Notes under the pieces: generated by a model
What the model was told of the DNA's origin: nothing
Seen by the model: the letters and a program-made list of their open reading frames with translations, nothing else
The model's database searches: none
Shown: positions 1 through 64,000 of the stretch, one piece after another
Layout: every line of letters begins with the position of its first letter
Position numbering within the stretch: the first letter of the stretch is position 1
Assembly: GCA_014871385.1 (NCBI GenBank)
Contig: CM026426.1
Coordinates: forward strand, 23,353,070 to 23,417,069
Source of the DNA: Ceratodon purpureus
Lineage: Eukaryota; Streptophyta; Bryopsida; Pseudoditrichales; Ditrichaceae
Length of the DNA: 64,000 nt
Direction: 5' to 3'
Position numbers and translations under genes: made by a program

Positions 1-2686
1 GAACACCTGGGATGCTGTGATGTATAACGACATTGGCTGGTTCACGTTGCGGGCCATGGTAATCTGGACAATTCATGACTTCCCGGCTCTTGGGATTGTA
101 TCAAGATGTGTCACAAAAGGATACATGGGATGTCGTGTTTGTGGCCCACCAAATTCCAGTCGCCGTTCGAGATTGCTCAAGAAAAATGTTTGGGACAACC
201 AACATCGGAGATGGCTATGTCCAGATCATCCATGGCGCAGCAATGTGACAGACTTCGATGGACAAACAAAATTCCGCCTTGCCCCCACACGCATCTCTGC
301 TGAGCAGCATGTTTTTTTTGGACGCTTGCGAGAGACCTTTGTGGCAAATGGATCAAGCCCGAAGGCTGATGACCCGGCGCGTTTGTATGGTGTCAACAGG
401 GTGTCCTCCTTATGGCTTCTTCCATACTGGTCGGTAAGTTTTTTCAAGACCTGTTTCTGCCTTAAGCTTCGACTGGTTCATTATGCACATCAGATCCCCA
501 TTTATATGGTTGCATCCTAATGCTAAAAGTTGACACTGTTAACTTCATGTTAACTTCATTTAAAAGATTTAACTTTTCATGTTTGCCATTTTTTCCTGAT
601 TTTTATGTCGGCTTTATGAGGTCCACTACTGATTTCACAAATATGGCCCTGTATGGGAACCCACAACGGTCTTGTGCATTTTTTTTTTATTCAAATCGAA
701 CCATTATATCTACTTCTTCAGGTGGCTCAATGGCTATGGACTGCTGTGCATACATGTTTGTATTTTCTTACTAACTTGTTTCACATATATGTTCAGAAGC
801 TAAAGGTGTGCCACACCCTCGATGTCATGCACATCGAGAGGAACCTGTCGGCCAACATCATTGGTTACCTTTTTGGTAAGAAGGACTCACCGGCAGTCAG
901 AAAAGACATGAAGACCTGGAACAAGAACGACACCCGCAACGCTGGCGTGATTTTTGGCTCACTCGTCGAGGCACTTCAGAGCTTTACATGCAACCCCGTG
1001 CACCATACGTATTTAATGACGAGGAGAAACAACAGCTTCTTCGACTCGTCGCGTCGACAGCCGTGCCTTCTGGTTACAGTGTAACTCTCCGAAAACATGT
1101 TGGCGATGGGAAGCTATCGGCTCTCAAGAGCCATGACCATCACATTTTGGTGCAGCAAATTCTTCGAGCGGCAATCAGAAATCTCCTTGACCTTGGTCCA
1201 CGAGACGCCATTATGAGGATTGGACACGCTTTTCAAAGGATTTGTGCAAAGGTTTTAAACCCTAACGACTTGGAGGACATGCAACGCTGCGTAGCCCAGG
1301 CCCTTTGCATGCTTGAAGTCTGGTTTCCCCCCGGGTTCTGGGACATCATGGCGCATCTCCTGATACACCTATGTGAAGAATTATATTGGTGTGGGCCTGT
1401 GACTGCACGTTGGTGCTACCCGGTTGAAAGATACATGGGTACGTTGACACGCTACGTGCGAGAGAGATCCCGCCCGGAAGCAAGTATGGCGTCTGGATAT
1501 GCAGTTGATGAAGCACTTGGCTTTTTCACTGAATATTTCCAAGAATATGAACACTCTACTTGACGCGTTTGGGATCCGGAAGAGGAGGCTCGTGACACGG
1601 GAGAGGTTTTGATGGGAGCACCAAAGAGAGTTTGACTTGACAGGGAGACCACGGGAATGCTCCACGAGTATGTTACAACTCATTTTGTGCACACCGCCGA
1701 GCTATTCAGGTAAAGAGGACTTAGTCACCTCCTGCTATCCATGTTTCGTTCTCTTGTAATTTTTGTTAAAATTGTTGCCAATCAATTCCTTACAGTAATG
1801 TGCTTTACTCCATGACAGTGAATACAAGGACAGGGTCCAAGAACGCGAAGTAGCTCGTGCTGCTTTCAGAACAACATGGAGGCGCTCAAGAGGGGCTGCA
1901 ATATACGCGTATCCTCCAGCACTTTCTACATTACCAGATTTTCTGTCATGGCTGCGCGCACATGTGCTAGAGCTTCGCCGAGATGGTTTTCCACTCTCTC
2001 AAGACCTCATTCGGCTCTCATCCCCTCCGTCTGTATTTGCAGATTCATACAGATATATGCATGCTTATCGGGCTTTGTACCGATGTCAACTCGGTGAAAG
2101 CACTGCCAACCACGTCACCTTCGACTCTGGAATTGTGAGACGTCTGAGCGAGCACGAGACGTCCAGAATCGACGTCGGTATATTGAGGGAGATATTGATG
2201 GTTGACTACGGTGCATTGACTCCAGTCGTGATGAAGGTCTCATGGATTAAGCACCGAGATGAAGGGCGCCGCACCATCAAACGCGACCCTCACGGATTCT
2301 GGATGGCCAAGCTCGACAGCAGGGATACACTATTCCAGTAGAATCCGTTTGTGTTTCCTGAACACGTCTCACAGGTATTTTTCATGGATGATGCTCGTGA
2401 TCGCACCTGGCAAGTTGTCTTATCCCACGAGCCACGAAGCAAACAGGAAGTAGGGGAGTATGATCACACGATGTTCGCGGGAACCGGGCATGCAGCAGGC
2501 TTCTTCCCTACGTCCAGCGATGCACCCGTACAAGCACCAGATAGACCCGGCTTGCAACCTCCCACTGCCAAAGTATCCCTTCCTGCAGTCCAAGTTCTTG
2601 ATGCCCAGCAGTTGCCCCCTGAAGACGATGCCTTCTATGACGACGACCAATACCAGGACAACTATTTTGTGTACGAAGGACCGTAA
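1..2686 (+). pseudogene. TNP2/DUF4218/DUF4216 CACTA transposase, decayed
   Basis: The first exon (to 433) has the TNP2 core with a KGYMGCRVCGP cysteine motif near 115-150. An intron with donor GTAAGT at 434 and acceptor AG at 795-796 (363 bp, phase 0) leads to the LDVMHIERN motif near 818-845. The frame shifts between about 900 and 988. DUF4218 then follows: LKSHDHHIL near 1119, HLLIHLCEELYWCGP near 1351 and RWCYPVERYMGTL near 1408. In-frame TGA codons at 1561-1563 and 1633-1635 interrupt a frame that clearly continues (RVWDPEEEARDTGEVL) to a donor near 1710. A further exon from about 1820 carries the DUF4216-like part (DVGILREILMVDYGA, then VFFMDDARDRTWQVVL), with an in-frame TAG at 2339-2341 and final stop at 2684-2686. 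With one frameshift and three internal stops it cannot make a full protein. Confidence 0.85.
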
Positions 2687-2998
2687 CTCCTCTCCCTACA
2701 GTCTAGAAGCAATTTCTCACCAGATGATGAATTCTATTCCTTAGCCTGTCGAGACAATCATATTAGTTTGTATGCATCTGGCTTTGCAAGCGTTAGTTAG
2801 AGCTCCCGAAGTTGTCCAAGATCCTTGCCCGTCCTTATGATGTTTACATCGTAAGCTAGCTTTGTTATCACATTACACCATAACTTTGATTTCATTGTCA
2901 CTATGAAAGTACGTGTTCTTTCAATACTGCATGAAGGTTATGTATGCTGCTGCCTCAGGATTGTTGCAAGCAGTTCTCTATCAATATACACAGTTAAA

Positions 2999-3066
2999 CG
3001 CTAATACCTGCTGGAAGATATACCCGCCAAGGATACGCTAATACCCGCCGGAAGATATACCCGCCA
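2999..3066 (+). repeat. 37-bp direct repeat, possible CACTA subterminal motif
   Basis: Two near-identical copies start at 2999 and 3036. Each contains CGCTAATACC followed by GGAAGATATACCCGCCA, and a third partial CCGCCA/ACCCG copy follows. They sit between the CACTA coding region and the hAT insertion. Subterminal repeats are typical transposase-binding sites of CACTA elements; the function here is inferred. I see no gene in 2687-3203. Confidence 0.5.
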
Positions 3067-3195
3067 CTGTTACCCGTTATGAGAACCCGAATCTTGAGAG
3101 TTGTTGACTTATACCCACCTCCTTATCATATCCGTGCCTAAACCCCAGCGTACGACCTATCATCGTGACCGAGCAAAAACCTCACACTCGCGATC

Positions 3196-3203
3196 CCGTG
3201 GAT
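3196..3203. repeat. Target site duplication, left copy (CCGTGGAT)
   Basis: The octamer CCGTGGAT immediately precedes the left inverted repeat at 3204 and recurs exactly at 17090-17097 immediately after the right inverted repeat. Eight base pairs is the characteristic duplication length of hAT transposons. Confidence 0.9.
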
Positions 3204-3220
3204 CATGGTTGTCATAATGG
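3204..3220 (+). repeat. hAT terminal inverted repeat, left
   Basis: CATGGTTGTCATAATGG matches the reverse complement of 17073-17089 except at the third base. The MITE at 25258-25516 has the same T at position 3 of its left end and the same G at position 3 of its right end, so the difference between the two ends seems to be a family trait. Confidence 0.88.
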
Positions 3221-3344
3221 ACCGACCGTCCGTTAGTCCGTTAGTCCGTCATGGTGACAAGACAGACCCCCGTGTCCGTCATATAAGGGCGTTGACCACT
3301 TGACTCATGGTAAGGGTAAAACGAATTTACCTAGCGCTGAATTA

Positions 3345-3655
3345 GTGCGGGCGCGAGCGCGATTACGGGCGCGAGCGGGTGGGCGCGAGCAGGACGACGG
3401 GCCCGAGCGTCCGCGCGAATGCGATGTCACGAGCGCGCGCTGGAGTGCGCGAGAGCGAGGGCGCGTGCGTCGTTCCGGCCGCGCGCGTGCGCGTGCGAAC
3501 GGGCGCGAGCGTCGCTGCGGGCGCAATCCAATTGACGGTCGCGAGCACACTTATCGGGCGCGGTCATGTGGGCGCGAGCCTGGATCGGGCGCGTGCATTC
3601 GGGCGAGTGCGCTGCATCGGGCGCCGGCGGTCGGCCGCGAGCGCTGCAGGTTAGT
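3345..3655 (+). repeat. GGGCGCG motif array 1 (left subterminal)
   Basis: GGGCGCGAGC-like words recur every 15-30 bases, separated by unrelated spacers, between the left end of the hAT and the 3' end of the kinase-like gene. Open frames here come from the biased composition and are not genes. By analogy with subterminal repeats of Ac/Ds these may be transposase-binding sites. Confidence 0.75.
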
Positions 3656-3835
3656 AGGGAAAGAGCGACATCGGGCAAAATGACAAGAGAGGGCATGTAT
3701 TTCAGAAGAGGGCAATTGGGAAGTGCAATGTTTATTGAAAAGAGTTGCAAAATTGTGGCAGTAAACCACTTACAAAAAATGTCCCCTCTTATGGAGAACT
3801 GAGAATATCACATTGTTGTTACTACTTGCCTACTT

Positions 3836-5404
3836 CTAAATATGTTTGCGATAACAACACTCTGGGATTTGGAAATTGTAGGGAGGGGCTGTTAGAGTAG
3901 CGTGGACCAAACGCAAGGTGGAGCGGCTCTTGGGATCGGGATTTGTGAGCTCCTTCAACGCCACCGCAAATCTAGCCTTCCCCGCTGTATCCTTGAAAAG
4001 GTCGAAGTCGTTCTCGTCCTTCCAAATCATATTTGCTACCACTCCAACCGAGTACGCATCGGCAGCCTGCGTATATAGATGTCTCCTCCTTAGAGTTTCC
4101 AATGAGGTCTCCGAATTTGGCTTACCATAAGTGTACCACAACTCCGGAGCCACAAAACTACCACGTTCCTTGAAGGCTGCCGTACGCGCCTCATCACTTG
4201 GATAACCGTACCTTGAAGGAGTTGTCTCACACACCCGACTTGCAAGGCCCCAGTCGCATACTCCAATGTAAACTTCGCTCACTTTATCCTCTGGGAAGTG
4301 AAGCAAGACGTTTCCCGGGGAGATGTCATTATGCTGCAAATACCCCTTATGGACCCGGTCCATAATACAGATGAGTGCCCAAGCTAGCTTGGCCCTATGG
4401 GTGCGGAAGGCCTTAACACGGTCACGTGTTTCCATGGGCATATCGGTTTGCTTGTGGATGTTACGGTTCTGAGTACCCTCACCGATATTTGAATTGAACT
4501 TGTGCAGAAAATTCTGCAGGCAATCCCCATTCCACCAAAGCGTGTAGGCTTCCATCGTCCAGTCATTGACCGCAAAAAACTTAATAACGCTGGGATGGTC
4601 AATCCTGCAAACCATGGCTTCTATTGATGTCTCGTACCGCTGCTGGGTCTCGTCAGGAGCCTTGGACGTCTTCCCCGCAAAGACACAAGTCTCAGGTATG
4701 GTTTGCATGCCAACAATACATAATTTTCGGACTTTACCATAACCGCCTTCCTTTGTGCCTAACAGCGGAACCAACTTGACCCCTCTTGGGACTCCAACCA
4801 CTGCTCCCCACAAGTACTTCTCCATTGCGCTTTTCAGTCCAGCTTCAAGCCATGGCCTCGCCCTCGTCTTATTATTCGAGAATCTCGCGCACGAATCCTG
4901 GACATATTTGAGCTTCTCTATCTCCTCCTTCTGCGCCCGCGAGTAGCCCTCCTTCGGCTTCTTGTTGACACACTCAAAGACATGCACAATGTTCGTAGTG
5001 TTTGTTGTTATTTGTTGCTCCATCCACTTAGGGAAATGAAAGTAATGAATACAATCATTACATCTCTCGGAAAGGTCCTGCTTCTTCCACAAATACTCTT
5101 CCAAATGGGTCTTCAAGTTCTTAATTCCGGTGTCACCCTTCTCAACGTATGTACCGGTAATCATCTCCCGTTTCCGACATCCGTACCACTCCAAGGCTAG
5201 CTCTCTAACAAATTCCTGGTACCGAGGAGGTGGGTAGTCCAGGTCCCTCTCACTCGCCGACTTCCGGTTCTTCTTTCCCGATGAGCTTGATGACGGATTT
5301 GAGCCTGTAATGGTCGGTGCTGTGGAGGTTGCCATCACATCCTCTACAGGCACATCAAGATCTACGTAGGCAGGGCGTTTCCCGGATCCACGAGAGACCG
5401 ACAT
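3836..5404 (-). CDS. Protein-kinase-like cargo protein
   Basis: The 522-residue frame is intact from an ATG at 5404-5402; it is open another 33 codons upstream, but that part is a T-rich low-complexity leader. The N-terminal half has a Ser-rich linker and a charged domain with a CNDC...H pair. The C-terminal half is a protein kinase fold: a glycine loop GGYGKVRK (about 4735-4765), an AGK lysine, a catalytic loop HNDISPGNVLL (about 4300-4335), DWG in place of DFG (about 4250-4262) and an APE motif (about 4137-4152). The catalytic Asp and Asn are kept, so activity is plausible; HND for HRD and DWG for DFG are unusual. It sits inside the hAT, with a motif array and TATA box upstream. Its role in transposition or in the host is unknown. 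Confidence 0.82.
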   Translation of the reverse strand: MSVSRGSGKRPAYVDLDVPVEDVMATSTAPTITGSNPSSSSSGKKNRKSASERDLDYPPPRYQEFVRELALEWYGCRKREMITGTYVEKGDTGIKNLKTHLEEYLWKKQDLSERCNDCIHYFHFPKWMEQQITTNTTNIVHVFECVNKKPKEGYSRAQKEEIEKLKYVQDSCARFSNNKTRARPWLEAGLKSAMEKYLWGAVVGVPRGVKLVPLLGTKEGGYGKVRKLCIVGMQTIPETCVFAGKTSKAPDETQQRYETSIEAMVCRIDHPSVIKFFAVNDWTMEAYTLWWNGDCLQNFLHKFNSNIGEGTQNRNIHKQTDMPMETRDRVKAFRTHRAKLAWALICIMDRVHKGYLQHNDISPGNVLLHFPEDKVSEVYIGVCDWGLASRVCETTPSRYGYPSDEARTAAFKERGSFVAPELWYTYGKPNSETSLETLRRRHLYTQAADAYSVGVVANMIWKDENDFDLFKDTAGKARFAVALKELTNPDPKSRSTLRLVHATLTAPPYNFQIPECCYRKHI

Positions 5405-5580
5405 AGTTGGAATAATGAACTGGACACACAATAAAAAAAAAAACAAAAGATCCCCCCCACCCAATCTGGTTGCTCCCACTTCCTGCAATTCCAAGCAGAG
5501 CACGTGGAGTCACGGGCTAGGACAAGGAGCCACCTGGAAGAGGAGACTTTGAAAAGTAGAAAATAAGGGTTAAAGGGCGC

Positions 5581-5588
5581 CTTTTATG
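5581..5588 (-). promoter_or_regulatory. TATA box of the kinase-like gene
   Basis: The minus strand reads CATAAAAG, about 180 bp upstream of the chosen ATG and directly downstream of motif array 2. The leader from here resembles the leader of the hAT transposase gene: both contain GCTTGGAATTG or GCTTGAAACTG and then GGGTGGGGGG. Confidence 0.6.
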
Positions 5589-5594
5589 CTCCCC

Positions 5595-5965
5595 TCGGCT
5601 ATTCGCGCCCGTAAGCGCGTACACGCGCGCGCACAGGGCCTCCACACGCGCCTGTCCGCATGCGCCCGTCCGCACGCGCCCGTCCACCGCGTTCGCACGG
5701 GGGACTACCCGCGCCCGTGCGCGCGTGTGCGCGCCCGTGCCCACGTGCGCGCCCGTCAGCCCACATCGGGCGCGCCCGACGCCGCAGGCGCCCGTGCCCC
5801 CGTGCTCGCGCTCGTAACCCTGCGCGCGCCGGTTATCTGTACGCACGAGCACGTTTTACGCGCCCGTGACTGTGCACGCGCCTGTCCCCGCGCACGCGCC
5901 CGACTTCGTGCACTCGCCCGCCTTCCTGTACGCGCCCGTCCCCGTGCACGCGCCCGGATATGCAG
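5595..5965 (-). repeat. GGGCGCG motif array 2 (kinase gene promoter)
   Basis: On the plus strand the array reads CGCGCCCGT at intervals of 10-25 bases, i.e. GGGCGCG on the minus strand. This is opposite to the other arrays, so relative to the gene downstream it runs in the other direction. It ends abruptly near 5965. From 5966 to 6292 I see no gene, only A-rich sequence. Confidence 0.75.
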
Positions 5966-6292
5966 CGTTACATACACTGTACAGGTTCGGTTACGGTATA
6001 CTCGTATATTGAACAGAATACCAAAAAAAATCACTGCGAAATTACTCAATGGAGATATATTAACCGCATTTAGCGCACAAAAAATAATATAGAGCACAAC
6101 CATACAATTCCTTCGAGTGTGAGATAATGAACTAGGTTGACTCTAAGTAACAGTATAAGTCTACGTAATAAGAAGGTGCTACCAAAAAAAAAAAAACATT
6201 AAGAATAACATAGTATTTTTTTTGGGTTTTTAGCCGGTAGATTTTATGGTTAGATTTACTGCTACTTCATGCGCTAAAAAAGTGACCACAGT

Positions 6293-9200
6293 CTAGACTA
6301 TCCTTGCTTTGCGGGGCTTCTTCTTGCGTGAAGATTGTCTTTTCCGAGCCACAGTGGGCCCCAATTCGTGCCGGATTATCACATCTTCGTCATCTGGCGC
6401 CTCATCGCAATCCGGGTCTTCCTCCTCTGAGTGCTCGTTGTCACCTTCATCCTCAGGAGCTCCGACCACTGGAGCTTGTACCTCTCCTTCCACCTCCGAT
6501 GTAATATTGCGCACTTGCATGGAAACTTCACCCGTATTGCCATCTCTGGCACTTACTAGGCGCTTCATAGGCCTCTCCTTTCCGGAATTACCGATGGCTG
6601 TGATGCCATCCTCACTGATTATGCGTGTGCGAACAACCCCAGTTCCAGAAGAAGGCCCCCCTTCAGTGTACCCTGTATAGAATGGAAGGGGATCAGGTCC
6701 ACTTCTTTTGCTTGACTTTCGTGTTCCTCCGCGGGGTTCTTGTGATGGTGGTTTCCTAACAACCTTGTCTGTGGAATTCTTCGCACCACGTTGGGCCACA
6801 TTCTGTACGGCGTCGTCTATAGCTGGCGCCACGGGGACTAGCTTGGCGGTGGAGGCACCACGGCGACTACCACCAGCTCGATTGAGTGGAGGCCTCGCCG
6901 CTGCAGATGATCTAAGGAGTCGAGCTATTTTTGCGCCCATTGAACTTGTGGGCCTCCGAGCCAGGCCTCCATCCACGATTGTATCTGGTTCGATACCCCC
7001 CGTACCAGTGGGTTGCGATGGAGCCACAGTCTGTGCGGGGATTGCGTGCACGGTCCTTCTCTCATGAGCAGGAGGAATCTCTTGAAACAAGCTTGAGTCG
7101 CCTTGTGCCGGAACGGTTCCCCAATTGCCCTCCCCACTAACGAGGCCGGTCCAATGAGGTCCATCTACAGCCCGTCCATGACTTCCATCACCCCCTTCGT
7201 CACTGTCCTCATCATCATCGCCAGCATGGATATCGTTGCCAAGATGGTCCTCGCTGGATGAATCATCTGCAACCCCGTCATTGTTCTCTGGATTGATTTG
7301 GACTGGAATAGCATCTCTTTCGTCACGTGCGTCTCTTCCTTCTGCATTAGCCGCTTCATCAAATACCGGGAGTGTGGGTAATTCGTCTCCATAGATGTTC
7401 ATGTCCGGGTTTCCCTGGTTATATTCTGGTTCATTGTTGAAGTCGTACGCATCACCGTTATCATCGTGGTTGTTGCGGTCACGCGGATTGTTGCGATTAG
7501 CGTCACCGCGCTCGTTGCCATTACCGTCGTTTTGCCCATTCGTGTTAACGTCGACGTTATCATGTCCCCAGACATCATCATCCCCACTACCTGCGTGGTC
7601 AACAGGTATGTAATGATCGTCGTCATCTCCTTCCTCTTCGTTTCGATCTCTCTCCGGATCTGACTCCTCTGACCATGCATTGTTCTCGTACCATCTGAGG
7701 GGGTTGGGCTTTGGGCGTTCGCGGAGGAGTCTGCTATTCGTATAAATGTACACCAAGGCCTCAGACTTCTCCAACCCCAGGCGGTTGCGTACCTTGTTGT
7801 GGACAAACGAAGACATGCTCCAATGGACACACGATGAGGCGGAGTAGACCTGAGATAAAATGCGCTTCGCAATGACTGCCAAGGGCCCCCCTCCAATCCT
7901 CTGCCACCATTGATGGGGTTCCAGATTCAAACTTCTGATATCGATGGTCACTTCGGGGCTGTAAGGGCCACGTCCCTCGTCGAACTCGATCATCTCTTTC
8001 ATAAGAACGGCAAATGGAATTCCCATTTGGCCACCCACCTGACGAAACACCCGATTGAGAGCCGCCTTCGCTTCTCCTATGACTTGTAAGCCCTTATGCG
8101 TTCTGGTCCAAGGGTTCAAGAGCGCCGCGGCATAATGAAGATCGGTATGCATCATGTCCCATCTACGGTCGAACCGCATCTCCATCCTTGTTGCCATGAC
8201 AGGTGGGAAAAAGCAAGGGGATCCTCGGAGATTGTACACGTGATCCTTTAGGTTGCTCATTGTAATCCATGCCTTGCCCATTGCCGGCTCGCTTCCATCG
8301 AAGGTTCTGAGAGCTACTAGGGCTGGTTTCACTAGGTGCATGAAGTTGTCACACTGATGCCAGAACCCATCATCACGAATTGTTTGACGCACTACGCTTG
8401 CGCGTGCATGATTAGGCACCCCCTCGGTTTGGTTGAATAAACCGTCGACATAATCGAACCACTCCGCTGCCATGACCACTTGCTCCAAAGCAAATTTAAC
8501 CTCCATAAGGCGCGCTATCATCAGATAGTTACAAGCGAATCTGGTTTCAGCGGGAACCACCAAGGACAACTTCGGTTCAAATTTGCGGAAAAGGGCCATG
8601 GGAACATGATGTCTCCGAATGTAATGACACACGTGTTTAGCCTTGGCGACCAAATCCTTCACAAAGACTTCCTTGCCCCAGTCCTCCATAAGAAGATCTA
8701 GAATATGGGCACAACAGCCCTGCTTGTACATGTGAGGAAACTCCTCTAGGATATTATCCATGGCGCCAAGCATGTTGGCTGCATTGTCCGTGCAAATCTG
8801 GACAACATTCTGAGGGCCAATTTCTCGAATATATTTCTTCATCTCCCCGGCAATATATCCCATTGACTTCTTCTTGCCAGTCGTATCAACAGACCCAAGA
8901 AATACATCGCCTGCCGGACATACTAGCATGACATTCATCAACGGTCGGCGATTCACATTATCCCAACCATCGGAGCATATGGTAGCCCCGTATAACTCGG
9001 TCGGGGTTTTCGTACGTTCATCAATCTTTGCCTTGATCAACTTCTTTTATTCCTTGATGTGCGTTGTTCGCATCGCGTCATAGGAAGGAGGACCGTAGTT
9101 AAATCCGGCAGCCGCGGTTGTGCTCACCGCCTTAATAAATGCTAGGTGCTTGGCCACGTTGAATGCGACGTTGGCTTCGTAAAAGAAGGATGACCACAAC

Positions 9201-9736
9201 ATGTCCAGCTCCTTCCGCTTCGCGATCTGGAGTGCTTCACTCATGTCCTGTTGCCGCAAGCTCCTAGTGGTATTCGAACTGGCCCTAGTAGGTGCAACAC
9301 TGGAGACATTTCGGTCCTCTTCGGTATCATTATACGAGGGTTTGGATCCACCGTACAAAGTGCCGTGTGTGGAAGCACTGGATGTTCCACGTTGAACTGA
9401 CGCGGGGAACGTTGGCCTGATACCATCCATCTCCTCCTGTGTCAAAGGGCCGGGAATCTTTCGAGCGCAAAACTGAAACTTCCTCTTCACTACGGTAGGT
9501 GCCTTTTGGCAAACCCTCGAGAGATTGGACTGGTCCCAACCATAATGCTGAAAGCACCTAGACTTCACGTACGAAAACTTGGTCCTGCAATACACACATT
9601 GGGCTACTTTATGTGACAGTGACCCTTCCTGGAGCTTGATCGTAAACCATGGTGCCCACTCTCTCGTACCAAGTCTTGGAATGGCTCTAGCCGGAGCAAC
9701 CACTTCAACCGGTTCAACCGCTTCAACCGGATCCAT
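6293..9736 (-). pseudogene. hAT transposase (BED, DUF659, dimerisation domain), one stop
   Basis: Reading from 9736, a BED-like zinc finger (CVYC near 9590, H near 9555) is followed by the DUF659/RNase H-like core. The core has the motif CSDGWDNVNRRPLMN (about 8935-8980), then PAGDVFLGSVDTTGK and CTDNAANMLG. The C-terminal hAT dimerisation region (WWQRIGG, then SQVYSASSCVHWSMSSFVHNKVRNR) lies near 7950-7750. The frame is open over 1,146 codons except for one TAA at 9047-9049, and reading resumes at once in the same frame. An acidic, Asn/Asp-rich tail follows the dimerisation domain. The transposase would cut and paste elements with the 3204/17089 type of ends. The single stop could be a recent mutation. 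Confidence 0.88.
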
Positions 9737-9979
9737 AGTGAATGATTAGGGAAGTATCGGGACTAATAGGACCAGTAGTACCAAAAGATTATTATCTGAA
9801 AAACTTAGTGTGTCTGAAAAGTGCTTGACACATTGATTTATGGAGAGACAAATTTTTACATTCCCCCCACCCAAACCAAGTGTCTCCCCAAGCTAACAGT
9901 TTCAAGCAAGGAGCCCTCAAGGAGACCCAGGACATGAAGCACGCATGGAGGTAAGGTGGATGTCAAATCAAGGGGGCAG

Positions 9980-9987
9980 TTTATATA
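9980..9987 (-). promoter_or_regulatory. TATA box of the hAT transposase gene
   Basis: The minus strand reads TATATAAA directly next to motif array 3. It is about 240 bp upstream of the first ATG at 9736. The leader shares a GGGTGGGGGG tract and flanking bases with the leader of the kinase-like gene. Confidence 0.65.
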
Positions 9988-9999
9988 CTGCCGCCCTCG

Positions 10000-10285
10000 A
10001 CCGGGCGAGTACTGTCCGGACGGGCGCGACCGAACGGGCGCACGTGCACCAGAAGATCGGGCGCGCTCCGACGCGAACGGGCGGGCGCAGGTGGGTGCGC
10101 GCGATTGCAGGCCGCGTGGCGGATAGCGCGCGCGGGGGCAGACGGGCGGGGGCGGGCGTGGTAGGGCGCGGGCGGAGAGCGGCGGGCGAATGCAGGCGCG
10201 GGCGCGCACGGGCGGAGAGCGGCGGGCGAATGCAGGCGCGGGCGCGCACGGGCGGTCGGGTGCGGGCGCGATCGAACGGCCGATA
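10000..10285 (+). repeat. GGGCGCG motif array 3, with a 40-bp exact duplication
   Basis: Dense GGGCG/GGGCGCG words lie upstream of the transposase promoter. A 40-bp unit is duplicated exactly and head to tail at 10171-10210 and 10211-10250, showing recent local expansion. Confidence 0.75.
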
Positions 10286-10614
10286 TCGATTTGGCCACCT
10301 CAATTCAATAAGAAGAAGTAACAACGAGAGGGAAAAATGAATAAAACTTAAATAAATTAAAGTGTGTGAACTACATACACGTGCACATCTACATAAAAAG
10401 GAATCCTATTTAAGTGAAAAGATTGAGAAACATGAGAGTGCGGGAGGACTACCCACCCCATTCACACATGTCTAAGAACTGGAGCAGGCTGTCATCTCGC
10501 CCTTCATGTTTCTGCCCTCCCACTGGAAGGTAAGTCGTTTTAAGCTAACCTCATGCAGTGTTAACTTAAAATATGGAATAAATTTTACTAGTTACTACGT
10601 TAATCCAGTTGAAA

Positions 10615-10835
10615 CCCCGAGCGCGCGCGCAGGCGGCGTGGGGCGCGAGCAGGCGCGCGCGGACGGGTGGGCGCGAGTAGGGCGAGCGCAAGTCGGGGAG
10701 GTCGCGCGCGCGCGTCGAACAAGCAGGCGCGCGCGCGCGAGCAAGTTCAATGGGTCGACTGCGGACGCGATCGCGCGGGCGCCTGCAGGCGCGCTCGGAC
10801 GCGCGCGATCCAACAGGGCGCGCGCAATGAAGTTT
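10615..10835 (+). repeat. GGGCGCG motif array 4
   Basis: A further cluster of GCGCGCG/GGGCGCGAG words. It is followed by a poly-A tract and the A/G-rich 144-bp tandem repeat. I see no gene in 10286-10614. Confidence 0.65.
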
Positions 10836-11016
10836 AAAAGTCGTAAGTTCAAAAAAAAAAAAAAAAATAAAGCTTAAGGGAGAGAATGGACTACACTGAA
10901 ATACCATACATTAGTATGAGAGATTGGAGTACCCAAAAGGAAAATAAAAAAATAAAAAATAAACGAATAGGCATTCGAATTTATAAAATGAAGAAAAAAA
11001 TAAAAAAACAAATTAA

Positions 11017-11800
11017 AGAGCATAGGAGTATTGAATAAAAATAAGGCGGGAGGATGGGGGAGAGGTGGAATTATAATAATGAACAAACGAAATGAGAGAA
11101 GGAATTAAATAAAAGCGTAGAGTTCAACGAAGGGGGGAAAAAAAAAAAAAAAAAGAATTAAAGAGCGTAGGAGTATTGAATAAAAATAAGGCGGGAGGAT
11201 AGGGGAGAGGTGGAATTATAAAAATGAACAAACGAAATGAGAGAAGGAATTAAATAAAAGCGTAGTGTTCAACGAAGGGGGGAAAAAAAAAAAAAAAAAG
11301 AATTAAAGAGCGTAGGAGTATTGAATAAAAATAAGGCGGGAGGATAGGGGAGAGGTGGAATTATAAAAATGAACAAACGAAATGAGAGAAGGAATTAAAT
11401 AAAAGCGTAGTGTTCAACGAAGGGGGAAAAAATAAAAATAAAAAAAATAAAAGAGCGTAGGAGTATTGAATAAAAATAAGGCGGGAGGATAGGGGAGAGG
11501 TGGAATTATAAAAATGAACAAACGAAATGAGAGAAGGAATTAAATAAAAGCGTAGTGTTCAACGAAGGGGGAAAAAAAAAAAAAAAATAAATAAAAGAGC
11601 GTAGGAGTATTGAATAAAAATAAGGCGGGAGGATAGGGGAGAGGTGGAATTATAAAAATGAACAAACGAAATGAGAGAAGGAATTAAATAAAAGCGTAGT
11701 GTTCAACGAAGGGGGGGAAAAAAAATTAAAAATTTAGAGAGTGTGGGAATATAAAATAAAAACAAGGGGATAGGATGGGAGAGTGGTGGAATCATAAAAT
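11017..11800 (+). repeat. About 144-bp tandem repeat, five and a half copies
   Basis: The A/G-rich unit begins near GAGCGTAGGAGTATTGAATA and ends in GTTCAACGAAGGGGG plus a poly-A run of variable length. The marker GGCGGGAGGAT recurs near 11045, 11190, 11335, 11480 and 11623, giving periods of 143-145, and a divergent last copy starts near 11735. The copies are nearly identical except for the A tracts. There is no coding potential. The array lies between motif arrays 4 and 5 inside the hAT. Confidence 0.9.
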
Positions 11801-11819
11801 TTATTTGAGTGATGTTGTT

Positions 11820-12075
11820 GGAGTGATCGGGCGCGTGCAAAACGGGCGCCCGCATTGATGGGCGCGAGCGCGTGCAAATGGAACGAGGGAGTCCGGGGGG
11901 AGAAATTAGTTCCATGATATGGTTGCAGTGCTCGCGCGCGAGTATTGACGGGCGCGCGCAATCGGGCGCGAGCGGAATGCGGGAGACATTGAGGGGGGAG
12001 GAAGAGTTTCAGAATCACGCGACCGTGCGCGCGCGGTTGGTTTGACGGGCGCGATCTGGACGCGCGCGCGGGTGC
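11820..12075 (+). repeat. GGGCGCG motif array 5
   Basis: GGGCGCGAGCG and GGGCGCGCGC words are interspersed with unique sequence, directly after the 144-bp repeat. No gene is supported here. Confidence 0.65.
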
Positions 12076-12129
12076 GGGCGCGTGCAAATGGAAAAGAGGG
12101 TTTGGGGAGAGAAATTAGTCCCTCACTCA

Positions 12130-12405
12130 GGTTGCAGTGCTCGCGCGCGTGCGAAATCGGGCGCGAGCGAAATCGGGCGGGCGCGTGCGAAATCGGGCGC
12201 GAGCGGAACGACGGAGACACCCTCGAGAGTTCCACATTTCAGTATCCGTTCGCACGCTGTTCGTGCGACGGGCGCGAGCAGTTCGCGCGCGCGCGCACGT
12301 ACGGGCGTAATCCTGGGTTTACTCTCGCTGGGGCAGGTTTGCGCGCGCGCGAGTACGCACACTACGGGCGCGCGCAAACGCGCGCGAGCATGCGGGCGGG
12401 TTCAG
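12130..12405 (+). repeat. GGGCGCG motif array 6
   Basis: The words GAAATCGGGCGCGAGCG and GTGCGAAATCGGGCG repeat, followed by further GGGCGCG words. From 12406 to 12817 I see only the downstream region of the RING gene. Confidence 0.65.
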
Positions 12406-12817
12406 AGTTCAAATCCACGTAACATAAAATTCAGTCCATAAGTTAAATACACTTACAATAACTTAAGTTCTCTTACCGTGACTTAAATCCACAGACCACA
12501 TTAAACATTTTGGTGTGCAACAGAGATATTTATACACTTATCATACGATGGAAGGAGATGAGACAACGGGCGGAATGAATAACATGATTGGCAATCAAAT
12601 AAAGGGAGGCCAATGTAATATGTAGGGAGAATAAAAGCGTCTTGAGAATCACGACAATGATTTACAAAAGCAAATTATCATCCATTGTTTGAGTTTAACA
12701 AACATTAAACATGTGAATGTAATCCCAAACCTATCCATACCCCTATGCCATCTACATGTATTTATATTCCGATATCTTTTTACAGAATGTGGACTTCACT
12801 CATGGATCTCCACGACG

Positions 12818-15373
12818 TCACGTGCCCGGTGCAGAGGAACTCGATCCACCCTCATCGTGTCGAGCACGAGAGCTACCTGCTGCACTACTTTCTGCCCCAT
12901 CGTTGGCGATGAGTTTCCGCTTGGCAGAACGGGTTTTCTTCGCTATGCCATCTCCTCCAAGCATTGCTTCCATGAAGTTGTTGTTGCGCATCCGACGGAG
13001 CACTGTTACGACATCCGGAGCCACTTCCGCACATAGGAAATCCACGGCTTGAGTCTTGAACAATATATCCCATTCAGATTCCGCGGTTTGTACTTCCTCA
13101 GCGATCCGGAAATCCTCTGCAGTCATGTCGTGCAACTCCTTGATCTGATCCGCAACCAAGTTCCCTTTGGAATTCCACTTAAATCCAAGAGGATGGGGGC
13201 CGTACTGGAATGTACTAGTTTGAATATCCCAGTACCCATGTAGCACTTGGTAGAAGAAATTCCTCCTTCCCTCGAGTTCGTCCTCCGTCCCGCCCTTGAT
13301 GAGTTCGTGGCAGATCCGTACAATCTCCGCAGGTTTCTGGTCCCACCTCCACTGATCGCTCATTTGTTTAACATAGGACTGGTGCATTCCCATAAGCCAA
13401 TTCCAAATCAAGTCTTCACCCCACTTGTCCGGAAAGTCAGGAGTATTTTCCTCATTTTGCTCCCAATGCGGTGGCATCCAATTCACCAGGCCGAATTGCT
13501 CATAAAAACGCTTGTGTAAGGGGGCCTTACATACTGCACACCGCCGACGTATCAAGGCATGGGAAATCAAGCATTGTGGATGATACATGCATTGACAGGA
13601 TCCCAATGACCAGCCCCCCTCTGGCCCAGATAGATTGGTACAAATTGCACACTTGGTTCCATCCAACACATACTTCGCTGGATTGGGCCAGAGCAAGCTT
13701 GGCTTTGTATTTTTAGGGATCTTCTCATTGGATATGGCAGTCTTGTACTCCCACTCCAACTGCGTCCAATCTATTGCTTTTGCAATCATCGGTATGTCGT
13801 CAGGGAACATTTCATCTGGATCTGTCAACGAGGTAAGTCCGAAATCTCTCTTGGAGTTAAGCTGGAGGTAGTCGGGGTCAATTCTCTTGAACTCATCGTG
13901 CATCTGTCTGAAACGGTCGACGTTCATGATGCATGTAATCTTCCATTGGTTATACTGTCTGCTCATCTCGATCAGATACTTTCTGAGCATCCCGTTGGTA
14001 GCTTGCAATTCGGAGACAGTGGGTTCTGATGGCTGTTGAAATCCCAAAGAGTCCTCCGTCTCTTGAGAATCCACGAACATGATTTGCCGCTGGGGGGGGT
14101 GCATCACTTGACTTGATGACGCGAATGGGATGATTGGCTTACGGGGAACTCGGACCGGGGTATCCTCCAGGAGACCGTGGGTGGCCGATTCAATGATGGC
14201 ATTCACGTCTTCCTCGTTCATTCCAGGGCTACCAGGGATTGGAGCTTGGCTTGCCTCGGGTACGTAAGTCAGAGTCCTCGCAGATTGAAGTTGCGAAATC
14301 TCTTCATTCTGCTTCCGTATAATCTCATTCATCCTATCAGCTTCTTCGTACAAGTTCTGGATCGTCTTCTCCATCTCAGAAATTATTGCATTTTTTCCTT
14401 CCAGCTCCTTCTGCAATGCATCGCCTTGCGGGCCCTCGGCATCAGCGGCGGCTATTGTAGCCTCCAACTCATCTGCAAACCCAGTGTCATCATCTTCCAT
14501 TGCATTGATCGGGCCCGCAATCTGTGGATTCAGTACATGAGGAGCTACATCAACATTGCTCGGGCCCGCAATCTGTGGAACTAATATAGGAGGAGCAACA
14601 TCAACATTGCTCGGGCCCCCGACGATTGCTGGAGGAGCCTGATGAGGAATACCCGGTCCAGTAGGATTTGCAGGCGGTGCACGATTCCTCGTCGACAAAC
14701 AGGCAGCTAGCACAGGATCCTTCTTTTTTAACCGTGTGATTCTAGCACTAGTCGGTGCTCTTGTTTGTCACTGAGCAGGACGGTCTACCGTACCATCAGA
14801 ATCATTATCCTCCCCTGAGTCACTCCATTCAACAGGCGCTTGATCCTCAGGATCATCCAAGTATGCCCAGTCCACACCTGGAAATCTTAGGACCCCTGTA
14901 GGTATTGTTATCTCATGAAGACGCCGTTGGACGCTAGGAGTCAACCGTATGGTCCTCCAATCCACCTGCCTATGAAGCACTACCTCGGCATATACAATTC
15001 TACAAATAAAGAGCGGAACCTCATTTCTATCGTTCATCGCCTGGTTGTATAGGAACTGGTACACCTCCAAACACCGCCTCCCAAACTGACGGTCCTTGCA
15101 ATATTTCATGTTTGCCTTGTTTGAAGTACGATTGTTTTTATGACGGTGCAACGGGAATAACTTCCCAATGTGGCACCATTCAATAAATTGTTCACACGTT
15201 GGTAGAGTCCACGGTTGCGGTGCAGCTTCCCACCCTCTGAATGCCAGCTTTGCTGGATTCAATAAGACGTGGACCCTCTTATGTTGGAGGTTTCCATGCC
15301 TGGCCCGTCCCGCATCCTTTTGCTTTTTCCTCTGCTCTGCCGCCGTGGGCTGATTTGGTTCTTGCCGTTCCAT
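12818..15373 (-). pseudogene. N-domain/coiled-coil/RING cargo protein (copy A), one stop
   Basis: From the ATG at 15373 a basic N-terminal domain (QPWTLPTCEQFIEWCHIGKL, then VYAEVVLHRQVDWRTI) ends at a TGA at 14768-14770. The same frame is open on both sides, continuing through a Pro-rich linker and a coiled coil (about 14290-14420). A RING-type zinc finger follows near 13530-13652, with the pattern CAIC...CQCMYHPQC...CAVC. A conserved WMPPHW segment and a basic Ser-rich tail end it at 12818. Without the stop the protein would be about 850 residues. RING proteins are commonly E3 ubiquitin ligases; that role is inferred. Relatives occur at 42743-45593 and 49056-50547, both beside the second hAT transposase. 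Confidence 0.82.
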
Positions 15374-15647
15374 ATCTGCTCGAGGTAGATCGTTCTTCGA
15401 AGTCTTCCAAAAGTGCAAAATTAAAAGCCTACGACTACCCCAAAACCTCAATCACATTTACAAATTATAAACATTTACAAAATTCTCAAATGTACCACAC
15501 AGAAACCATAGAGTTCTGGAGAACAAAAACAAAGACACGTGTCAGAGTGCTGGGACCCACCTGAGTACCACGCAATAAGCTACCCGGGGGCTGTTGAAGG
15601 CAAAGTGCTCAAAGGGGGGGGAGTGCAAAATGAGGTGGGAAATCGCC

Positions 15648-15655
15648 CTTTTATA
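15648..15655 (-). promoter_or_regulatory. TATA box of RING gene copy A
   Basis: The minus strand reads GTGAGTATAAAAGGGCG, with the TATA box about 275 bp upstream of the ATG. The leader (GCCTTCAACAGCCC and a C tract) is nearly the same as the leader of the coiled-coil gene at 16492. Confidence 0.7.
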
Positions 15656-15975
15656 CTCACGGGCGCCAGGGAACGGGCGCGAACAACCTGCTACGGGCGC
15701 GAGCGGAAACCCGACGGGCGCGCGCGGGCACCGACGGCGGGGTTTCGGCCGTGTATCTGTCCGCGCCCGCGCGGATATCAACGGGCGCTAGCGGTTCACT
15801 GGCGGGTATATGACGGGCGCGCGCGGGCGTCGTCCGGGTAACGAAGGGGCGCGCGCGCGGACGTCGACGCGGGCGCGCGGATATTAGTCGGGCGCGATCC
15901 GAATTGCACGGGCGCGACCGTCGGGCGCCAACGCTGGATGGACGGGCGCGAGCACTGGACCTGGACGGGCGCCAC
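15655..15975 (+). repeat. GGGCGCG motif array 7 (RING gene promoter)
   Basis: ACGGGCGCGAGC and CGGGCGCGCG words repeat about every 20-30 bases, starting right at the TATA box of the RING gene. Open frames in this array are artefacts of composition. Confidence 0.75.
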
Positions 15976-16087
15976 CACAAACTAGAACACTGTTAAAAAT
16001 CAGAGTAACCGAAGAGAACTTGCAAATTCAGAGTTAAAAAAAATACTTTATTTATTTTGAAAATGTATCACTTCATTGTAATGTCGA

Positions 16088-16492
16088 TTACAGTGCCATG
16101 CACTCTAGGTACCGGTCCTCTAGGTCTTTCAAGTGCGTCTCGAAATGGTTCGTTTGAGCACTAGAGACAATATTGGGGACACAAAGTATTGCCATCTCCT
16201 TCTTCAGTTCTTTGATGAGATCGCCAATCTCACAGTCAAGTTCTTCGACAGTCGCTTGGGTTGCCAACTGCTCTTCAGTGGTTGGAGGCAGAGGGCGTCC
16301 ATTCTCTGCGTAGGCCACCAATTTGTCACGGCGAGAGATCCAATCCTCGAAGAACTCAATCAGTTGACGAAGTCGCTCCAGCTTTGACCAAATAACTGTG
16401 TCCGATCGCTGTACAGTGCCCGGTGGAGTGGCGCCATTCGTTAAATTCATAATCAACTTGATTTGTTGGCAATTGCAGGCGTTGGAATTCAT
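16088..16492 (-). CDS. Small coiled-coil cargo protein
   Basis: A 134-residue intact frame begins at the ATG at 16492 and has no recognised family. The N-terminus has CNCQQ. The rest is strongly helical and charged (WSKLERLRQLIEFFEDW, then DCEIGDLIKELKKEM), which suggests a coiled coil or dimerisation role. It is the first gene after the right end of the hAT and has its own motif array and TATA box. A regulatory or accessory role in transposition is a guess. Confidence 0.6.
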   Translation of the reverse strand: MNSNACNCQQIKLIMNLTNGATPPGTVQRSDTVIWSKLERLRQLIEFFEDWISRRDKLVAYAENGRPLPPTTEEQLATQATVEELDCEIGDLIKELKKEMAILCVPNIVSSAQTNHFETHLKDLEDRYLECMAL

Positions 16493-16613
16493 GTTGGACG
16501 GTACAGCGAATGTTGAGGAACCCACCGTAGCACTAAGCAATCAGCTACCCTTGGGCTGTTGAAGGCAAAATGCACAAAGTGGGGGGGGTGCGAAATAAGT
16601 GGAGGAGGGTGGC

Positions 16614-16621
16614 AATTTATA
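16614..16621 (-). promoter_or_regulatory. TATA box of the coiled-coil gene
   Basis: The minus strand reads GTGAGTATAAATTGCC. The GTGAGTATAAA core is identical to that of the RING gene at 15648, and the leader sequences match over about 70 bp, so the two promoters are duplicates. Confidence 0.7.
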
Positions 16622-16624
16622 CTC

Positions 16625-16945
16625 ACGGGGCCGACAGTGTGGGCGCGAGCAGGTTGGGCGCGCGCAGGCTGGTATGGGCGCGAGCACGTTATTCCTAAGC
16701 TACGGGCGCGCGCGACCGTGATCGGGCGAGGGTAATCAAGCGCGCTCACTGTGCGCGCGCGAGACAGACGACGGGCGCGATCACAGCGAGCGCGCGACGG
16801 GCGCGGGCGACCCTGATCGGGCGAGGGTAATCGGGCGCGATCACAGCGCGCGCGCGAGACTAACGACGGGCGCGAACAACCACATATGACCGGCGCGAAC
16901 AGGCGCAAAGACGCGCGCGGACACGACGACGGGCGCCACCCATGG
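16625..16945 (+). repeat. GGGCGCG motif array 8 (right subterminal)
   Basis: GGGCGCGAGC, GGGCGCGATC and CGGGCGAGGGTAATC words repeat, with the GATCGGGCGAGGGTAATC word present twice. The array lies between the first gene and the right end of the hAT. Confidence 0.75.
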
Positions 16946-17072
16946 TAAACAGTAGTAAACTGTGAGGACAGTAATTTTGCTCGCGGTCGGGAGCCCGTCC
17001 GATAAGCGTCCGTCCGATAAACGTCCGTCACGTTCGTCACGTGACAACACGACAATTTTTTGGCCCGTCCGT

Positions 17073-17089
17073 CCATTATGACAACCCTG
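17073..17089 (-). repeat. hAT terminal inverted repeat, right
   Basis: CCATTATGACAACCCTG is the reverse complement of the left end with one mismatch. It is followed by the second CCGTGGAT at 17090-17097. It is preceded by GCCCGTCCGT, which also precedes the right end of the MITE at 25516. Confidence 0.9.
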
Positions 17090-17557
17090 CCGTGGATATC
17101 ACCTGGTTCTCTGGCCCGGATAGATCCGTCGTGTTACTTGACGGCCCCGACTAAGCCTCACGTTTGCATGGCTCATGAAGCGTTTGTATGATGTGACCCT
17201 CAGCTTCACAGGATGATCATATTCCTCCATGTCTGCATGTAGGTCACTCATGAATGGCGCCTCCTATGAGCACGAAGAAGTCACATCGGACGAGACAACC
17301 TGCAAAAAGCGCTATGCACAATCACAAACTCCCAAGTTCCCAAACCATGCTGAATCTGATCTGATTTCCCCCACTTCATAACATGATCCTGGCTGCCACC
17401 GCCAGCCCTTGTCGTCCTCATTAATTTCTCATCTCCTCCTTATGCCCCATTGCAGGACTCACAATGAGTCCATTTTTTTGCCAGACTCTCGCTCTTGCAT
17501 AGCTTGTTTCTTCCTTGCCTTTGCGTTTCTTCGTCGTGTGTTTTACTTCTCCGTAGC

Positions 17558-18890
17558 ATGGATCCGTCTCGACCGCCGGTGATGGAGCTCGCCTCCATAC
17601 CGTGGTTTGTTACCTACATGCGGTTGCACCATGTAGGATTAGTACCCTCAGTCACTCCAACCGAGCTGTTTCCTACTCGTCCCGAGATGACAGAGTTTTT
17701 CGGACTAAAATCGGCCAACAGCTTCGTCTTTGATAATCAAGGCGATCCAAATTACGAGGTTTACGTGCAGGAATTGCACACACGTGTGCTCCAGCTGAAC
17801 TGGCCGATTAGTGGAGTCATACATTTTCATTTCGCTCGCGGACTCCTCGCGGAAGCTCAAGGAATTGAGATTAACTGGGCCAAATATGCATATAAAGCTA
17901 CACATCCTCACCAAAGTCACTCTGGAATTCCTCGCGTCCTCCCGCAATTCATCGACCTCGCGGAGCCACTCGAGCCTCAGAAGACAGTACGCCCTTTTGA
18001 TGATATCGAGGTAAGCCATTCCACGCCATATCCTCCCCTGTTTCCGGATGTCTGCAATTGCCTGCACGCATTTTCTCCCACAAGTTCACTATACTATCAT
18101 AATTTCCAGCTTGATTTCTGAATGTGCTCTCTTGAAATTTGCATAGTCGATTTCCACCTCATCTGTTTCGTGTATGCACACTTTTTCGAAACTAATAACA
18201 GGTGCATTGTCACAGCCTCCCACTGGTTTTGATGCTCCCCCGTCGGTGGTGGATTGGATCCCTGAGCGCGGTTTCCTTCCAGACGATGTTTCAATCAAAT
18301 ACGACCCGGTGGAGTCCAGCCATCGACGCAGCCTAGGGCCGAGCAAGACCGACACAATGGTTTTCTCCATGACGAACTTGACCTTCGCTGGCCTTTCCCT
18401 TTTACATCCAACCATCGAACACGTCGTGACATCGCAACGAAATAATCTTTGCATGTCGTCTCACGATGAGAAGAGCCATGTCGCGAAGCTGAAGTCGACC
18501 CTTGCAGTGGAAAATGAGCGCTTGAAGTATGTTAACAAGAAATTGGTGGAGAAAACGGACTATCACGATCGTTCAGTCGCAGAACTCCAGCGGGCCAAAG
18601 CGGTGCGCATCGCTGCTCATCAGGACGACGGAAATCTAGAGCAGGCTGCTGGCCGAAAGGCCTTCGTCCGCATGTACGAATCTTTTGAGTCTTCATGGGG
18701 GCAGAACGTCGACATTGCTAAGCAGCAGCTCAACCAATGGGAATTCAAATCCCGACGAATTACAACACTCATCGCTAAACTTACCGCGGAGTTGGAAGAC
18801 GCGAAGACGGAATATAATGCAGCGTGCGTGAAAATTGACACTGAATTGGCCAACCTTCAAGCAGTTCTCGACCTCGTGAAGCAGCTGTAG
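17558..18890 (+). CDS. Unrecognised two-exon protein with C-terminal coiled coil
   Basis: Exon 1 runs from the ATG at 17558 to 18010 (donor GTAAGC at 18011). Exon 2 starts at 18216 after TTGTCACAG, and the phase fits exactly, giving 375 residues with stop at 18888-18890. The N-terminal part (MELASIPWFVTYMRLHHVGL, then a segment with FARGLLAEAQGIEINWAKYA) resembles no family I can name. The C-terminal 150 residues are heptad-like (LKSTLAVENERLKYVNKKLV, then LIAKLTAELEDAKTEY). The gene is intact and lies just outside the hAT. It may belong to another transposon or be a lineage-specific host gene. 17098-17557 shows no gene. Confidence 0.65.
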
Positions 18891-20096
18891 TCTTGGCATC
18901 TCCGAAATTCACACGTCCATATTCTCTGTGTATAGATCACTTTTTTTGTGTGTCACATATGCTTTGAATCCATATCCGTTGTCGGCTATAGACTGAGTGA
19001 CTTCTGCAAGGATACTATGTCGTTACAACGACTGCACATTGGCTCATTGACTGTTTTCAGATACTTTTGAGTACTCTTTTCCATCTTAAACTGTAATGAC
19101 AGAGACATCATAGACTGATAAAACTACTACGTAATTTCACTTGTTATGAATTCGCAGTTCATATGAGTTCCGATTGTCAAGAGTGGCACATACCCCCTGT
19201 ATCGCCGGTCATCATCTGTGATATAGTAGAGAGCAGGGTATCACCAGTACATGGTTCGCATCCTACCACTTCCGGACATCGGGTCCGGATATGAGTGAAA
19301 CATGAACCGCGATGAAAACCAATCCCTTTTTTCATCCCGAGTGCTCATCACTCATCTTCCTACGTGGAACGCCGACATTAATTTAATCCAAGTCACACGT
19401 GTCACTTGGGATGCAATAATGGCATGAACAGTGAGCTTTTATTTTATGTTTTCCTCCCATCGAACGTGGCGACAGTAACATTGCACTTTGGCTGCACCTT
19501 CTGCAGCTGAAATAGAACCCTTTCACCCCCCTCACTCTCACGCGTTTGTGTGGGAGCTATTATCAGAAATTCCACCCACAGATTCTGAGTCCAAACTCCA
19601 CTCTCAAACCTGATTGGCCGAGTGGATGGTAGTTTACACCACAAATCCATCCCCGTGTACTCGTGTGGTGTAGAAAAACCGTCTTTGCAGTAGTGCAAAA
19701 AACCAACATACACAAAGTGAACACACCGTGGCGGCAGCGAAGGTCGTTGGAATCCGCAGGAGTTTGAACTTCGTCCTCTCTAAACCCTAACCCCATCATC
19801 ATGAGTTGTCAAGTGCATCTGACGGCCACCCTTTTGCCACGTGGCACCTCAAGTGTATCCTGAATCTAGTAATTACTGTAAACTAGATCTTTGTATTAGC
19901 CCATGAATATAAAGGGGGGTATCCTAAGTCTACTTATTTCCTACTAGCACCTATTAAACCACACCCTACATTATTTAAAACACACCGTATGACAAATTCT
20001 CTACCCTGTAGTATAAGTAATCACATTATAATTTTTACCCCGATTGTTATTTAGACACCCTACATTTGTTCTCACCTATACTTCTACTTCTACCGC
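18891..20096. other. Intergenic region, no gene seen
   Basis: Between the + strand gene ending at 18890 and the minus gene ending at 20097 I see no protein similarity, RNA gene or clear repeat. Short open frames near 19444-19802 have no recognisable content. Confidence 0.5.
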
Positions 20097-21123
20097 TTAC
20101 TGCACCCCCCGAGGCTTGGGTGCATCCTTCAAAAACTCGATCTCCCCTAAAGCTTCCTCCGGCTTGCAGCCTCCCAATGACGTACACACCCTCCAGAACA
20201 TTGACTCGATCCGTTCGTAAGTAGCCTAAACGTCCCGGGTTCCCTCCCGAAGTGCCCGGAATGGGTCATCCGGAAAACCTTGCTGGGACTGACTGCCTTC
20301 CTCGCTGTATCGTCCTAGGCCGTGGAGGGTTCCTCCTGGTGGGATGTAGCTCGTTCTGACCGGGACTTGGAGTGAGACTTCGCTGGGGCAGTTTTCGAGA
20401 GCCCCTCCACATCCGGTTCCCGATCTTCCGTGGACGCGTATCGGTATCCTCCTTGTTTTGCTCCTCCTCTCCTTCCTGTGCCTCCTTGAAATTGAGGAGA
20501 TCCTTCGCAATCTTGTAGTTACACTCCTCCTCGTCCATTAGCACGTCTTTCGCTTGGTAGAGGTGAAACAGGAACGGGGTAATTGGAGTCGGCTTCTTTC
20601 TGACTCCAGACAGTAACTTTTGCACGACATCCGATACGATCTGGGCCCAGTTCATGGGTCGCTCGCCAGTGAAAGTTCCAAAGATCGTATTCCCGACCGT
20701 GATGGTGACTTGTTCCGATTTCGACGGATACAAAATCGGAATGAGAAACGCTAAGACCTGTTTCTGTCTCCTATCCTTGCACGCGTCTATCAGGAATCCA
20801 TTGTTCCTGTGGATCTTTCTGTGAAACCTATCCTGGATATACTTATCCGTTCTGGTCGCCCAACCGTATTCCTCCTGAATGAAATCATAAGTGTCTGCCC
20901 ACATATCCGTGGTCCACTGAGTTGGATGACCTCGGATCGAGTGATCCCATCTATTATCCGGCCCCTCTACTATTTCTCTCACCATCGCCTCATCCCTCAG
21001 CAACCAGGGCCAGGAAAGCAACCCCTGGCACCTCATCCAAGTGAGATCATCTATCAGCTTGTTCATCTCTCTCTTAGTCTTTGGAACTGCGGGACTGAGG
21101 ACCCTGAGTTGTATCAGCGCCAT
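20097..21123 (-). pseudogene. Unrecognised transposon-like gene with frameshift and TAG
   Basis: From the ATG at 21123 the frame encodes a helical protein (MALIQLRVLSPAVPKTKREM, then DDLTWMRCQGLLSWPWLLRD and NWAQIVSDVVQKLL). Near 20400 the coding signal moves to another frame (SEVSLQVPVRTSYIPPGGTL), then meets a TAG at 20226-20228 and continues in frame (ATYERIESMFWRVC) to TAA at 20097-20099. The family is not recognised; the layout resembles transposon-borne plant genes of unknown role. The TAG sits where a CAG (Gln) would be the simplest ancestor. Confidence 0.55.
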
Positions 21124-21272
21124 GGCTAAGTCTCCCTTCTCTCCCTTTACGACCCGACAGCAAGAAACCCGACAATCCAAGTGCTAGTGAATCAGAAAAG
21201 ACAAAACACCTCACCACTCGTTCACTCCCTACTCACAGTCCGCAAAAAGAACTTCAAACCCTAACATCCTCG

Positions 21273-21280
21273 CTTATATA
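21273..21280 (-). promoter_or_regulatory. TATA box of the 20.1-21.1 kb gene
   Basis: The minus strand reads CTGAGTATATAAGCGAGG about 150 bp upstream of the ATG. The TGAGTATA core is shared with the promoters at 15648, 16614 and 39085. Confidence 0.6.
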
Positions 21281-22267
21281 CTCAGGGAATCATTAACGCC
21301 AAGGCGGCGTGTAATTGCAGCCGCCACCGTACCTGGCCAAGCGTCATTCGGTCATGATGACTCTTGCGTCGGATCAAATCCCGCACGCGGTTACTGTAAC
21401 AGTCAACTCTCGGAACAAATTCTCGGTCCGAGTTCTCCATCAGGATTCTTCTTCCGAGTTCTTGGATCTATATCCAAGAGTATTGCCTGAGTTAACAACT
21501 TTAATGATCCTTGAGTATCCGGTCCTGGTTAACTGCTAATCCGGATAGTGTCTGGCCTATTTTCACCTAATTAACCAAAAAAATGAAAAATTAATTGAAT
21601 CCTAACTCTGATTGGGGATTATCCGGTTTATTCTAACTTTCTCCAATCCCACACCACTCTTAGGTTCAAATTAAATTCTGGGTTCAAATTAAAATCCCTC
21701 TCTAAATTTGAATTAAATGTAACAAGAATACAATCCCTTGTCGGGGAAAGGATCCAAAGGTCCCATAGACGGGGCCAAGTATACGTAGCCTCCAAGGTGA
21801 ACGAGCGAATCAAAGTCCTCAAAACCCTGATGGGTTGTTTACATTGACTAGTCTGCAGGCGCTTACAGAGCAATATTTATTAAAAAGTACATCCCTTGAA
21901 TCTGGGAGTAATTTTCTGAGCGTGTAAGACTGTGGGTGACTTATCAGCTTAAGTTTTTCAAAGAAAAATCTTGGTTAATTACATCAACTCTCCTACCATT
22001 CTAAACAAATATTTTGATGACTCCAAAAAATACATATTTTAACAAGTTTATTCAAAAAAAATTGAAATCAAATTTTTAATTTTAATTTTTTAATAATCAA
22101 ATATTTATATCTATATCATTTTTGTCAAAGAAATTTACAATTTTATCAAGTGCTTTCATGGTATTAAACATAATAAAGAGAAAAAAAATCATTTTTCATT
22201 TATAGTTTCTAATTTTAATTACAAAAAAAATACATTATAAATGAAAATTAAGTATTAAATTATAATT
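21281..22267. other. Intergenic region, AT content rising rightwards
   Basis: No gene is seen. From about 21960 the sequence becomes very AT-rich and marks the left side of the AT-rich island that ends near 25240. Confidence 0.5.
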
Positions 22268-22804
22268 TTATTTTTTAAGGAATAGTTCTATCTTTCTATG
22301 TTTGAAGCACCACCATAAGAACCTCTGCATATCTTCTTTTACATATTCTAAGTTTTTTGGATTTATATCATGTGCAATATCCACGGCCCAAACAATAATA
22401 AACAAACCACAAGACACTACATTGTTTTGTTGTTGTACTTTAGCATATTTAAAAGAAAAATTTGGAATTCCTATAAACCTTGTCATTATTACTTTATCTA
22501 AAGAGTGACGTCTTAAATTGTCATAAACTATACAATGATAATCATTAGTGTGTTGTGGACGGAAATAGACAAGCATCTAATGCATACCATCTAAATGATG
22601 ATAAATTTGTAAACAAGGTGCTGTCACAACCGATATAAGATCTTCTCAAAGATCTACGCCTGTCACATGTACTTGAAAACTTTTATATTGCAAATCTGTT
22701 CATATAATAATGTGAAGCCGCGTTTATATGAATGTCATTAAATCAGTCATTTGTAAGTAGAGACCGCTCATCTTTACGTTCTGAATTAAATCTTTCTATC
22801 TAAA

Positions 22805-22848
22805 AACATAAACATAAACATATACATAAACATAAACATAAACATAAA
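22805..22848 (+). repeat. (CATAAA)n microsatellite
   Basis: Seven copies of a six-base unit CATAAA, one with a substitution, inside the AT-rich island. Confidence 0.85.
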
Positions 22849-23211
22849 AATGTTGATTGACTTTACCTGGTTCTTGGCTTTTACTATCATTATTTATTTC
22901 CATGGGACCATCTTATTAGTTTTAGAATTATCTTCATCATTACTGGAATCATCTTTGTTTATTTTAGAATGATCTTTACTTTTAAAAATTCCTTTGAATA
23001 GTTTTGTAAGTTCTTGAAATTGCTTGTCTTCTTGATCTTTCTTCATAGCTGCAACCTTCTCAGATGTTCCCGTTAAGTTTAAAATTGTTGTACAAATTAA
23101 ATCAGATGGTGTTATACGTTGATTTCTTTTTCTTTAGCCCCTTCTGAGATATCTTTTACTAAACACATCTCGTGGTAATTTACTTCATGATGAATTTCTT
23201 TGCTTTCTTAA

Positions 23212-23909
23212 CCCCTAAAGGTCCAGAGTATTTTAGGACCTCCAAGACCTGAAACTGCAGATTTTGACCACCTTATGAAAATTGATGTATGTTTCCAATA
23301 AAGTTTTCTTTTCGCGTATTTCCAACCGTAAGACCCTCAACCTAACTACTTTCACTAACACCTTGTCAAATTTCAATTGTTGGATCTTTACCGTTTGTGA
23401 GATTATAACGTCCAAAGTTTACTATTTTTTTTTATTTGGCTTTCCTTGAAAGGCATAGTCTAAATGGTGCTTGGAGAGACTTGATGATTGTTATCCCAAA
23501 CATTTTGCTCATATTTTTTTTCCATGTAGGTAACTAAGTTAGGCACCTCCATGCAAAATTTTGAAGACTTATTTTTATTTTTGGCCTTCATGCAAATTAT
23601 TTTCCAAAAGTAGGTACAAAACTGTCAATATGGTAAAACTTAAATAACATTAAATTTTTTTGGTTCGGAAAAAAGTAAACGGTGAAAAGTTTCATCTACG
23701 AGTTTGTCATTTTTGGAAGAAAATAAAATTGAAAAATTTTGAATCTCAAATTCCTAAATCTCAAATTTTGACAATTTTTGAAAGGAAAAAAATCTAAAAT
23801 TATAGAAAACTTTGAAGCTTGTTCATAGAATTTTTGAAGGCTGCCCTTGTAAAATTGATAAATTTTTTGGCTTCGGTCACTTTGGATTTTGAGTAATGAT
23901 TTTGTTATG

Positions 23910-23984
<75 letters not shown>

Positions 23985-24183
23985 CCATATTTCAACTTGA
24001 AATATAAAAGTTTTAGATGAAGGTTCTAAAATTGAAATTTGATTTTGAAAATTTTACCACGTACACCTTGCAGTAAAGGAAGCATCCAATAAATATCTTA
24101 GGCAAAAATATTACTTTTAGCCTCTTCAACTAGGTTTCCCGAAATAGCAAAAACCCAAATCGGGTTTCCTGGACCATTAGGGG
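23212..24183. mobile_element. piggyBac-like nonautonomous element, 972 bp, TTAA-flanked
   Basis: The left end reads CCCCTAAAGGTCCAG and the right end, reverse-complemented, CCCCTAATGGTCCAG (14 of 15 match). TTAA flanks both sides (23208-23211 and 24184-24187). TTAA duplication with CCC-starting ends is diagnostic of piggyBac-type elements. The interior is AT-rich, has no transposase and holds an (AT)n tract. It splits the SANT/Ulp1 gene. Confidence 0.8.
23913..23978 (+). repeat. (AT)33 microsatellite
   Basis: An uninterrupted AT dinucleotide repeat of about 66 bases inside the piggyBac-like insertion. Confidence 0.95.
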
Positions 24184-24694
24184 TTAATGATGTCTTATTT
24201 CTTGAATTATCTTCACTTTTGTGGCTCTGTGAATGGTTAGTCAGTTCTTGAATATCAGCATTGAGATCTATATTTTGCTTGATCCCTCCATCCAATGCAC
24301 CTAGAATACCTTTTACTTTTGAAATTTTTCCAAGTATTTTTTCCATTTGAGACATAAGAGGCCATTTAGATTTAACACCTCCACTTGAATTTTGATTACT
24401 TAGCTCTTTCTTGTACTTCCTTTTTAAAGACTCCATTTTTATTTATTTTTAGCAACCCTTGCTAGTCTTTATAGATGGATCATTTTCTTTTTTAAATTCA
24501 TTCACATGATTTGCACATTGATTTCAATGTTTATTCTTAAAATTCGCTCTTTAATTCTCAACATACTTATCATTATAAAAATCGAGAAGAGTTTCATTTT
24601 CTTTATCACTCCACTGAATTCTATTTCCTTTATTCTCTTTTATTTTCTCCTCAGTAGAACTTGAATCACTACTACCTCTTTTTTTAGGAGCCAT

Positions 24695-25249
24695 AATGAA
24701 ATGAAAGAAAGCCTTTTATAAACTTTAAACAAACAACAAGGGACTCTATTATTTTTATATAAAAAATAATTAGAAACAACAAAATATTTAAATCATAATG
24801 AAATTATTTACCTTTATATTTTTTGACTTTAAAATATATTCCTAAATATCCTGAGGAGTTGCTGAATGTACACACCAATAAGACGTTCGAGTTCTTGTGA
24901 ATAATAAGTTGCAACAAAGACTTGATAAACTTGGATATAAGATTGGCACAATCTTGTCCTACACCTACAACTTCTCATAGCCCTCCCAACCTACAGCCCG
25001 CATAAAATTGAAGGATAATTCACATTAATTTTCTTTCACACAGAATCTGTTCTTACTCTGTGGTTTAAATCATCAACTAAGAGCATAAGCTGAAACTTTG
25101 TGCTTACCTCAAACTTTGCATGAGGAAATTCACAAACATTAGCACAGCAATCACAATGGATACCCGACAAAAGAACTATAAAGATTAAAGTCCACTGCTC
25201 ATAGCCATCATGATTACAATTATGTTGCACGAATAGAGTTACAGAAAAT
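24695..25249. other. Right part of the AT-rich island, no gene seen
   Basis: No recognisable coding or RNA feature. Composition returns to the flanking level near 25240. Confidence 0.4.
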
Positions 25250-25257
25250 CATAGAAG

Positions 25258-25516
25258 CATGGTTGTTCACAGGACCTCCTAGTCTGAAGTGTCGTCCGGT
25301 CTGTTCGTCCGGCCGTTAGGGATCAAGGGAGGTCCGTTTGACCAAGACTTAGGGTTGACCGTCCCAATCTTGTACATATTGAAGATATATACCTATTAAT
25401 ATTTTTTCTAGCGGACCACTATGTCCAATAAATGTCAGGGACCGACCAATTTGTCCTTCCGAAGTGCCGTGCGGTCCGCGAGATTTGGCCCATGTCCGTC
25501 CGTTATGACAACCCTG
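25258..25516. mobile_element. 259-bp hAT MITE with the same ends as the 13.9-kb element
   Basis: The left end CATGGTTGTTCAC and the right end (reverse complement CAGGGTTGTCATAACGGACGG) match the 3204 and 17089 ends. The right-side GGACGGACATGGGCC also resembles GGACGGACGGGCC of the large element. The flanks CATAGAAG (25250-25257) and CACAAAAG (25517-25524) agree at 6 of 8 bases, as an aged 8-bp duplication would. It encodes nothing and would need the transposase in trans. Confidence 0.8.
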
Positions 25517-26059
25517 CACAAAAGTAACCATTCTATACTTCGCCACAAACACATAAGCTCCAAATTCCATAATCAAGGCAACCTAATTATTTAGAATTCG
25601 ATTTTAATTCTCAGACAAATTGCATTAAGCATTAACACTTAAAACCCCTCAGCCTTTCAATTGAACCTACACCTGAGCTAATACCTCATGAGAAGCTCAC
25701 AGATTCGGAGAAACGGCAGATTATGGATGCCTTCCAGATACAGCTACAACAAGAACAAAGCGGGTCTTGTTATTGTTCCTCTACGCGCGTTGCACCTTGC
25801 CCTCTCGCAGGCAGGGGCAGCGCTCGTCTCCCCAAGCCTCCTCCCCCCGACCCTGGCCGTTCCCGACCCTGCGCCCGTCCCCGCTTCCGCCCCGGCGCAC
25901 GCGTGGAAGAGCATCCGCCCGGGCCGCACCCCCCCGCCTGAGCCCTGTCCTCATCCGATGCTCATCTTGGGTCCGTCATCATCCCCCTTCTCAACCACCT
26001 CCTTCCCCCATTGTCCCCCCCGCACTGGTAGAGGGCGTGTGTCCTAATCGACTCCAAAA
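25517..26059. other. Intergenic, C-rich stretch, no gene supported
   Basis: A C/G-rich segment at 25780-26040 gives Pro/Arg-rich open frames on both strands with no recognisable domain. I treat them as artefacts of composition. Confidence 0.4.
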
Positions 26060-27051
26060 TCCTACGTAGAGTTTAGGACAGGCAAAGGGGTTTTTGTCCA
26101 GGGAAGGCGATGTTGTCCGGGTTGCTTTGGTGTTGCTCGTGTCAGGGAGGGGAGATACGGAGGGTGCATTTCTAGACGTTGCTAGAGAAGGCAGTGAGCA
26201 GAGAGGTTAGGGTCGAAGCGGGGCTTTTCTGCTGGCCCGGGGTCTGGCAGAGTAGACGGCGCAAGGGCGACAGAGTGAAGCTTGTGGAGAGGTCCTTCGG
26301 TGTCTGGAGCTGCGTGGGGCGAAGGAGAAACGAGCGGCTAGGCGGAGGCAAGGACAGTGCTGAGTCCTGATGGTGGTGGGATACTCTCGTTTTCTTCAGC
26401 CGAGTTCGACGCTGGCGTTGGCATCTACAGTATGGCGAGCCTCCAACATCTGGTAACGTCCTCCTCTTGTTGTGCTTTTCGTCATCCTTAGAAGTCTGTT
26501 TAGGTTTCGTACTCCTTAGTTTTGTTTTGTTTTTCCTTGGTTGAGGCTTTTAGGTGTTTTCTCTCTCTCCTCTCTCCCCCCCCCTCCATCCCAACATGCT
26601 CGCCGTTTGTCGTTCTGTTAGGGTCGTTGTCGTTGTGGACTTAGGGTCTGCTTCTCCATTGTTTTCGGCTTCCCTCGTAGTGCTATTCTTCATTTCTATC
26701 CCCCTTTGTGTCTTCGTCTACTTGTGAGTGTCAACAGTCTCTTGGGAACCTCGCACCTTCTCATTATTTTGTTTCCGTTGTTTCACAGTTTTTTCTTTTT
26801 TTTTTCTTTTTGCTGTTGCCCTCTCCTATATCCTAACAGTCGTAGTCGTGTTTGCCCTCTCTCCATATTTTTTTTATTTTGGTTGTATTGTTTTCACTCT
26901 TCCCATTTCTTGGTACTCCCTGCCCTATCCTAACAGCCGCATCTGCATTCTCCTTCCTTTTTTATTTTATTTTATTTTTCCTTGATCTACTTATGCTTTT
27001 TCCTCTATTTTCCTTTCCCCTTTCCTAACATTTGCACTTGTAGTTGATTCT

Positions 27052-27052
<1 letters not shown>

Positions 27053-27090
<38 letters not shown>
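27053..27090 (+). repeat. Poly-T tract, about 38 bases
   Basis: An uninterrupted T run in the pyrimidine-rich arm, just before the MITE at 27109. Confidence 0.9.
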
Positions 27091-27108
27091 CGGTTTTTAT
27101 GGCATATT

Positions 27109-27464
27109 TAGGTAATTCTGGACTTTTAAAGTCCAGAATTAGTAGTCAGCTCATCCGCCGACAAAATGTTTGTAGTAAATAACTTAAAATCATTGAAAAT
27201 TTCAAAAAAAAAAGAATAAATACTATTAAACAATGCATATTTCACAAAATTCACAAAAAAATAGACATTTTGATGTCCAAATGTAGAATTTATGGCTGAA
27301 ATAGAGTCAAAACATTGATTTTTTAGCCAAAAAATGGTTTTTACAGCATATTTTGAGCGAAAATTGCCAATTTTTTTTTTTCAAACCAGCTATTTTGGTC
27401 GGCGACCCGCCGACGGAATGATAAAAAGTCTAGAATTAGGCGTTTTGTCCAGAATTACTTAAAT
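27109..27464. mobile_element. MITE-like inverted repeat element, about 355 bp
   Basis: The left end GGTAATTCTGGAC and the right end (reverse complement AGTAATTCTGGAC) match. Subterminal TCCGCCGAC on the left and GTCGGCG/CCGCCGACGG on the right match too. The left end also has a local hairpin (TTCTGGACTTTTAAAGTCCAGAA). It has no coding capacity and lies within the pyrimidine-rich arm. TTA-like flanks would suit a Harbinger-type MITE, but this is uncertain. Confidence 0.6.
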
Positions 27465-28083
27465 ATCCCTTTTTGACTATTTCCACTTCTCATTATTCCT
27501 CTTCCCTCGTTCTATGGTTGCATTTGCATAGCTGTTTGTTTTTTTTTTCCATTTTTTTGGAGTTTTCCGGTTTTATTTCAATTATTTTTGTGTCCTCTGT
27601 TCCCCTGGCCTAACATTCTGTTCGGCGACAGCCTTGCATTCCTTTAATTTTTTTTATTCAATGTAACTTGTCCTAGTACGGCTGTCTCCACCTCCATTTC
27701 TTTTTCCTCATTTTTATAGTTTTGTCGTTTAGGACAGCCCCCGATTTAGGTCGTTGTCATTATCTTCTGTTTTTTTTTTGGTGAAATCGATGCCACCCTA
27801 GTGGGAGCAAAAGATTGCAGACCAAGCTCCCGGCATTGTTGAGGGAATCAGTTCCTCTCCTTTCTCTTGTGTCATAATTTTATTTATTTTTTAATTTTTT
27901 TTTTTGAGGTTTTTTTTTTTAATAGCTCGAGGGGTTTGTCTAGACGGCCTCTCCTAGGTCTTGAAGTGAACTTCTCCCGTGCTCTCTGCGAAGCTCTACG
28001 ACTTGGGTTAGGGGGGTCGTGAGGCTGTGATCCTCTGCCAAAGCACTTGGACGTGCTACGAACCGAACAGAGATGCATTCACG

Positions 28084-30352
28084 ATGTCAAAGTATTATTG
28101 GATGATGGTTGAGGTGAACCTCCTCTGGCGGCGTGCATATGTAGCTACATGTAATAGCAAAACCAGGGCGAAGATACCATTTGTCTGTAGGTTCTGCAAT
28201 GTCGACATGGTCGACAAGGCAAACCTCTCTTGGCACCTGAAGATGGACATGTGCCCATTGTACGAGGCAAGTGAGCGGGGGCCTTTATAGATTTACCCCT
28301 GTCGCGGAGTGGATGGGAATAAGGAGTCCAGAGCTGTTTTCAAGAAATACAAGATCCTCGTCCCTTGGCAGATGATGGGGAAGCATATGGCTCCTGAGGG
28401 CTTGGGACAGGGAACGGTCGGGGTTGGGGAGGATGACGGCGACGAGACAGAGGGGGACGAAGCCGGGGACGACATCGTAGGGGGTGTAATGCTGGAGGTT
28501 GTGCTACTATCCAGCCCGAGCGGGGAGAGAACACCAAGGCAGAGGGATCAGGGCAAGCAGGCGGAGGTTGCCAGCTCGAAGAAGGTCCGGGTCGGGAAGG
28601 GCCCAAGCGTTGCAGAAATCTTCGAAGACAGGGGAAGGGAACAAGAGGCTGCAGGTTCCAAAAGGGGTGGCGGTGGGAGTGCATCGAAGGGGAAAGGGGC
28701 GGGAGGCTCGACGAGTGCTAAGGAGAAGGATAACGGTCCTCCGCGGGAGAGCACCCCCGAACAACCAAGAGTGGCAATGCCCGCTGGAGCAAGGGGGATT
28801 GGCAAGCGAACAATTGGGTTCTTCCCCGATGTTGATCCAGCCAAAGCACCGAAGCAACCAAAGTCTCCTCCTAGACTTTACTGCCTTGTAGAGCTCACCG
28901 GCGACATCATCTCCACGGAACTCCTTGTTGATCTCGAGCGGGATGTTCAGGCTCTGCGGTCACTTCAGGAGCTCAGTCATCTGTAGCGGAAGGTGGCCAA
29001 CGCTTGGGGAGCGCTACAGTTTGATGCGGAACTTACGGTGAGTTCCATGTACCACTCACGATGCTCATTATCCTTCGTGATTATGCGGGTGTGGGGTACT
29101 TGTGTGACTGAGGTAGAATTAATGAAATGGTTTCCTAACGAGCTTCTATTGGAATAGGCCGGTTTGGGGAAGGACGTGCTTGGGGCACTGGACCGGTGCA
29201 AGGCGGCGTTTGTAAAGAAATCAGTGCCGAATATCAAGAAGGCGATCGACTGGTTTTATCTGCATCATGACAATGTCCTCACCTACCAAAGCAAGCTCAA
29301 AGAGTTTGAGGAGAGGGTGAAGCAGGTGGAGGCCAAGCGGAAAAAACACGTCAAAGATGCTCTCCACTATTTTGATATGGAGCTCATGATGCAGGAAGAA
29401 GCGAAGTCTTGAGGCTGGTCTCCACTGTTCGCCAATTACATACTAGTCCCGACCCCCTCCCCCCCCCCCCCCTTGCCTTGCACAGCCATTCTTCCACACT
29501 AAGGAGGAGTTCCACGGATTACTGGAGTGGCTGAAGGAAGAGGGGGCCAGGATTGGAGAGAAGAACTCGCCACCGCACATCAACCGAGCTCTGAAGCTCA
29601 ATGCCTAGAGAAAACTCGGCGCTAGGATGCCGATGCTTTGTCATGTGCAGGGTCTAGCGGAGGAGACTTTACTTGCCCGACAGGACCAAATCATGCTCGC
29701 CATGGAGGAGCTCATCAGGGTCGGTAAGATCTTTTTCCCCACCATGGATATAACCGGAAATGACTTCAAAGATTTTAGGAAGGTGCTGGACCACGGGGAC
29801 AATTGCGGCGGCTAGGTTGGAGCATTTGTGCAATGGAGGAGGAACACGTTTTTGAGGGCGTGCCTGGACATGGTGAATCTGGACCAGCTCAATGTCTTGA
29901 GGGACATGTGGGTGCCGAAGACAGGCGGAGTTGTGATTGAGGCCGTTACAAGGGCATTCAAGTCACTACTACTGCTCAGGGAAAACATTGACTTGGAGTA
30001 CTATCTTGGATCCCTGGAGTGCACGGGGATTTGGCCGAGAGGAGGCGAGGTGTTTTTTCAGGCCGCAAAGAACTTGTTAATAGAGAGCCAGTACGCATGC
30101 AGGGCAAAGATCACAGCGTGGAACCTCACGGACGACCTTGAAGATCTGGACGATTTCAGGGCTTCACAGGTCTTGTGCACCTTTGATGCACATCGTTTCA
30201 CAGGGGAAGGGGCGAGCAGGAGGTCATGGGGGCAAGCAAGGTTGAAGAGGAACATGGCGCATGGGGACAAGAGGGAACCGAGCCGGAAGAAGGATAGCAT
30301 TGGGGCCAGGTTGAAGACATTGAGCCGGCAGAGCTTTCCTGCGCTCCTATAG
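28084..30352 (+). pseudogene. Zinc-finger gene with several exons and repeated TAG stops
   Basis: From the ATG at 28084 a C2HC-like finger (CRFCNVDMVDKANLSWHLKM) is followed by a TAG at 28288-28290, after which the same frame continues (IYPCRG, KKYKILVPWQMMGKHM). A long Gly/Ser/Lys-rich linker follows, then a TAG at 28984-28986, and the exon ends at 29037. The intron 29038-29157 has GTGAGT and AG borders and keeps phase. The next exon (KKAIDWFYLHHDNVLTYQSK) is helical. A further exon follows the poly-C/TTGCACAG acceptor near 29487, with TAGs at 29606-29608 and 29813-29815, and ends at 30350-30352. The family is unknown; the inverted arms around it suggest a transposon gene. I see no gene in 27465-28083. 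Confidence 0.6.
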
Positions 30353-30739
30353 TGTTGTTCACGGGCAATGCTTAGACGAGTTATTCGCGGTGGACGTTCG
30401 TGTGTACAGATATCGGGTTGCATGTGCTTGTTGGATTTAGGACATGCCTTCTTTTAGGACATCTTAGGACTGATGCTGGTTGGGTTTCCTTGTGGACCGG
30501 GGAACGATTGCTCAGTTCATAAGTTTGGTAACATTTGGACCTTGTATTCTTTGGATAGGCTGGTCATAGACTGTTGGTGGGTCTAGGGGTTGGGATTGGA
30601 TCTGAATCGTTGTTTTGTAAATGCTGTGGACATCTGTGGACTTGGAGTATGGAAATGCAACCTTGGTTTATAATCGTCGTCCGGCAGGCAGCCAGACAGG
30701 AATGCAAATCTTATTTCAACAACACGCCCAAAACATAAA

Positions 30740-31540
30740 AGCTAACCGGGTCTTAGGACAGGCTAATGGGGAAAATAAAAAAAATAAAAAGAAAAACGAA
30801 AATATTTAAAAGAAGGAACACCGCAAATGCATGTGAAGATATTAGGACAGGGTGAAAAGGGAAATAGAATAAAAAGGTAAGGACATGGCGTGGAGAGAAT
30901 TTAAATAAATCAATCAAAAAAAATAAACAGAGAACTGGGAAATGGAATGTTAGGACAGGGTACGAAGCAATGATAAAAAAAAAGAAAAAAGGAAAAACGA
31001 AAAAAAGGAAAAAAAGGGAAAAAAGAGAAATTGAATGTTAGGACACGATACGAAGTAACCAAAAAAAAACAAAAAAAAAGGAAAAAAACGAAAAAAAGGT
31101 AAATGGAATGTTAGGACAGGGTACGTAGTAACGATTACAAAAAAAAATTAAAAAAATTAAAAAATTAAAATAAAAACCGAAAAAAAGGGAAATGGAATGT
31201 TAGGACAAGGTACGGAGAAACGAGAAAAAAAAATTAAACAGAAAAAAATGGAAAAAAGAGAAATTGAATGTTAGGACAGGGAACCGAGAAACGGGAAAAA
31301 CAATAAAGAAAAAAAAAAAAAAACCAATAAACAAGGCAAATGAAAGGTTAGAGAAAAGGAGGGAAGGAAGAGAATGCACAGGGAATGTTACGATAGGTGA
31401 CAAGAGAATACAAGGAATAAAAGGGAATACAGGGACAGACACGAAAAAAATAAGAAAGTACTATTCAAAAATAGAGTAAACGGGTTTTAAGCCAGAGCGA
31501 GTGTTAGGATAGAGAAAGGTTAGTACAGGTCGAAAAACAG
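30740..31540 (+). repeat. Purine-rich right arm with TTAGGACA motifs
   Basis: About nine copies of GTTAGGACAGG-like words, each followed by an A/G-rich spacer of 60-90 bases (for example near 30753, 30841, 30950, 31038, 31110, 31198 and 31269). The arm mirrors the pyrimidine-rich arm at 26060-27780 in inverse orientation. The GGGAAATGGAATG word before many copies is also repeated. No gene is seen in 30353-31783. Confidence 0.7.
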
Positions 31541-31783
31541 TAAGGACATCTAAAACTTAGGATGCGGTTAAAAGAAGTGCAATAAACGCACATAACTTGA
31601 GATTCTTGAACGGGTATTAGTACGAAGAAGCGTCAGAGGGAAATTTGCAAATATTTGCAGTCCATTTACAAATAGAATGAAGTTTATCTTACTTCAAATA
31701 ATGAAACATTCAGCCTGTCTTAATTGGAAAAAATTGGTGGGTATTAGCCTAGTTGCATGACCGGAAGTTTCTGACAGCCTATC

Positions 31784-32074
31784 CTAAGTCCCACGTCCTC
31801 TTCCACGGGTGCTGGCTTTCTTCCACCCAATTTCGGAGCAGGCTTTAAAACGGCACAGATTGTTTATTCCAGGAGTGGCCACAAAAGATGGCTGTGAAAG
31901 AGGATGCAAAAGACCTTTATCAGCCTTAACCTTCAAAGTCAACATCTTCCCCCTAAATTCCATAGCCATTGTATGGTAGTGGCTTCTCAAATTTGCGTTT
32001 TCTCTAGCAAGTGCTCTACAGTCCCCTAGGGCACTCATGAACTCCTCCAAGAGCTTCTCAAGGTCCTCCGTCAT
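31784..32074 (-). CDS. Coiled-coil ORF fragment, unrecognised
   Basis: A 96-residue frame (MTEDLEKLLEEFMSALGDCR, then ENANLRSHYHTMAMEFRGKM) with coiled-coil character. Upstream, the same frame is open beyond an in-frame TAG near 32081-32083. It could be a transposon gag-like or accessory fragment. Function is unknown. Confidence 0.35.
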   Translation of the reverse strand: MTEDLEKLLEEFMSALGDCRALARENANLRSHYHTMAMEFRGKMLTLKVKADKGLLHPLSQPSFVATPGINNLCRFKACSEIGWKKASTRGRGRGT

Positions 32075-32165
32075 CTCAACGGTCTAGGGAATACCTTGGG
32101 TAGTCTCTACCTGAACCGGTTCGACCACGGTATGAAGCCCAACAGGAGCAGCCCCTCGAGTTGCC

Positions 32166-32771
32166 TTGGCTTCGTCACTGTACGATGTAGCATCAGGACC
32201 ATCCCAGCCAGGACCAGCACCCCCCGACATCCATGACCCTGCGGAGCGCGTGGACATCCCGGACTACATTACAGATGCTGAAGACACTCCACAGCCGTCC
32301 CCGCACCATGTTGCCGTCATAGCTGAAGCCCCAAGTCAGCCCTTTCCATCGGTAAATTTCCGACCTAAGCCCATTAAATTTCACAAAGATGCGCTTAAAA
32401 AATTGGACGAGGAATATAACTTAGAGGTTCCAGCGAGTGATGACAGTGACGCCGAAGACGACTTACAGACAGCCATAGTCCAGGTTAAGCAATACTTTCA
32501 AGCAAACCCAGATTTGGCCAATCGATACGCTGATCCGGAAGCCGACCAAGTTCAATGCCCTGCATGTAATAAACTGTTAGGTAAGAGAGTGTATGATGTG
32601 TATCAACACTCCACTACCTCTCGATCTACACACAATCTTATCCATCGTGGTGTGGCTGCAGCAATAGCTGCCCTCTATGGCAACCAGGCACCTCCAAGAC
32701 GTCACGCGCAACTTCCTTGCGAGGCCACCCGCCCCAACAGACGGCCTGCACACCGACGCACTAAAACCTAG
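32166..32771 (+). CDS. zf-XS-like zinc finger fragment
   Basis: The frame has no ATG at its 5' end, so it is probably an exon or a truncated gene. An acidic, Pro-rich part is followed by CPACNKLL...YQHSTTSRSTHNLIHRG near 32553-32660. That is the C-x2-C...H...H pattern seen in zf-XS domains of SGS3-like plant proteins (known family feature; assignment tentative). It ends at TAG 32769-32771, after which the frame stays open for about 17 codons. Confidence 0.4.
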   Translation: MASSLYDVASGPSQPGPAPPDIHDPAERVDIPDYITDAEDTPQPSPHHVAVIAEAPSQPFPSVNFRPKPIKFHKDALKKLDEEYNLEVPASDDSDAEDDLQTAIVQVKQYFQANPDLANRYADPEADQVQCPACNKLLGKRVYDVYQHSTTSRSTHNLIHRGVAAAIAALYGNQAPPRRHAQLPCEATRPNRRPAHRRTKT

Positions 32772-33490
32772 AAGGACTTCCAGCAATCCGCGGACGGATT
32801 GCACTCTCCAAGGGAGAGCGAAATGTAACCCCGAAGAATCAGCTGGAAACTTGAAGTTAGGGCGGTTGGTGACATACACGACCAAGGAGAACTCCCAGTT
32901 CCAAAGACGGCATAATAGTATAAAGCAGTAAACAAGCAGGATAGAAGACGACCCTTCATAGTTTTGTTAGAGCAGTGTCGTTCTAGGATTAGTATGGAAC
33001 GCTGGACTAGCTCATAGGCAACTCCTCTTTTGTAACCCTGACTGCTCAGGCCCAGACTCTGAATATTCTTCTGTCTTTCTATTATATCGCCTTGCTTATG
33101 ATTGTGCCTAACCTTTGCTCCCTTGCCGCCATAGCTGTGACCGGAAGTATTCAGACCCTCTCTCTCTTGCAAGTTCAGCATCTCCTAAGACTCTCTAATC
33201 CAACCCTTGCTCTTTCTCTCAGATACTCACAAAGACTACCAAGACTAATGATGTGTTCCTCTGCTCTCTATGACTCTGAACCCTAGCGGTTGACGTCCTG
33301 CCTCTGTGAACTCAGTCCCCAAAGACTAATCAAACGACCCTCCTACAACCAAGACGTCCACGGCTACAGGCCCACCGCAGTACCTCTTCTAAGACCGAGC
33401 CCTCTTCTTCTTCCCTAGCTACCGTGACTTAGCATCTCCACCAATTTTCCCCTTTGCTCTACCCTCCATCCCAAGATCCCAGTTAACAGC
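32772..33490. other. Intergenic or intronic region
   Basis: No domain is recognisable. Pyrimidine-rich sequence before AG near 33222 and 33489 could be splice acceptors of the neighbouring coiled-coil gene. Confidence 0.3.
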
Positions 33491-33491
33491 A

Positions 33492-34148
33492 TTGGCCCAA
33501 GCATCTCGGGTGCAGATGTTACAGGGGCAAGAGGACAGGTCTGGACCGTCTTACCAAGTGTTGTTGACCACCAGACAGGCCCAGGAGGAGCAGATTTGGC
33601 AGTTGACTGTCCAGCTGCAGCAGGCTCAGCACCAGCTGGTAGTACTCCAGGAGGACCAGGACAAGGAGAGGCAGACTTGGGTGGATCACGGGGTCCAGGC
33701 AGAGGCAGTCATGGCCCGGAGATTGGAGTTGGAGGCCAGGACCAATGCCAGGTTGCGGGACTTTGATCGGCTGGCCAGGGAGAACCAGCAGCTCAGGCAG
33801 AGGGTGGAGTTGGTTGAGGCCAGTTCTACTCAGACTTCTAGGGGGTTGACCAGGCATCTGCTGTCTACCTCCAAGAAGTAGGTACTGGACCAGATTCAGG
33901 CCTACTCAGAGGACCAGGCCAAGTACTTTAGGTATTTGATGAGGTTTGCTGAGACTTACCCATCTTTTGTGTACTGGTCTGAGGATGACCAAGAGGAGGG
34001 GGACCAGGATATGCCTGATGGGGGGCAGTCTGTGGATGATGGAGGGGCTTCCAGCAGTGGCCTGGGAACCACTTCTGGTGTTGGATCTCAGTCAGGTGAT
34101 GGACCAGCAGGTACCGCTTTTGCTGTACCACTAGTACCAACAGCATGA
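33492..34148 (+). pseudogene. Coiled-coil ORF interrupted by TAG
   Basis: A Gln/Glu-rich coiled coil (VQLQQAQHQLVVLQEDQDKE, then RLARENQQLRQRVELVEA) ends at a TAG at 33879-33881. Reading resumes in the same frame (VLDQIQAYSEDQAKYFRYLM) through an acidic, Gly/Ser-rich tail to 34148. There is no ATG at the 5' end, so the start may lie in an upstream exon. Family unknown. Confidence 0.45.
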
Positions 34149-34477
34149 GGACCAGAGGCAGCACCAGGGGGACCAGCATCAGCAGCACGAGGGGTGGCAC
34201 CAGTTAGTGGCTAGGCAATAGATGTAGGCCAGATTACTTGTAGGACCAGTAGGACTTTCTTTTTTGATTTTTTAATACCTAAGTTTTTTTGGTTAACCCC
34301 ATAAAACTTAAAACCGAGCATCTGAGGGCAGACGCAGACTTAAAGGAAGATAATGTTAACTGGGGATTTAAGGTAGTAGAATAGAGGGGCAGTAAATCAG
34401 TAGGGAGCAATAAAACTGCAGGTACCGGGGGGGGGCAGTAAACTGTTAAGTTACTGTCCTGCCCTGTAGTAAATCTG

Positions 34478-34600
34478 TTGGATGAAAATGTCCGGTTTTG
34501 GATGAAAATTGCTAGATGGATGAAAACTGTCAGATGGATGAAATTTGGTGGTTGGATGAAATCTGGTGGTAGGATGAAATCTGGTGGTCGGATGAAAACT
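34478..34600 (+). repeat. 19-bp tandem repeat (TTGGATGAAATCTGGTGG type)
   Basis: About seven degenerate copies of a GGATGAAA-centred unit. On the minus strand it would encode a repeated FHPTTR peptide, but I see no gene there. The surrounding 34149-34477 and 34601-35336 show no gene. Confidence 0.85.
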
Positions 34601-35071
34601 GTTGGCAGTCAGGGTTTTGAGGGTGGCGGCTAGGGTTTTGGATGGGGTTGTGGGAGAGGGGGCTGCGAGGCTCATTCTCTCTCTCTCCCTCTCAGTTCAG
34701 AGCTCTCTGATGGTAGTTTGTGTGTAGGACATCTTGTAGGACTGTAGGAGGATGCTGTTAGAGCAGTTTTCAGGACCCTGGTGGGTCCAGATAGTGATAT
34801 CAGTAGGGAGCAGAATCATATACGGAATTACAATGAGTAAAGGGAAGGAATTGATTACATTGGATATAAATGTCAGAAATTGCAGTTATGAGTGCTTGAG
34901 GGACCAGGTTAGTGGATTCACTTGGTGGGTCCAGTAGATCTGGTGTTTAAATGAATGGATATTGTAGATCAGACTAAGGGGAGTAGAAAAATGTATTAGA
35001 TCTAGGAAAATACCACCAGGATTTGAGTAGATCTAAGTTGGCAGTCTCAGATCTAGGACCAGGATTTTGGG

Positions 35072-35112
35072 CAGTTTCAGGGCAGTTTCAGGGCAGTTTC
35101 AGGGGCAGTACA
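35072..35112 (+). repeat. GGGCAGTTTCA tandem repeat
   Basis: Three to four head-to-tail copies of an 11-12-bp unit in otherwise unremarkable sequence. Confidence 0.85.
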
Positions 35113-35336
35113 GATTTTTTCGTAGGATTTCAGAGAGCTTTAGGACAGTATTCATTTTTGAAGGAGTAAGAAAAGTATTCCTTTCACGGGTGAGAGTTTC
35201 CATTGAACATCGAATCCTAGGAAGAAACATGCATTTCATGACTTATGTGCTGAAATTAATTACAACTTCACGTATGAAAAAGAATAAAATCAAAGTATTG
35301 AGCCTTAATTGAGGCAACTTATTAGAATAAGTACTT

Positions 35337-35915
35337 TTAACACATGAAATGAAGACAGTGAAATAAACTTAAAACTAATGTATTCTGAAATACATAATAT
35401 GACTTACCAAACATTGCAACTAAATTTGTAAACAAATCTATAAATAAGAAACGGCTACATGTGGTGGGAGATGTAGAAGAGGGGAGGTTTGTGGGTGAAG
35501 GAAAAGGTTCCTTTTTAAAGGTAAAGGCCGGAGCAAGACAGATCACGGCAGACCAAGTTCCCCCCCAAATGTGTCCGTTCAGAAGCCATTGAGGAAGATA
35601 GAGGGACATTGAGACTATTCCAAACTTTGCTTTTGCAATGTCCTTGTGTTCCACGGGGGACATCATCGGCTCAAAACCAGAACTTGGCCTAGTTAAGCTT
35701 CTCTCACCTCCTTCTCTCCCTTCAGCTGCTTCTTTACTATCTAACTTCTTAAAAAAGTGCTTTGGAATTTTGATGGTTCGGTGTTTGTAGCATAATGATT
35801 TTGTGATTCTAACTTTCTGAATCCAATGAATTTGTATCCGTTCAAGCGTGCGTATTCTTTGTTTGTTGAGGGACTTAAGTGAATGCGGCTTTGGTTTTGC
35901 AGGAACCGTTTTCAT
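35337..35915 (-). CDS. Unrecognised ORF of 192 codons
   Basis: A basic N-terminal region is followed by a stretch with two hydrophobic segments (GTWSAVICLAPAFTF and FLFIDLFTNLVAMFG). No family is recognised, and it may be the 3' region of a transcript or a chance frame. It lies downstream of the SUVR pseudogene on the same strand. Confidence 0.2.
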   Translation of the reverse strand: MKTVPAKPKPHSLKSLNKQRIRTLERIQIHWIQKVRITKSLCYKHRTIKIPKHFFKKLDSKEAAEGREGGERSLTRPSSGFEPMMSPVEHKDIAKAKFGIVSMSLYLPQWLLNGHIWGGTWSAVICLAPAFTFKKEPFPSPTNLPSSTSPTTCSRFLFIDLFTNLVAMFGKSYYVFQNTLVLSLFHCLHFMC

Positions 35916-36044
35916 ACAACCTTGTCTTCCAAGAATTGTGGACTGTATGTGGCACTCTCTTCAGAATATTTAGTATACCATAATGTTTAGAGTTCGAAAC
36001 AGTAGGGGTAAAGTCTTTCCATGCCAAACTCAGTATATTCAATA

Positions 36045-38261
36045 TTAATGTTCAATGTTCTTCCTTGTGCTCCTTATTAGCAACCTGGTTGGCTTCTCTA
36101 TTGAACACTTCCTTGGCTTGTCACGATGTGACTCTAATGATGGCTTGTTTCCGTGGTCCCGACACTTACTACTCCCGCAGGTACATCTAAAGCGGGGTAT
36201 ATCCTGATCATCGGACTTGAAATCCTTGCCATAGTCCTGCCACACCCGTCCCCCCTCCCCGGCCCCCCGGATTAGTAACAGACTCTTATGTCCTTCAGCT
36301 TAAAAATTTAGACAAATATATTTTTCTTTTTGAAGGAAGAAAGTCAACGCCTCCTGATCGGTTTAGGATCCTTACCCATGTTAACTCTTCTCGTGGGCAG
36401 ATGTCTCGATTGGCAAAGAATGCCATATGGTAGATATGCTCATCTCCGGAGTCCACTCGCGTAGGCATGTCCACGACGTTAGCTCCCTCACACCTGAAAC
36501 AACGGCAATCACAATTTTCGTACTTAGGTTCACTACTGGACTTAGGCACTCTATTTGACTTTGCATAAAACAAGTTGAGCTAGGACGGTCCATGCCTCTG
36601 ATTTAAGAATCTTGCAACATTGCCATTGTGAGTGGCATCGATACAGAGACAGAGTTGTTGTCATTGGCCATTACTTCAGATCGCCAACAAGCATCCAGTT
36701 GGAGAGTGTAGGTTTGACGATAACCAAGTAGCTTGTGTATGAGGTGGTTCCGCTCGATGAGTTCACCATTAGTCACAATCTCGTGCCTTTATGTGCTCAA
36801 ACAGAAACTTACTTGCCTTTATGTGCTCCACTGTCTGGACACCCAAGCCGTGAGAAGGAGTCATAAAAATCTGCAAGTGATAAATTACGTGTTAAATAAT
36901 GTGAATATTAAAAAAAGACATCAATAACGAAAATCAAATCTCTCTAAAATAAAACAAGACTTACCTGTACTTTCACTGTCATGCCATGTTGTGTAACGCG
37001 GTTCCCACACATTAAGTGGCAAGCAGCCATGGAGTTACATTCTGTAATAAAGGTCCCTGGTTGGTGACCACGACAAACAGCCTCGTCACCGCTACTACTA
37101 TCTTCTGCAGGGAGACTTGCACAGAAACACCCGGTCCCTTTATTACAATATTCCAAAGAAAGTTTGTCATCCAAATCCCTTATGATGTCAGCATGAAGGA
37201 GGCGAGCTGTATTGTATGCAAAATCCCCGGATTGAAGGGCGCACACGCAAGCAGAGTTTTCGGTAGTCAGACAATCCGTCCCACATCTTTTACAATCTCC
37301 TTTTGGTCTGAAAGACTTTCTCACACTCCTCCACAAGTTGCCACCATTAGGCTCTTCAACAAGTACCATACTCTCTTTAATGTACCCGAATTGTGGTGGA
37401 TGAATAATGGATCCAATAGGATTGACCACTTGTACAAGATACCGCTCCAAACCTTACGAAAGATCTTCAACCAATATAGTACCTTGTTTTGACAAGGCAG
37501 GTGAAATCAGCAATTTAAATGAGAGACTTGTGTGCGACCTCAGATGTTTTTTGCAAGTGATGGAATACATACAAAAATGTATTCTCTAACAATACAATGC
37601 GATAGATCCAAAGGAGCCTACGTATGTACCTCTCACGATACAAAGTAGAGTGTGCAATTTTTCTTTGGCCACACTCTAAACTCCCTACACAATCCTATAC
37701 AACCCTACAGAATCCTAGTACATCAGTTAGTCAGTTACACAAACACAACCTACACAAACTTCACCGGTTTTAGCTTCTTTCCACTAGGGCTGCCTTTGGG
37801 ACTTGCAACATTGGGGCGGGTACGAATAGTAGGGGTCTCTTTTTACTTCCTTTTACTTGATTTCTTCTGCCCACCCTTCTCCACCGCACCATCCTTCTTG
37901 TGCTTCCTTGTCTTGGCCTTCCGCTGGGTTGCCAAATCCTCACCTTCTCCTCTGTGTAGGTCATCTCCAGCATCTGCTAGCCCGAGTCCTCTGAGCTGGC
38001 CCTTGCTCCGTACCTACTCCTCTAACCATGTTCTGACCTTCCAGCTCCTCCTTGAGCCTCCTTCCCTCCTCCGTCTTCCTCTTCCCCCTGAAATGTCTAA
38101 CCTCAGTAGGTACCTCGACAGCTATGGCCTCAACATCTTCCCCAGGCAACTTTTTCTTCGGCTGTCCTTCAAGCCCTCCAGACTTATGCTGAGTCTCGGA
38201 AGTCAGCGGCTTCCCCTCTTTGGGGCAGTCCTTATCCTAGTCGACAGTCGTCTCCGTGGCC
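36045..38261 (-). pseudogene. SUVR-type histone H3K9 methyltransferase, decayed copy
   Basis: Exons on the minus strand match a plant SUVR protein in order. A charged N-terminus starts near 38261 with an in-frame TAG. A pre-SET cysteine cluster (GDCKRCGTDC, then ACHLMCGNRVTQHGM) lies at 37450-36960. SET parts follow near 36873-36600 (FMTPSHGLGVQTVEHIKA, EIVTNGELIERN, LCIDATHNGNVARFLN), with two frame shifts and a duplicated EHIKA segment. A SET exon near 36500-36380 (CEGANVVDMP, HMAFFANRDICPREELTW) is followed by a last exon near 36245-36160 (DYGKDF, then FRCTCGSSKCRD, post-SET). Known SUVR proteins methylate H3K9 at transposons. The shifts point to a pseudogene or gene capture; assembly errors are an alternative. 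Confidence 0.72.
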
Positions 38262-38292
38262 ATGTTGGAGTGGACAAGCGCTGTTCAAAGGC

Positions 38293-38490
38293 GGGTGGCT
38301 TGTATGCGTGCCACGAGCCGAGATTTGGAGAGCAGAGAGCAGAAAATGAGGCCCTAAATCTAGAAACAGTAGAGTTCTTACTAAAAATAAAAACTATTAT
38401 TAGATTATTTGAATATTTTAGGAATATTCTAAGAGTATTCCTTGAATATTCGAATTTATAGTAATTAATGATGGCCCTATGACCGTGGAC
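38293..38490 (+). repeat. Mutator-like terminal repeat, solo left end
   Basis: GGCTTGTATGCGTGCCACGAG, GAGATTTGGAGAGC and, near 38470, CCCTATGACCGTGGACTAA match in order the terminal repeat of the element at 54298-61786 (its right end read on the minus strand). I found no partner end to the right, so this may be a truncated or solo end. The SUVR pseudogene starts just left of it. Confidence 0.55.
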
Positions 38491-38570
38491 TAAATTATAG
38501 TTTTTTTAAAACAATTTACCAAGTTTCCTTGCCTTTTTTCTTAATATTCCTAAAGTACCACAGTTGTCAC

Positions 38571-38744
38571 GGTCGTCCGGGACGCTCGGGACGTGGGGAC
38601 GTCCGCGGACGTCCGCCAGCGCCACAGGACGTCTAGTGACTTAGAAAAAAAAAATCACCCACACAGGTTTCATCCCGGGGTGAAACCACACCTTGAACGC
38701 GGGGGAGGGGTTGTGGGGGAGGGTGCGGCCGTCGCCGCAGAGTA

Positions 38745-38775
<31 letters not shown>

Positions 38776-38993
38776 CGTCGGCTGCGTCGGGAAGGGGCCG
38801 TCCCCGGCGACAGCCCCTTGCCATCGCCGTGGTGGAGGGGGGGGCCGTCGCCACGGTGGGACACTGTCCCTGGCGACGGCCCCTTCCCGGCGCCGCAGAG
38901 GGGAGGGGTTGTCCCCGGCGACGGCCTCTTGCCGTCGCCGCGGTGGGGGGGGGCCGTCCCCGGCGACGACCCCTTCGACGGCCGTGACAACCC
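38571..38993. repeat. GC-rich block with short inverted ends and a poly-G tract
   Basis: The left edge GTTGTCACGGTCGTC and the right edge (reverse complement GTTGTCACGGCCGTC) match. Between them are a G30 run (about 38746-38775) and GGCGACGGCC-type repeats. It could be a small hAT-like element or the left end plus promoter array of the second hAT region. No target duplication is evident. Confidence 0.5.
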
Positions 38994-39084
38994 ATAATCC
39001 AACGGCCTCCCGCTTGACTTACGGTCTCGACGGCCGTCCTCCCTTGATTTTTAGGGCTTACCCCTTGGCATTTCATGGGATGAG

Positions 39085-39092
39085 TATAAAAG
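39085..39092 (+). promoter_or_regulatory. TATA box of the second hAT transposase gene
   Basis: GATGAGTATAAAAGACCCC lies 200 bp upstream of the ATG at 39297 and downstream of the GC-rich array, repeating the array-TATA-leader layout of the first hAT element. Confidence 0.7.
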
Positions 39093-39296
39093 ACCCCTCC
39101 TGGAAGTTGGCATTACACTTCTGAATTGTACTCCATGTGCTACTAGTTGCGCTTATATACGTGTGTATCTGTTGCCTGGTGAACGGCGGCGTTCAAAAGT
39201 TTGTTGAATTGGAGCTTCTTTGGAGGCTCTAGTTCTCTTGAGGACTTGTTACCCCGATTCTTTGAAGTTTTTCCGGGCGACCTATCAAGTGCAGCA

Positions 39297-42287
39297 ATGG
39301 CGTCTAGAAGTTACTCACCATGGTATACCGAAGTTCATATGATCGATGTGGAGAAGAAGAAGACTGAGATGGTTCAATGTACGCTATGCAAGAACACTTT
39401 CGCAAAGAGGATTGAGCGGATGCTCAGTCATTTGGGCTATGACAAAGTTCTAGGGGTACGGACTACTGGAGTAGGTCGTTGCACTAATTTGTCACCCGCT
39501 ATACTGTCCTTGTTCAAGAAATGCCGTGGCAAATTCCCCAACGACTCCAGAATATTCATGTCGGAGCAGAGTACTTCCCCCGTGACTCGTGGCAATATAT
39601 CCCCGAGAGTGAACACTCCCATGTTCATGGATGTGGACTCATGCGCTGGATCCCGGGTTTCTACTCTGAAGAATGAACCCGTTTTATTTGGTGAGGGTGT
39701 ACCTTCCATTTCCACTCTTCCAGGGGAAGGTAGTGGACAGTTTCCTCCTTTGAACGCAAAGAGGCAATCTACTCTTCAAGAGGGCTTCGAAGAGACTCAG
39801 AGGCGGGAATGCGACAAAGCATGGGCCACATGTTTTTACGAGAACAGTATCTCGTTTAACGTGGCTCGGAGTGCCTCTTTCAAGGACGCGGTGTTGAAGA
39901 CGTCCAACATAAAGAGATCATACACACCTCCATCTTTCCACCATCTCCGAACAAATTTACTAACCCAAGCAAGGATTGATTTGGAGACTTCCTTGAATGA
40001 TAGGATTTTTCCTAGTGTTAGGAAGTACGGGGGAACGTTGGCCCTCGATGGATGGACTTCTGTAAGCAGTCGCCCTCTAATAAATGCAATGCTGGTATCT
40101 CCTGCTGGTGAGTTATTCTTGGGAGCCGTTGACACGAGTGGGAAAGAGAAGGATGCCGTCTTCGTAGCGACCGTCATTGAGAAGTTTATCCAACAAGTTG
40201 GAGAACATAACATCATTCAAGTATGCTACGATAATGCTCCGGTGATGCTTAATGCCGGAAAGTTGGTCCAAGCACTCTATCCATCCATATTGGTCCAAGG
40301 ATGTGCTGCCCATGCGATGGACCTTTTGCTGGAGGACTGGAGTAAGATGAAGTGGGTGAAGGAGCTCCTAGATCGGGCTAAGAACTTGGTTAAGTTCATA
40401 AAGATAAGGCAAATGCCACTCTCGGTATTTCGAAAGCACGAGGCAAAACTTAGCTTGCTGATGCCTGGTCAGACTAGGTTTGCATCGCACTACATTATGA
40501 TTTCGCGTCTACTGAAGGTTTGAAGAGCATTGGAGCAGAGCGTTGTGGATCCTGACTGGAGAAACTACGAAACGAAAAAAACCTTATCTGCCCATGACAA
40601 AGCGAAGATCTCACGCGATGTTAAGAGGGTCGTCTTGGATGACGTTTTCTGGGAGCAATGTGCAAACTTCAAGTGGATGACGAGTCCCGTTGTATATGCC
40701 CTACTAGAGTTTGATGCAAAGGAATCGGCATTGGGTAAAGCCTACGTCGTTCTCCGCAACCTTGAGAAGCATGTTCGCTCCTTACGCCATGAGCCCTTCA
40801 AATTGGACTCTGACAATGCTGATTTGTGCGAGGACTCATTTTATGAGCGTAAAGCCATGGTCAAATCACCCTTACAGTGTGCTGCTGCGCTTCTAAACCC
40901 TTATCTTATTGACGATGAGGACCTTCACAATGATACTGATGCGATGGCATCGGCGAAGGAGGTCTTGTTGTCGATGGCTCCTCCTACATTGAAGGAAGTG
41001 GTCATTGAAGAGTTCTTCGCATTTTGTGATGCTTATCCTCCATTTCGTGATTTACGTGACTCCTCTAAGTCACAATTGCCGCCTTCTGGTTGGTGGGATA
41101 TATACGGATCCGCTCGTAAATTCATTTCCCCAATTGCAATAAGGATTTTAGCTCAGCCCCTGTCTTCTTCTTCATGCGAGCGGAATTGGAGTAGCTACTC
41201 CTTTGTCCACGACAGGAAGCGAAACCGTTTACTTCCGGAGAGGGCTAAGGACCTCGTGTTTGTGTATACAAATTCCAAGATAATTTCCCAGTCCAAGTTG
41301 AGTGCCTTCGGGAGGTTCTATGGGGAGTTGGAGGGGAAGGAGGATCCAAAGGCCGTGGAAACCGAGGACGTTGACTACTCTAGTGAGTCTGATGTTGATG
41401 TACCCTTCGACGATCTATCAATTGACCCCCCCATTGACAACCCAGTCGACGACCTTGAACTTTCACCGAAAGGAAAATCCCGTTGTTCTCCTGCGCCAAT
41501 GGAGCGTGCTTTCGAGTATGATGATGTCGAAGAAGAAGGTACCAACGAGGAGGATACGATTCCTCTTGCTTCTCTTCTGAATGGAGACGGTTTACTAAAC
41601 AGTGATAAGATTCTGCGGGGAGGATCATCTCATACTACCGTGGGTTTGGTCATACCAAAGAAAGAAGAAGACCCCACCCTTGATACTTTGAAGGTTCTTT
41701 CTCCAGACTTCAACCGCCTAAAGGACGATATGGTTCCACCCACTACAAAGGAGGAGGTGCCCGTACCCGTACCCGGTGCGTCTCGGACATTGTTTGGAAC
41801 CGCAAAGACTAGGGTCCAAGTTGGTGGGTTCGAATCGTCCACGAGGTTGGTTGAGTTGTCTAAAAAAATGAAGGCAGATGCTAAGGCTGCTGAAGTAACG
41901 GAGAAATGTAGGAAGAGATTGGTCCGAACCCGTCAAGCGGACCGGGGCATCCTCTCTACTGATGATGGACTTCCAATTGGGCATCTCTTTGGGCCGAAGT
42001 TGGCTTTGGGAAAACCGGACATATTTCCTGAGAAACCCCCTGCTAGAGCCATGTCCAAGCAAAAGGCTGTAGACAAGACTTAGAAGGTGTTGGCTTTCAA
42101 TCCTGGGAAGCCAAAAACTCCTTTGGATGACCCGAATGGCCCAAAGAAATTCATGAACCCATTCGAGTCAAAGAAGAAGACTAAGGGGAGGGTGAAGAAG
42201 GTACGCGAGAGCGATGGCGATGACGATGACGATTCTTCCGGCCCTAGTGGGGCCGAAGTGAAGGACGACAGCGATTATGTGGCATGA
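39297..42287 (+). pseudogene. Second hAT transposase, two in-frame stops
   Basis: From the ATG at 39297 a BED-like finger (CTLCKNTF, then HLGYDKV) is followed by the DUF659/RNase H core (LDGWTSVSSRPLINAML near 40045, then PAGELFLGAVDTSGK and CYDNAPVML). The dimerisation domain follows near 41090-41290 (WWDIYGS, SSSCERNWSSYSFVHDRKRNR). One frame runs the whole length, broken by a TGA at 40521-40523 and a TAG at 42081-42083, ending at TGA 42285-42287 after an acidic tail. It is a distant paralogue of the 6293-9736 transposase, so the two elements belong to related but distinct families. The aligned residue at the first stop is Lys in the other copy. Confidence 0.87.
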
Positions 42288-42742
42288 TTGCGCACAATAG
42301 TTAGAAGGCAGCATTTCCAGTGCACCACCCTAGAATGCCACTCTTTTATGAATGTCCATTTCTAGAAACCATGATCATATTATATACATTTAAGCGGTGG
42401 TGCTTGCCTCTTCAATATTGTCCTCCACGTTGTGTACTTATTTTTACTTTGATTGTACTTCACGCAATTGTTTTCTCGTAATGAATGTACAAAATCTACA
42501 TATGAAGTTCGATGCATCTAAGTACTAACAATTCTTTCAACACACATGCAACTCCGAGTAAACATAAATGAAATTGTATTAAAACCAAAAGTAATTTTTG
42601 CAAGTACATATAGAGGTACAGTAAAGTCCATACATCCGGCTACGCAACCAATATATATACTGCTCCAAATACGACTATCACCTAATGTATTATCACATTA
42701 ACAGCAGTAATGCGGGTACGATGTCCAACGTATATACCCTAC

Positions 42743-45593
42743 TCAACGTTCACTGTTTGCATTTGACCTCCCAGTAACGCGTCGCTGGCTTGGTCGTGTA
42801 ATCGTACCCCCCAATCGATATTCTTCCTGCACGACTACCACTTCTCGACATATATCTTCCCCCCATTTAAGGTCATCTTCATAAGGGCCGTCCCGATTGC
42901 GCTTCTTAGAGTTCTTCCCGTCCCACAACTCCTTTGTCTTCTCAATCTTGGCTACTGTTTCTTGCACAATCTTCTCAATACTAGCGCGTGACCAACGAGA
43001 GGAATTACCCTCATCACGAAGTGCCCTTCTCCTGTCGCAAACTAATTTCTGAAGAGCATCGTCAGACTTCTTAATGATCATCTAGTTGTCTAGGTCCGAA
43101 TATTTGAAGGATTCCTCTGTAAAAGTGTGACGATGGCGAATGGCTTCTTCTAGTTTGGCCAATACAAGTGCCCTCCCGACCGAGGTCCTGTCGTACATCT
43201 TGTACTCATCAAGTAGCCCATAGTCTCGTTCTACTTCTCTTCTTTTACCGTCGGCATCTACCACAACTTCCGGTTTTGGAAACCGGAAGAAGCGATTGCC
43301 ATGTACACTCCAATGTCCACCGAAGTTCCTACAAAACAATTCTCGCTCCTTGGCATCCGGAATTTCACGTGCCCTCATCTCCACCTCATAGTCGTGTGTC
43401 ATCCATGAAAGATCGTCCAATTCGGCATTGCCCGCCGTAGATAGTTGGTGAGTCATTGTCTCCGGGTTCCAAGCAAGTGATTTGCCCCAATCATAATAAT
43501 TCACCTCTTTCTTAGGTAGTTGGTCTAGTGGTAAATTCCACCGATCAAACTCATGCCCAGGCGGCATTATGTGTTGTAGTCCCAGCATCTCGTAAAAACG
43601 TGAACTAATTGGGGAGCGGCACATAACACACTGTTTGTTGATTAAAGCAGCCTTCGCGATGCAGGTTATGTGGAACTTGTGATTACAATTTCCCATCTCA
43701 AAGGCCCCTTCCGGCCCAAAATATTGTTGACAAATGGGACACGTCTCCTTTGAATATTCCTCCGACGGTTTACGAGTATGGATAACCACTCGTTTCGATT
43801 CATCCAAATGAGATGATAGTACACCGTACGGCATCCACCCCTCCTCAACCTCTAGCGCCCAGTCAATGACCCCTTCTTTATTTTTTGAACTATGTAATGT
43901 GCGCTCCATCATTTCTCCTACATCGCGCCATATCGTGATTTTTGTAGCATCCTCGCCGCCCTTGGCTGCTGCCTCGTTATACTTCTGTAAAGATGATTGG
44001 ATAGATTCTTCGACATCCATGGAAGTAATTGCACATTTCTTCATATCCTGTTGTGCTTTAGAGACTATTGTCTCCTTATCTCGCAGTTTGTGGACCCAAC
44101 CAAGCAACGATAATGCCTTTGTGGAACATGGTGTATCGTCTACCATCTGTATAGTGGTCTTCAGCTTCTCCAGTTCTGTACGGGCCTCGTCTCTTTCCCT
44201 TCTAGCCACCTCCAAATCTCGTAAAAGAATGTCTACTTCTTGGAAAATCATCCATTAGCCCCTTTCATCTATCCTCGTGTCTTGGTGTTGCTTAGCTAGA
44301 GCCAATGTCCAATGGAACTCGACCAGATGTCCTTTTAGACTTCTGAGACGCCATCCCTTGTGTGACCCCATCTCCACTTTTATTTGAGAATTTAGAGAGG
44401 CCGAGGTCATCGGAATCCTCATCATCGCTCAGTACTTCAATGACACAATCCTTTTCTTCCACCTTCACCGCTTCCTTCTTCACCCTAGGCCTCACTTCTT
44501 CTATTTTTCTTTTCTCCTTCTCTTTCGGGTGGTACTTCTCGCACTCATCCAATTGTACACTCCAACTCTTCTTCACATTGTCCAACCTTTCTGTCAGTTT
44601 CTCGATTATCTGCGTTGCCTCCATTAATTCCTTACTCAGCGCCACGTTCTCTTCGTCTAATTGCACACGGTCTTCGAGAAGAGGCTTAATGGAAGATACC
44701 AAAGTCTCAAAGCCGAGGGCACCATGTATCATGCCCGAAGTGATACTTCCAAATGCATGAGCCATGTTTATGAGTTTTGGTGCCATAGCGCCTAATACGG
44801 AAGCCCCTTCTTTCAGGGTGTGTGCAATCTTCAACACATTATGAACTTGTTGCACTTCCTCCGTGGTTTTTCCTACATCGCCTCCCTCCATGGTATTCTC
44901 TAAGCCCCCACGCCGTTCATTAGAGCACACCTCCGTCCATTTGATGCTAAAATCTAGTAACTCCTTCAATGATTCGTTGTTCGGCATCGACTTCACCATC
45001 TCCATAATGTCGGAAATGGAATGAATTGCATCCTTTGTGCTATCCTCTTTGGTAGGCACTTGTACTATTGCCAAGGAACTCAGACCATCGTCCACTAGAC
45101 AAGGGTTGGAGCATCCAGCTTCCGCAGCCGTAAGATGTGTTGAACAGTCATTGTCCACCTCAACTTCCACCTCATCCACGGCTGCCTTGCCCTTTGTATC
45201 ATTGGAAGATTTCACCGTGATTCCCAAGTCTGCTCTAGGAATAACAGGGACATTGGTTTCCGTGGCAGTAGGGAACATCGTTGCGATCACATTGGCAATG
45301 GCAATGGGCTTCCTGTCCTCAAGACGGTGTGGAGTTTCATTCTATAAATTCTTTACTTCATTCTTTGAGAAAATCATCAGAGGTGGCCAATGCCCCTTTC
45401 GGAACTCTGCTACGACCTTCTTCGCTTGCAAAGGATTGATCAGATATAAATCCGGAATGTCTCTAACCATCCATCCAATTTGCAGTGGCCTGTCTTTTGT
45501 AGTGGGGTATGTACACCAACTAATCGACCGCTTCAATTTTAGCTCGGCATATACCATTACTTGGGAGCTTGTTGGTCCTAATGTATGTGTCAT
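42743..45593 (-). pseudogene. N-domain/coiled-coil/RING cargo protein (copy B)
   Basis: Reading from 45593, the tail of the N-domain (VMVYAELKLKRSISWCTYPT) meets a TAG at 45342-45344. The same frame continues to 44292 with acidic and coiled-coil parts (LSKELMEATQIIEKLTERLD). A second frame begins at the ATG 44251 with another coiled coil and a RING finger near 43608-43742 (CPICQQYF, CNHKFHITC, CVMCRSPIS), then LGLQHIMPPGHEF as in copy A. An in-frame TAG at 43082-43084 separates a basic C-terminus ending at 42743. A short intron between 44292 and 44251 is possible. It is transcribed towards the hAT transposase gene (tail to tail, 455 bp apart). Confidence 0.75.
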
Positions 45594-47321
45594 TTATTGG
45601 AATCATTTGTTTCGTTATTTTTTTCCATATATTTCATACAGTCTACCATCCCACTTCAGAAGTTCTCTGCTAAAATTTAACCCACTTAAACCCGTTTTAG
45701 AATTTTGAATCTTAACAGTCCTCCATCTTTATATTCTCTGCATTGATTCGTTTTTTTTTTTAAAACAGAATTACTTCTACTTCTCTTGCACTATACCGCT
45801 TCATCTTCTCAATTTAATTTGGGATACCATGTCTTTATGTAATTTTAACGTTCCTCCCTCTATACAATTTCCACTCTCGAACCCGTTTTTCATTTACTTG
45901 TTCTTTATATTCCTCTATGTTTTTTCCCCTCTATGTTATGCCCGTTTTTTATATGTGTAATTCATCGACTCTACCACTGTATCCCTTGAAGTTCCTGAAA
46001 TGTTAATGTTGAATTTCTTTCTTTTTTTTCATTTCAAACGTTCCTCTTTCAATTTATTTCCTCCATGACCCATGTTAAATTATATTTTAGTGCTTCCAGC
46101 ACTGTTCCACCATACCCGTTCTCCATGTACTTAAATTCCTTAGATCTTGATTATGTATTTATATTTGGTTCTTTCACATGCTCTTCCATCATTCGAGCTT
46201 GTTTTTTCTTGTTTCTCTTTCCTTCTATTACCCATTCCACTACTCTTTTATCTTGATTTTAATTTTTTTGAAGGTGATATTCATCCCCCTCGTTACGTTC
46301 ATGGCCTTTCAAACATTTTATTATCATAATATTTAAATCCGGTCATTCTTTCATTGTAAATCTCGACATCTGCCACTCTTTCAATATACTCCTACAGTTA
46401 CGTATAAAATTCTAACCCTCAAGCAACCACTCTTTAATTTGGTATTTCAACATTCCTTTACAATTTATTGCACTCCTCCATTTCTTAAATTTTATACCTC
46501 CCATCGCAAAACTTTATTTCCCTACTCCTTTAGTTTTTATAGACACAACCCCGCCTCTTTCATATATATGTCTTAAACTTCCCATGTATCACTATGTCAT
46601 GGCCGTCGTCTATTTATTTTAATAATTATAATTTCGCTAGTTTCCCTCTCTACCTCTACTTTTTTCTTATAATATTTTGATGGTTCACTCATTTGTTTAC
46701 TTATGAATATACTTCTACTTCATAGTCTCCCCCATTGTAGTGAAATATAATTTTTTTAATATCACTCCCGTCGTCGTTATAGCTCTAATATTCATATCCA
46801 TCCTCAACCTTCTTATTCTCTGTCTTGTTGATTAATTTATGTACTTATTATACTAAAACAATACCACCTCACCAAACATTGTTCATCAGTATTCTTAGTA
46901 TCCTAATAATAAATTTATTTCTAAAATTATGTTCCATCACTAAACGTTCTCGTGTAATAATTTTATTTCCATACCTGTAGTTCGAAGTATTTCACGCCGT
47001 ACCTCTTTGATTTTTCCTTGGTACACTATATGTCTCTATGACTTCTCGTATTGTTTTAATTTTCTCATTGTGTACTAGTATGTGATTACTCTTGTACGTA
47101 TATACTATACAAGTTGGAATCCAATTTTATATTTCTACTTACCTTTGAGTGAATATGTAAAAACATATATTCCAATAGTATATACTGTAAATGTCTTTTT
47201 TAAATTTTTATTTTTATTTCATATAACTCAACTCAGGGCGTGAGAAACTAGGATTGGTTACAAAAACAATGATTTGAATTTTATTCGTTCCCAAATTTCC
47301 ATTATGCGATGACAATTGAAT

Positions 47322-47360
<39 letters not shown>

Positions 47361-48059
47361 ATTATCCTCCTATCATCTCATAAACTAAACTACTGTTTCC
47401 GTTTTTTTAATACCATCAAAATACTAGGGTATGGGAGTTTGTAAAATAAAAGACATAAAAGTGCGAGAAAACATTCCATAAAAAATTAGAGTACAAGAAT
47501 CTATTTAAATTTTTTAATTGTGTACCACTAATTGAGAAGAAACTCGAAATATTTTTGTAAGAGATTTATGAAACCGGTAAAATATAAATGCAAATCTCTT
47601 AACTATGTAAACATAGTTTGCACCACAAAAAAAAACAAGTGTATACATGAATTTATGTTGTGAATTTTATTTAATGCATTATGACCGCGAGGTTCCTTTT
47701 ATCATCTTGTTGTTGACATTTACTATTCCGATTAGTAATTATAAAATGTTAATTTACTACCATATGCTAAAACATGAGTAACTTGGTTTCTTTATAAGAA
47801 AATCGTTACAAAATGTTTTAGTATACCCACAATGTTTACGATACTTTCCATTCAATAGAATATATATTCTTCTTCATAAACGTGTTCACATTATTTAAAA
47901 ATCCTAAGGGGTTATCAACCCTCAAAGAACCAAAATATCACATAGTTCATTGGATTCCAATTTGAAACATCGACCCCACCTCCCTGATCACTCGATCTTC
48001 ACGACATTCCCGACAACATCCGAGATATGTCTGAATTTTCCATTTTGGGGCAAATACCG
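45594..48059. other. AT/pyrimidine-rich region, no gene seen
   Basis: The plus strand from about 45600 to 46860 is poor in G and rich in T and C, then becomes generally AT-rich. A T run of about 33 lies at 47322-47354. I see no domain, RNA or terminal repeat. Confidence 0.5.
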
Positions 48060-48091
48060 TGTCCAAACAATCCCAAGTGGGATTGTTTGGG
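48060..48091. repeat. Palindrome with 13-bp arms
   Basis: TCCAAACAATCCCA, three or so bases, then TGGGATTGTTTGGGA form a near-perfect hairpin at the start of the GC-rich block. It might be a MITE terminus or a transcription-end hairpin; no partner was found. Confidence 0.7.
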
Positions 48092-48179
48092 AAGGAAAGG
48101 AGGGGGGAGAGTAGGGGAGGAGAGGGAGGGAGGAGAGGAGAGAAAACACAAGGAGAGTAGACCCTCCCCCCCGCTCCCC

Positions 48180-48690
48180 ACAGCCGACCCCGCGGTCGGG
48201 GGCCGTCGCCCACGGCCGTCAGATCTTCTCCGCCAAGAAGATCCTACAGCTGCGGGCGACCGCCCCCGACCGCGGGGTCGGCCGAGGACGTCCGCGTAGA
48301 CGGCCAAAGCCAACCCCACGGTCGGGGGCCTCGCCGCGGGGTCGACGAGGGCCGTCCCGGCGCTTGGCCTTGGCCGTCGGCGTGGACGGCCGTGGCCGAC
48401 CACACGGTCGTAGCCCCCCAATCGCGGGGTGGGCCACGGCCGTCCCCGGGGTCGGCCTTGGCCGACCACGCGGTCAGGGGGTCCGTCCGCGTGGTCGGTC
48501 GTCCCGACAGCGGGGCGGCGGTTCACCGACAAACCCGCAGGGAGGAGTCGCGGCCGCAAGACTCGTCACGACCGTGCTCCTCAACGGCCACAACCGGTCC
48601 CGCGTCGGACCACTTACGGCCGTTGGATTCTCCATCGGCAGAGATCCATCGGCCGTAGGGGGCCCGCCGTTTGAGTTAAGCGGCCGTCTA
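48180..48690 (+). repeat. GGCCGTC/GGTCGG motif array
   Basis: Words such as GACGGCCGTGGCCGACC, GCGGGGTCGG and CGGTCGGGGGCC recur about every 20-30 bases, ending just before a TATA box. It resembles the block at 38690-39000 and plays the same positional role as the GGGCGCG arrays of the first hAT. Pro/Arg-rich open frames on both strands are artefacts. Confidence 0.75.
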
Positions 48691-48704
48691 GGGGTTCGAG
48701 CAGG

Positions 48705-48712
48705 CATAAAAG
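48705..48712 (+). promoter_or_regulatory. TATA box of cargo copy C
   Basis: GCAGGCATAAAAGGCTGG lies about 345 bp upstream of the ATG at 49056 and directly after the GC-rich array. Confidence 0.55.
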
Positions 48713-49055
48713 GCTGGCCCTGCATCCTTTTTTTTCACTTGGGTGCTCGTGCTACATTTGCTAGATATACTTAAGCTCAGTTGCGTTCCTGCAAGCTTTT
48801 TCTACTTCCCCACGGGTTATCGTGGGATTGTGTTCAGTGTTATCAGCACCGTTTGTTGGTTATTATGAAACCAACAAACGAGTGCTTCATACCTATGGTT
48901 TCTAGGTAGGAGTTTGGGGTTTTGTTTTGGTCCTTATGCACTAGATATATACGAGATTAAATCAACTTTTATACAGTGGGGAGAAGTTACAGCCATTGTT
49001 ACAAGGTTGGTTCGATACACGGTATTTATAGGTTCTCGCTTACCCAACTTTCGCC

Positions 49056-50547
49056 ATGCCTCAAAACGACCGGGGAGGATCGTCAACTCCAAAAAGGAAA
49101 CACCCCTTGGATCCATACGCTACGAATGATCCTGATTGCGTAGCGGAGTTTGGATGGGAGGAGGAACCATCACCATGGAGGATGGTTACTTGCAAGGAAT
49201 ATGTGAAGATGAAGCACCTCCTGAAGTTGATCCCAGTACGTCTACGTACTGAGGCTGCGGAGAAACAGGCAAAACGGGTTGAGATCAGGGTCGACAATTG
49301 TGAAAGTAATTATTTTTCTATTCGATATAACAAGATATTTCAGGCAGCACAAATCTAGAACTCCCGACCCCATATTATGTTGTATTCGAATATGGCAATG
49401 GTGTGGGCGGAGATAGTCTTACACAAGAGGGTCGACTGGCGCACAATCTCGGGCCTGAGGACAGATAGAATGAACAGAGAAAACATGGATCTTGACACAG
49501 CCTGGGTTGGACATAGCGATTGTCCTCCACTACTTATTTCAAACCGTCAAAGTCCACCAGCACAAGATGCTGGAATACAAACTCTAGCCATCGAATATAA
49601 TGTCGAAGAATAGGAGAGACGTTGTTCAAGCGATGATAATGATGACAACTATCGAGGACGTCGCTCAAACAAAAATTCTAGGAATCGCAGAGGGCATCGT
49701 GTAAGCGAGTCATCGCGTACCAACCATCAGGAGTATGGACAATGCTCTGCCCACGAGGGACACCGTTCGCGAGAACATCAAGATGTAGGACACCACGAAC
49801 AAGGCCATGGCTACGGGGAACCCGAAGGAGCGCAATTATCCTTTGACTTCACGGATAATGCGTATGGCCCGTATGGGGGACGAACTTGGCCAGATTATGC
49901 AACGGGATCAAGATACTATACAGACGGCTGGTTGGAAATACTGAGTCCTTTAAGGAGTGCTAGTCCGCGCCATCGAACATTTGCGAGAGACGTACCTCAC
50001 AATTATTCCCCATCGCGAAGAAGTTACAATAAGACTGGGACGTGATGATTACGCAACTCCCCCTCCATACCGAGGATATGGTGGTCATGCTACCCCATTT
50101 GCCCTTTTTGCAGAAGATGATTACAGATCATCTTCGCAGACTCCGCCTGGAATATTTCCTCCACCTCTAGGTTATCACAACGACGATACTCATCACAATA
50201 GCGGAGAAAACCGCAACGTACTTCATCCCGATGACAGAGTACCACCTCCTCCTTTTGGATAACCTCCCGGTCGAGTTGTAAGAGATAGCTATTTTGAGGA
50301 AGAATTAGAGTTGGAGCGGACAAGGCAAAATTATGTACTACAGATGGAGAATCATGCGTTTCACCTTAGACGGGATAATCGAAGATTGATGGAGGAGAGA
50401 GAGAGACTTTTGAGAGCCTCGACAGATTCTACAGGGCACGGGTCACAAGAAACGTATGATCGAGGAGGTCCAAGCGAACTCCCCAATGATGGGAACTGTT
50501 ATCATCCATATGACTACAATGGATTAGGGTGGAGGGGAGACTATTAG
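49056..50547 (+). pseudogene. N-domain cargo protein (copy C), decayed, no RING seen
   Basis: From the ATG at 49056 the N-domain is recognisable (PWRMVTCKEYVKMKHLLKLI, then VWAEIVLHKRVDWRTISGL), matching copy A. In-frame TAGs stand at 49356-49358 and 49611-49613. The frame continues with an Arg/Ser/His-rich segment and shifts by one base near 50040. It then meets TAA at 50260-50262 and ends with a coiled coil (FEEELELERTRQNYVLQM, then RRLMEERERLLRAS). No RING finger follows before 50547, so this copy is a shorter family member or has lost its 3' end. Confidence 0.72.
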
Positions 50548-51115
50548 AATGGGGTGCATGGTAGTACTTTCTACAGCATCGAAGCGTACGGAGCCTTTAA
50601 TGTGAACATCACATATTACAGCCTATAGTTACAGATGCAAGCATAGTGTGTACCTACTTTGTAGTTTTGTAGGTGGAGGTTTAAGATGTACGGACTTAAG
50701 AAAATTGGCACGTGCCACATATTGCAAATGGAATAGATAGAATTAGTGGAATAGAGTGTAGTTGTGTTGTCTTCTATACTGTAGTTGTCTTGACATTTTA
50801 AATGAATTTGTCTTTTTAATCTTCTCTTGACGGTCTTCTAACTGCACATTGTTATCAATATCACTATTTTTTAAATGACAACTTACCATTGACATGGGTT
50901 ACGACCAGTTGAATATTATGAATCTCAAGACACGTATGCACAATAATTTTCAAATATTTTTTTTGCTAAATTAATAAGAATATCGTGAATGATCCTTATC
51001 CAGGGATGCATATTTATATATAAGCTATTTGTTTGTACAGGGGATTATGAGCAATCATGTTATCCGGCCCTTATGGTTTCGTCTATATAAAAAGAAGTTA
51101 GTATAGGTTTGCCAA
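50548..51115. other. Flank between copy C and the CACTA element, no gene seen
   Basis: AT-rich sequence without a recognisable feature. Confidence 0.4.
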
Positions 51116-51129
51116 CACTAGAGCAGAAC

Positions 51130-52075
51130 AACATTCTGTCCTGCGTTAAACTGCGTCATCAGTGACGTAAATCTGGACTTATGGAAATTAGTGTGGAAAT
51201 GTGATCCAAATAAAGATACTGCACGTTAAACGTTTTAACGTGCACGCGTCACTTTTGACGTTGTTTTAACGAATTCTGTCAAACAGTGTCAACTTGAATT
51301 TTGAAGTGACGGTTCAGCGTTAAAGATAACAATGGGAGACAGGGACGCGTCAACTTTGACAGAGCTCTGCTTTGTGGAAGGTAACTTTTTCGGGGAGTTT
51401 TTTACCTCACGGTAGTTCTTTAATGGATGAATTGAGTCACATCCCACGTCAGCACGTTTCTTTTAACGTAGAGGGTGTTCAGGTTGACATGGGAAACGTT
51501 CAATTGCGTTATTAAAAACATAGGTCTAGGGTTTAGGTTCTGTTGACGTGGCGGCTAGGTTGTCTGTGAGCTACATCCTAGGGGGTGTCAACAGTGACGC
51601 CCGCGTCTTGGATGACATAAAAATGCGTCACACTGCGTTTCAAGAAACATATGGACGTAGTTGACGTGTCCCCTATGCATGTAAGCTACAGATGACGTGG
51701 TGGCTAGGTTTTCACGAGGTCTATGTTCTAGGGGGTGTCAATAGTGACGAGCGCGTTTTGAGTGACATAAAAGCACGTCTAATTGACACGCGCGTTAACT
51801 TAAACATTGCTGAATGTTTTGATGTGAAAGTGTCACTACTGACGTAGTTTTAACGTGAACGCGACAGATTGGACGCAGGTTTAACGTGATAGCGTCACGA
51901 TTAACAAAGTGGTAACTATTACAGTAGTTTCAACGTTCACGTGTCATTGATAACGTTGCTTTAGCATGCATTTCCTTGTGAACGTTACTAAAAACGACAA
52001 CTGCTGTTCAGTAGACGTGGAATTGCATTACGTTAAACATCATTTAAAGTCATTTGACATCAAATCTGTGAAGAT
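51130..52075. repeat. CACTA subterminal repeats with a 149-bp direct duplication
   Basis: The words GTGACG, TAACGT and TTTTAACG recur every 15-30 bases over about 900 bp. GACGTGGCGGCTAGGTT...TAGGGGGTGTCAACAGTGACG near 51546 is repeated near 51694 with changes. Such clusters are typical TNPA/transposase-binding regions of CACTA elements. Confidence 0.7.
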
Positions 52076-54297
52076 TCAATGCTCACTATCTGATGAATCG
52101 CCGAGGAGGTGGTCCGCTTCCTCATCCTCAGTGTCCGCTGCTAGGGGACCAACCATGTGCCTTTCTACAAAGGATCCATTTACTATGAAGTCCTCCGAGT
52201 CTGAAGCTTTGGGTCTACTAGTGTCAATGTTATTGGCACATGATGAAACAGGGCCGGTAATCTGTGCATCTGCGTCGTCCTCTTCTTCTGTGAATGCGCG
52301 ACCTCCGCGGCTACCTCGAACATCAACCTTGCAGACAACCTTCCACGGCCCGTCGTCGGTCGCAAAAAACACTTGTTGTACATGAATGGGAAAAGCAAAT
52401 GATTGGGGACCAAGAGGTGCTCTGTACTGATCTGCGAAGTTCACGGAAAGGAACCCGTGTTCATCCCGCTTCATTGTAGGAGCAGCACCTCCTATTCTTC
52501 CTTTAACCCAAGAACATACAAGAACTACGACGCGCGTACGCCTGTAGTCTAATTCCAGTATTTCTTCAACATGGCGTACATACTCCTCTGTCTCTGCCCC
52601 TCCATCATCTGTGAAGGATGCATGCACTCCACTGTCCATAGTGGTGTTTGAAGCTTCAACTGAGCGGCAACGAAAGTGCATGCCATAAGCCTTCATTGAC
52701 CGATATGCGGTTGCATTAAATGACGGAGGCCTTGACAAATCAAACGTGGTTTGGTTGATGCGACTCGAGCCAGTGGCACGGTCGGTGGCAACCGCGGTCA
52801 GCCAATCTGGAAAGGGTGGCAAAGTCCGCAGCTCTGAAGGCATATCTGAGGGCCTCCGTCTCCTTCGAGAAGGTCTTCCACAATGGTGCTGGCGGCGTAG
52901 TCACGACCTAGACTCCTGTTCCACCTCGTACTCTCTAAAGTGCGCAATTATGAAGACATGTCAGAGCTGTTGCGTTAGATTTAAGGGAAACAGTGTTCGC
53001 AGTGACATGTTTTAATACGTTTGCAGCCATTTTAACGGGTGTTAACATGAATTCTGGTGACGTTAACGTAAACTCATATTTCCAAAGACATTAAATCATG
53101 TTTACGGACGTTGACATATGAAGGGGGAAAAAAACAGGGAAGGGTCACAGCTACAGTTTAGGGTGGCACCGTCTGTAGTGTTGAAGTGAGGCGGCGTTTG
53201 TGATTACAAAGTTGTGAATCTATTCACAAAGAGTGCGGGACATCAGTCGCCTTACTCCCTTGCCCTCCACCATTTCATCGTGCATTGCCTGCTCTTCATT
53301 TGCGTCCCACACTCTGCGGGATGTAGCGTCGTAACGTTCCATGTACTCTCAGCAGAATCCAAGTGTTTCTTCCATAGAGTATGCCTTTGCCATGCAACCC
53401 TCGGGCCGAGCGTACAAACGCACATAATCCTTGAGGGTCTTCATGTATCTCTCCATTGGATACATCCAACAACTCTGAACTGGGTTGCATAGAAATAGCT
53501 CCTCCATGAGATGCACAAGAAGGTGCGCCATGATGACCATTGAACCTAGAGGAAACTCGCGCTCAATCATACAGAGTGTCTTGTTCGCATCTGCAACCCA
53601 TTCTTGTTCTTTGGCCGGGTTGACTGTGCGACTGCACAAGCGCCTAAATACCCTGCTGACTCTCATGATGCAGGTCCGGACTTCGCGATTCATATCGACA
53701 TTCCTCAGTGACACAGGTAGAATCTGCAAATGCCAAAAAAACAGTTAAATAGAATGTTAGAAAGTACGGAATTAATATTCTGTTTACATACTACAGAAAA
53801 GTACATGACGTCTCATTGTTCTCAAGAGACATGAAACTGGATACGTGCTATGTCGTTAACCTGGGGTTACCCCTTGTTTCCAGTAATGCGGAATTGTGTT
53901 TCATCAAGTTTAAAATAACAGGAAGCAACATCTTTTGACGTCAACATTACATTACTCATTGTTTCAAGTAACGTTACACTGCGTTTCCGAGGAATTTAGC
54001 ATAACACGAAGGAACATGCTAAAGTATTAACTAAAACATTCCATTGACAGGAAGTAACACATTGCTTGTATCTCTATAGCTGACACACATTCCATACGTC
54101 AACTTAAACATAATAGCAACAAAGAATTGAAATTTGCTTACCTGTTGCATTAGGATGTGAAAGTCATGGGATTTAAGAAATCTCAATCTTCCTTCAGACA
54201 CCCTTTTGTGAATGGTGCCTGCATCATTCTGTGGCACCTTCGTCGATCCTATTACGGCTAGCATGTCAGTCTTCACTTGTGGTAGGAGAACATAAGG
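52076..54297 (-). pseudogene. CACTA DUF4218 and DUF4216 exons (3' part of the gene)
   Basis: Coding resumes left of the Mutator insertion at 54297 (LLPQVKTDML, then LKSHDFHILMQQ) up to a donor GTAAGC near 54141. The next exon from about 53728 has the DUF4218 core (HLLVHLMEELFLCNPV, CWMYPMERYMKTL) with an in-frame TGA at 53349-53351 and coding beyond. The last exon, ending at 52076, carries the DUF4216-like part (VEEILELDYRRTRVVVLVCSW, then HVQQVFFATDDGPWKVVCKV) and has a TGA at 52901-52903 near its start. Each part has a counterpart in the gene at 1-2686. Confidence 0.82.
54287..54297. repeat. Target duplication, left copy (AGAACATAAGG)
   Basis: AGAACATAAGG is repeated exactly at 61787-61797 on the other side of the insertion. 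The true length may be 9-11 bp, depending on where the element ends. This length is typical of Mutator-like elements. Confidence 0.85.
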
Positions 54298-55065
54298 GGA
54301 AAGTTCGTATGTGAGCGGAGAGCGTAGAGCGGAGAGCGGAGAGCACAGAATGGAGAGCACAGAAATGACAAGTAGCCAAATTTTCAAAAGCAAAGTAGAC
54401 CCTATAACCGTGGAATAGTACTAAATTTAGGCTTAATTTTGACACTTTTATTAGGGTAAGATTATATTACCGTGGAAATCAGGGTTATCTCTGGTAAGAA
54501 TTTGTTACGTTTGTTCTCTAAGATACAAATTAGGGCTGATGTCATGATGACGTCATGTATATATTTTGTTAGATTTGTCATGGGTTTAGGCAAGATACAA
54601 TGATCAGGCGTTAAGTTTTAGATCAAACAAATAATTCTTTCATAGAATTATATAAATGCACAAGGAAAAAAACAAATTTCACAGAACATAAAGGAGGCAA
54701 GGTTTGAAAACTTCCTGGAATATTTCAAAATTCGTGTATAATATCTTAAGTGCTGAAACCAAGATTTACCTTGTTAGAGTCCTTGTCTTCATCGATGATT
54801 ACTCTCTCTCCCTAGGCACCGAAGCTTCTTCATTTGAGTGATACAAGTAAGAGATTCTCATCATGAAACAGCACTTGGTAAGCTGGGTTCCACAGAAGGA
54901 GGTCACTCTTGGTTTCTTGAGCTTGTTTCTAGGTGGCGTATTTGCATAGTGACACAGTCCTTGGCATTCCTCTCTGTATGCAAAGGTAGCGTACGAGTTC
55001 GGGAGGGTCAATCTGCAAGCTTGCGTGGAACGTTTTAAGACTACAAGAATTTACTGTGTTGCGCG

Positions 55066-55452
55066 ATGTCGAAGGTGCGTAATGCGAGATCGAGGAGGAC
55101 GAGAGCGGCTGTAGGTTTGGCCCGAAAGGCACCGGCGAGTTATCAGGAGCTGCGGCCCTGGCTGCTGGAGGTGGAGCGCGCCAGGGAACAAGGCATGGAC
55201 CTGCCACCGTTTAGGCACATCGGAAGCCTCCATGCTGATGAAGGTGAATGGCGTTGGACAGTGCTTTGTACCAATGAGCTTCTCCGTATTATGGAGTTGT
55301 CCCTAATCTCGTATCCCTTGCCATCCACCGTCGATGAGAATCCAGTTGTTCAGCTGCCCAAAGTGATCATATCGGATGGCGAAACCTGCTGGTTTGATAT
55401 CAACAACAGTTGGACTGTATATCCCCCGAAGGATTATTTCTGTGAAGACTAG
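55066..55452 (+). CDS. Unrecognised 128-residue protein in the Mutator-like element
   Basis: An intact frame from ATG 55066 with a basic N-terminus (SKVRNARSRRTRAAVGLARK) and a compact, Trp-rich rest (EGEWRWTVLCTNELLRIMEL, then WTVYPPKDYF). Family unknown. The upstream 100 bp is repeated upstream of the next ORF, which suggests a duplicated promoter. Confidence 0.5.
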   Translation: MSKVRNARSRRTRAAVGLARKAPASYQELRPWLLEVERAREQGMDLPPFRHIGSLHADEGEWRWTVLCTNELLRIMELSLISYPLPSTVDENPVVQLPKVIISDGETCWFDINNSWTVYPPKDYFCED

Positions 55453-55798
55453 TGGGGTGTTCGAATACATTCCTTTAGATTTGGTCCCTTATTGGATCTA
55501 GATACGAGTATTCCAGCATGATGTTTTTAGATAATATAGATAATTCTAGGAATAAGAGAACTCGAAACCACCAAAAAGAAATGGTCTTAAAAGTTCGTGG
55601 AATATTTCAGAGTTCGTGTACGATAATGTAGTAGCAGAAACCAAGATGTACACCAAGTCAGACTGCTTGTCTTCGTCGAAGAATTCTCCGTCTTTAGATA
55701 AGACCATTCCTAGCTTAAGTGTCAAGTAACAATCTATATAAACCTTAGCAGACGTCCTTGAAGTTGTATAAGCTCAATCATTTCTGTAGAACTTAAGC

Positions 55799-56221
55799 GT
55801 GTACTTGCTAGGGAGTTGTTTGAAGGTATGGGCCCAGGGCGATTCATTTGAGGTCGTTGCCTGTGAAACGATTTTACAGGATTTGGTTAAGCGGATGGCG
55901 AATGGGCCTAACCCCTGGAATCATATAGGTAGTAGTGCAACGCAGGGTTGGACTCCTCTGACGGTAATCACGTTTGAAGACGTCGAGAACGCTCGTGCTG
56001 TGTCGAAGAGTTGGAAGCGTGAGATTGACAGTAGTCCTGAGTACGCATGCCTTCGACTAGCGAGGTGGGATTACTTTTCGTACGAGGGTCGCCATTGGAG
56101 TCCGAAGGACGAATACGAAGTTAATCGGTTCAACATCAACTGGAGTGTATTTAGGAGTTCGTGGACACTTGCAAATCCAATTAACAACGAGAGGTTGGAC
56201 AACGTCCCTTGGACAACTTAG
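55799..56221 (+). CDS. Unrecognised ORF, F-box-like segment
   Basis: The segment TFEDVENARAVSKSWKREID followed by LRLARWDYF resembles the end of an F-box (a hydrophobic core and VSKSWK), but the leading Pro/Leu part is unclear. The first ATG in the frame is at 55895, so the start is uncertain. WSPKDEY here and YPPKDYF in the previous ORF may reflect a distant duplication. Confidence 0.4.
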   Translation: MYLLGSCLKVWAQGDSFEVVACETILQDLVKRMANGPNPWNHIGSSATQGWTPLTVITFEDVENARAVSKSWKREIDSSPEYACLRLARWDYFSYEGRHWSPKDEYEVNRFNINWSVFRSSWTLANPINNERLDNVPWTT

Positions 56222-56989
56222 TTGCGTTGAGTTAGATCAGTTGAGGTCATTGCTATGGCCCAATGGGAATCAGGTCTTGGATGTGTCGGAAGGAGAGAAA
56301 ATTTCTCCAAGAGATGGTATCTTGATCTCTCCCAAGAATAGGTAACATAGCTATGGAAATGTGGAATTTTGTATGATTAAGATATAAATTACAGCGCAAT
56401 ATAAATTTTGAGCATTTCTTTTGTAACATTTCATTCTTCATATTAAATTTTGAGCATTACAGTTGTGACATTTCATCCTTTACATACACGAAGACGAATT
56501 GGAAATGAGAATCATAACAAGGTTAGGTTGTTTGCAGTAGAGTAGACGAAGGATTACGCAATGAACTCCAATTAAATCAAATCAAATCAAATGAAAACAA
56601 TGAAAGACCGAAGCCTCCTTCAAACTCAGAACATGCTACAATCGCTACTTCCACTCTCAGAAGTAGAAGAGCCCTAGGATCAAAAGTAGTTGGCCGACAA
56701 GGAACATATGTAAGGGCTCCAGATTGAAACGCCTGTGCTAAGCCCTCTGCGTAGTCCGGAAGTATAAAAGGCTGAATCGGGCTGGAATGAAGACGCCACG
56801 ATGGAGTGGACACTGCTGTTGGCCCACGTGGCTGTGTTGCCGAAACTACTCAACAATAGAAAACCGATTGTGGTTAGATCGAGTACGTAGAGCTGCGAAG
56901 AGAAGCAATGCTTGGAGAATTTGAACAAAGAATAGAAGACTTACACCACTTATTAGGTCTTGGTCTCTTTGGAGGCGCTTCGTCTGTTG

Positions 56990-57472
56990 TTATGGCCTAG
57001 GATGTTTAGGAGGGCCCATGGCAGATGACGTAGCCATATACGGTTTGACAAGGGCGTTGAATATGGCTTCGTCCTCGTCACAAGCTATAATATGACGACC
57101 AATACTCTGGCAAGCCTTGAGGGAGGCACTTGAAAACACGTAGCACAGAAAAGTAGTGAGTCCCTGCGGAGAAAATCAGAGGATTGGAAATGCAGAAACT
57201 GTTAATGGAGGATTACCTGTTCCTACCGACCACTCGAAGACTATGTCACTAGGCTTGGTCATCTCCTCAATTATGCCCTGCATCATCTCAGTGGCTTTCT
57301 CCCTCGGGCCTCTCGACGGCACCTCCCCATTCATGTGCTGCGAGTCTGCAGCGGTGAAGTTGAGAATGGCATCACTCTCGGTAATGTGGAGGTCGTTGTA
57401 AACGACATCGGATTTCTTCGTTTGAAAAGAAAACTTGGATGGGAGGTGACCACCACGAATGAAGACGCGCAC
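56990..57472 (-). pseudogene. DNA methyltransferase-like fragment
   Basis: The minus strand encodes KSDVVYNDLHITESDAILNF and then EEMTKPSDIVFEWSVGTG, an AdoMet-binding-like motif. After a short intron-like gap with GT and AG borders near 57210-57165 follow LTTFLCYVF, GRHIIACDEDE and a stop at 56990. The order (Lys-Pro-x-Asp-hydrophobic, GTG-TT, GR-I-CDED) resembles the C-terminal half of N4/N6 amino-methyltransferases. The phase at the junction does not fit exactly, so the fragment may be broken. The assignment is tentative. 56222-56989 shows no gene. Confidence 0.4.
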
Positions 57473-57589
57473 CCAGAATCGAAGAGACTGCGAGACACAA
57501 AAATATGTGAGTGTAATTAAAAAGAAAACTTAGTAGAATGCAAAGACAAGAAAATTTTATTATGTACATACCAAGGAGCCAGGCATCGT

Positions 57590-58990
57590 AGGGTGAGCCA
57601 AGCAAAATTGATCCATTTTAAAAACCGTCCCACCTACTGTCGTCATAGACAGTAAGCTGGACGGCTCATTAATTTTAAAAAAAATATCAATAACAAAAAG
57701 CCTTTGCAAGTAGAAAAGAGAATCGAAACACCAACACTTTGAGCCTCAATTCATTAAAAAATAAAATTAAAAAAAAAAACCGAAAGGCCCTTAGCAAAGC
57801 AGCCCTTGCAAGTAGCAGTAGAGGAGGGACCCCAATTAACAACAATTGGTGATCAAGCAAAATCGATCCATTTTAAAAACCGTCCCACCTACTGTTGTCA
57901 CAGACAGTAGGCTGGACGGCTCTTAAAATAAAAAAACAAGAAATTATTACAAAGACTTCGTAAGCTGAAAACCGAATCGAAATAGCAACATTTAGAGCAA
58001 CAATAAATTAAAAAATAATATTTTAAAAAAAAGCCGACAGGCCCTTGGCATAGCAGCATTAGAGGAGGGACCCCAATCAACAACAACTAATGGTCAAGCA
58101 AAAACGACCCAGTTAAAAAACCGATCTGCCTACTGTCGTCACAGACAGTAGGCTGGACGGCTTATAAATTATAAAAAGAAATACATATTTCAAAGACTTC
58201 CCAAGCTATCAAGCAACAATTATCTAATAAAAGAAATTTAAAAAAAAGCTGGGTTTCCCCAAGCAAAGAAGCCCTTTCCAGCAGCAGTAGACGAGGGACC
58301 CCACTCAACAACAATATGTGATCAAGCAAAATCAATCCATTTTAAAAACCGTCCCACCTACTGTCGTCATAGACAGTAGGGTGGACGGCTCTTAAATTTA
58401 AAAAAAAACAATAAAAGAAATCCTTTGCAAGCACAAAAGAGAATCGAAACACCAATAGTTCGAGCCACAAATAATTAAAAAATAAAATTAAAAAATAAAA
58501 CCAAAAGGCCCTTAGCAAAGCAGCCCTTGCAAGCAGCAGTAGAGGAGGGACCCCAATCAACAACAACTGGTGATCAAGCAAAAACGTTCCATTTTAAAAA
58601 CCGTCCCACCTACTGTCGTCACAGACAGTAGGCTGGACGGCTCATTAATTTTAAAAAAAAAATCAATAACAAAAAGCCTTTGCAAGCAGAAAAGTGAATC
58701 GAAACACCAATGCGATACAAGCGGAGCAGCCCCAAGCAGCAGCAGCAAAAAAGGGAATCCAAACACCAACATTCTGAGCCACAATTTATTTAAAAATAAA
58801 AATAAAAAAATGCCGAAAGGACCAAAGCAAAGCCGCCCCTACCAGCAGGAGCAGAGGAGGGAACCCTATCACCAACAATGCGTGTGAGCAAAAACCGTCC
58901 CGCCTACTATCGCTGAGGGGTCTTAAAAAAAATTAAGACCGTGAGGGAGTCTCCGTGGCCTACTGTCGTCACAGACAGTAGGCATTAAGA
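57590..58990. repeat. Tandem repeat of 225-265 bp with a CCTACTGTC/GACAGTAGG hairpin
   Basis: Five full units and two partial ones. Each holds a 9-bp-arm hairpin (CCTACTGTC, six bases, GACAGTAGG; near 57626, 57888, 58130, 58356, 58609 and 58961). CTGGACGGCTC, an A-rich stretch and GCAGTAGAGGAGGGACCCCA follow. Units differ by small changes, but the hairpin is well kept. No coding potential is seen. Confidence 0.9.
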
Positions 58991-59067
58991 TTCATCTTCT
59001 CTTCATGGATGTGACCTTGGTAGTGGGTGTCTAGCCTATCCACATCAGATGTCCAGCCTGTCCGCAT

Positions 59068-59135
59068 TGGATGATATGTTGTACTTAGTACAGTGGGTTG
59101 TGGATCTGGAGGTCGGGAGTTTGAATCCCAATGAT
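59068..59135 (+). repeat. tRNA-derived SINE-like fragment
   Basis: TTAGTACAGTGGG resembles a polymerase III A box, and GGTCGGGAGTTTGAATCCC, about 30 bases on, fits a B box and T-arm. The anticodon region is too short for a functional tRNA. The rest of 59136-61560 shows no gene. Confidence 0.35.
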
Positions 59136-61786
59136 GACTTTTGAAGACTGTCCGGATTTTTGGATGGTCTATTTGAGAGCATGGACCATTTGTTAGTTTG
59201 CAAAGTAAAACGTTTGCAAAAGATTTTTCTTTGCAAAGAAGAGGCTGAAGATATGGCTAAAGGCGAGTTTTAACGGTGGTTCAGTTGAGCGAGTTCAATG
59301 ACATTGTCTTGTTCCAAATCCTTGGGGACCGATGAGAGCGCCACCTCTATGAGCTCGAAGATATAGCATTGAATTTGACTTAAAATTCTCCAATCTCCCC
59401 CATATTCTACAAACCATCAAAAAAAATTGACAAGCCGTATACGGTATCCAATAGCAAGCATGCACTTCCATGCAGATTTTGCAAGTATATCACCTGTTGT
59501 TGCATCTCAAGAAGCTGACGTTCCAAAGTCCATCCTTTGGAATACATGACAAGCATAAAATGTGATGAAAATCTTTAGGCTAGTACCCAATTAACTCAGA
59601 GACAACGGTACTTGGATCTCCATAGCCGTGACCAACGCAAATACCGAGCATCTCATATGGATGCTTGCTTCTCGATAGATACTTTGAGTCTGTACATCAG
59701 ATTAGTTCAAAGCTTAAAACGTGGATAACTTCCTTCTAAGATGTATCCTCTTAGTAGCTTACGTCTGTTTGCTGTGGATTCTGCAATTGTCTTTGAGGTC
59801 AACAGAGAACAAGAAACTGTAGCTGAATTAAATCTTTGTGATCTGCACGTCAAGCGTATATGCATATACAATCTCACCACATCATTTACTAACACCTTAC
59901 ATGTCATGTCTAAAATACTACTGCTAGAAGATATTCCTGTGAATGCCTCCGCATTTGTACATAATATGAACTCTTGTGAATGGTAATCTTGAACGACAGT
60001 ACACGAATCACATCTGCAATTGCTGAAGGTGCTTTTTGTAGAACTCTACTCCTTCAATATGCTTTGACAGACTTGGCTCTGTAGCATATGAATGATTTCT
60101 GAAAAATCACTTCCTACATTTTTGTGCAACACTTTGAATTTGTAGCTCAGCTATTACGAAGTTCCATCATATGAGCATTCAATTGTCTTCATACACCCAC
60201 CTGCAGAGCCCCAGCAAACTAAGGTATGCTCGCTTTTTCCAAAAGGATTGAATATTAAATGAATTTGTGTTGTCTCTATTTACTAAAATTTTGATCTAAG
60301 TTGTGTGACCCGCTGATTATCAGACCATTCAGCAGCTGATAACATATAACATTTGAAAAGTAAAAAAAATAATTGAAGAGAATACTGCCTTCCATCCACG
60401 GATCTCTGCCTGAAAATCACTGTGGAGTATCATATTCGAGGGACTCAACATCTAGAATTAAACAATGGGGTACATAGTAATATTATTTTTTAACAGTAGC
60501 ATTCACTCTTAATGACAGAAGGTTGGTTGTGGCCCCAACATATAAGATGATTGGCGGCAAATTCTGACAAGCTTCAAGGTGGTTGGAGTATCACCAGCTT
60601 TTAAGGTAGCAGCACCTGAAACCATCTCAGCTTTCTGAGCCTTTTTGCTGGTTGAATGGCACAGTTGGTGTGGAAAAATACACAAAGGTTGGATAATCAT
60701 AGAGAATATGGTTTTTAGAAATTTAATTTTTTGTGAATTTTACCAATCTAAAATCAAAAGTTCTAATAAATGGTGATAGGAGGGTGCTAGAATTATTTCT
60801 AAGTGAACCAAGAACCAAGAAAGACTCTTGTTGATTAAAGCTACTTACATACATCCATTTGTTGCTTTAGGTTACTTCCATTTATTAGTGCAACTACGTC
60901 GACCAGTTGGTCCTTTTGGAATATTGGTACTCTTATCTAATGCACCATAACCACATCATTAGATAAGTCGTTATACTAGCTACCCTCCAAGAAAAATTTG
61001 ACTTTTCTTTTTGGGAAATAAAAGGTTCACTCTTCAAAAACAAACTTGATTTTGAAACGATTGAATATTTTCAAAATAAGTAGATCACTAAATTGAATGT
61101 CATTAATATGGGATCCACTCACCTAAGCAATGGCCTTCATTGATACACCAAACTGAAAATGATATGAAAGAAATGAAGAAAATAAAGTGAAAGTAATATG
61201 AAAGATAAAATTAAATGAAAGAACTCTTTCGACTCAATTAACAATTTAGATAGAATAAAGGAAGTTAATAAAAAATACAAGATAATTATATAAAAAAAGA
61301 AAAAGAAAAGATGAAAGGCATGTAGACGAGAATAGATGAATTCTAGTAATGTTAAGAAAATGTTACGATATTAAATGTTACTTGATCCCTCTTAAGAGCT
61401 TCAATACCAATACATTTTAAGTAGTAATTTGCATATAAATGTGAGGAGATAAGGGGAATTAATGTATGCGTGAACCAGTTAGAAGGAGCTGGAGCATAGT
61501 AATTGGTGCACGTCAAAAAATTAATCACCAAGAAAAGAGAAAACGAACTACAAATTCAATGAAAATACTGTAATTAGTCCACGGTTATAGGGTCAATTAA
61601 ATTACTAAAATAAGATTATTTCTAAAAATATACATAGAATATTCGAATCTTCTAATTTTATATTATATTTTTAGTAAAAAAATTGCTATTTTTAGGTTCT
61701 GTCCCCCATTCTGTGCTCTCCGCTCTCCAAATCTCCGCTCACCGCTCTCCGCTCTGCGCTCTCCGCTCACGTACAAGCTACGTCCA

Positions 61787-61797
61787 AGAACATAAGG
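61787..61797. repeat. Target duplication, right copy (AGAACATAAGG)
   Basis: An exact repeat of 54287-54297, directly next to the right inverted repeat of the Mutator-like element and inside the CACTA coding region. Confidence 0.85.
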
Positions 61798-62039
61798 TGC
61801 GTGTGGCATGAATAGCCGGCCGTCTCTGCCGTCGGTCTGTCCGAGCCATAAGTTAGACCTCACTCCCATATCTTTGAAGTCCATGCGTCCTCGAGGAAAG
61901 TCAGCCTCCCCAAACAGAGTCTTTATTATATTTTCACAAAGGTTTTTCTCGCAATGCATGACGTCCAAGGTATGCCTGATGAGCAAGTCCTACACCACAT
62001 TGACGGCCACGGTCAAAATTCTAAAATTCTATATATTTC

Positions 62040-62200
62040 TTTGGGATGACAAAAAGTGACGTTTTCAAGTGACATAGGTTGACAGGGTTTAACGGTGTTC
62101 AGTGTTTAAAGTGACGGTACTCTATGTCACAGGTTCATCATTTAAAGACATCGTGGTGACGCAGGATAACAGAGTTTTAAGTTACGGTGCGTCTCCTGCA
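62040..62200. repeat. TNP2 intron made of degenerate GTGAC repeats
   Basis: Words like GTGACGTTTTCAAGTGACATA and GTGACGGTACTCTATG recur. They resemble the subterminal repeats at 51130-52075, although this is an intron of the transposase gene. Confidence 0.5.
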
Positions 62201-63179
62201 CTTAAACGTAATGACGACTGGAGGAAAAATAAAAAGTAATAAGCGGCATGGCCCAAACCTTCCAATATGGAAGGGAGAAAAGCGCGGAAATTCTCTTCAC
62301 TCCGTGCCGCCTCACAGGATTGCCTGGACCGTCTCTCCTGCCACCAGAGGCAATGTACGCCTCCCTTTCTTGTGCAAATTGCAGGACATCATTGCCTGTC
62401 ATCCTTGAACAGGAACAAACTCTCTCTTCAAGACCGTTGAAGCGCATATCGGTACGGAATGCATGGTCCTCCGGAAGACGCTGGCGTGCACCTACGTACA
62501 CTATCTTCTGGCCGTTCGGGCCCCTCGCACTTCTGGAAACAATGTTCGGACCACAAACTGGGCAAGCTCTGTAGCCCTTGGTTTGTTGTCCAGAAATCAA
62601 TCCATAAGCGGGAAAATCTGAAATTGTCCACAATAACAGGCCACGGAGGGTGAAGGACCTCTCGGCTGGATCTGCTGAAGCGTCCACAGTTGGTACGCCT
62701 CCCTAGAGGGCATGCAATTCTTCCAAAAGTGGCGCAATAAAAACATCTATGTTCTTGTCCGTTGGTGACTCCTTGCCCAAAATTAAAATGCTCAGCATGA
62801 TGAAAAAGCGTTTTGTGAGTAACCACGGCGGTAGATTGTAAATTATCAGGAGAACAGGCCACGTTGAATGTGACGTACTCCGAACCGAAAAAGGGTTCAG
62901 GCCATCAAGTAACAATGCCATGCACACGTTTCGGTTTTCCGCTTGAAATGTGGGATCTATGACTCCAATGTGTCTCCAAGCGGGACTGTCGATTACGGAG
63001 TCCATTACGAGCTTGTCATCCCCGTTCGTGGTCACCCCGCGCTCTGAATGCCATTTCAGAAGCTTTGCAATTGCAGGAGAGCCAAACATGCGCCTCAACC
63101 TTGGAATAAGGGGAAAGTGCCTTACAACCTTTGTCGGTGCTGTCTTCGTACCTTCATACAGATACAGAGAACAGTACAT

Positions 63180-63430
63180 CACGTTACAGATGCCACAAAT
63201 TGTGTGACACATGACACAAACAATGCGTCTAAGATGACATGAATGCATTCTTAATGGTGACATAAAGTGCGTTTCAAATGACATAGACTGAGTTATTCAT
63301 GACATAAATTACGTCTCCAATGACATATACTGACTTACAGATGTAGAAAACTGAGTTGCAGATGACATAAGGTGCGTTACGGATAACACACACTGAAATT
63401 CCTTATGACATACACTACGTTACAAATGAC
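63180..63430. repeat. TNP2 intron made of about 26-bp ATGACATA repeats
   Basis: About ten degenerate units of the form ATGACATANACTGAGTTNCA fill nearly the whole intron between the TNP2 exons. It begins and ends close to the exon borders. Confidence 0.7.
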
Positions 63431-64000
63431 ATAGAGTACCTTCTCTATATCTGCTTTTCCCGCAGCGGGGACATGATTCGCAGTCCGCGTGCTCACCACG
63501 AAATAGAATACAACATGCAGGACAAGCATGTATAACATTGTACACTAGTCCGAGTGCCTGCAGCATTATCTTTGCCTTGTAGTGCTTTGCAGGCAAGACG
63601 TTTCCTTTTGGAAGAAGCTCCCCCGGCAGATAATGAAGCAGCTCAGTTACAAATGCGGTGCTCACCCCATGCGTCGTGCACACTGTCATGATGACAACCA
63701 CTGCTGAAATTAGGCTTACAGGACTACCTGGATACACTGGATGTGAGGCCTCCAAATATAGTAACTCCAACGCCTCGACTGTGCTATCTGCAAAGTCTGC
63801 TTCATCAGTGTCGTCATTGGGCCTATTCTCGAAATCTTGCGCGATCTCCTGTAATTCTTCAGCGGTTCGCAGAGCGTCCTCAAATTGCTTATGAACATCG
63901 TGGTGGCCAGGCGGATCATCACCTGTGTGTTCGGGTTCAAGATGCTCAAAAACCTCTTCATTGCAGCCATCATTGTCTACCGTCCACTCCTCATCGCTGT

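What the first reader, a model, noticed from the sequence alone, without database searches (positions are those of the whole stretch)
3196..17097. A 13.9-kb hAT transposon carrying a kinase, a RING protein and a coiled-coil protein
The sequence shows a perfect 8-bp duplication (CCGTGGAT), 16/17 matching inverted ends and one hAT transposase inside, with three further co-oriented genes. hAT elements normally carry one gene. Kinase plus RING plus transposase under a common set of promoters could be an accessory system controlling transposase stability, host response or target choice; that function is inference.
Basis: partly seen in the sequence, partly recalled or inferred. Interest (0 to 1): 0.92.

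Follow-up and report, generated by a model that had tools for sequence, protein, structure and literature searches.

The report
Four-gene giant hAT transposons in moss
A plant genome, most likely a moss, carries many copies of unusually large 'jumping genes' that move as single 14-17 kb units and carry, beside the enzyme that moves them, their own kinase-like and RING-type genes, a set also found in a second, distantly related family, which suggests a built-in helper system rather than chance baggage.

Summary
Window 3204-17089 is one hAT element (family F1) with an 8-bp duplication, 16/17 matching ends, and transposase, kinase-like, RING-variant and small genes on the minus strand. Of ten copies fetched by left-end rank, six have both ends, all four genes and their own perfect 8-bp duplication. 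Empty sites show one-unit insertion for two copies. The window copy has a broken transposase and RING gene; one of seven two-ended copies has all four frames open. The main new result is a second family, F2, starting in the same window at 38559. Its transposase is only 33% identical, yet it carries homologous kinase and RING genes plus a fourth gene; one two-ended copy is 16,644 bp with a perfect duplication. The kinase/RING set thus looks like an old part of a hAT lineage, not a one-off capture. In each family a different GC-rich 7-mer is clustered upstream of each gene and absent from coding sequence in the copies examined, resembling VANDAL anti-silencing target arrays. I infer a self-encoded regulatory or anti-silencing system; that function is untested. 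Searches of an open-licence library listed no prior report.

The parts
3196..3203 (.). 8-bp target-site duplication, left copy (CCGTGGAT)
   Evidence: empty-site paralogues
3204..3220 (+). left terminal inverted repeat CATGGTTGTCATAATGG
   Evidence: the listed genome matches begin at this base or up to 8 bases before it
3349..3593 (+). GGGCGCG motif cluster, left subterminal (8 motifs)
3836..5404 (-). kinase-like gene, 522 aa, open in this copy
5604..5955 (-). motif cluster upstream of kinase gene (11 motifs, 10 of them in this orientation), TATA-like box 184 bp before ATG
6293..9736 (-). hAT transposase gene (DUF659, hATC); in-frame stop at 9047-9049 and altered hATC motif in this copy; 1148 aa open in L025
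10022..10270 (+). motif cluster upstream of transposase gene (6 motifs), TATA-like box 249-251 bp before ATG
10641..10822 (+). further motif cluster (3 motifs)
10993..11799 (.). 145-bp A-rich tandem repeat, 5.6 copies; copy number differs between element copies
11829..12372 (+). further motif cluster downstream of RING gene (11 motifs)
12818..15373 (-). RING gene: N-terminal domain shared with F2, middle region, C4HC3 RING variant; in-frame stop at 14768-14770 in this copy; 850 aa open in L026
15675..15950 (+). motif cluster upstream of RING gene (10 motifs), TATAAA 282 bp before ATG
16641..16874 (+). motif cluster upstream of small gene (8 motifs), TATAAA 129 bp before ATG
17073..17089 (-). 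right terminal inverted repeat (CAGGGTTGTCATAATGG on minus strand)
17090..17097 (.). 8-bp target-site duplication, right copy (CCGTGGAT)
38559..38575 (+). left end of a copy of the second family F2 (CACAGTTGTCA...); no right end for this copy found in the window
   Evidence: 26 of 66 listed match rows start at the same base, 38563; sequence
39298..42284 (+). F2 transposase gene (frame interrupted in this copy); the family's transposase is 33% identical to F1's
42746..45557 (-). F2 RING gene remnant (RING-H2 passes Pfam cut-off; frame broken; first 123 residues not found here)
48178..48700 (.). F2 GC-rich array upstream of the fourth F2 gene
49057..50544 (+). fourth F2 gene (N-domain protein), broken here; 537-codon open frame in many other listed copies

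Best explanation
F1 (this element) and F2 are two diverged families of a multi-gene hAT lineage. Shown for F1: it moves as one unit of 13.9-15.6 kb (seven perfect duplications, two empty sites) and encodes a hAT transposase, a kinase-like protein, a RING-variant protein and one small protein. Shown for F2: one two-ended copy of 16.6 kb with a perfect duplication, and the same transposase, kinase-like and RING genes plus a different fourth gene. Shown: a family-specific GC-rich 7-mer is clustered upstream of each of the four genes. Inferred: an element-encoded DNA-binding protein (the RING/N-domain protein or the transposase) binds these arrays and keeps the element's own promoters open, in the way VANC proteins free VANDAL elements from silencing. 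Inferred: the RING protein (ubiquitin ligase) and the kinase, brought to the arrays or to the transposase, disable host silencing factors or tune transposase activity, so that a very large element can still amplify.
For: Unit: 7 of 7 two-ended F1 copies with perfect, distinct 8-bp duplications; joined flanks of copy cp25 align 600/600 without gaps (98%) to an uninterrupted F2 transposase gene; joined flanks of the window copy match two uninterrupted sites over all 300 bases, 98% and 94%, and two more at 77% over bases 45-300. Cargo conserved: F2 kinase 29% over 387 aa, transposase 33% over 742 aa, RING-protein regions 31-32%. Linkage: 74 of 106 listed F2 RING matches have a listed F2 kinase on the expected side, median 9.6 kb; wrong side 1; shifted control mean 0.66, maximum 4. 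F2 copy in C12: TTCTACAC on both sides. Constraint: 74 of 83 listed F1 kinases have no internal stop; within-F1 dN/dS 0.44 small gene, 0.72 RING, 0.49 transposase, 0.53 kinase. Kinase HND, DWG, Lys and Gly-loop positions invariant between F1 and F2. Arrays: GGGCGCG 57-74 per F1 copy, 0 in coding sequence in 7 of 7 copies, 0 in the other 50 kb of the window; F2 uses GGCCGTC, 99 in one copy, 0 in the four gene spans, clusters upstream of all four genes; F1 element has 0 of the F2 motif. CpG observed/expected 1.5-1.66 in F1 arrays, 0.74-0.87 in F1 genes (not computed for F2). VANC target arrays: PMC5735166 (passages), PMC10398659 (abstract, introduction).
Against: No expression, methylation, binding or enzymatic data. 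Only 1 of the 7 two-ended F1 copies has all four frames open. Kinase assignment is weak: F1 copy L025 scores exactly at the Pfam cut-off (31.7), F2 below it (24.0), no PDB match by sequence or profile, structure model failed (pLDDT 34). F1 RING is a variant not recognised by Pfam. No VANC homologue was looked for and no DNA-binding domain was seen in the RING protein. The motifs were picked after looking. The window's own F2 copy has only 19 F2 motifs and 6 more lie elsewhere in the window; five other fetched loci, some holding F1 pieces, held 36 F1 and 5 F2 motifs, not sorted further. RING dN/dS of 0.72 is only mildly constrained. In F2 the TATA-like pattern was found for transposase, kinase and fourth gene but not for RING, and for the fourth gene far from the array. 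Arrays near the ends could simply be transposase binding sites. The F2 transposase was not read in the two-ended C12 copy, and no F2 empty site was sought. A third related transposase (44% identical) showed no kinase or RING in about 7.9 kb on the one side read.
Confidence: 0.45

Rival explanations
1. The kinase and RING proteins regulate the transposase itself (stability, nuclear entry, timing of excision); arrays are shared promoters that keep the four genes co-expressed. (Odds of rivals are not mutually exclusive.)
For: Same motif cluster and TATA-like box ahead of all four F1 genes in the window copy; kinase and RING conserved beside the transposase in F1 and F2.
Against: No interaction or expression data; does not by itself explain the family-specific character of the arrays.
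Confidence: 0.3
2. Passive cargo: host kinase and RING genes captured by chance (Pack-type capture) and carried along.
For: Plant DNA transposons often capture gene fragments (PMC6446971, passages; PMC8903248, search listing only).
Against: The same gene set occurs in two families with 33% identical transposases; most listed frames have no stop inside the match; promoter arrays ahead of each gene; dN/dS below 1.
Confidence: 0.08
3. The arrays are transposase binding sites only (hAT subterminal repeats spread inward) and kinase/RING serve an unrelated role, for example DNA repair or cell-cycle timing of transposition.
For: Clusters also lie within about 0.4-0.5 kb of both F1 ends; hAT transposases are known to bind subterminal repeats (recalled).
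Against: Most clusters are internal and sit ahead of every gene in both families.
Confidence: 0.2
4. Artefact or nested composite: unrelated elements stacked inside one hAT, or mis-assembly.
For: The genome region is full of nested elements.
Against: Seven two-ended copies on five contigs with the same gene set and distinct duplications; empty sites.
Confidence: 0.01

Closest known systems
hAT superfamily DNA transposons (Ac, hobo, Tam3, DUF659-type plant hATs)
   Same: DUF659 + hATC transposase, short CAGGGTTG-type ends, 8-bp duplications
   Different: 14-17 kb with four genes; in a survey of 276 plant hAT sequences the longest was 7,144 bp and none was found in the moss Physcomitrella (PMC6027215, passages)
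VANDAL/Hiun MULEs of Arabidopsis with VANC anti-silencing proteins
   Same: several genes per element; [quoted passage not shown] related families use different motifs (PMC5735166, passages; PMC10398659, abstract and introduction)
   Different: hAT not Mutator transposase; accessory proteins are kinase-like and RING; motifs GC-rich; anti-silencing activity untested
MuDR (mudrA+mudrB) and other multi-gene MULEs
   Same: transposase plus accessory gene (PMC6446971, passages)
   Different: different superfamily and accessory proteins
Giant eukaryotic DNA transposons (Polintons/Mavericks, Teratorn, large Helitrons)
   Same: large size, several extra ORFs; Polintons typically 15-25 kb (PMC6431247, passages)
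   Different: hAT ends and transposase; no viral-type gene was noted among the F1/F2 genes; that review has 0 whole-word occurrences of hAT or kinase
RING-H2 ubiquitin ligases (Arkadia, RNF38)
   Same: F2 RING matches them by sequence, best E 8e-5
   Different: shared N-terminal domain of unknown function and transposon location

Membership tests
hAT superfamily | 8-bp target-site duplication | tested here: met
   7 of 7 two-ended F1 copies, 1 of 1 two-ended F2 copy
hAT superfamily | short terminal inverted repeats, consensus [T/C]AGNGNNG | tested here: met
   F1 right end of the window copy and both ends of the C12 F2 copy read CAGGGTTG; F1 left end CATGGTTG and the window's F2 left end CACAGTTG depart from it
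hAT superfamily | transposase with DUF659 core and hATC dimerisation region | tested here: met
   both above Pfam cut-offs in F1 (L025) and F2 (L041)
hAT superfamily | BED zinc finger at N-terminus | tested here: inconclusive
   F2 13.9 bits against cut-off 20.6; none listed for F1
protein kinase | Pfam kinase domain at or above cut-off | tested here: inconclusive
   F1 L025 31.7 = cut-off; window copy 30.5; F2 24.0
protein kinase | catalytic Lys, H-x-D-x4-N, D-x-G | tested here: met
   K245, HND..N365 and DWG invariant between F1 and F2; their role is recalled from kinase biology, activity not testable
RING E3 ligase | RING finger with eight zinc ligands | tested here: met
   F2 zf-RING_2 31.6 > 27.3; F1 variant with Cys at ligand 4 in 8 of 8 F1 copies showing that region, window included; F1 itself has no Pfam RING hit
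RING E3 ligase | ubiquitin transfer | not testable with these tools
   needs biochemistry
VANDAL/VANC system | Mutator-type transposase | tested here: not met
   transposase is hAT
VANDAL/VANC system | family-specific motif arrays in non-coding regions | tested here: met
VANDAL/VANC system | VANC-type protein | not tested
   no VANC sequence was compared
VANDAL/VANC system | sequence-specific loss of DNA methylation by an element protein | not testable with these tools
   no methylation data

The most novel reading that the evidence does not exclude
A previously undescribed lineage of autonomous four-gene hAT transposons carries its own phosphorylation plus ubiquitination machinery, aimed at the element by family-specific GC-rich arrays ahead of each gene, and uses it to escape host silencing: an independent counterpart of the VANDAL/VANC system built from a kinase and a RING ligase, old enough to have split into families with 33% identical transposases.
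Probability: 0.3. Interest if true: 0.9.

Novelty: new variant of a known kind. Interest (0 to 1): 0.77.

Why it matters
Cut-and-paste hAT elements are usually thought of as one-gene, few-kilobase parasites. Two families that keep a kinase-like gene and a RING gene show that such elements can maintain a multi-gene programme at 14-17 kb. The arrays make a direct test possible: whether a transposon-borne kinase/ubiquitin system acts on silencing, which would give a second, independent example of sequence-specific anti-silencing in plants and a handle on how a very large chromosome, possibly a sex chromosome, fills with transposons.

Tried and rejected
Kinase structure prediction from a 7-row alignment (one row given twice) gave pLDDT 34 and was not used for fold search. 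Kinase against PDB by sequence and profile: no match. Kinase relatives in viral contigs: 45 pattern matches, none confirmed. Third related transposase beside copy cp15 (44% identical): no kinase/RING homologue in about 7.9 kb on the side read, one degenerate copy only, inconclusive. RING-like proteins in two neighbouring non-F1/F2 stretches (L019, L009) match the F1/F2 RING only weakly (hhalign E 2e-4 and 5e-4, probability 46 and 32%); their other parts gave E 0.022 and 0.38 against the N-domain: not counted as family members. No homologue of the F1 134-aa gene was found among the F2 proteins compared. Rejected: lone capture, artefact (see rivals). Literature: no earlier report in the titles and abstract starts listed (0 papers; open-licence library only; the Ceratodon genome paper itself did not come up).

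Rows and limits behind counts: the F2 linkage count used all 106 RING rows and the 150 kinase rows printed of 152 matches. Motif count for cp13 shows 0 upstream of the transposase because a 400-bp insertion shortens the gene match. The cp11 locus holds long N runs. F2 gene spans were set by me. The F2 C8 copy has a broken kinase and a broken fourth gene.
Full report
What was checked. The window lies in a 362.5-Mb genome of 151 contigs at C6:23353070-23417069; C6 is 110.5 Mb. A review gives Ceratodon purpureus as a 360-Mb genome with U and V sex chromosomes above 100 Mb each, about 30% of the genome (PMC8000587, passages); C6 is 30.5%.

The element is real. CCGTGGAT flanks both ends; the ends match 16/17. 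The listed genome matches to the left end start at the first element base or up to 8 bases before it, and those to the right end stop at its last base or up to 7 bases past it, one short 35-base match aside; first-look candidates were 413 and 371, which are loose counts. I fetched the ten best left-end matches by rank, after the window's own, without looking at cargo. Six have both ends; with the window the two-ended copies are 13.9-15.6 kb, and each has its own perfect 8-bp duplication: CTTTTCAA, CGTAGTAT, GTCGGAAT, TGAGGGAC, CCTTGCTT, TCCGTGAT and CCGTGGAT. All six match all four genes. Of the other four, one keeps kinase, transposase and RING, one keeps the kinase, one has the kinase beyond a large insertion, and one keeps only the last 30 residues of the kinase.

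It moved as one unit. Copy cp25 sits inside the transposase gene of another element; its joined flanks with one duplication copy match an uninterrupted copy of that gene over 600 of 600 positions without gaps (98%). The window copy's joined flanks match two uninterrupted sites elsewhere on C6 over all 300 bases (98% and 94%), and two further sites at 77% over bases 45-300; the remaining two of six matches are the window's own halves.

State of the genes. In the window copy the transposase has a stop at 9047-9049 and lacks the SSCERNWS motif kept by 7 of 7 other F1 copies showing that region; RING has a stop at 14768-14770. In copy cp25 all four frames are open: 134, 850, 1148 and 522 aa; in the six other two-ended copies, window included, at least one frame is broken. 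Genome-wide, 83 kinase matches were listed from 1,367 first-look candidates; 74 of 83 have no internal stop and 20 share one bit score, which suggests recent spread. Within F1 the ratio of mean dN to mean dS is 0.44 for the small gene, 0.72 for RING, 0.49 for transposase and 0.53 for kinase, over 21, 28, 28 and 45 pairs. Cargo genes are thus about as constrained as the transposase, RING less so.

A second family carries the same set. Searching the window with F1 proteins found a transposase, a RING stretch and an N-domain stretch at 39-50 kb. This family, F2, begins at 38559; 26 of 66 listed match rows start at the same base, 38563. A C8 copy has a 1,032-codon transposase frame, a 1,060-codon RING frame, and a fourth gene and a kinase that are both frame-broken there. 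An intact 491-aa F2 kinase from C12 aligns with the F1 kinase at 29% over 387 aa, E 6e-40. F2 transposase is 33% identical to F1's over 742 aa and the RING-protein regions 31-32%. The F2 RING passes the Pfam cut-off and matches Arkadia and RNF38 RINGs in PDB. The C12 F2 copy spans 16,644 bp with TTCTACAC on both sides; within it lie an intact kinase frame (L044), a RING match with a 1,060-codon frame and a fourth-gene match with a 537-codon frame; its transposase was not read. In listed matches, 74 of 106 F2 RING stretches have an F2 kinase stretch on the expected side 6-20 kb away, median 9.6 kb, against 1 on the wrong side and a shifted control mean of 0.66. The fourth F2 gene shares the N-terminal domain of the RING proteins, 26% over 73 aa, E 3e-7. 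Gene order and orientation differ between F1 (all co-oriented) and F2 (alternating). Similar divergence of transposase, kinase and RING fits descent of the whole set from one multi-gene ancestor; this is inference.

Arrays ahead of genes. GGGCGCG occurs 57 times in the window copy, none in the other 50 kb of the window. In 7 of 7 two-ended copies there are 57-74, none in coding sequence, where 32-39 would be expected if spread evenly. In the window copy each F1 gene has 6-11 within 600-800 bp upstream, followed by a TATA-like box 22-43 bp nearer the gene; in one other copy, cp13, none was counted upstream of the transposase because an insertion shortens that gene match. F2 has GGCCGTC instead: 99 in the C8 copy, none in the four gene spans, clusters upstream of all four genes. 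The F1 element has none of it and the F2 copy has one GGGCGCG; the window's own, more worn F2 copy has 19, with 6 elsewhere in the window. F1 arrays are irregular short tandem repeats and CpG-rich. Five other fetched loci, 43.8 kb, some holding F1 pieces, held 36 and 5 of the two motifs; I did not sort these by source. F2 TATA-like patterns are mixed: present for transposase, kinase and fourth gene, not for RING.

How it probably works. VANC proteins of VANDAL elements bind short motifs arrayed in non-coding parts of their own family and induce loss of methylation there; related families use different motifs (PMC5735166, passages; PMC10398659, abstract and introduction). F1 and F2 show that layout in a different superfamily, with a kinase-like and a RING protein as the conserved accessory genes. 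The likeliest reading is a self-encoded regulatory or anti-silencing system; binding, enzymatic activity and effect are all untested. Regulation of the transposase itself is the main rival.

Novelty. A survey of 276 plant hAT sequences had a longest element of 7,144 bp and found none in Physcomitrella (PMC6027215, passages); a review of giant transposons has no whole-word occurrence of hAT or kinase (PMC6431247). Seven library searches listed no report of such elements (titles and abstract starts seen); the library holds open-licence papers only.

Limits. Match lists are capped, so counts are lower bounds. The kinase call rests on one score at the Pfam cut-off plus conserved catalytic positions. 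Nothing here shows expression or activity.

Noticed in passing
window 36792-37999, minus strand: Pre-SET (PF05033, E 6.5e-11) fragment of a SUVH/SUVR-like methyltransferase gene; 63% identical to an ORF in a C11 locus, and window 37400-38288 has eight listed matches elsewhere in the genome.
   Followed up: partly
window 25494-25516: Right end resembling F1's (GTCCGTTATGACAACCCTG); among the four pattern hits none is a matching left end.
   Followed up: no
L019:2040-3503 and L009:6033-6956, minus strand: RING-like ORFs in other DNA beside F1 copies; the first has a similar Cys-for-His RING variant. Similarity to F1/F2 RING is weak.
   Followed up: partly
window 10993-11799: 145-bp A-rich tandem repeat inside F1 between transposase and RING genes; its length differs between copies.
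   Followed up: partly
genome contig C6: Listed F2 matches are concentrated on C6 (69 of 106 RING, 105 of 150 kinase rows) although C6 is 30.5% of the genome; listed F1 kinases are not (30 of 83).
   Followed up: no
window 62205-62702 minus; 1799-2686 plus; 52079-52900 minus: Remnants of CACTA-type elements: Transposase_21 (E 1e-24) and a DUF4216 match below its cut-off at 52079-52900; the 1799-2686 ORFs look similar by eye but 1799-2341 had no Pfam hit.
   Followed up: partly
L016/L047 (beside copy cp15): A third hAT transposase, 44% identical to F1's, with no kinase or RING found on the side read.
   Followed up: partly
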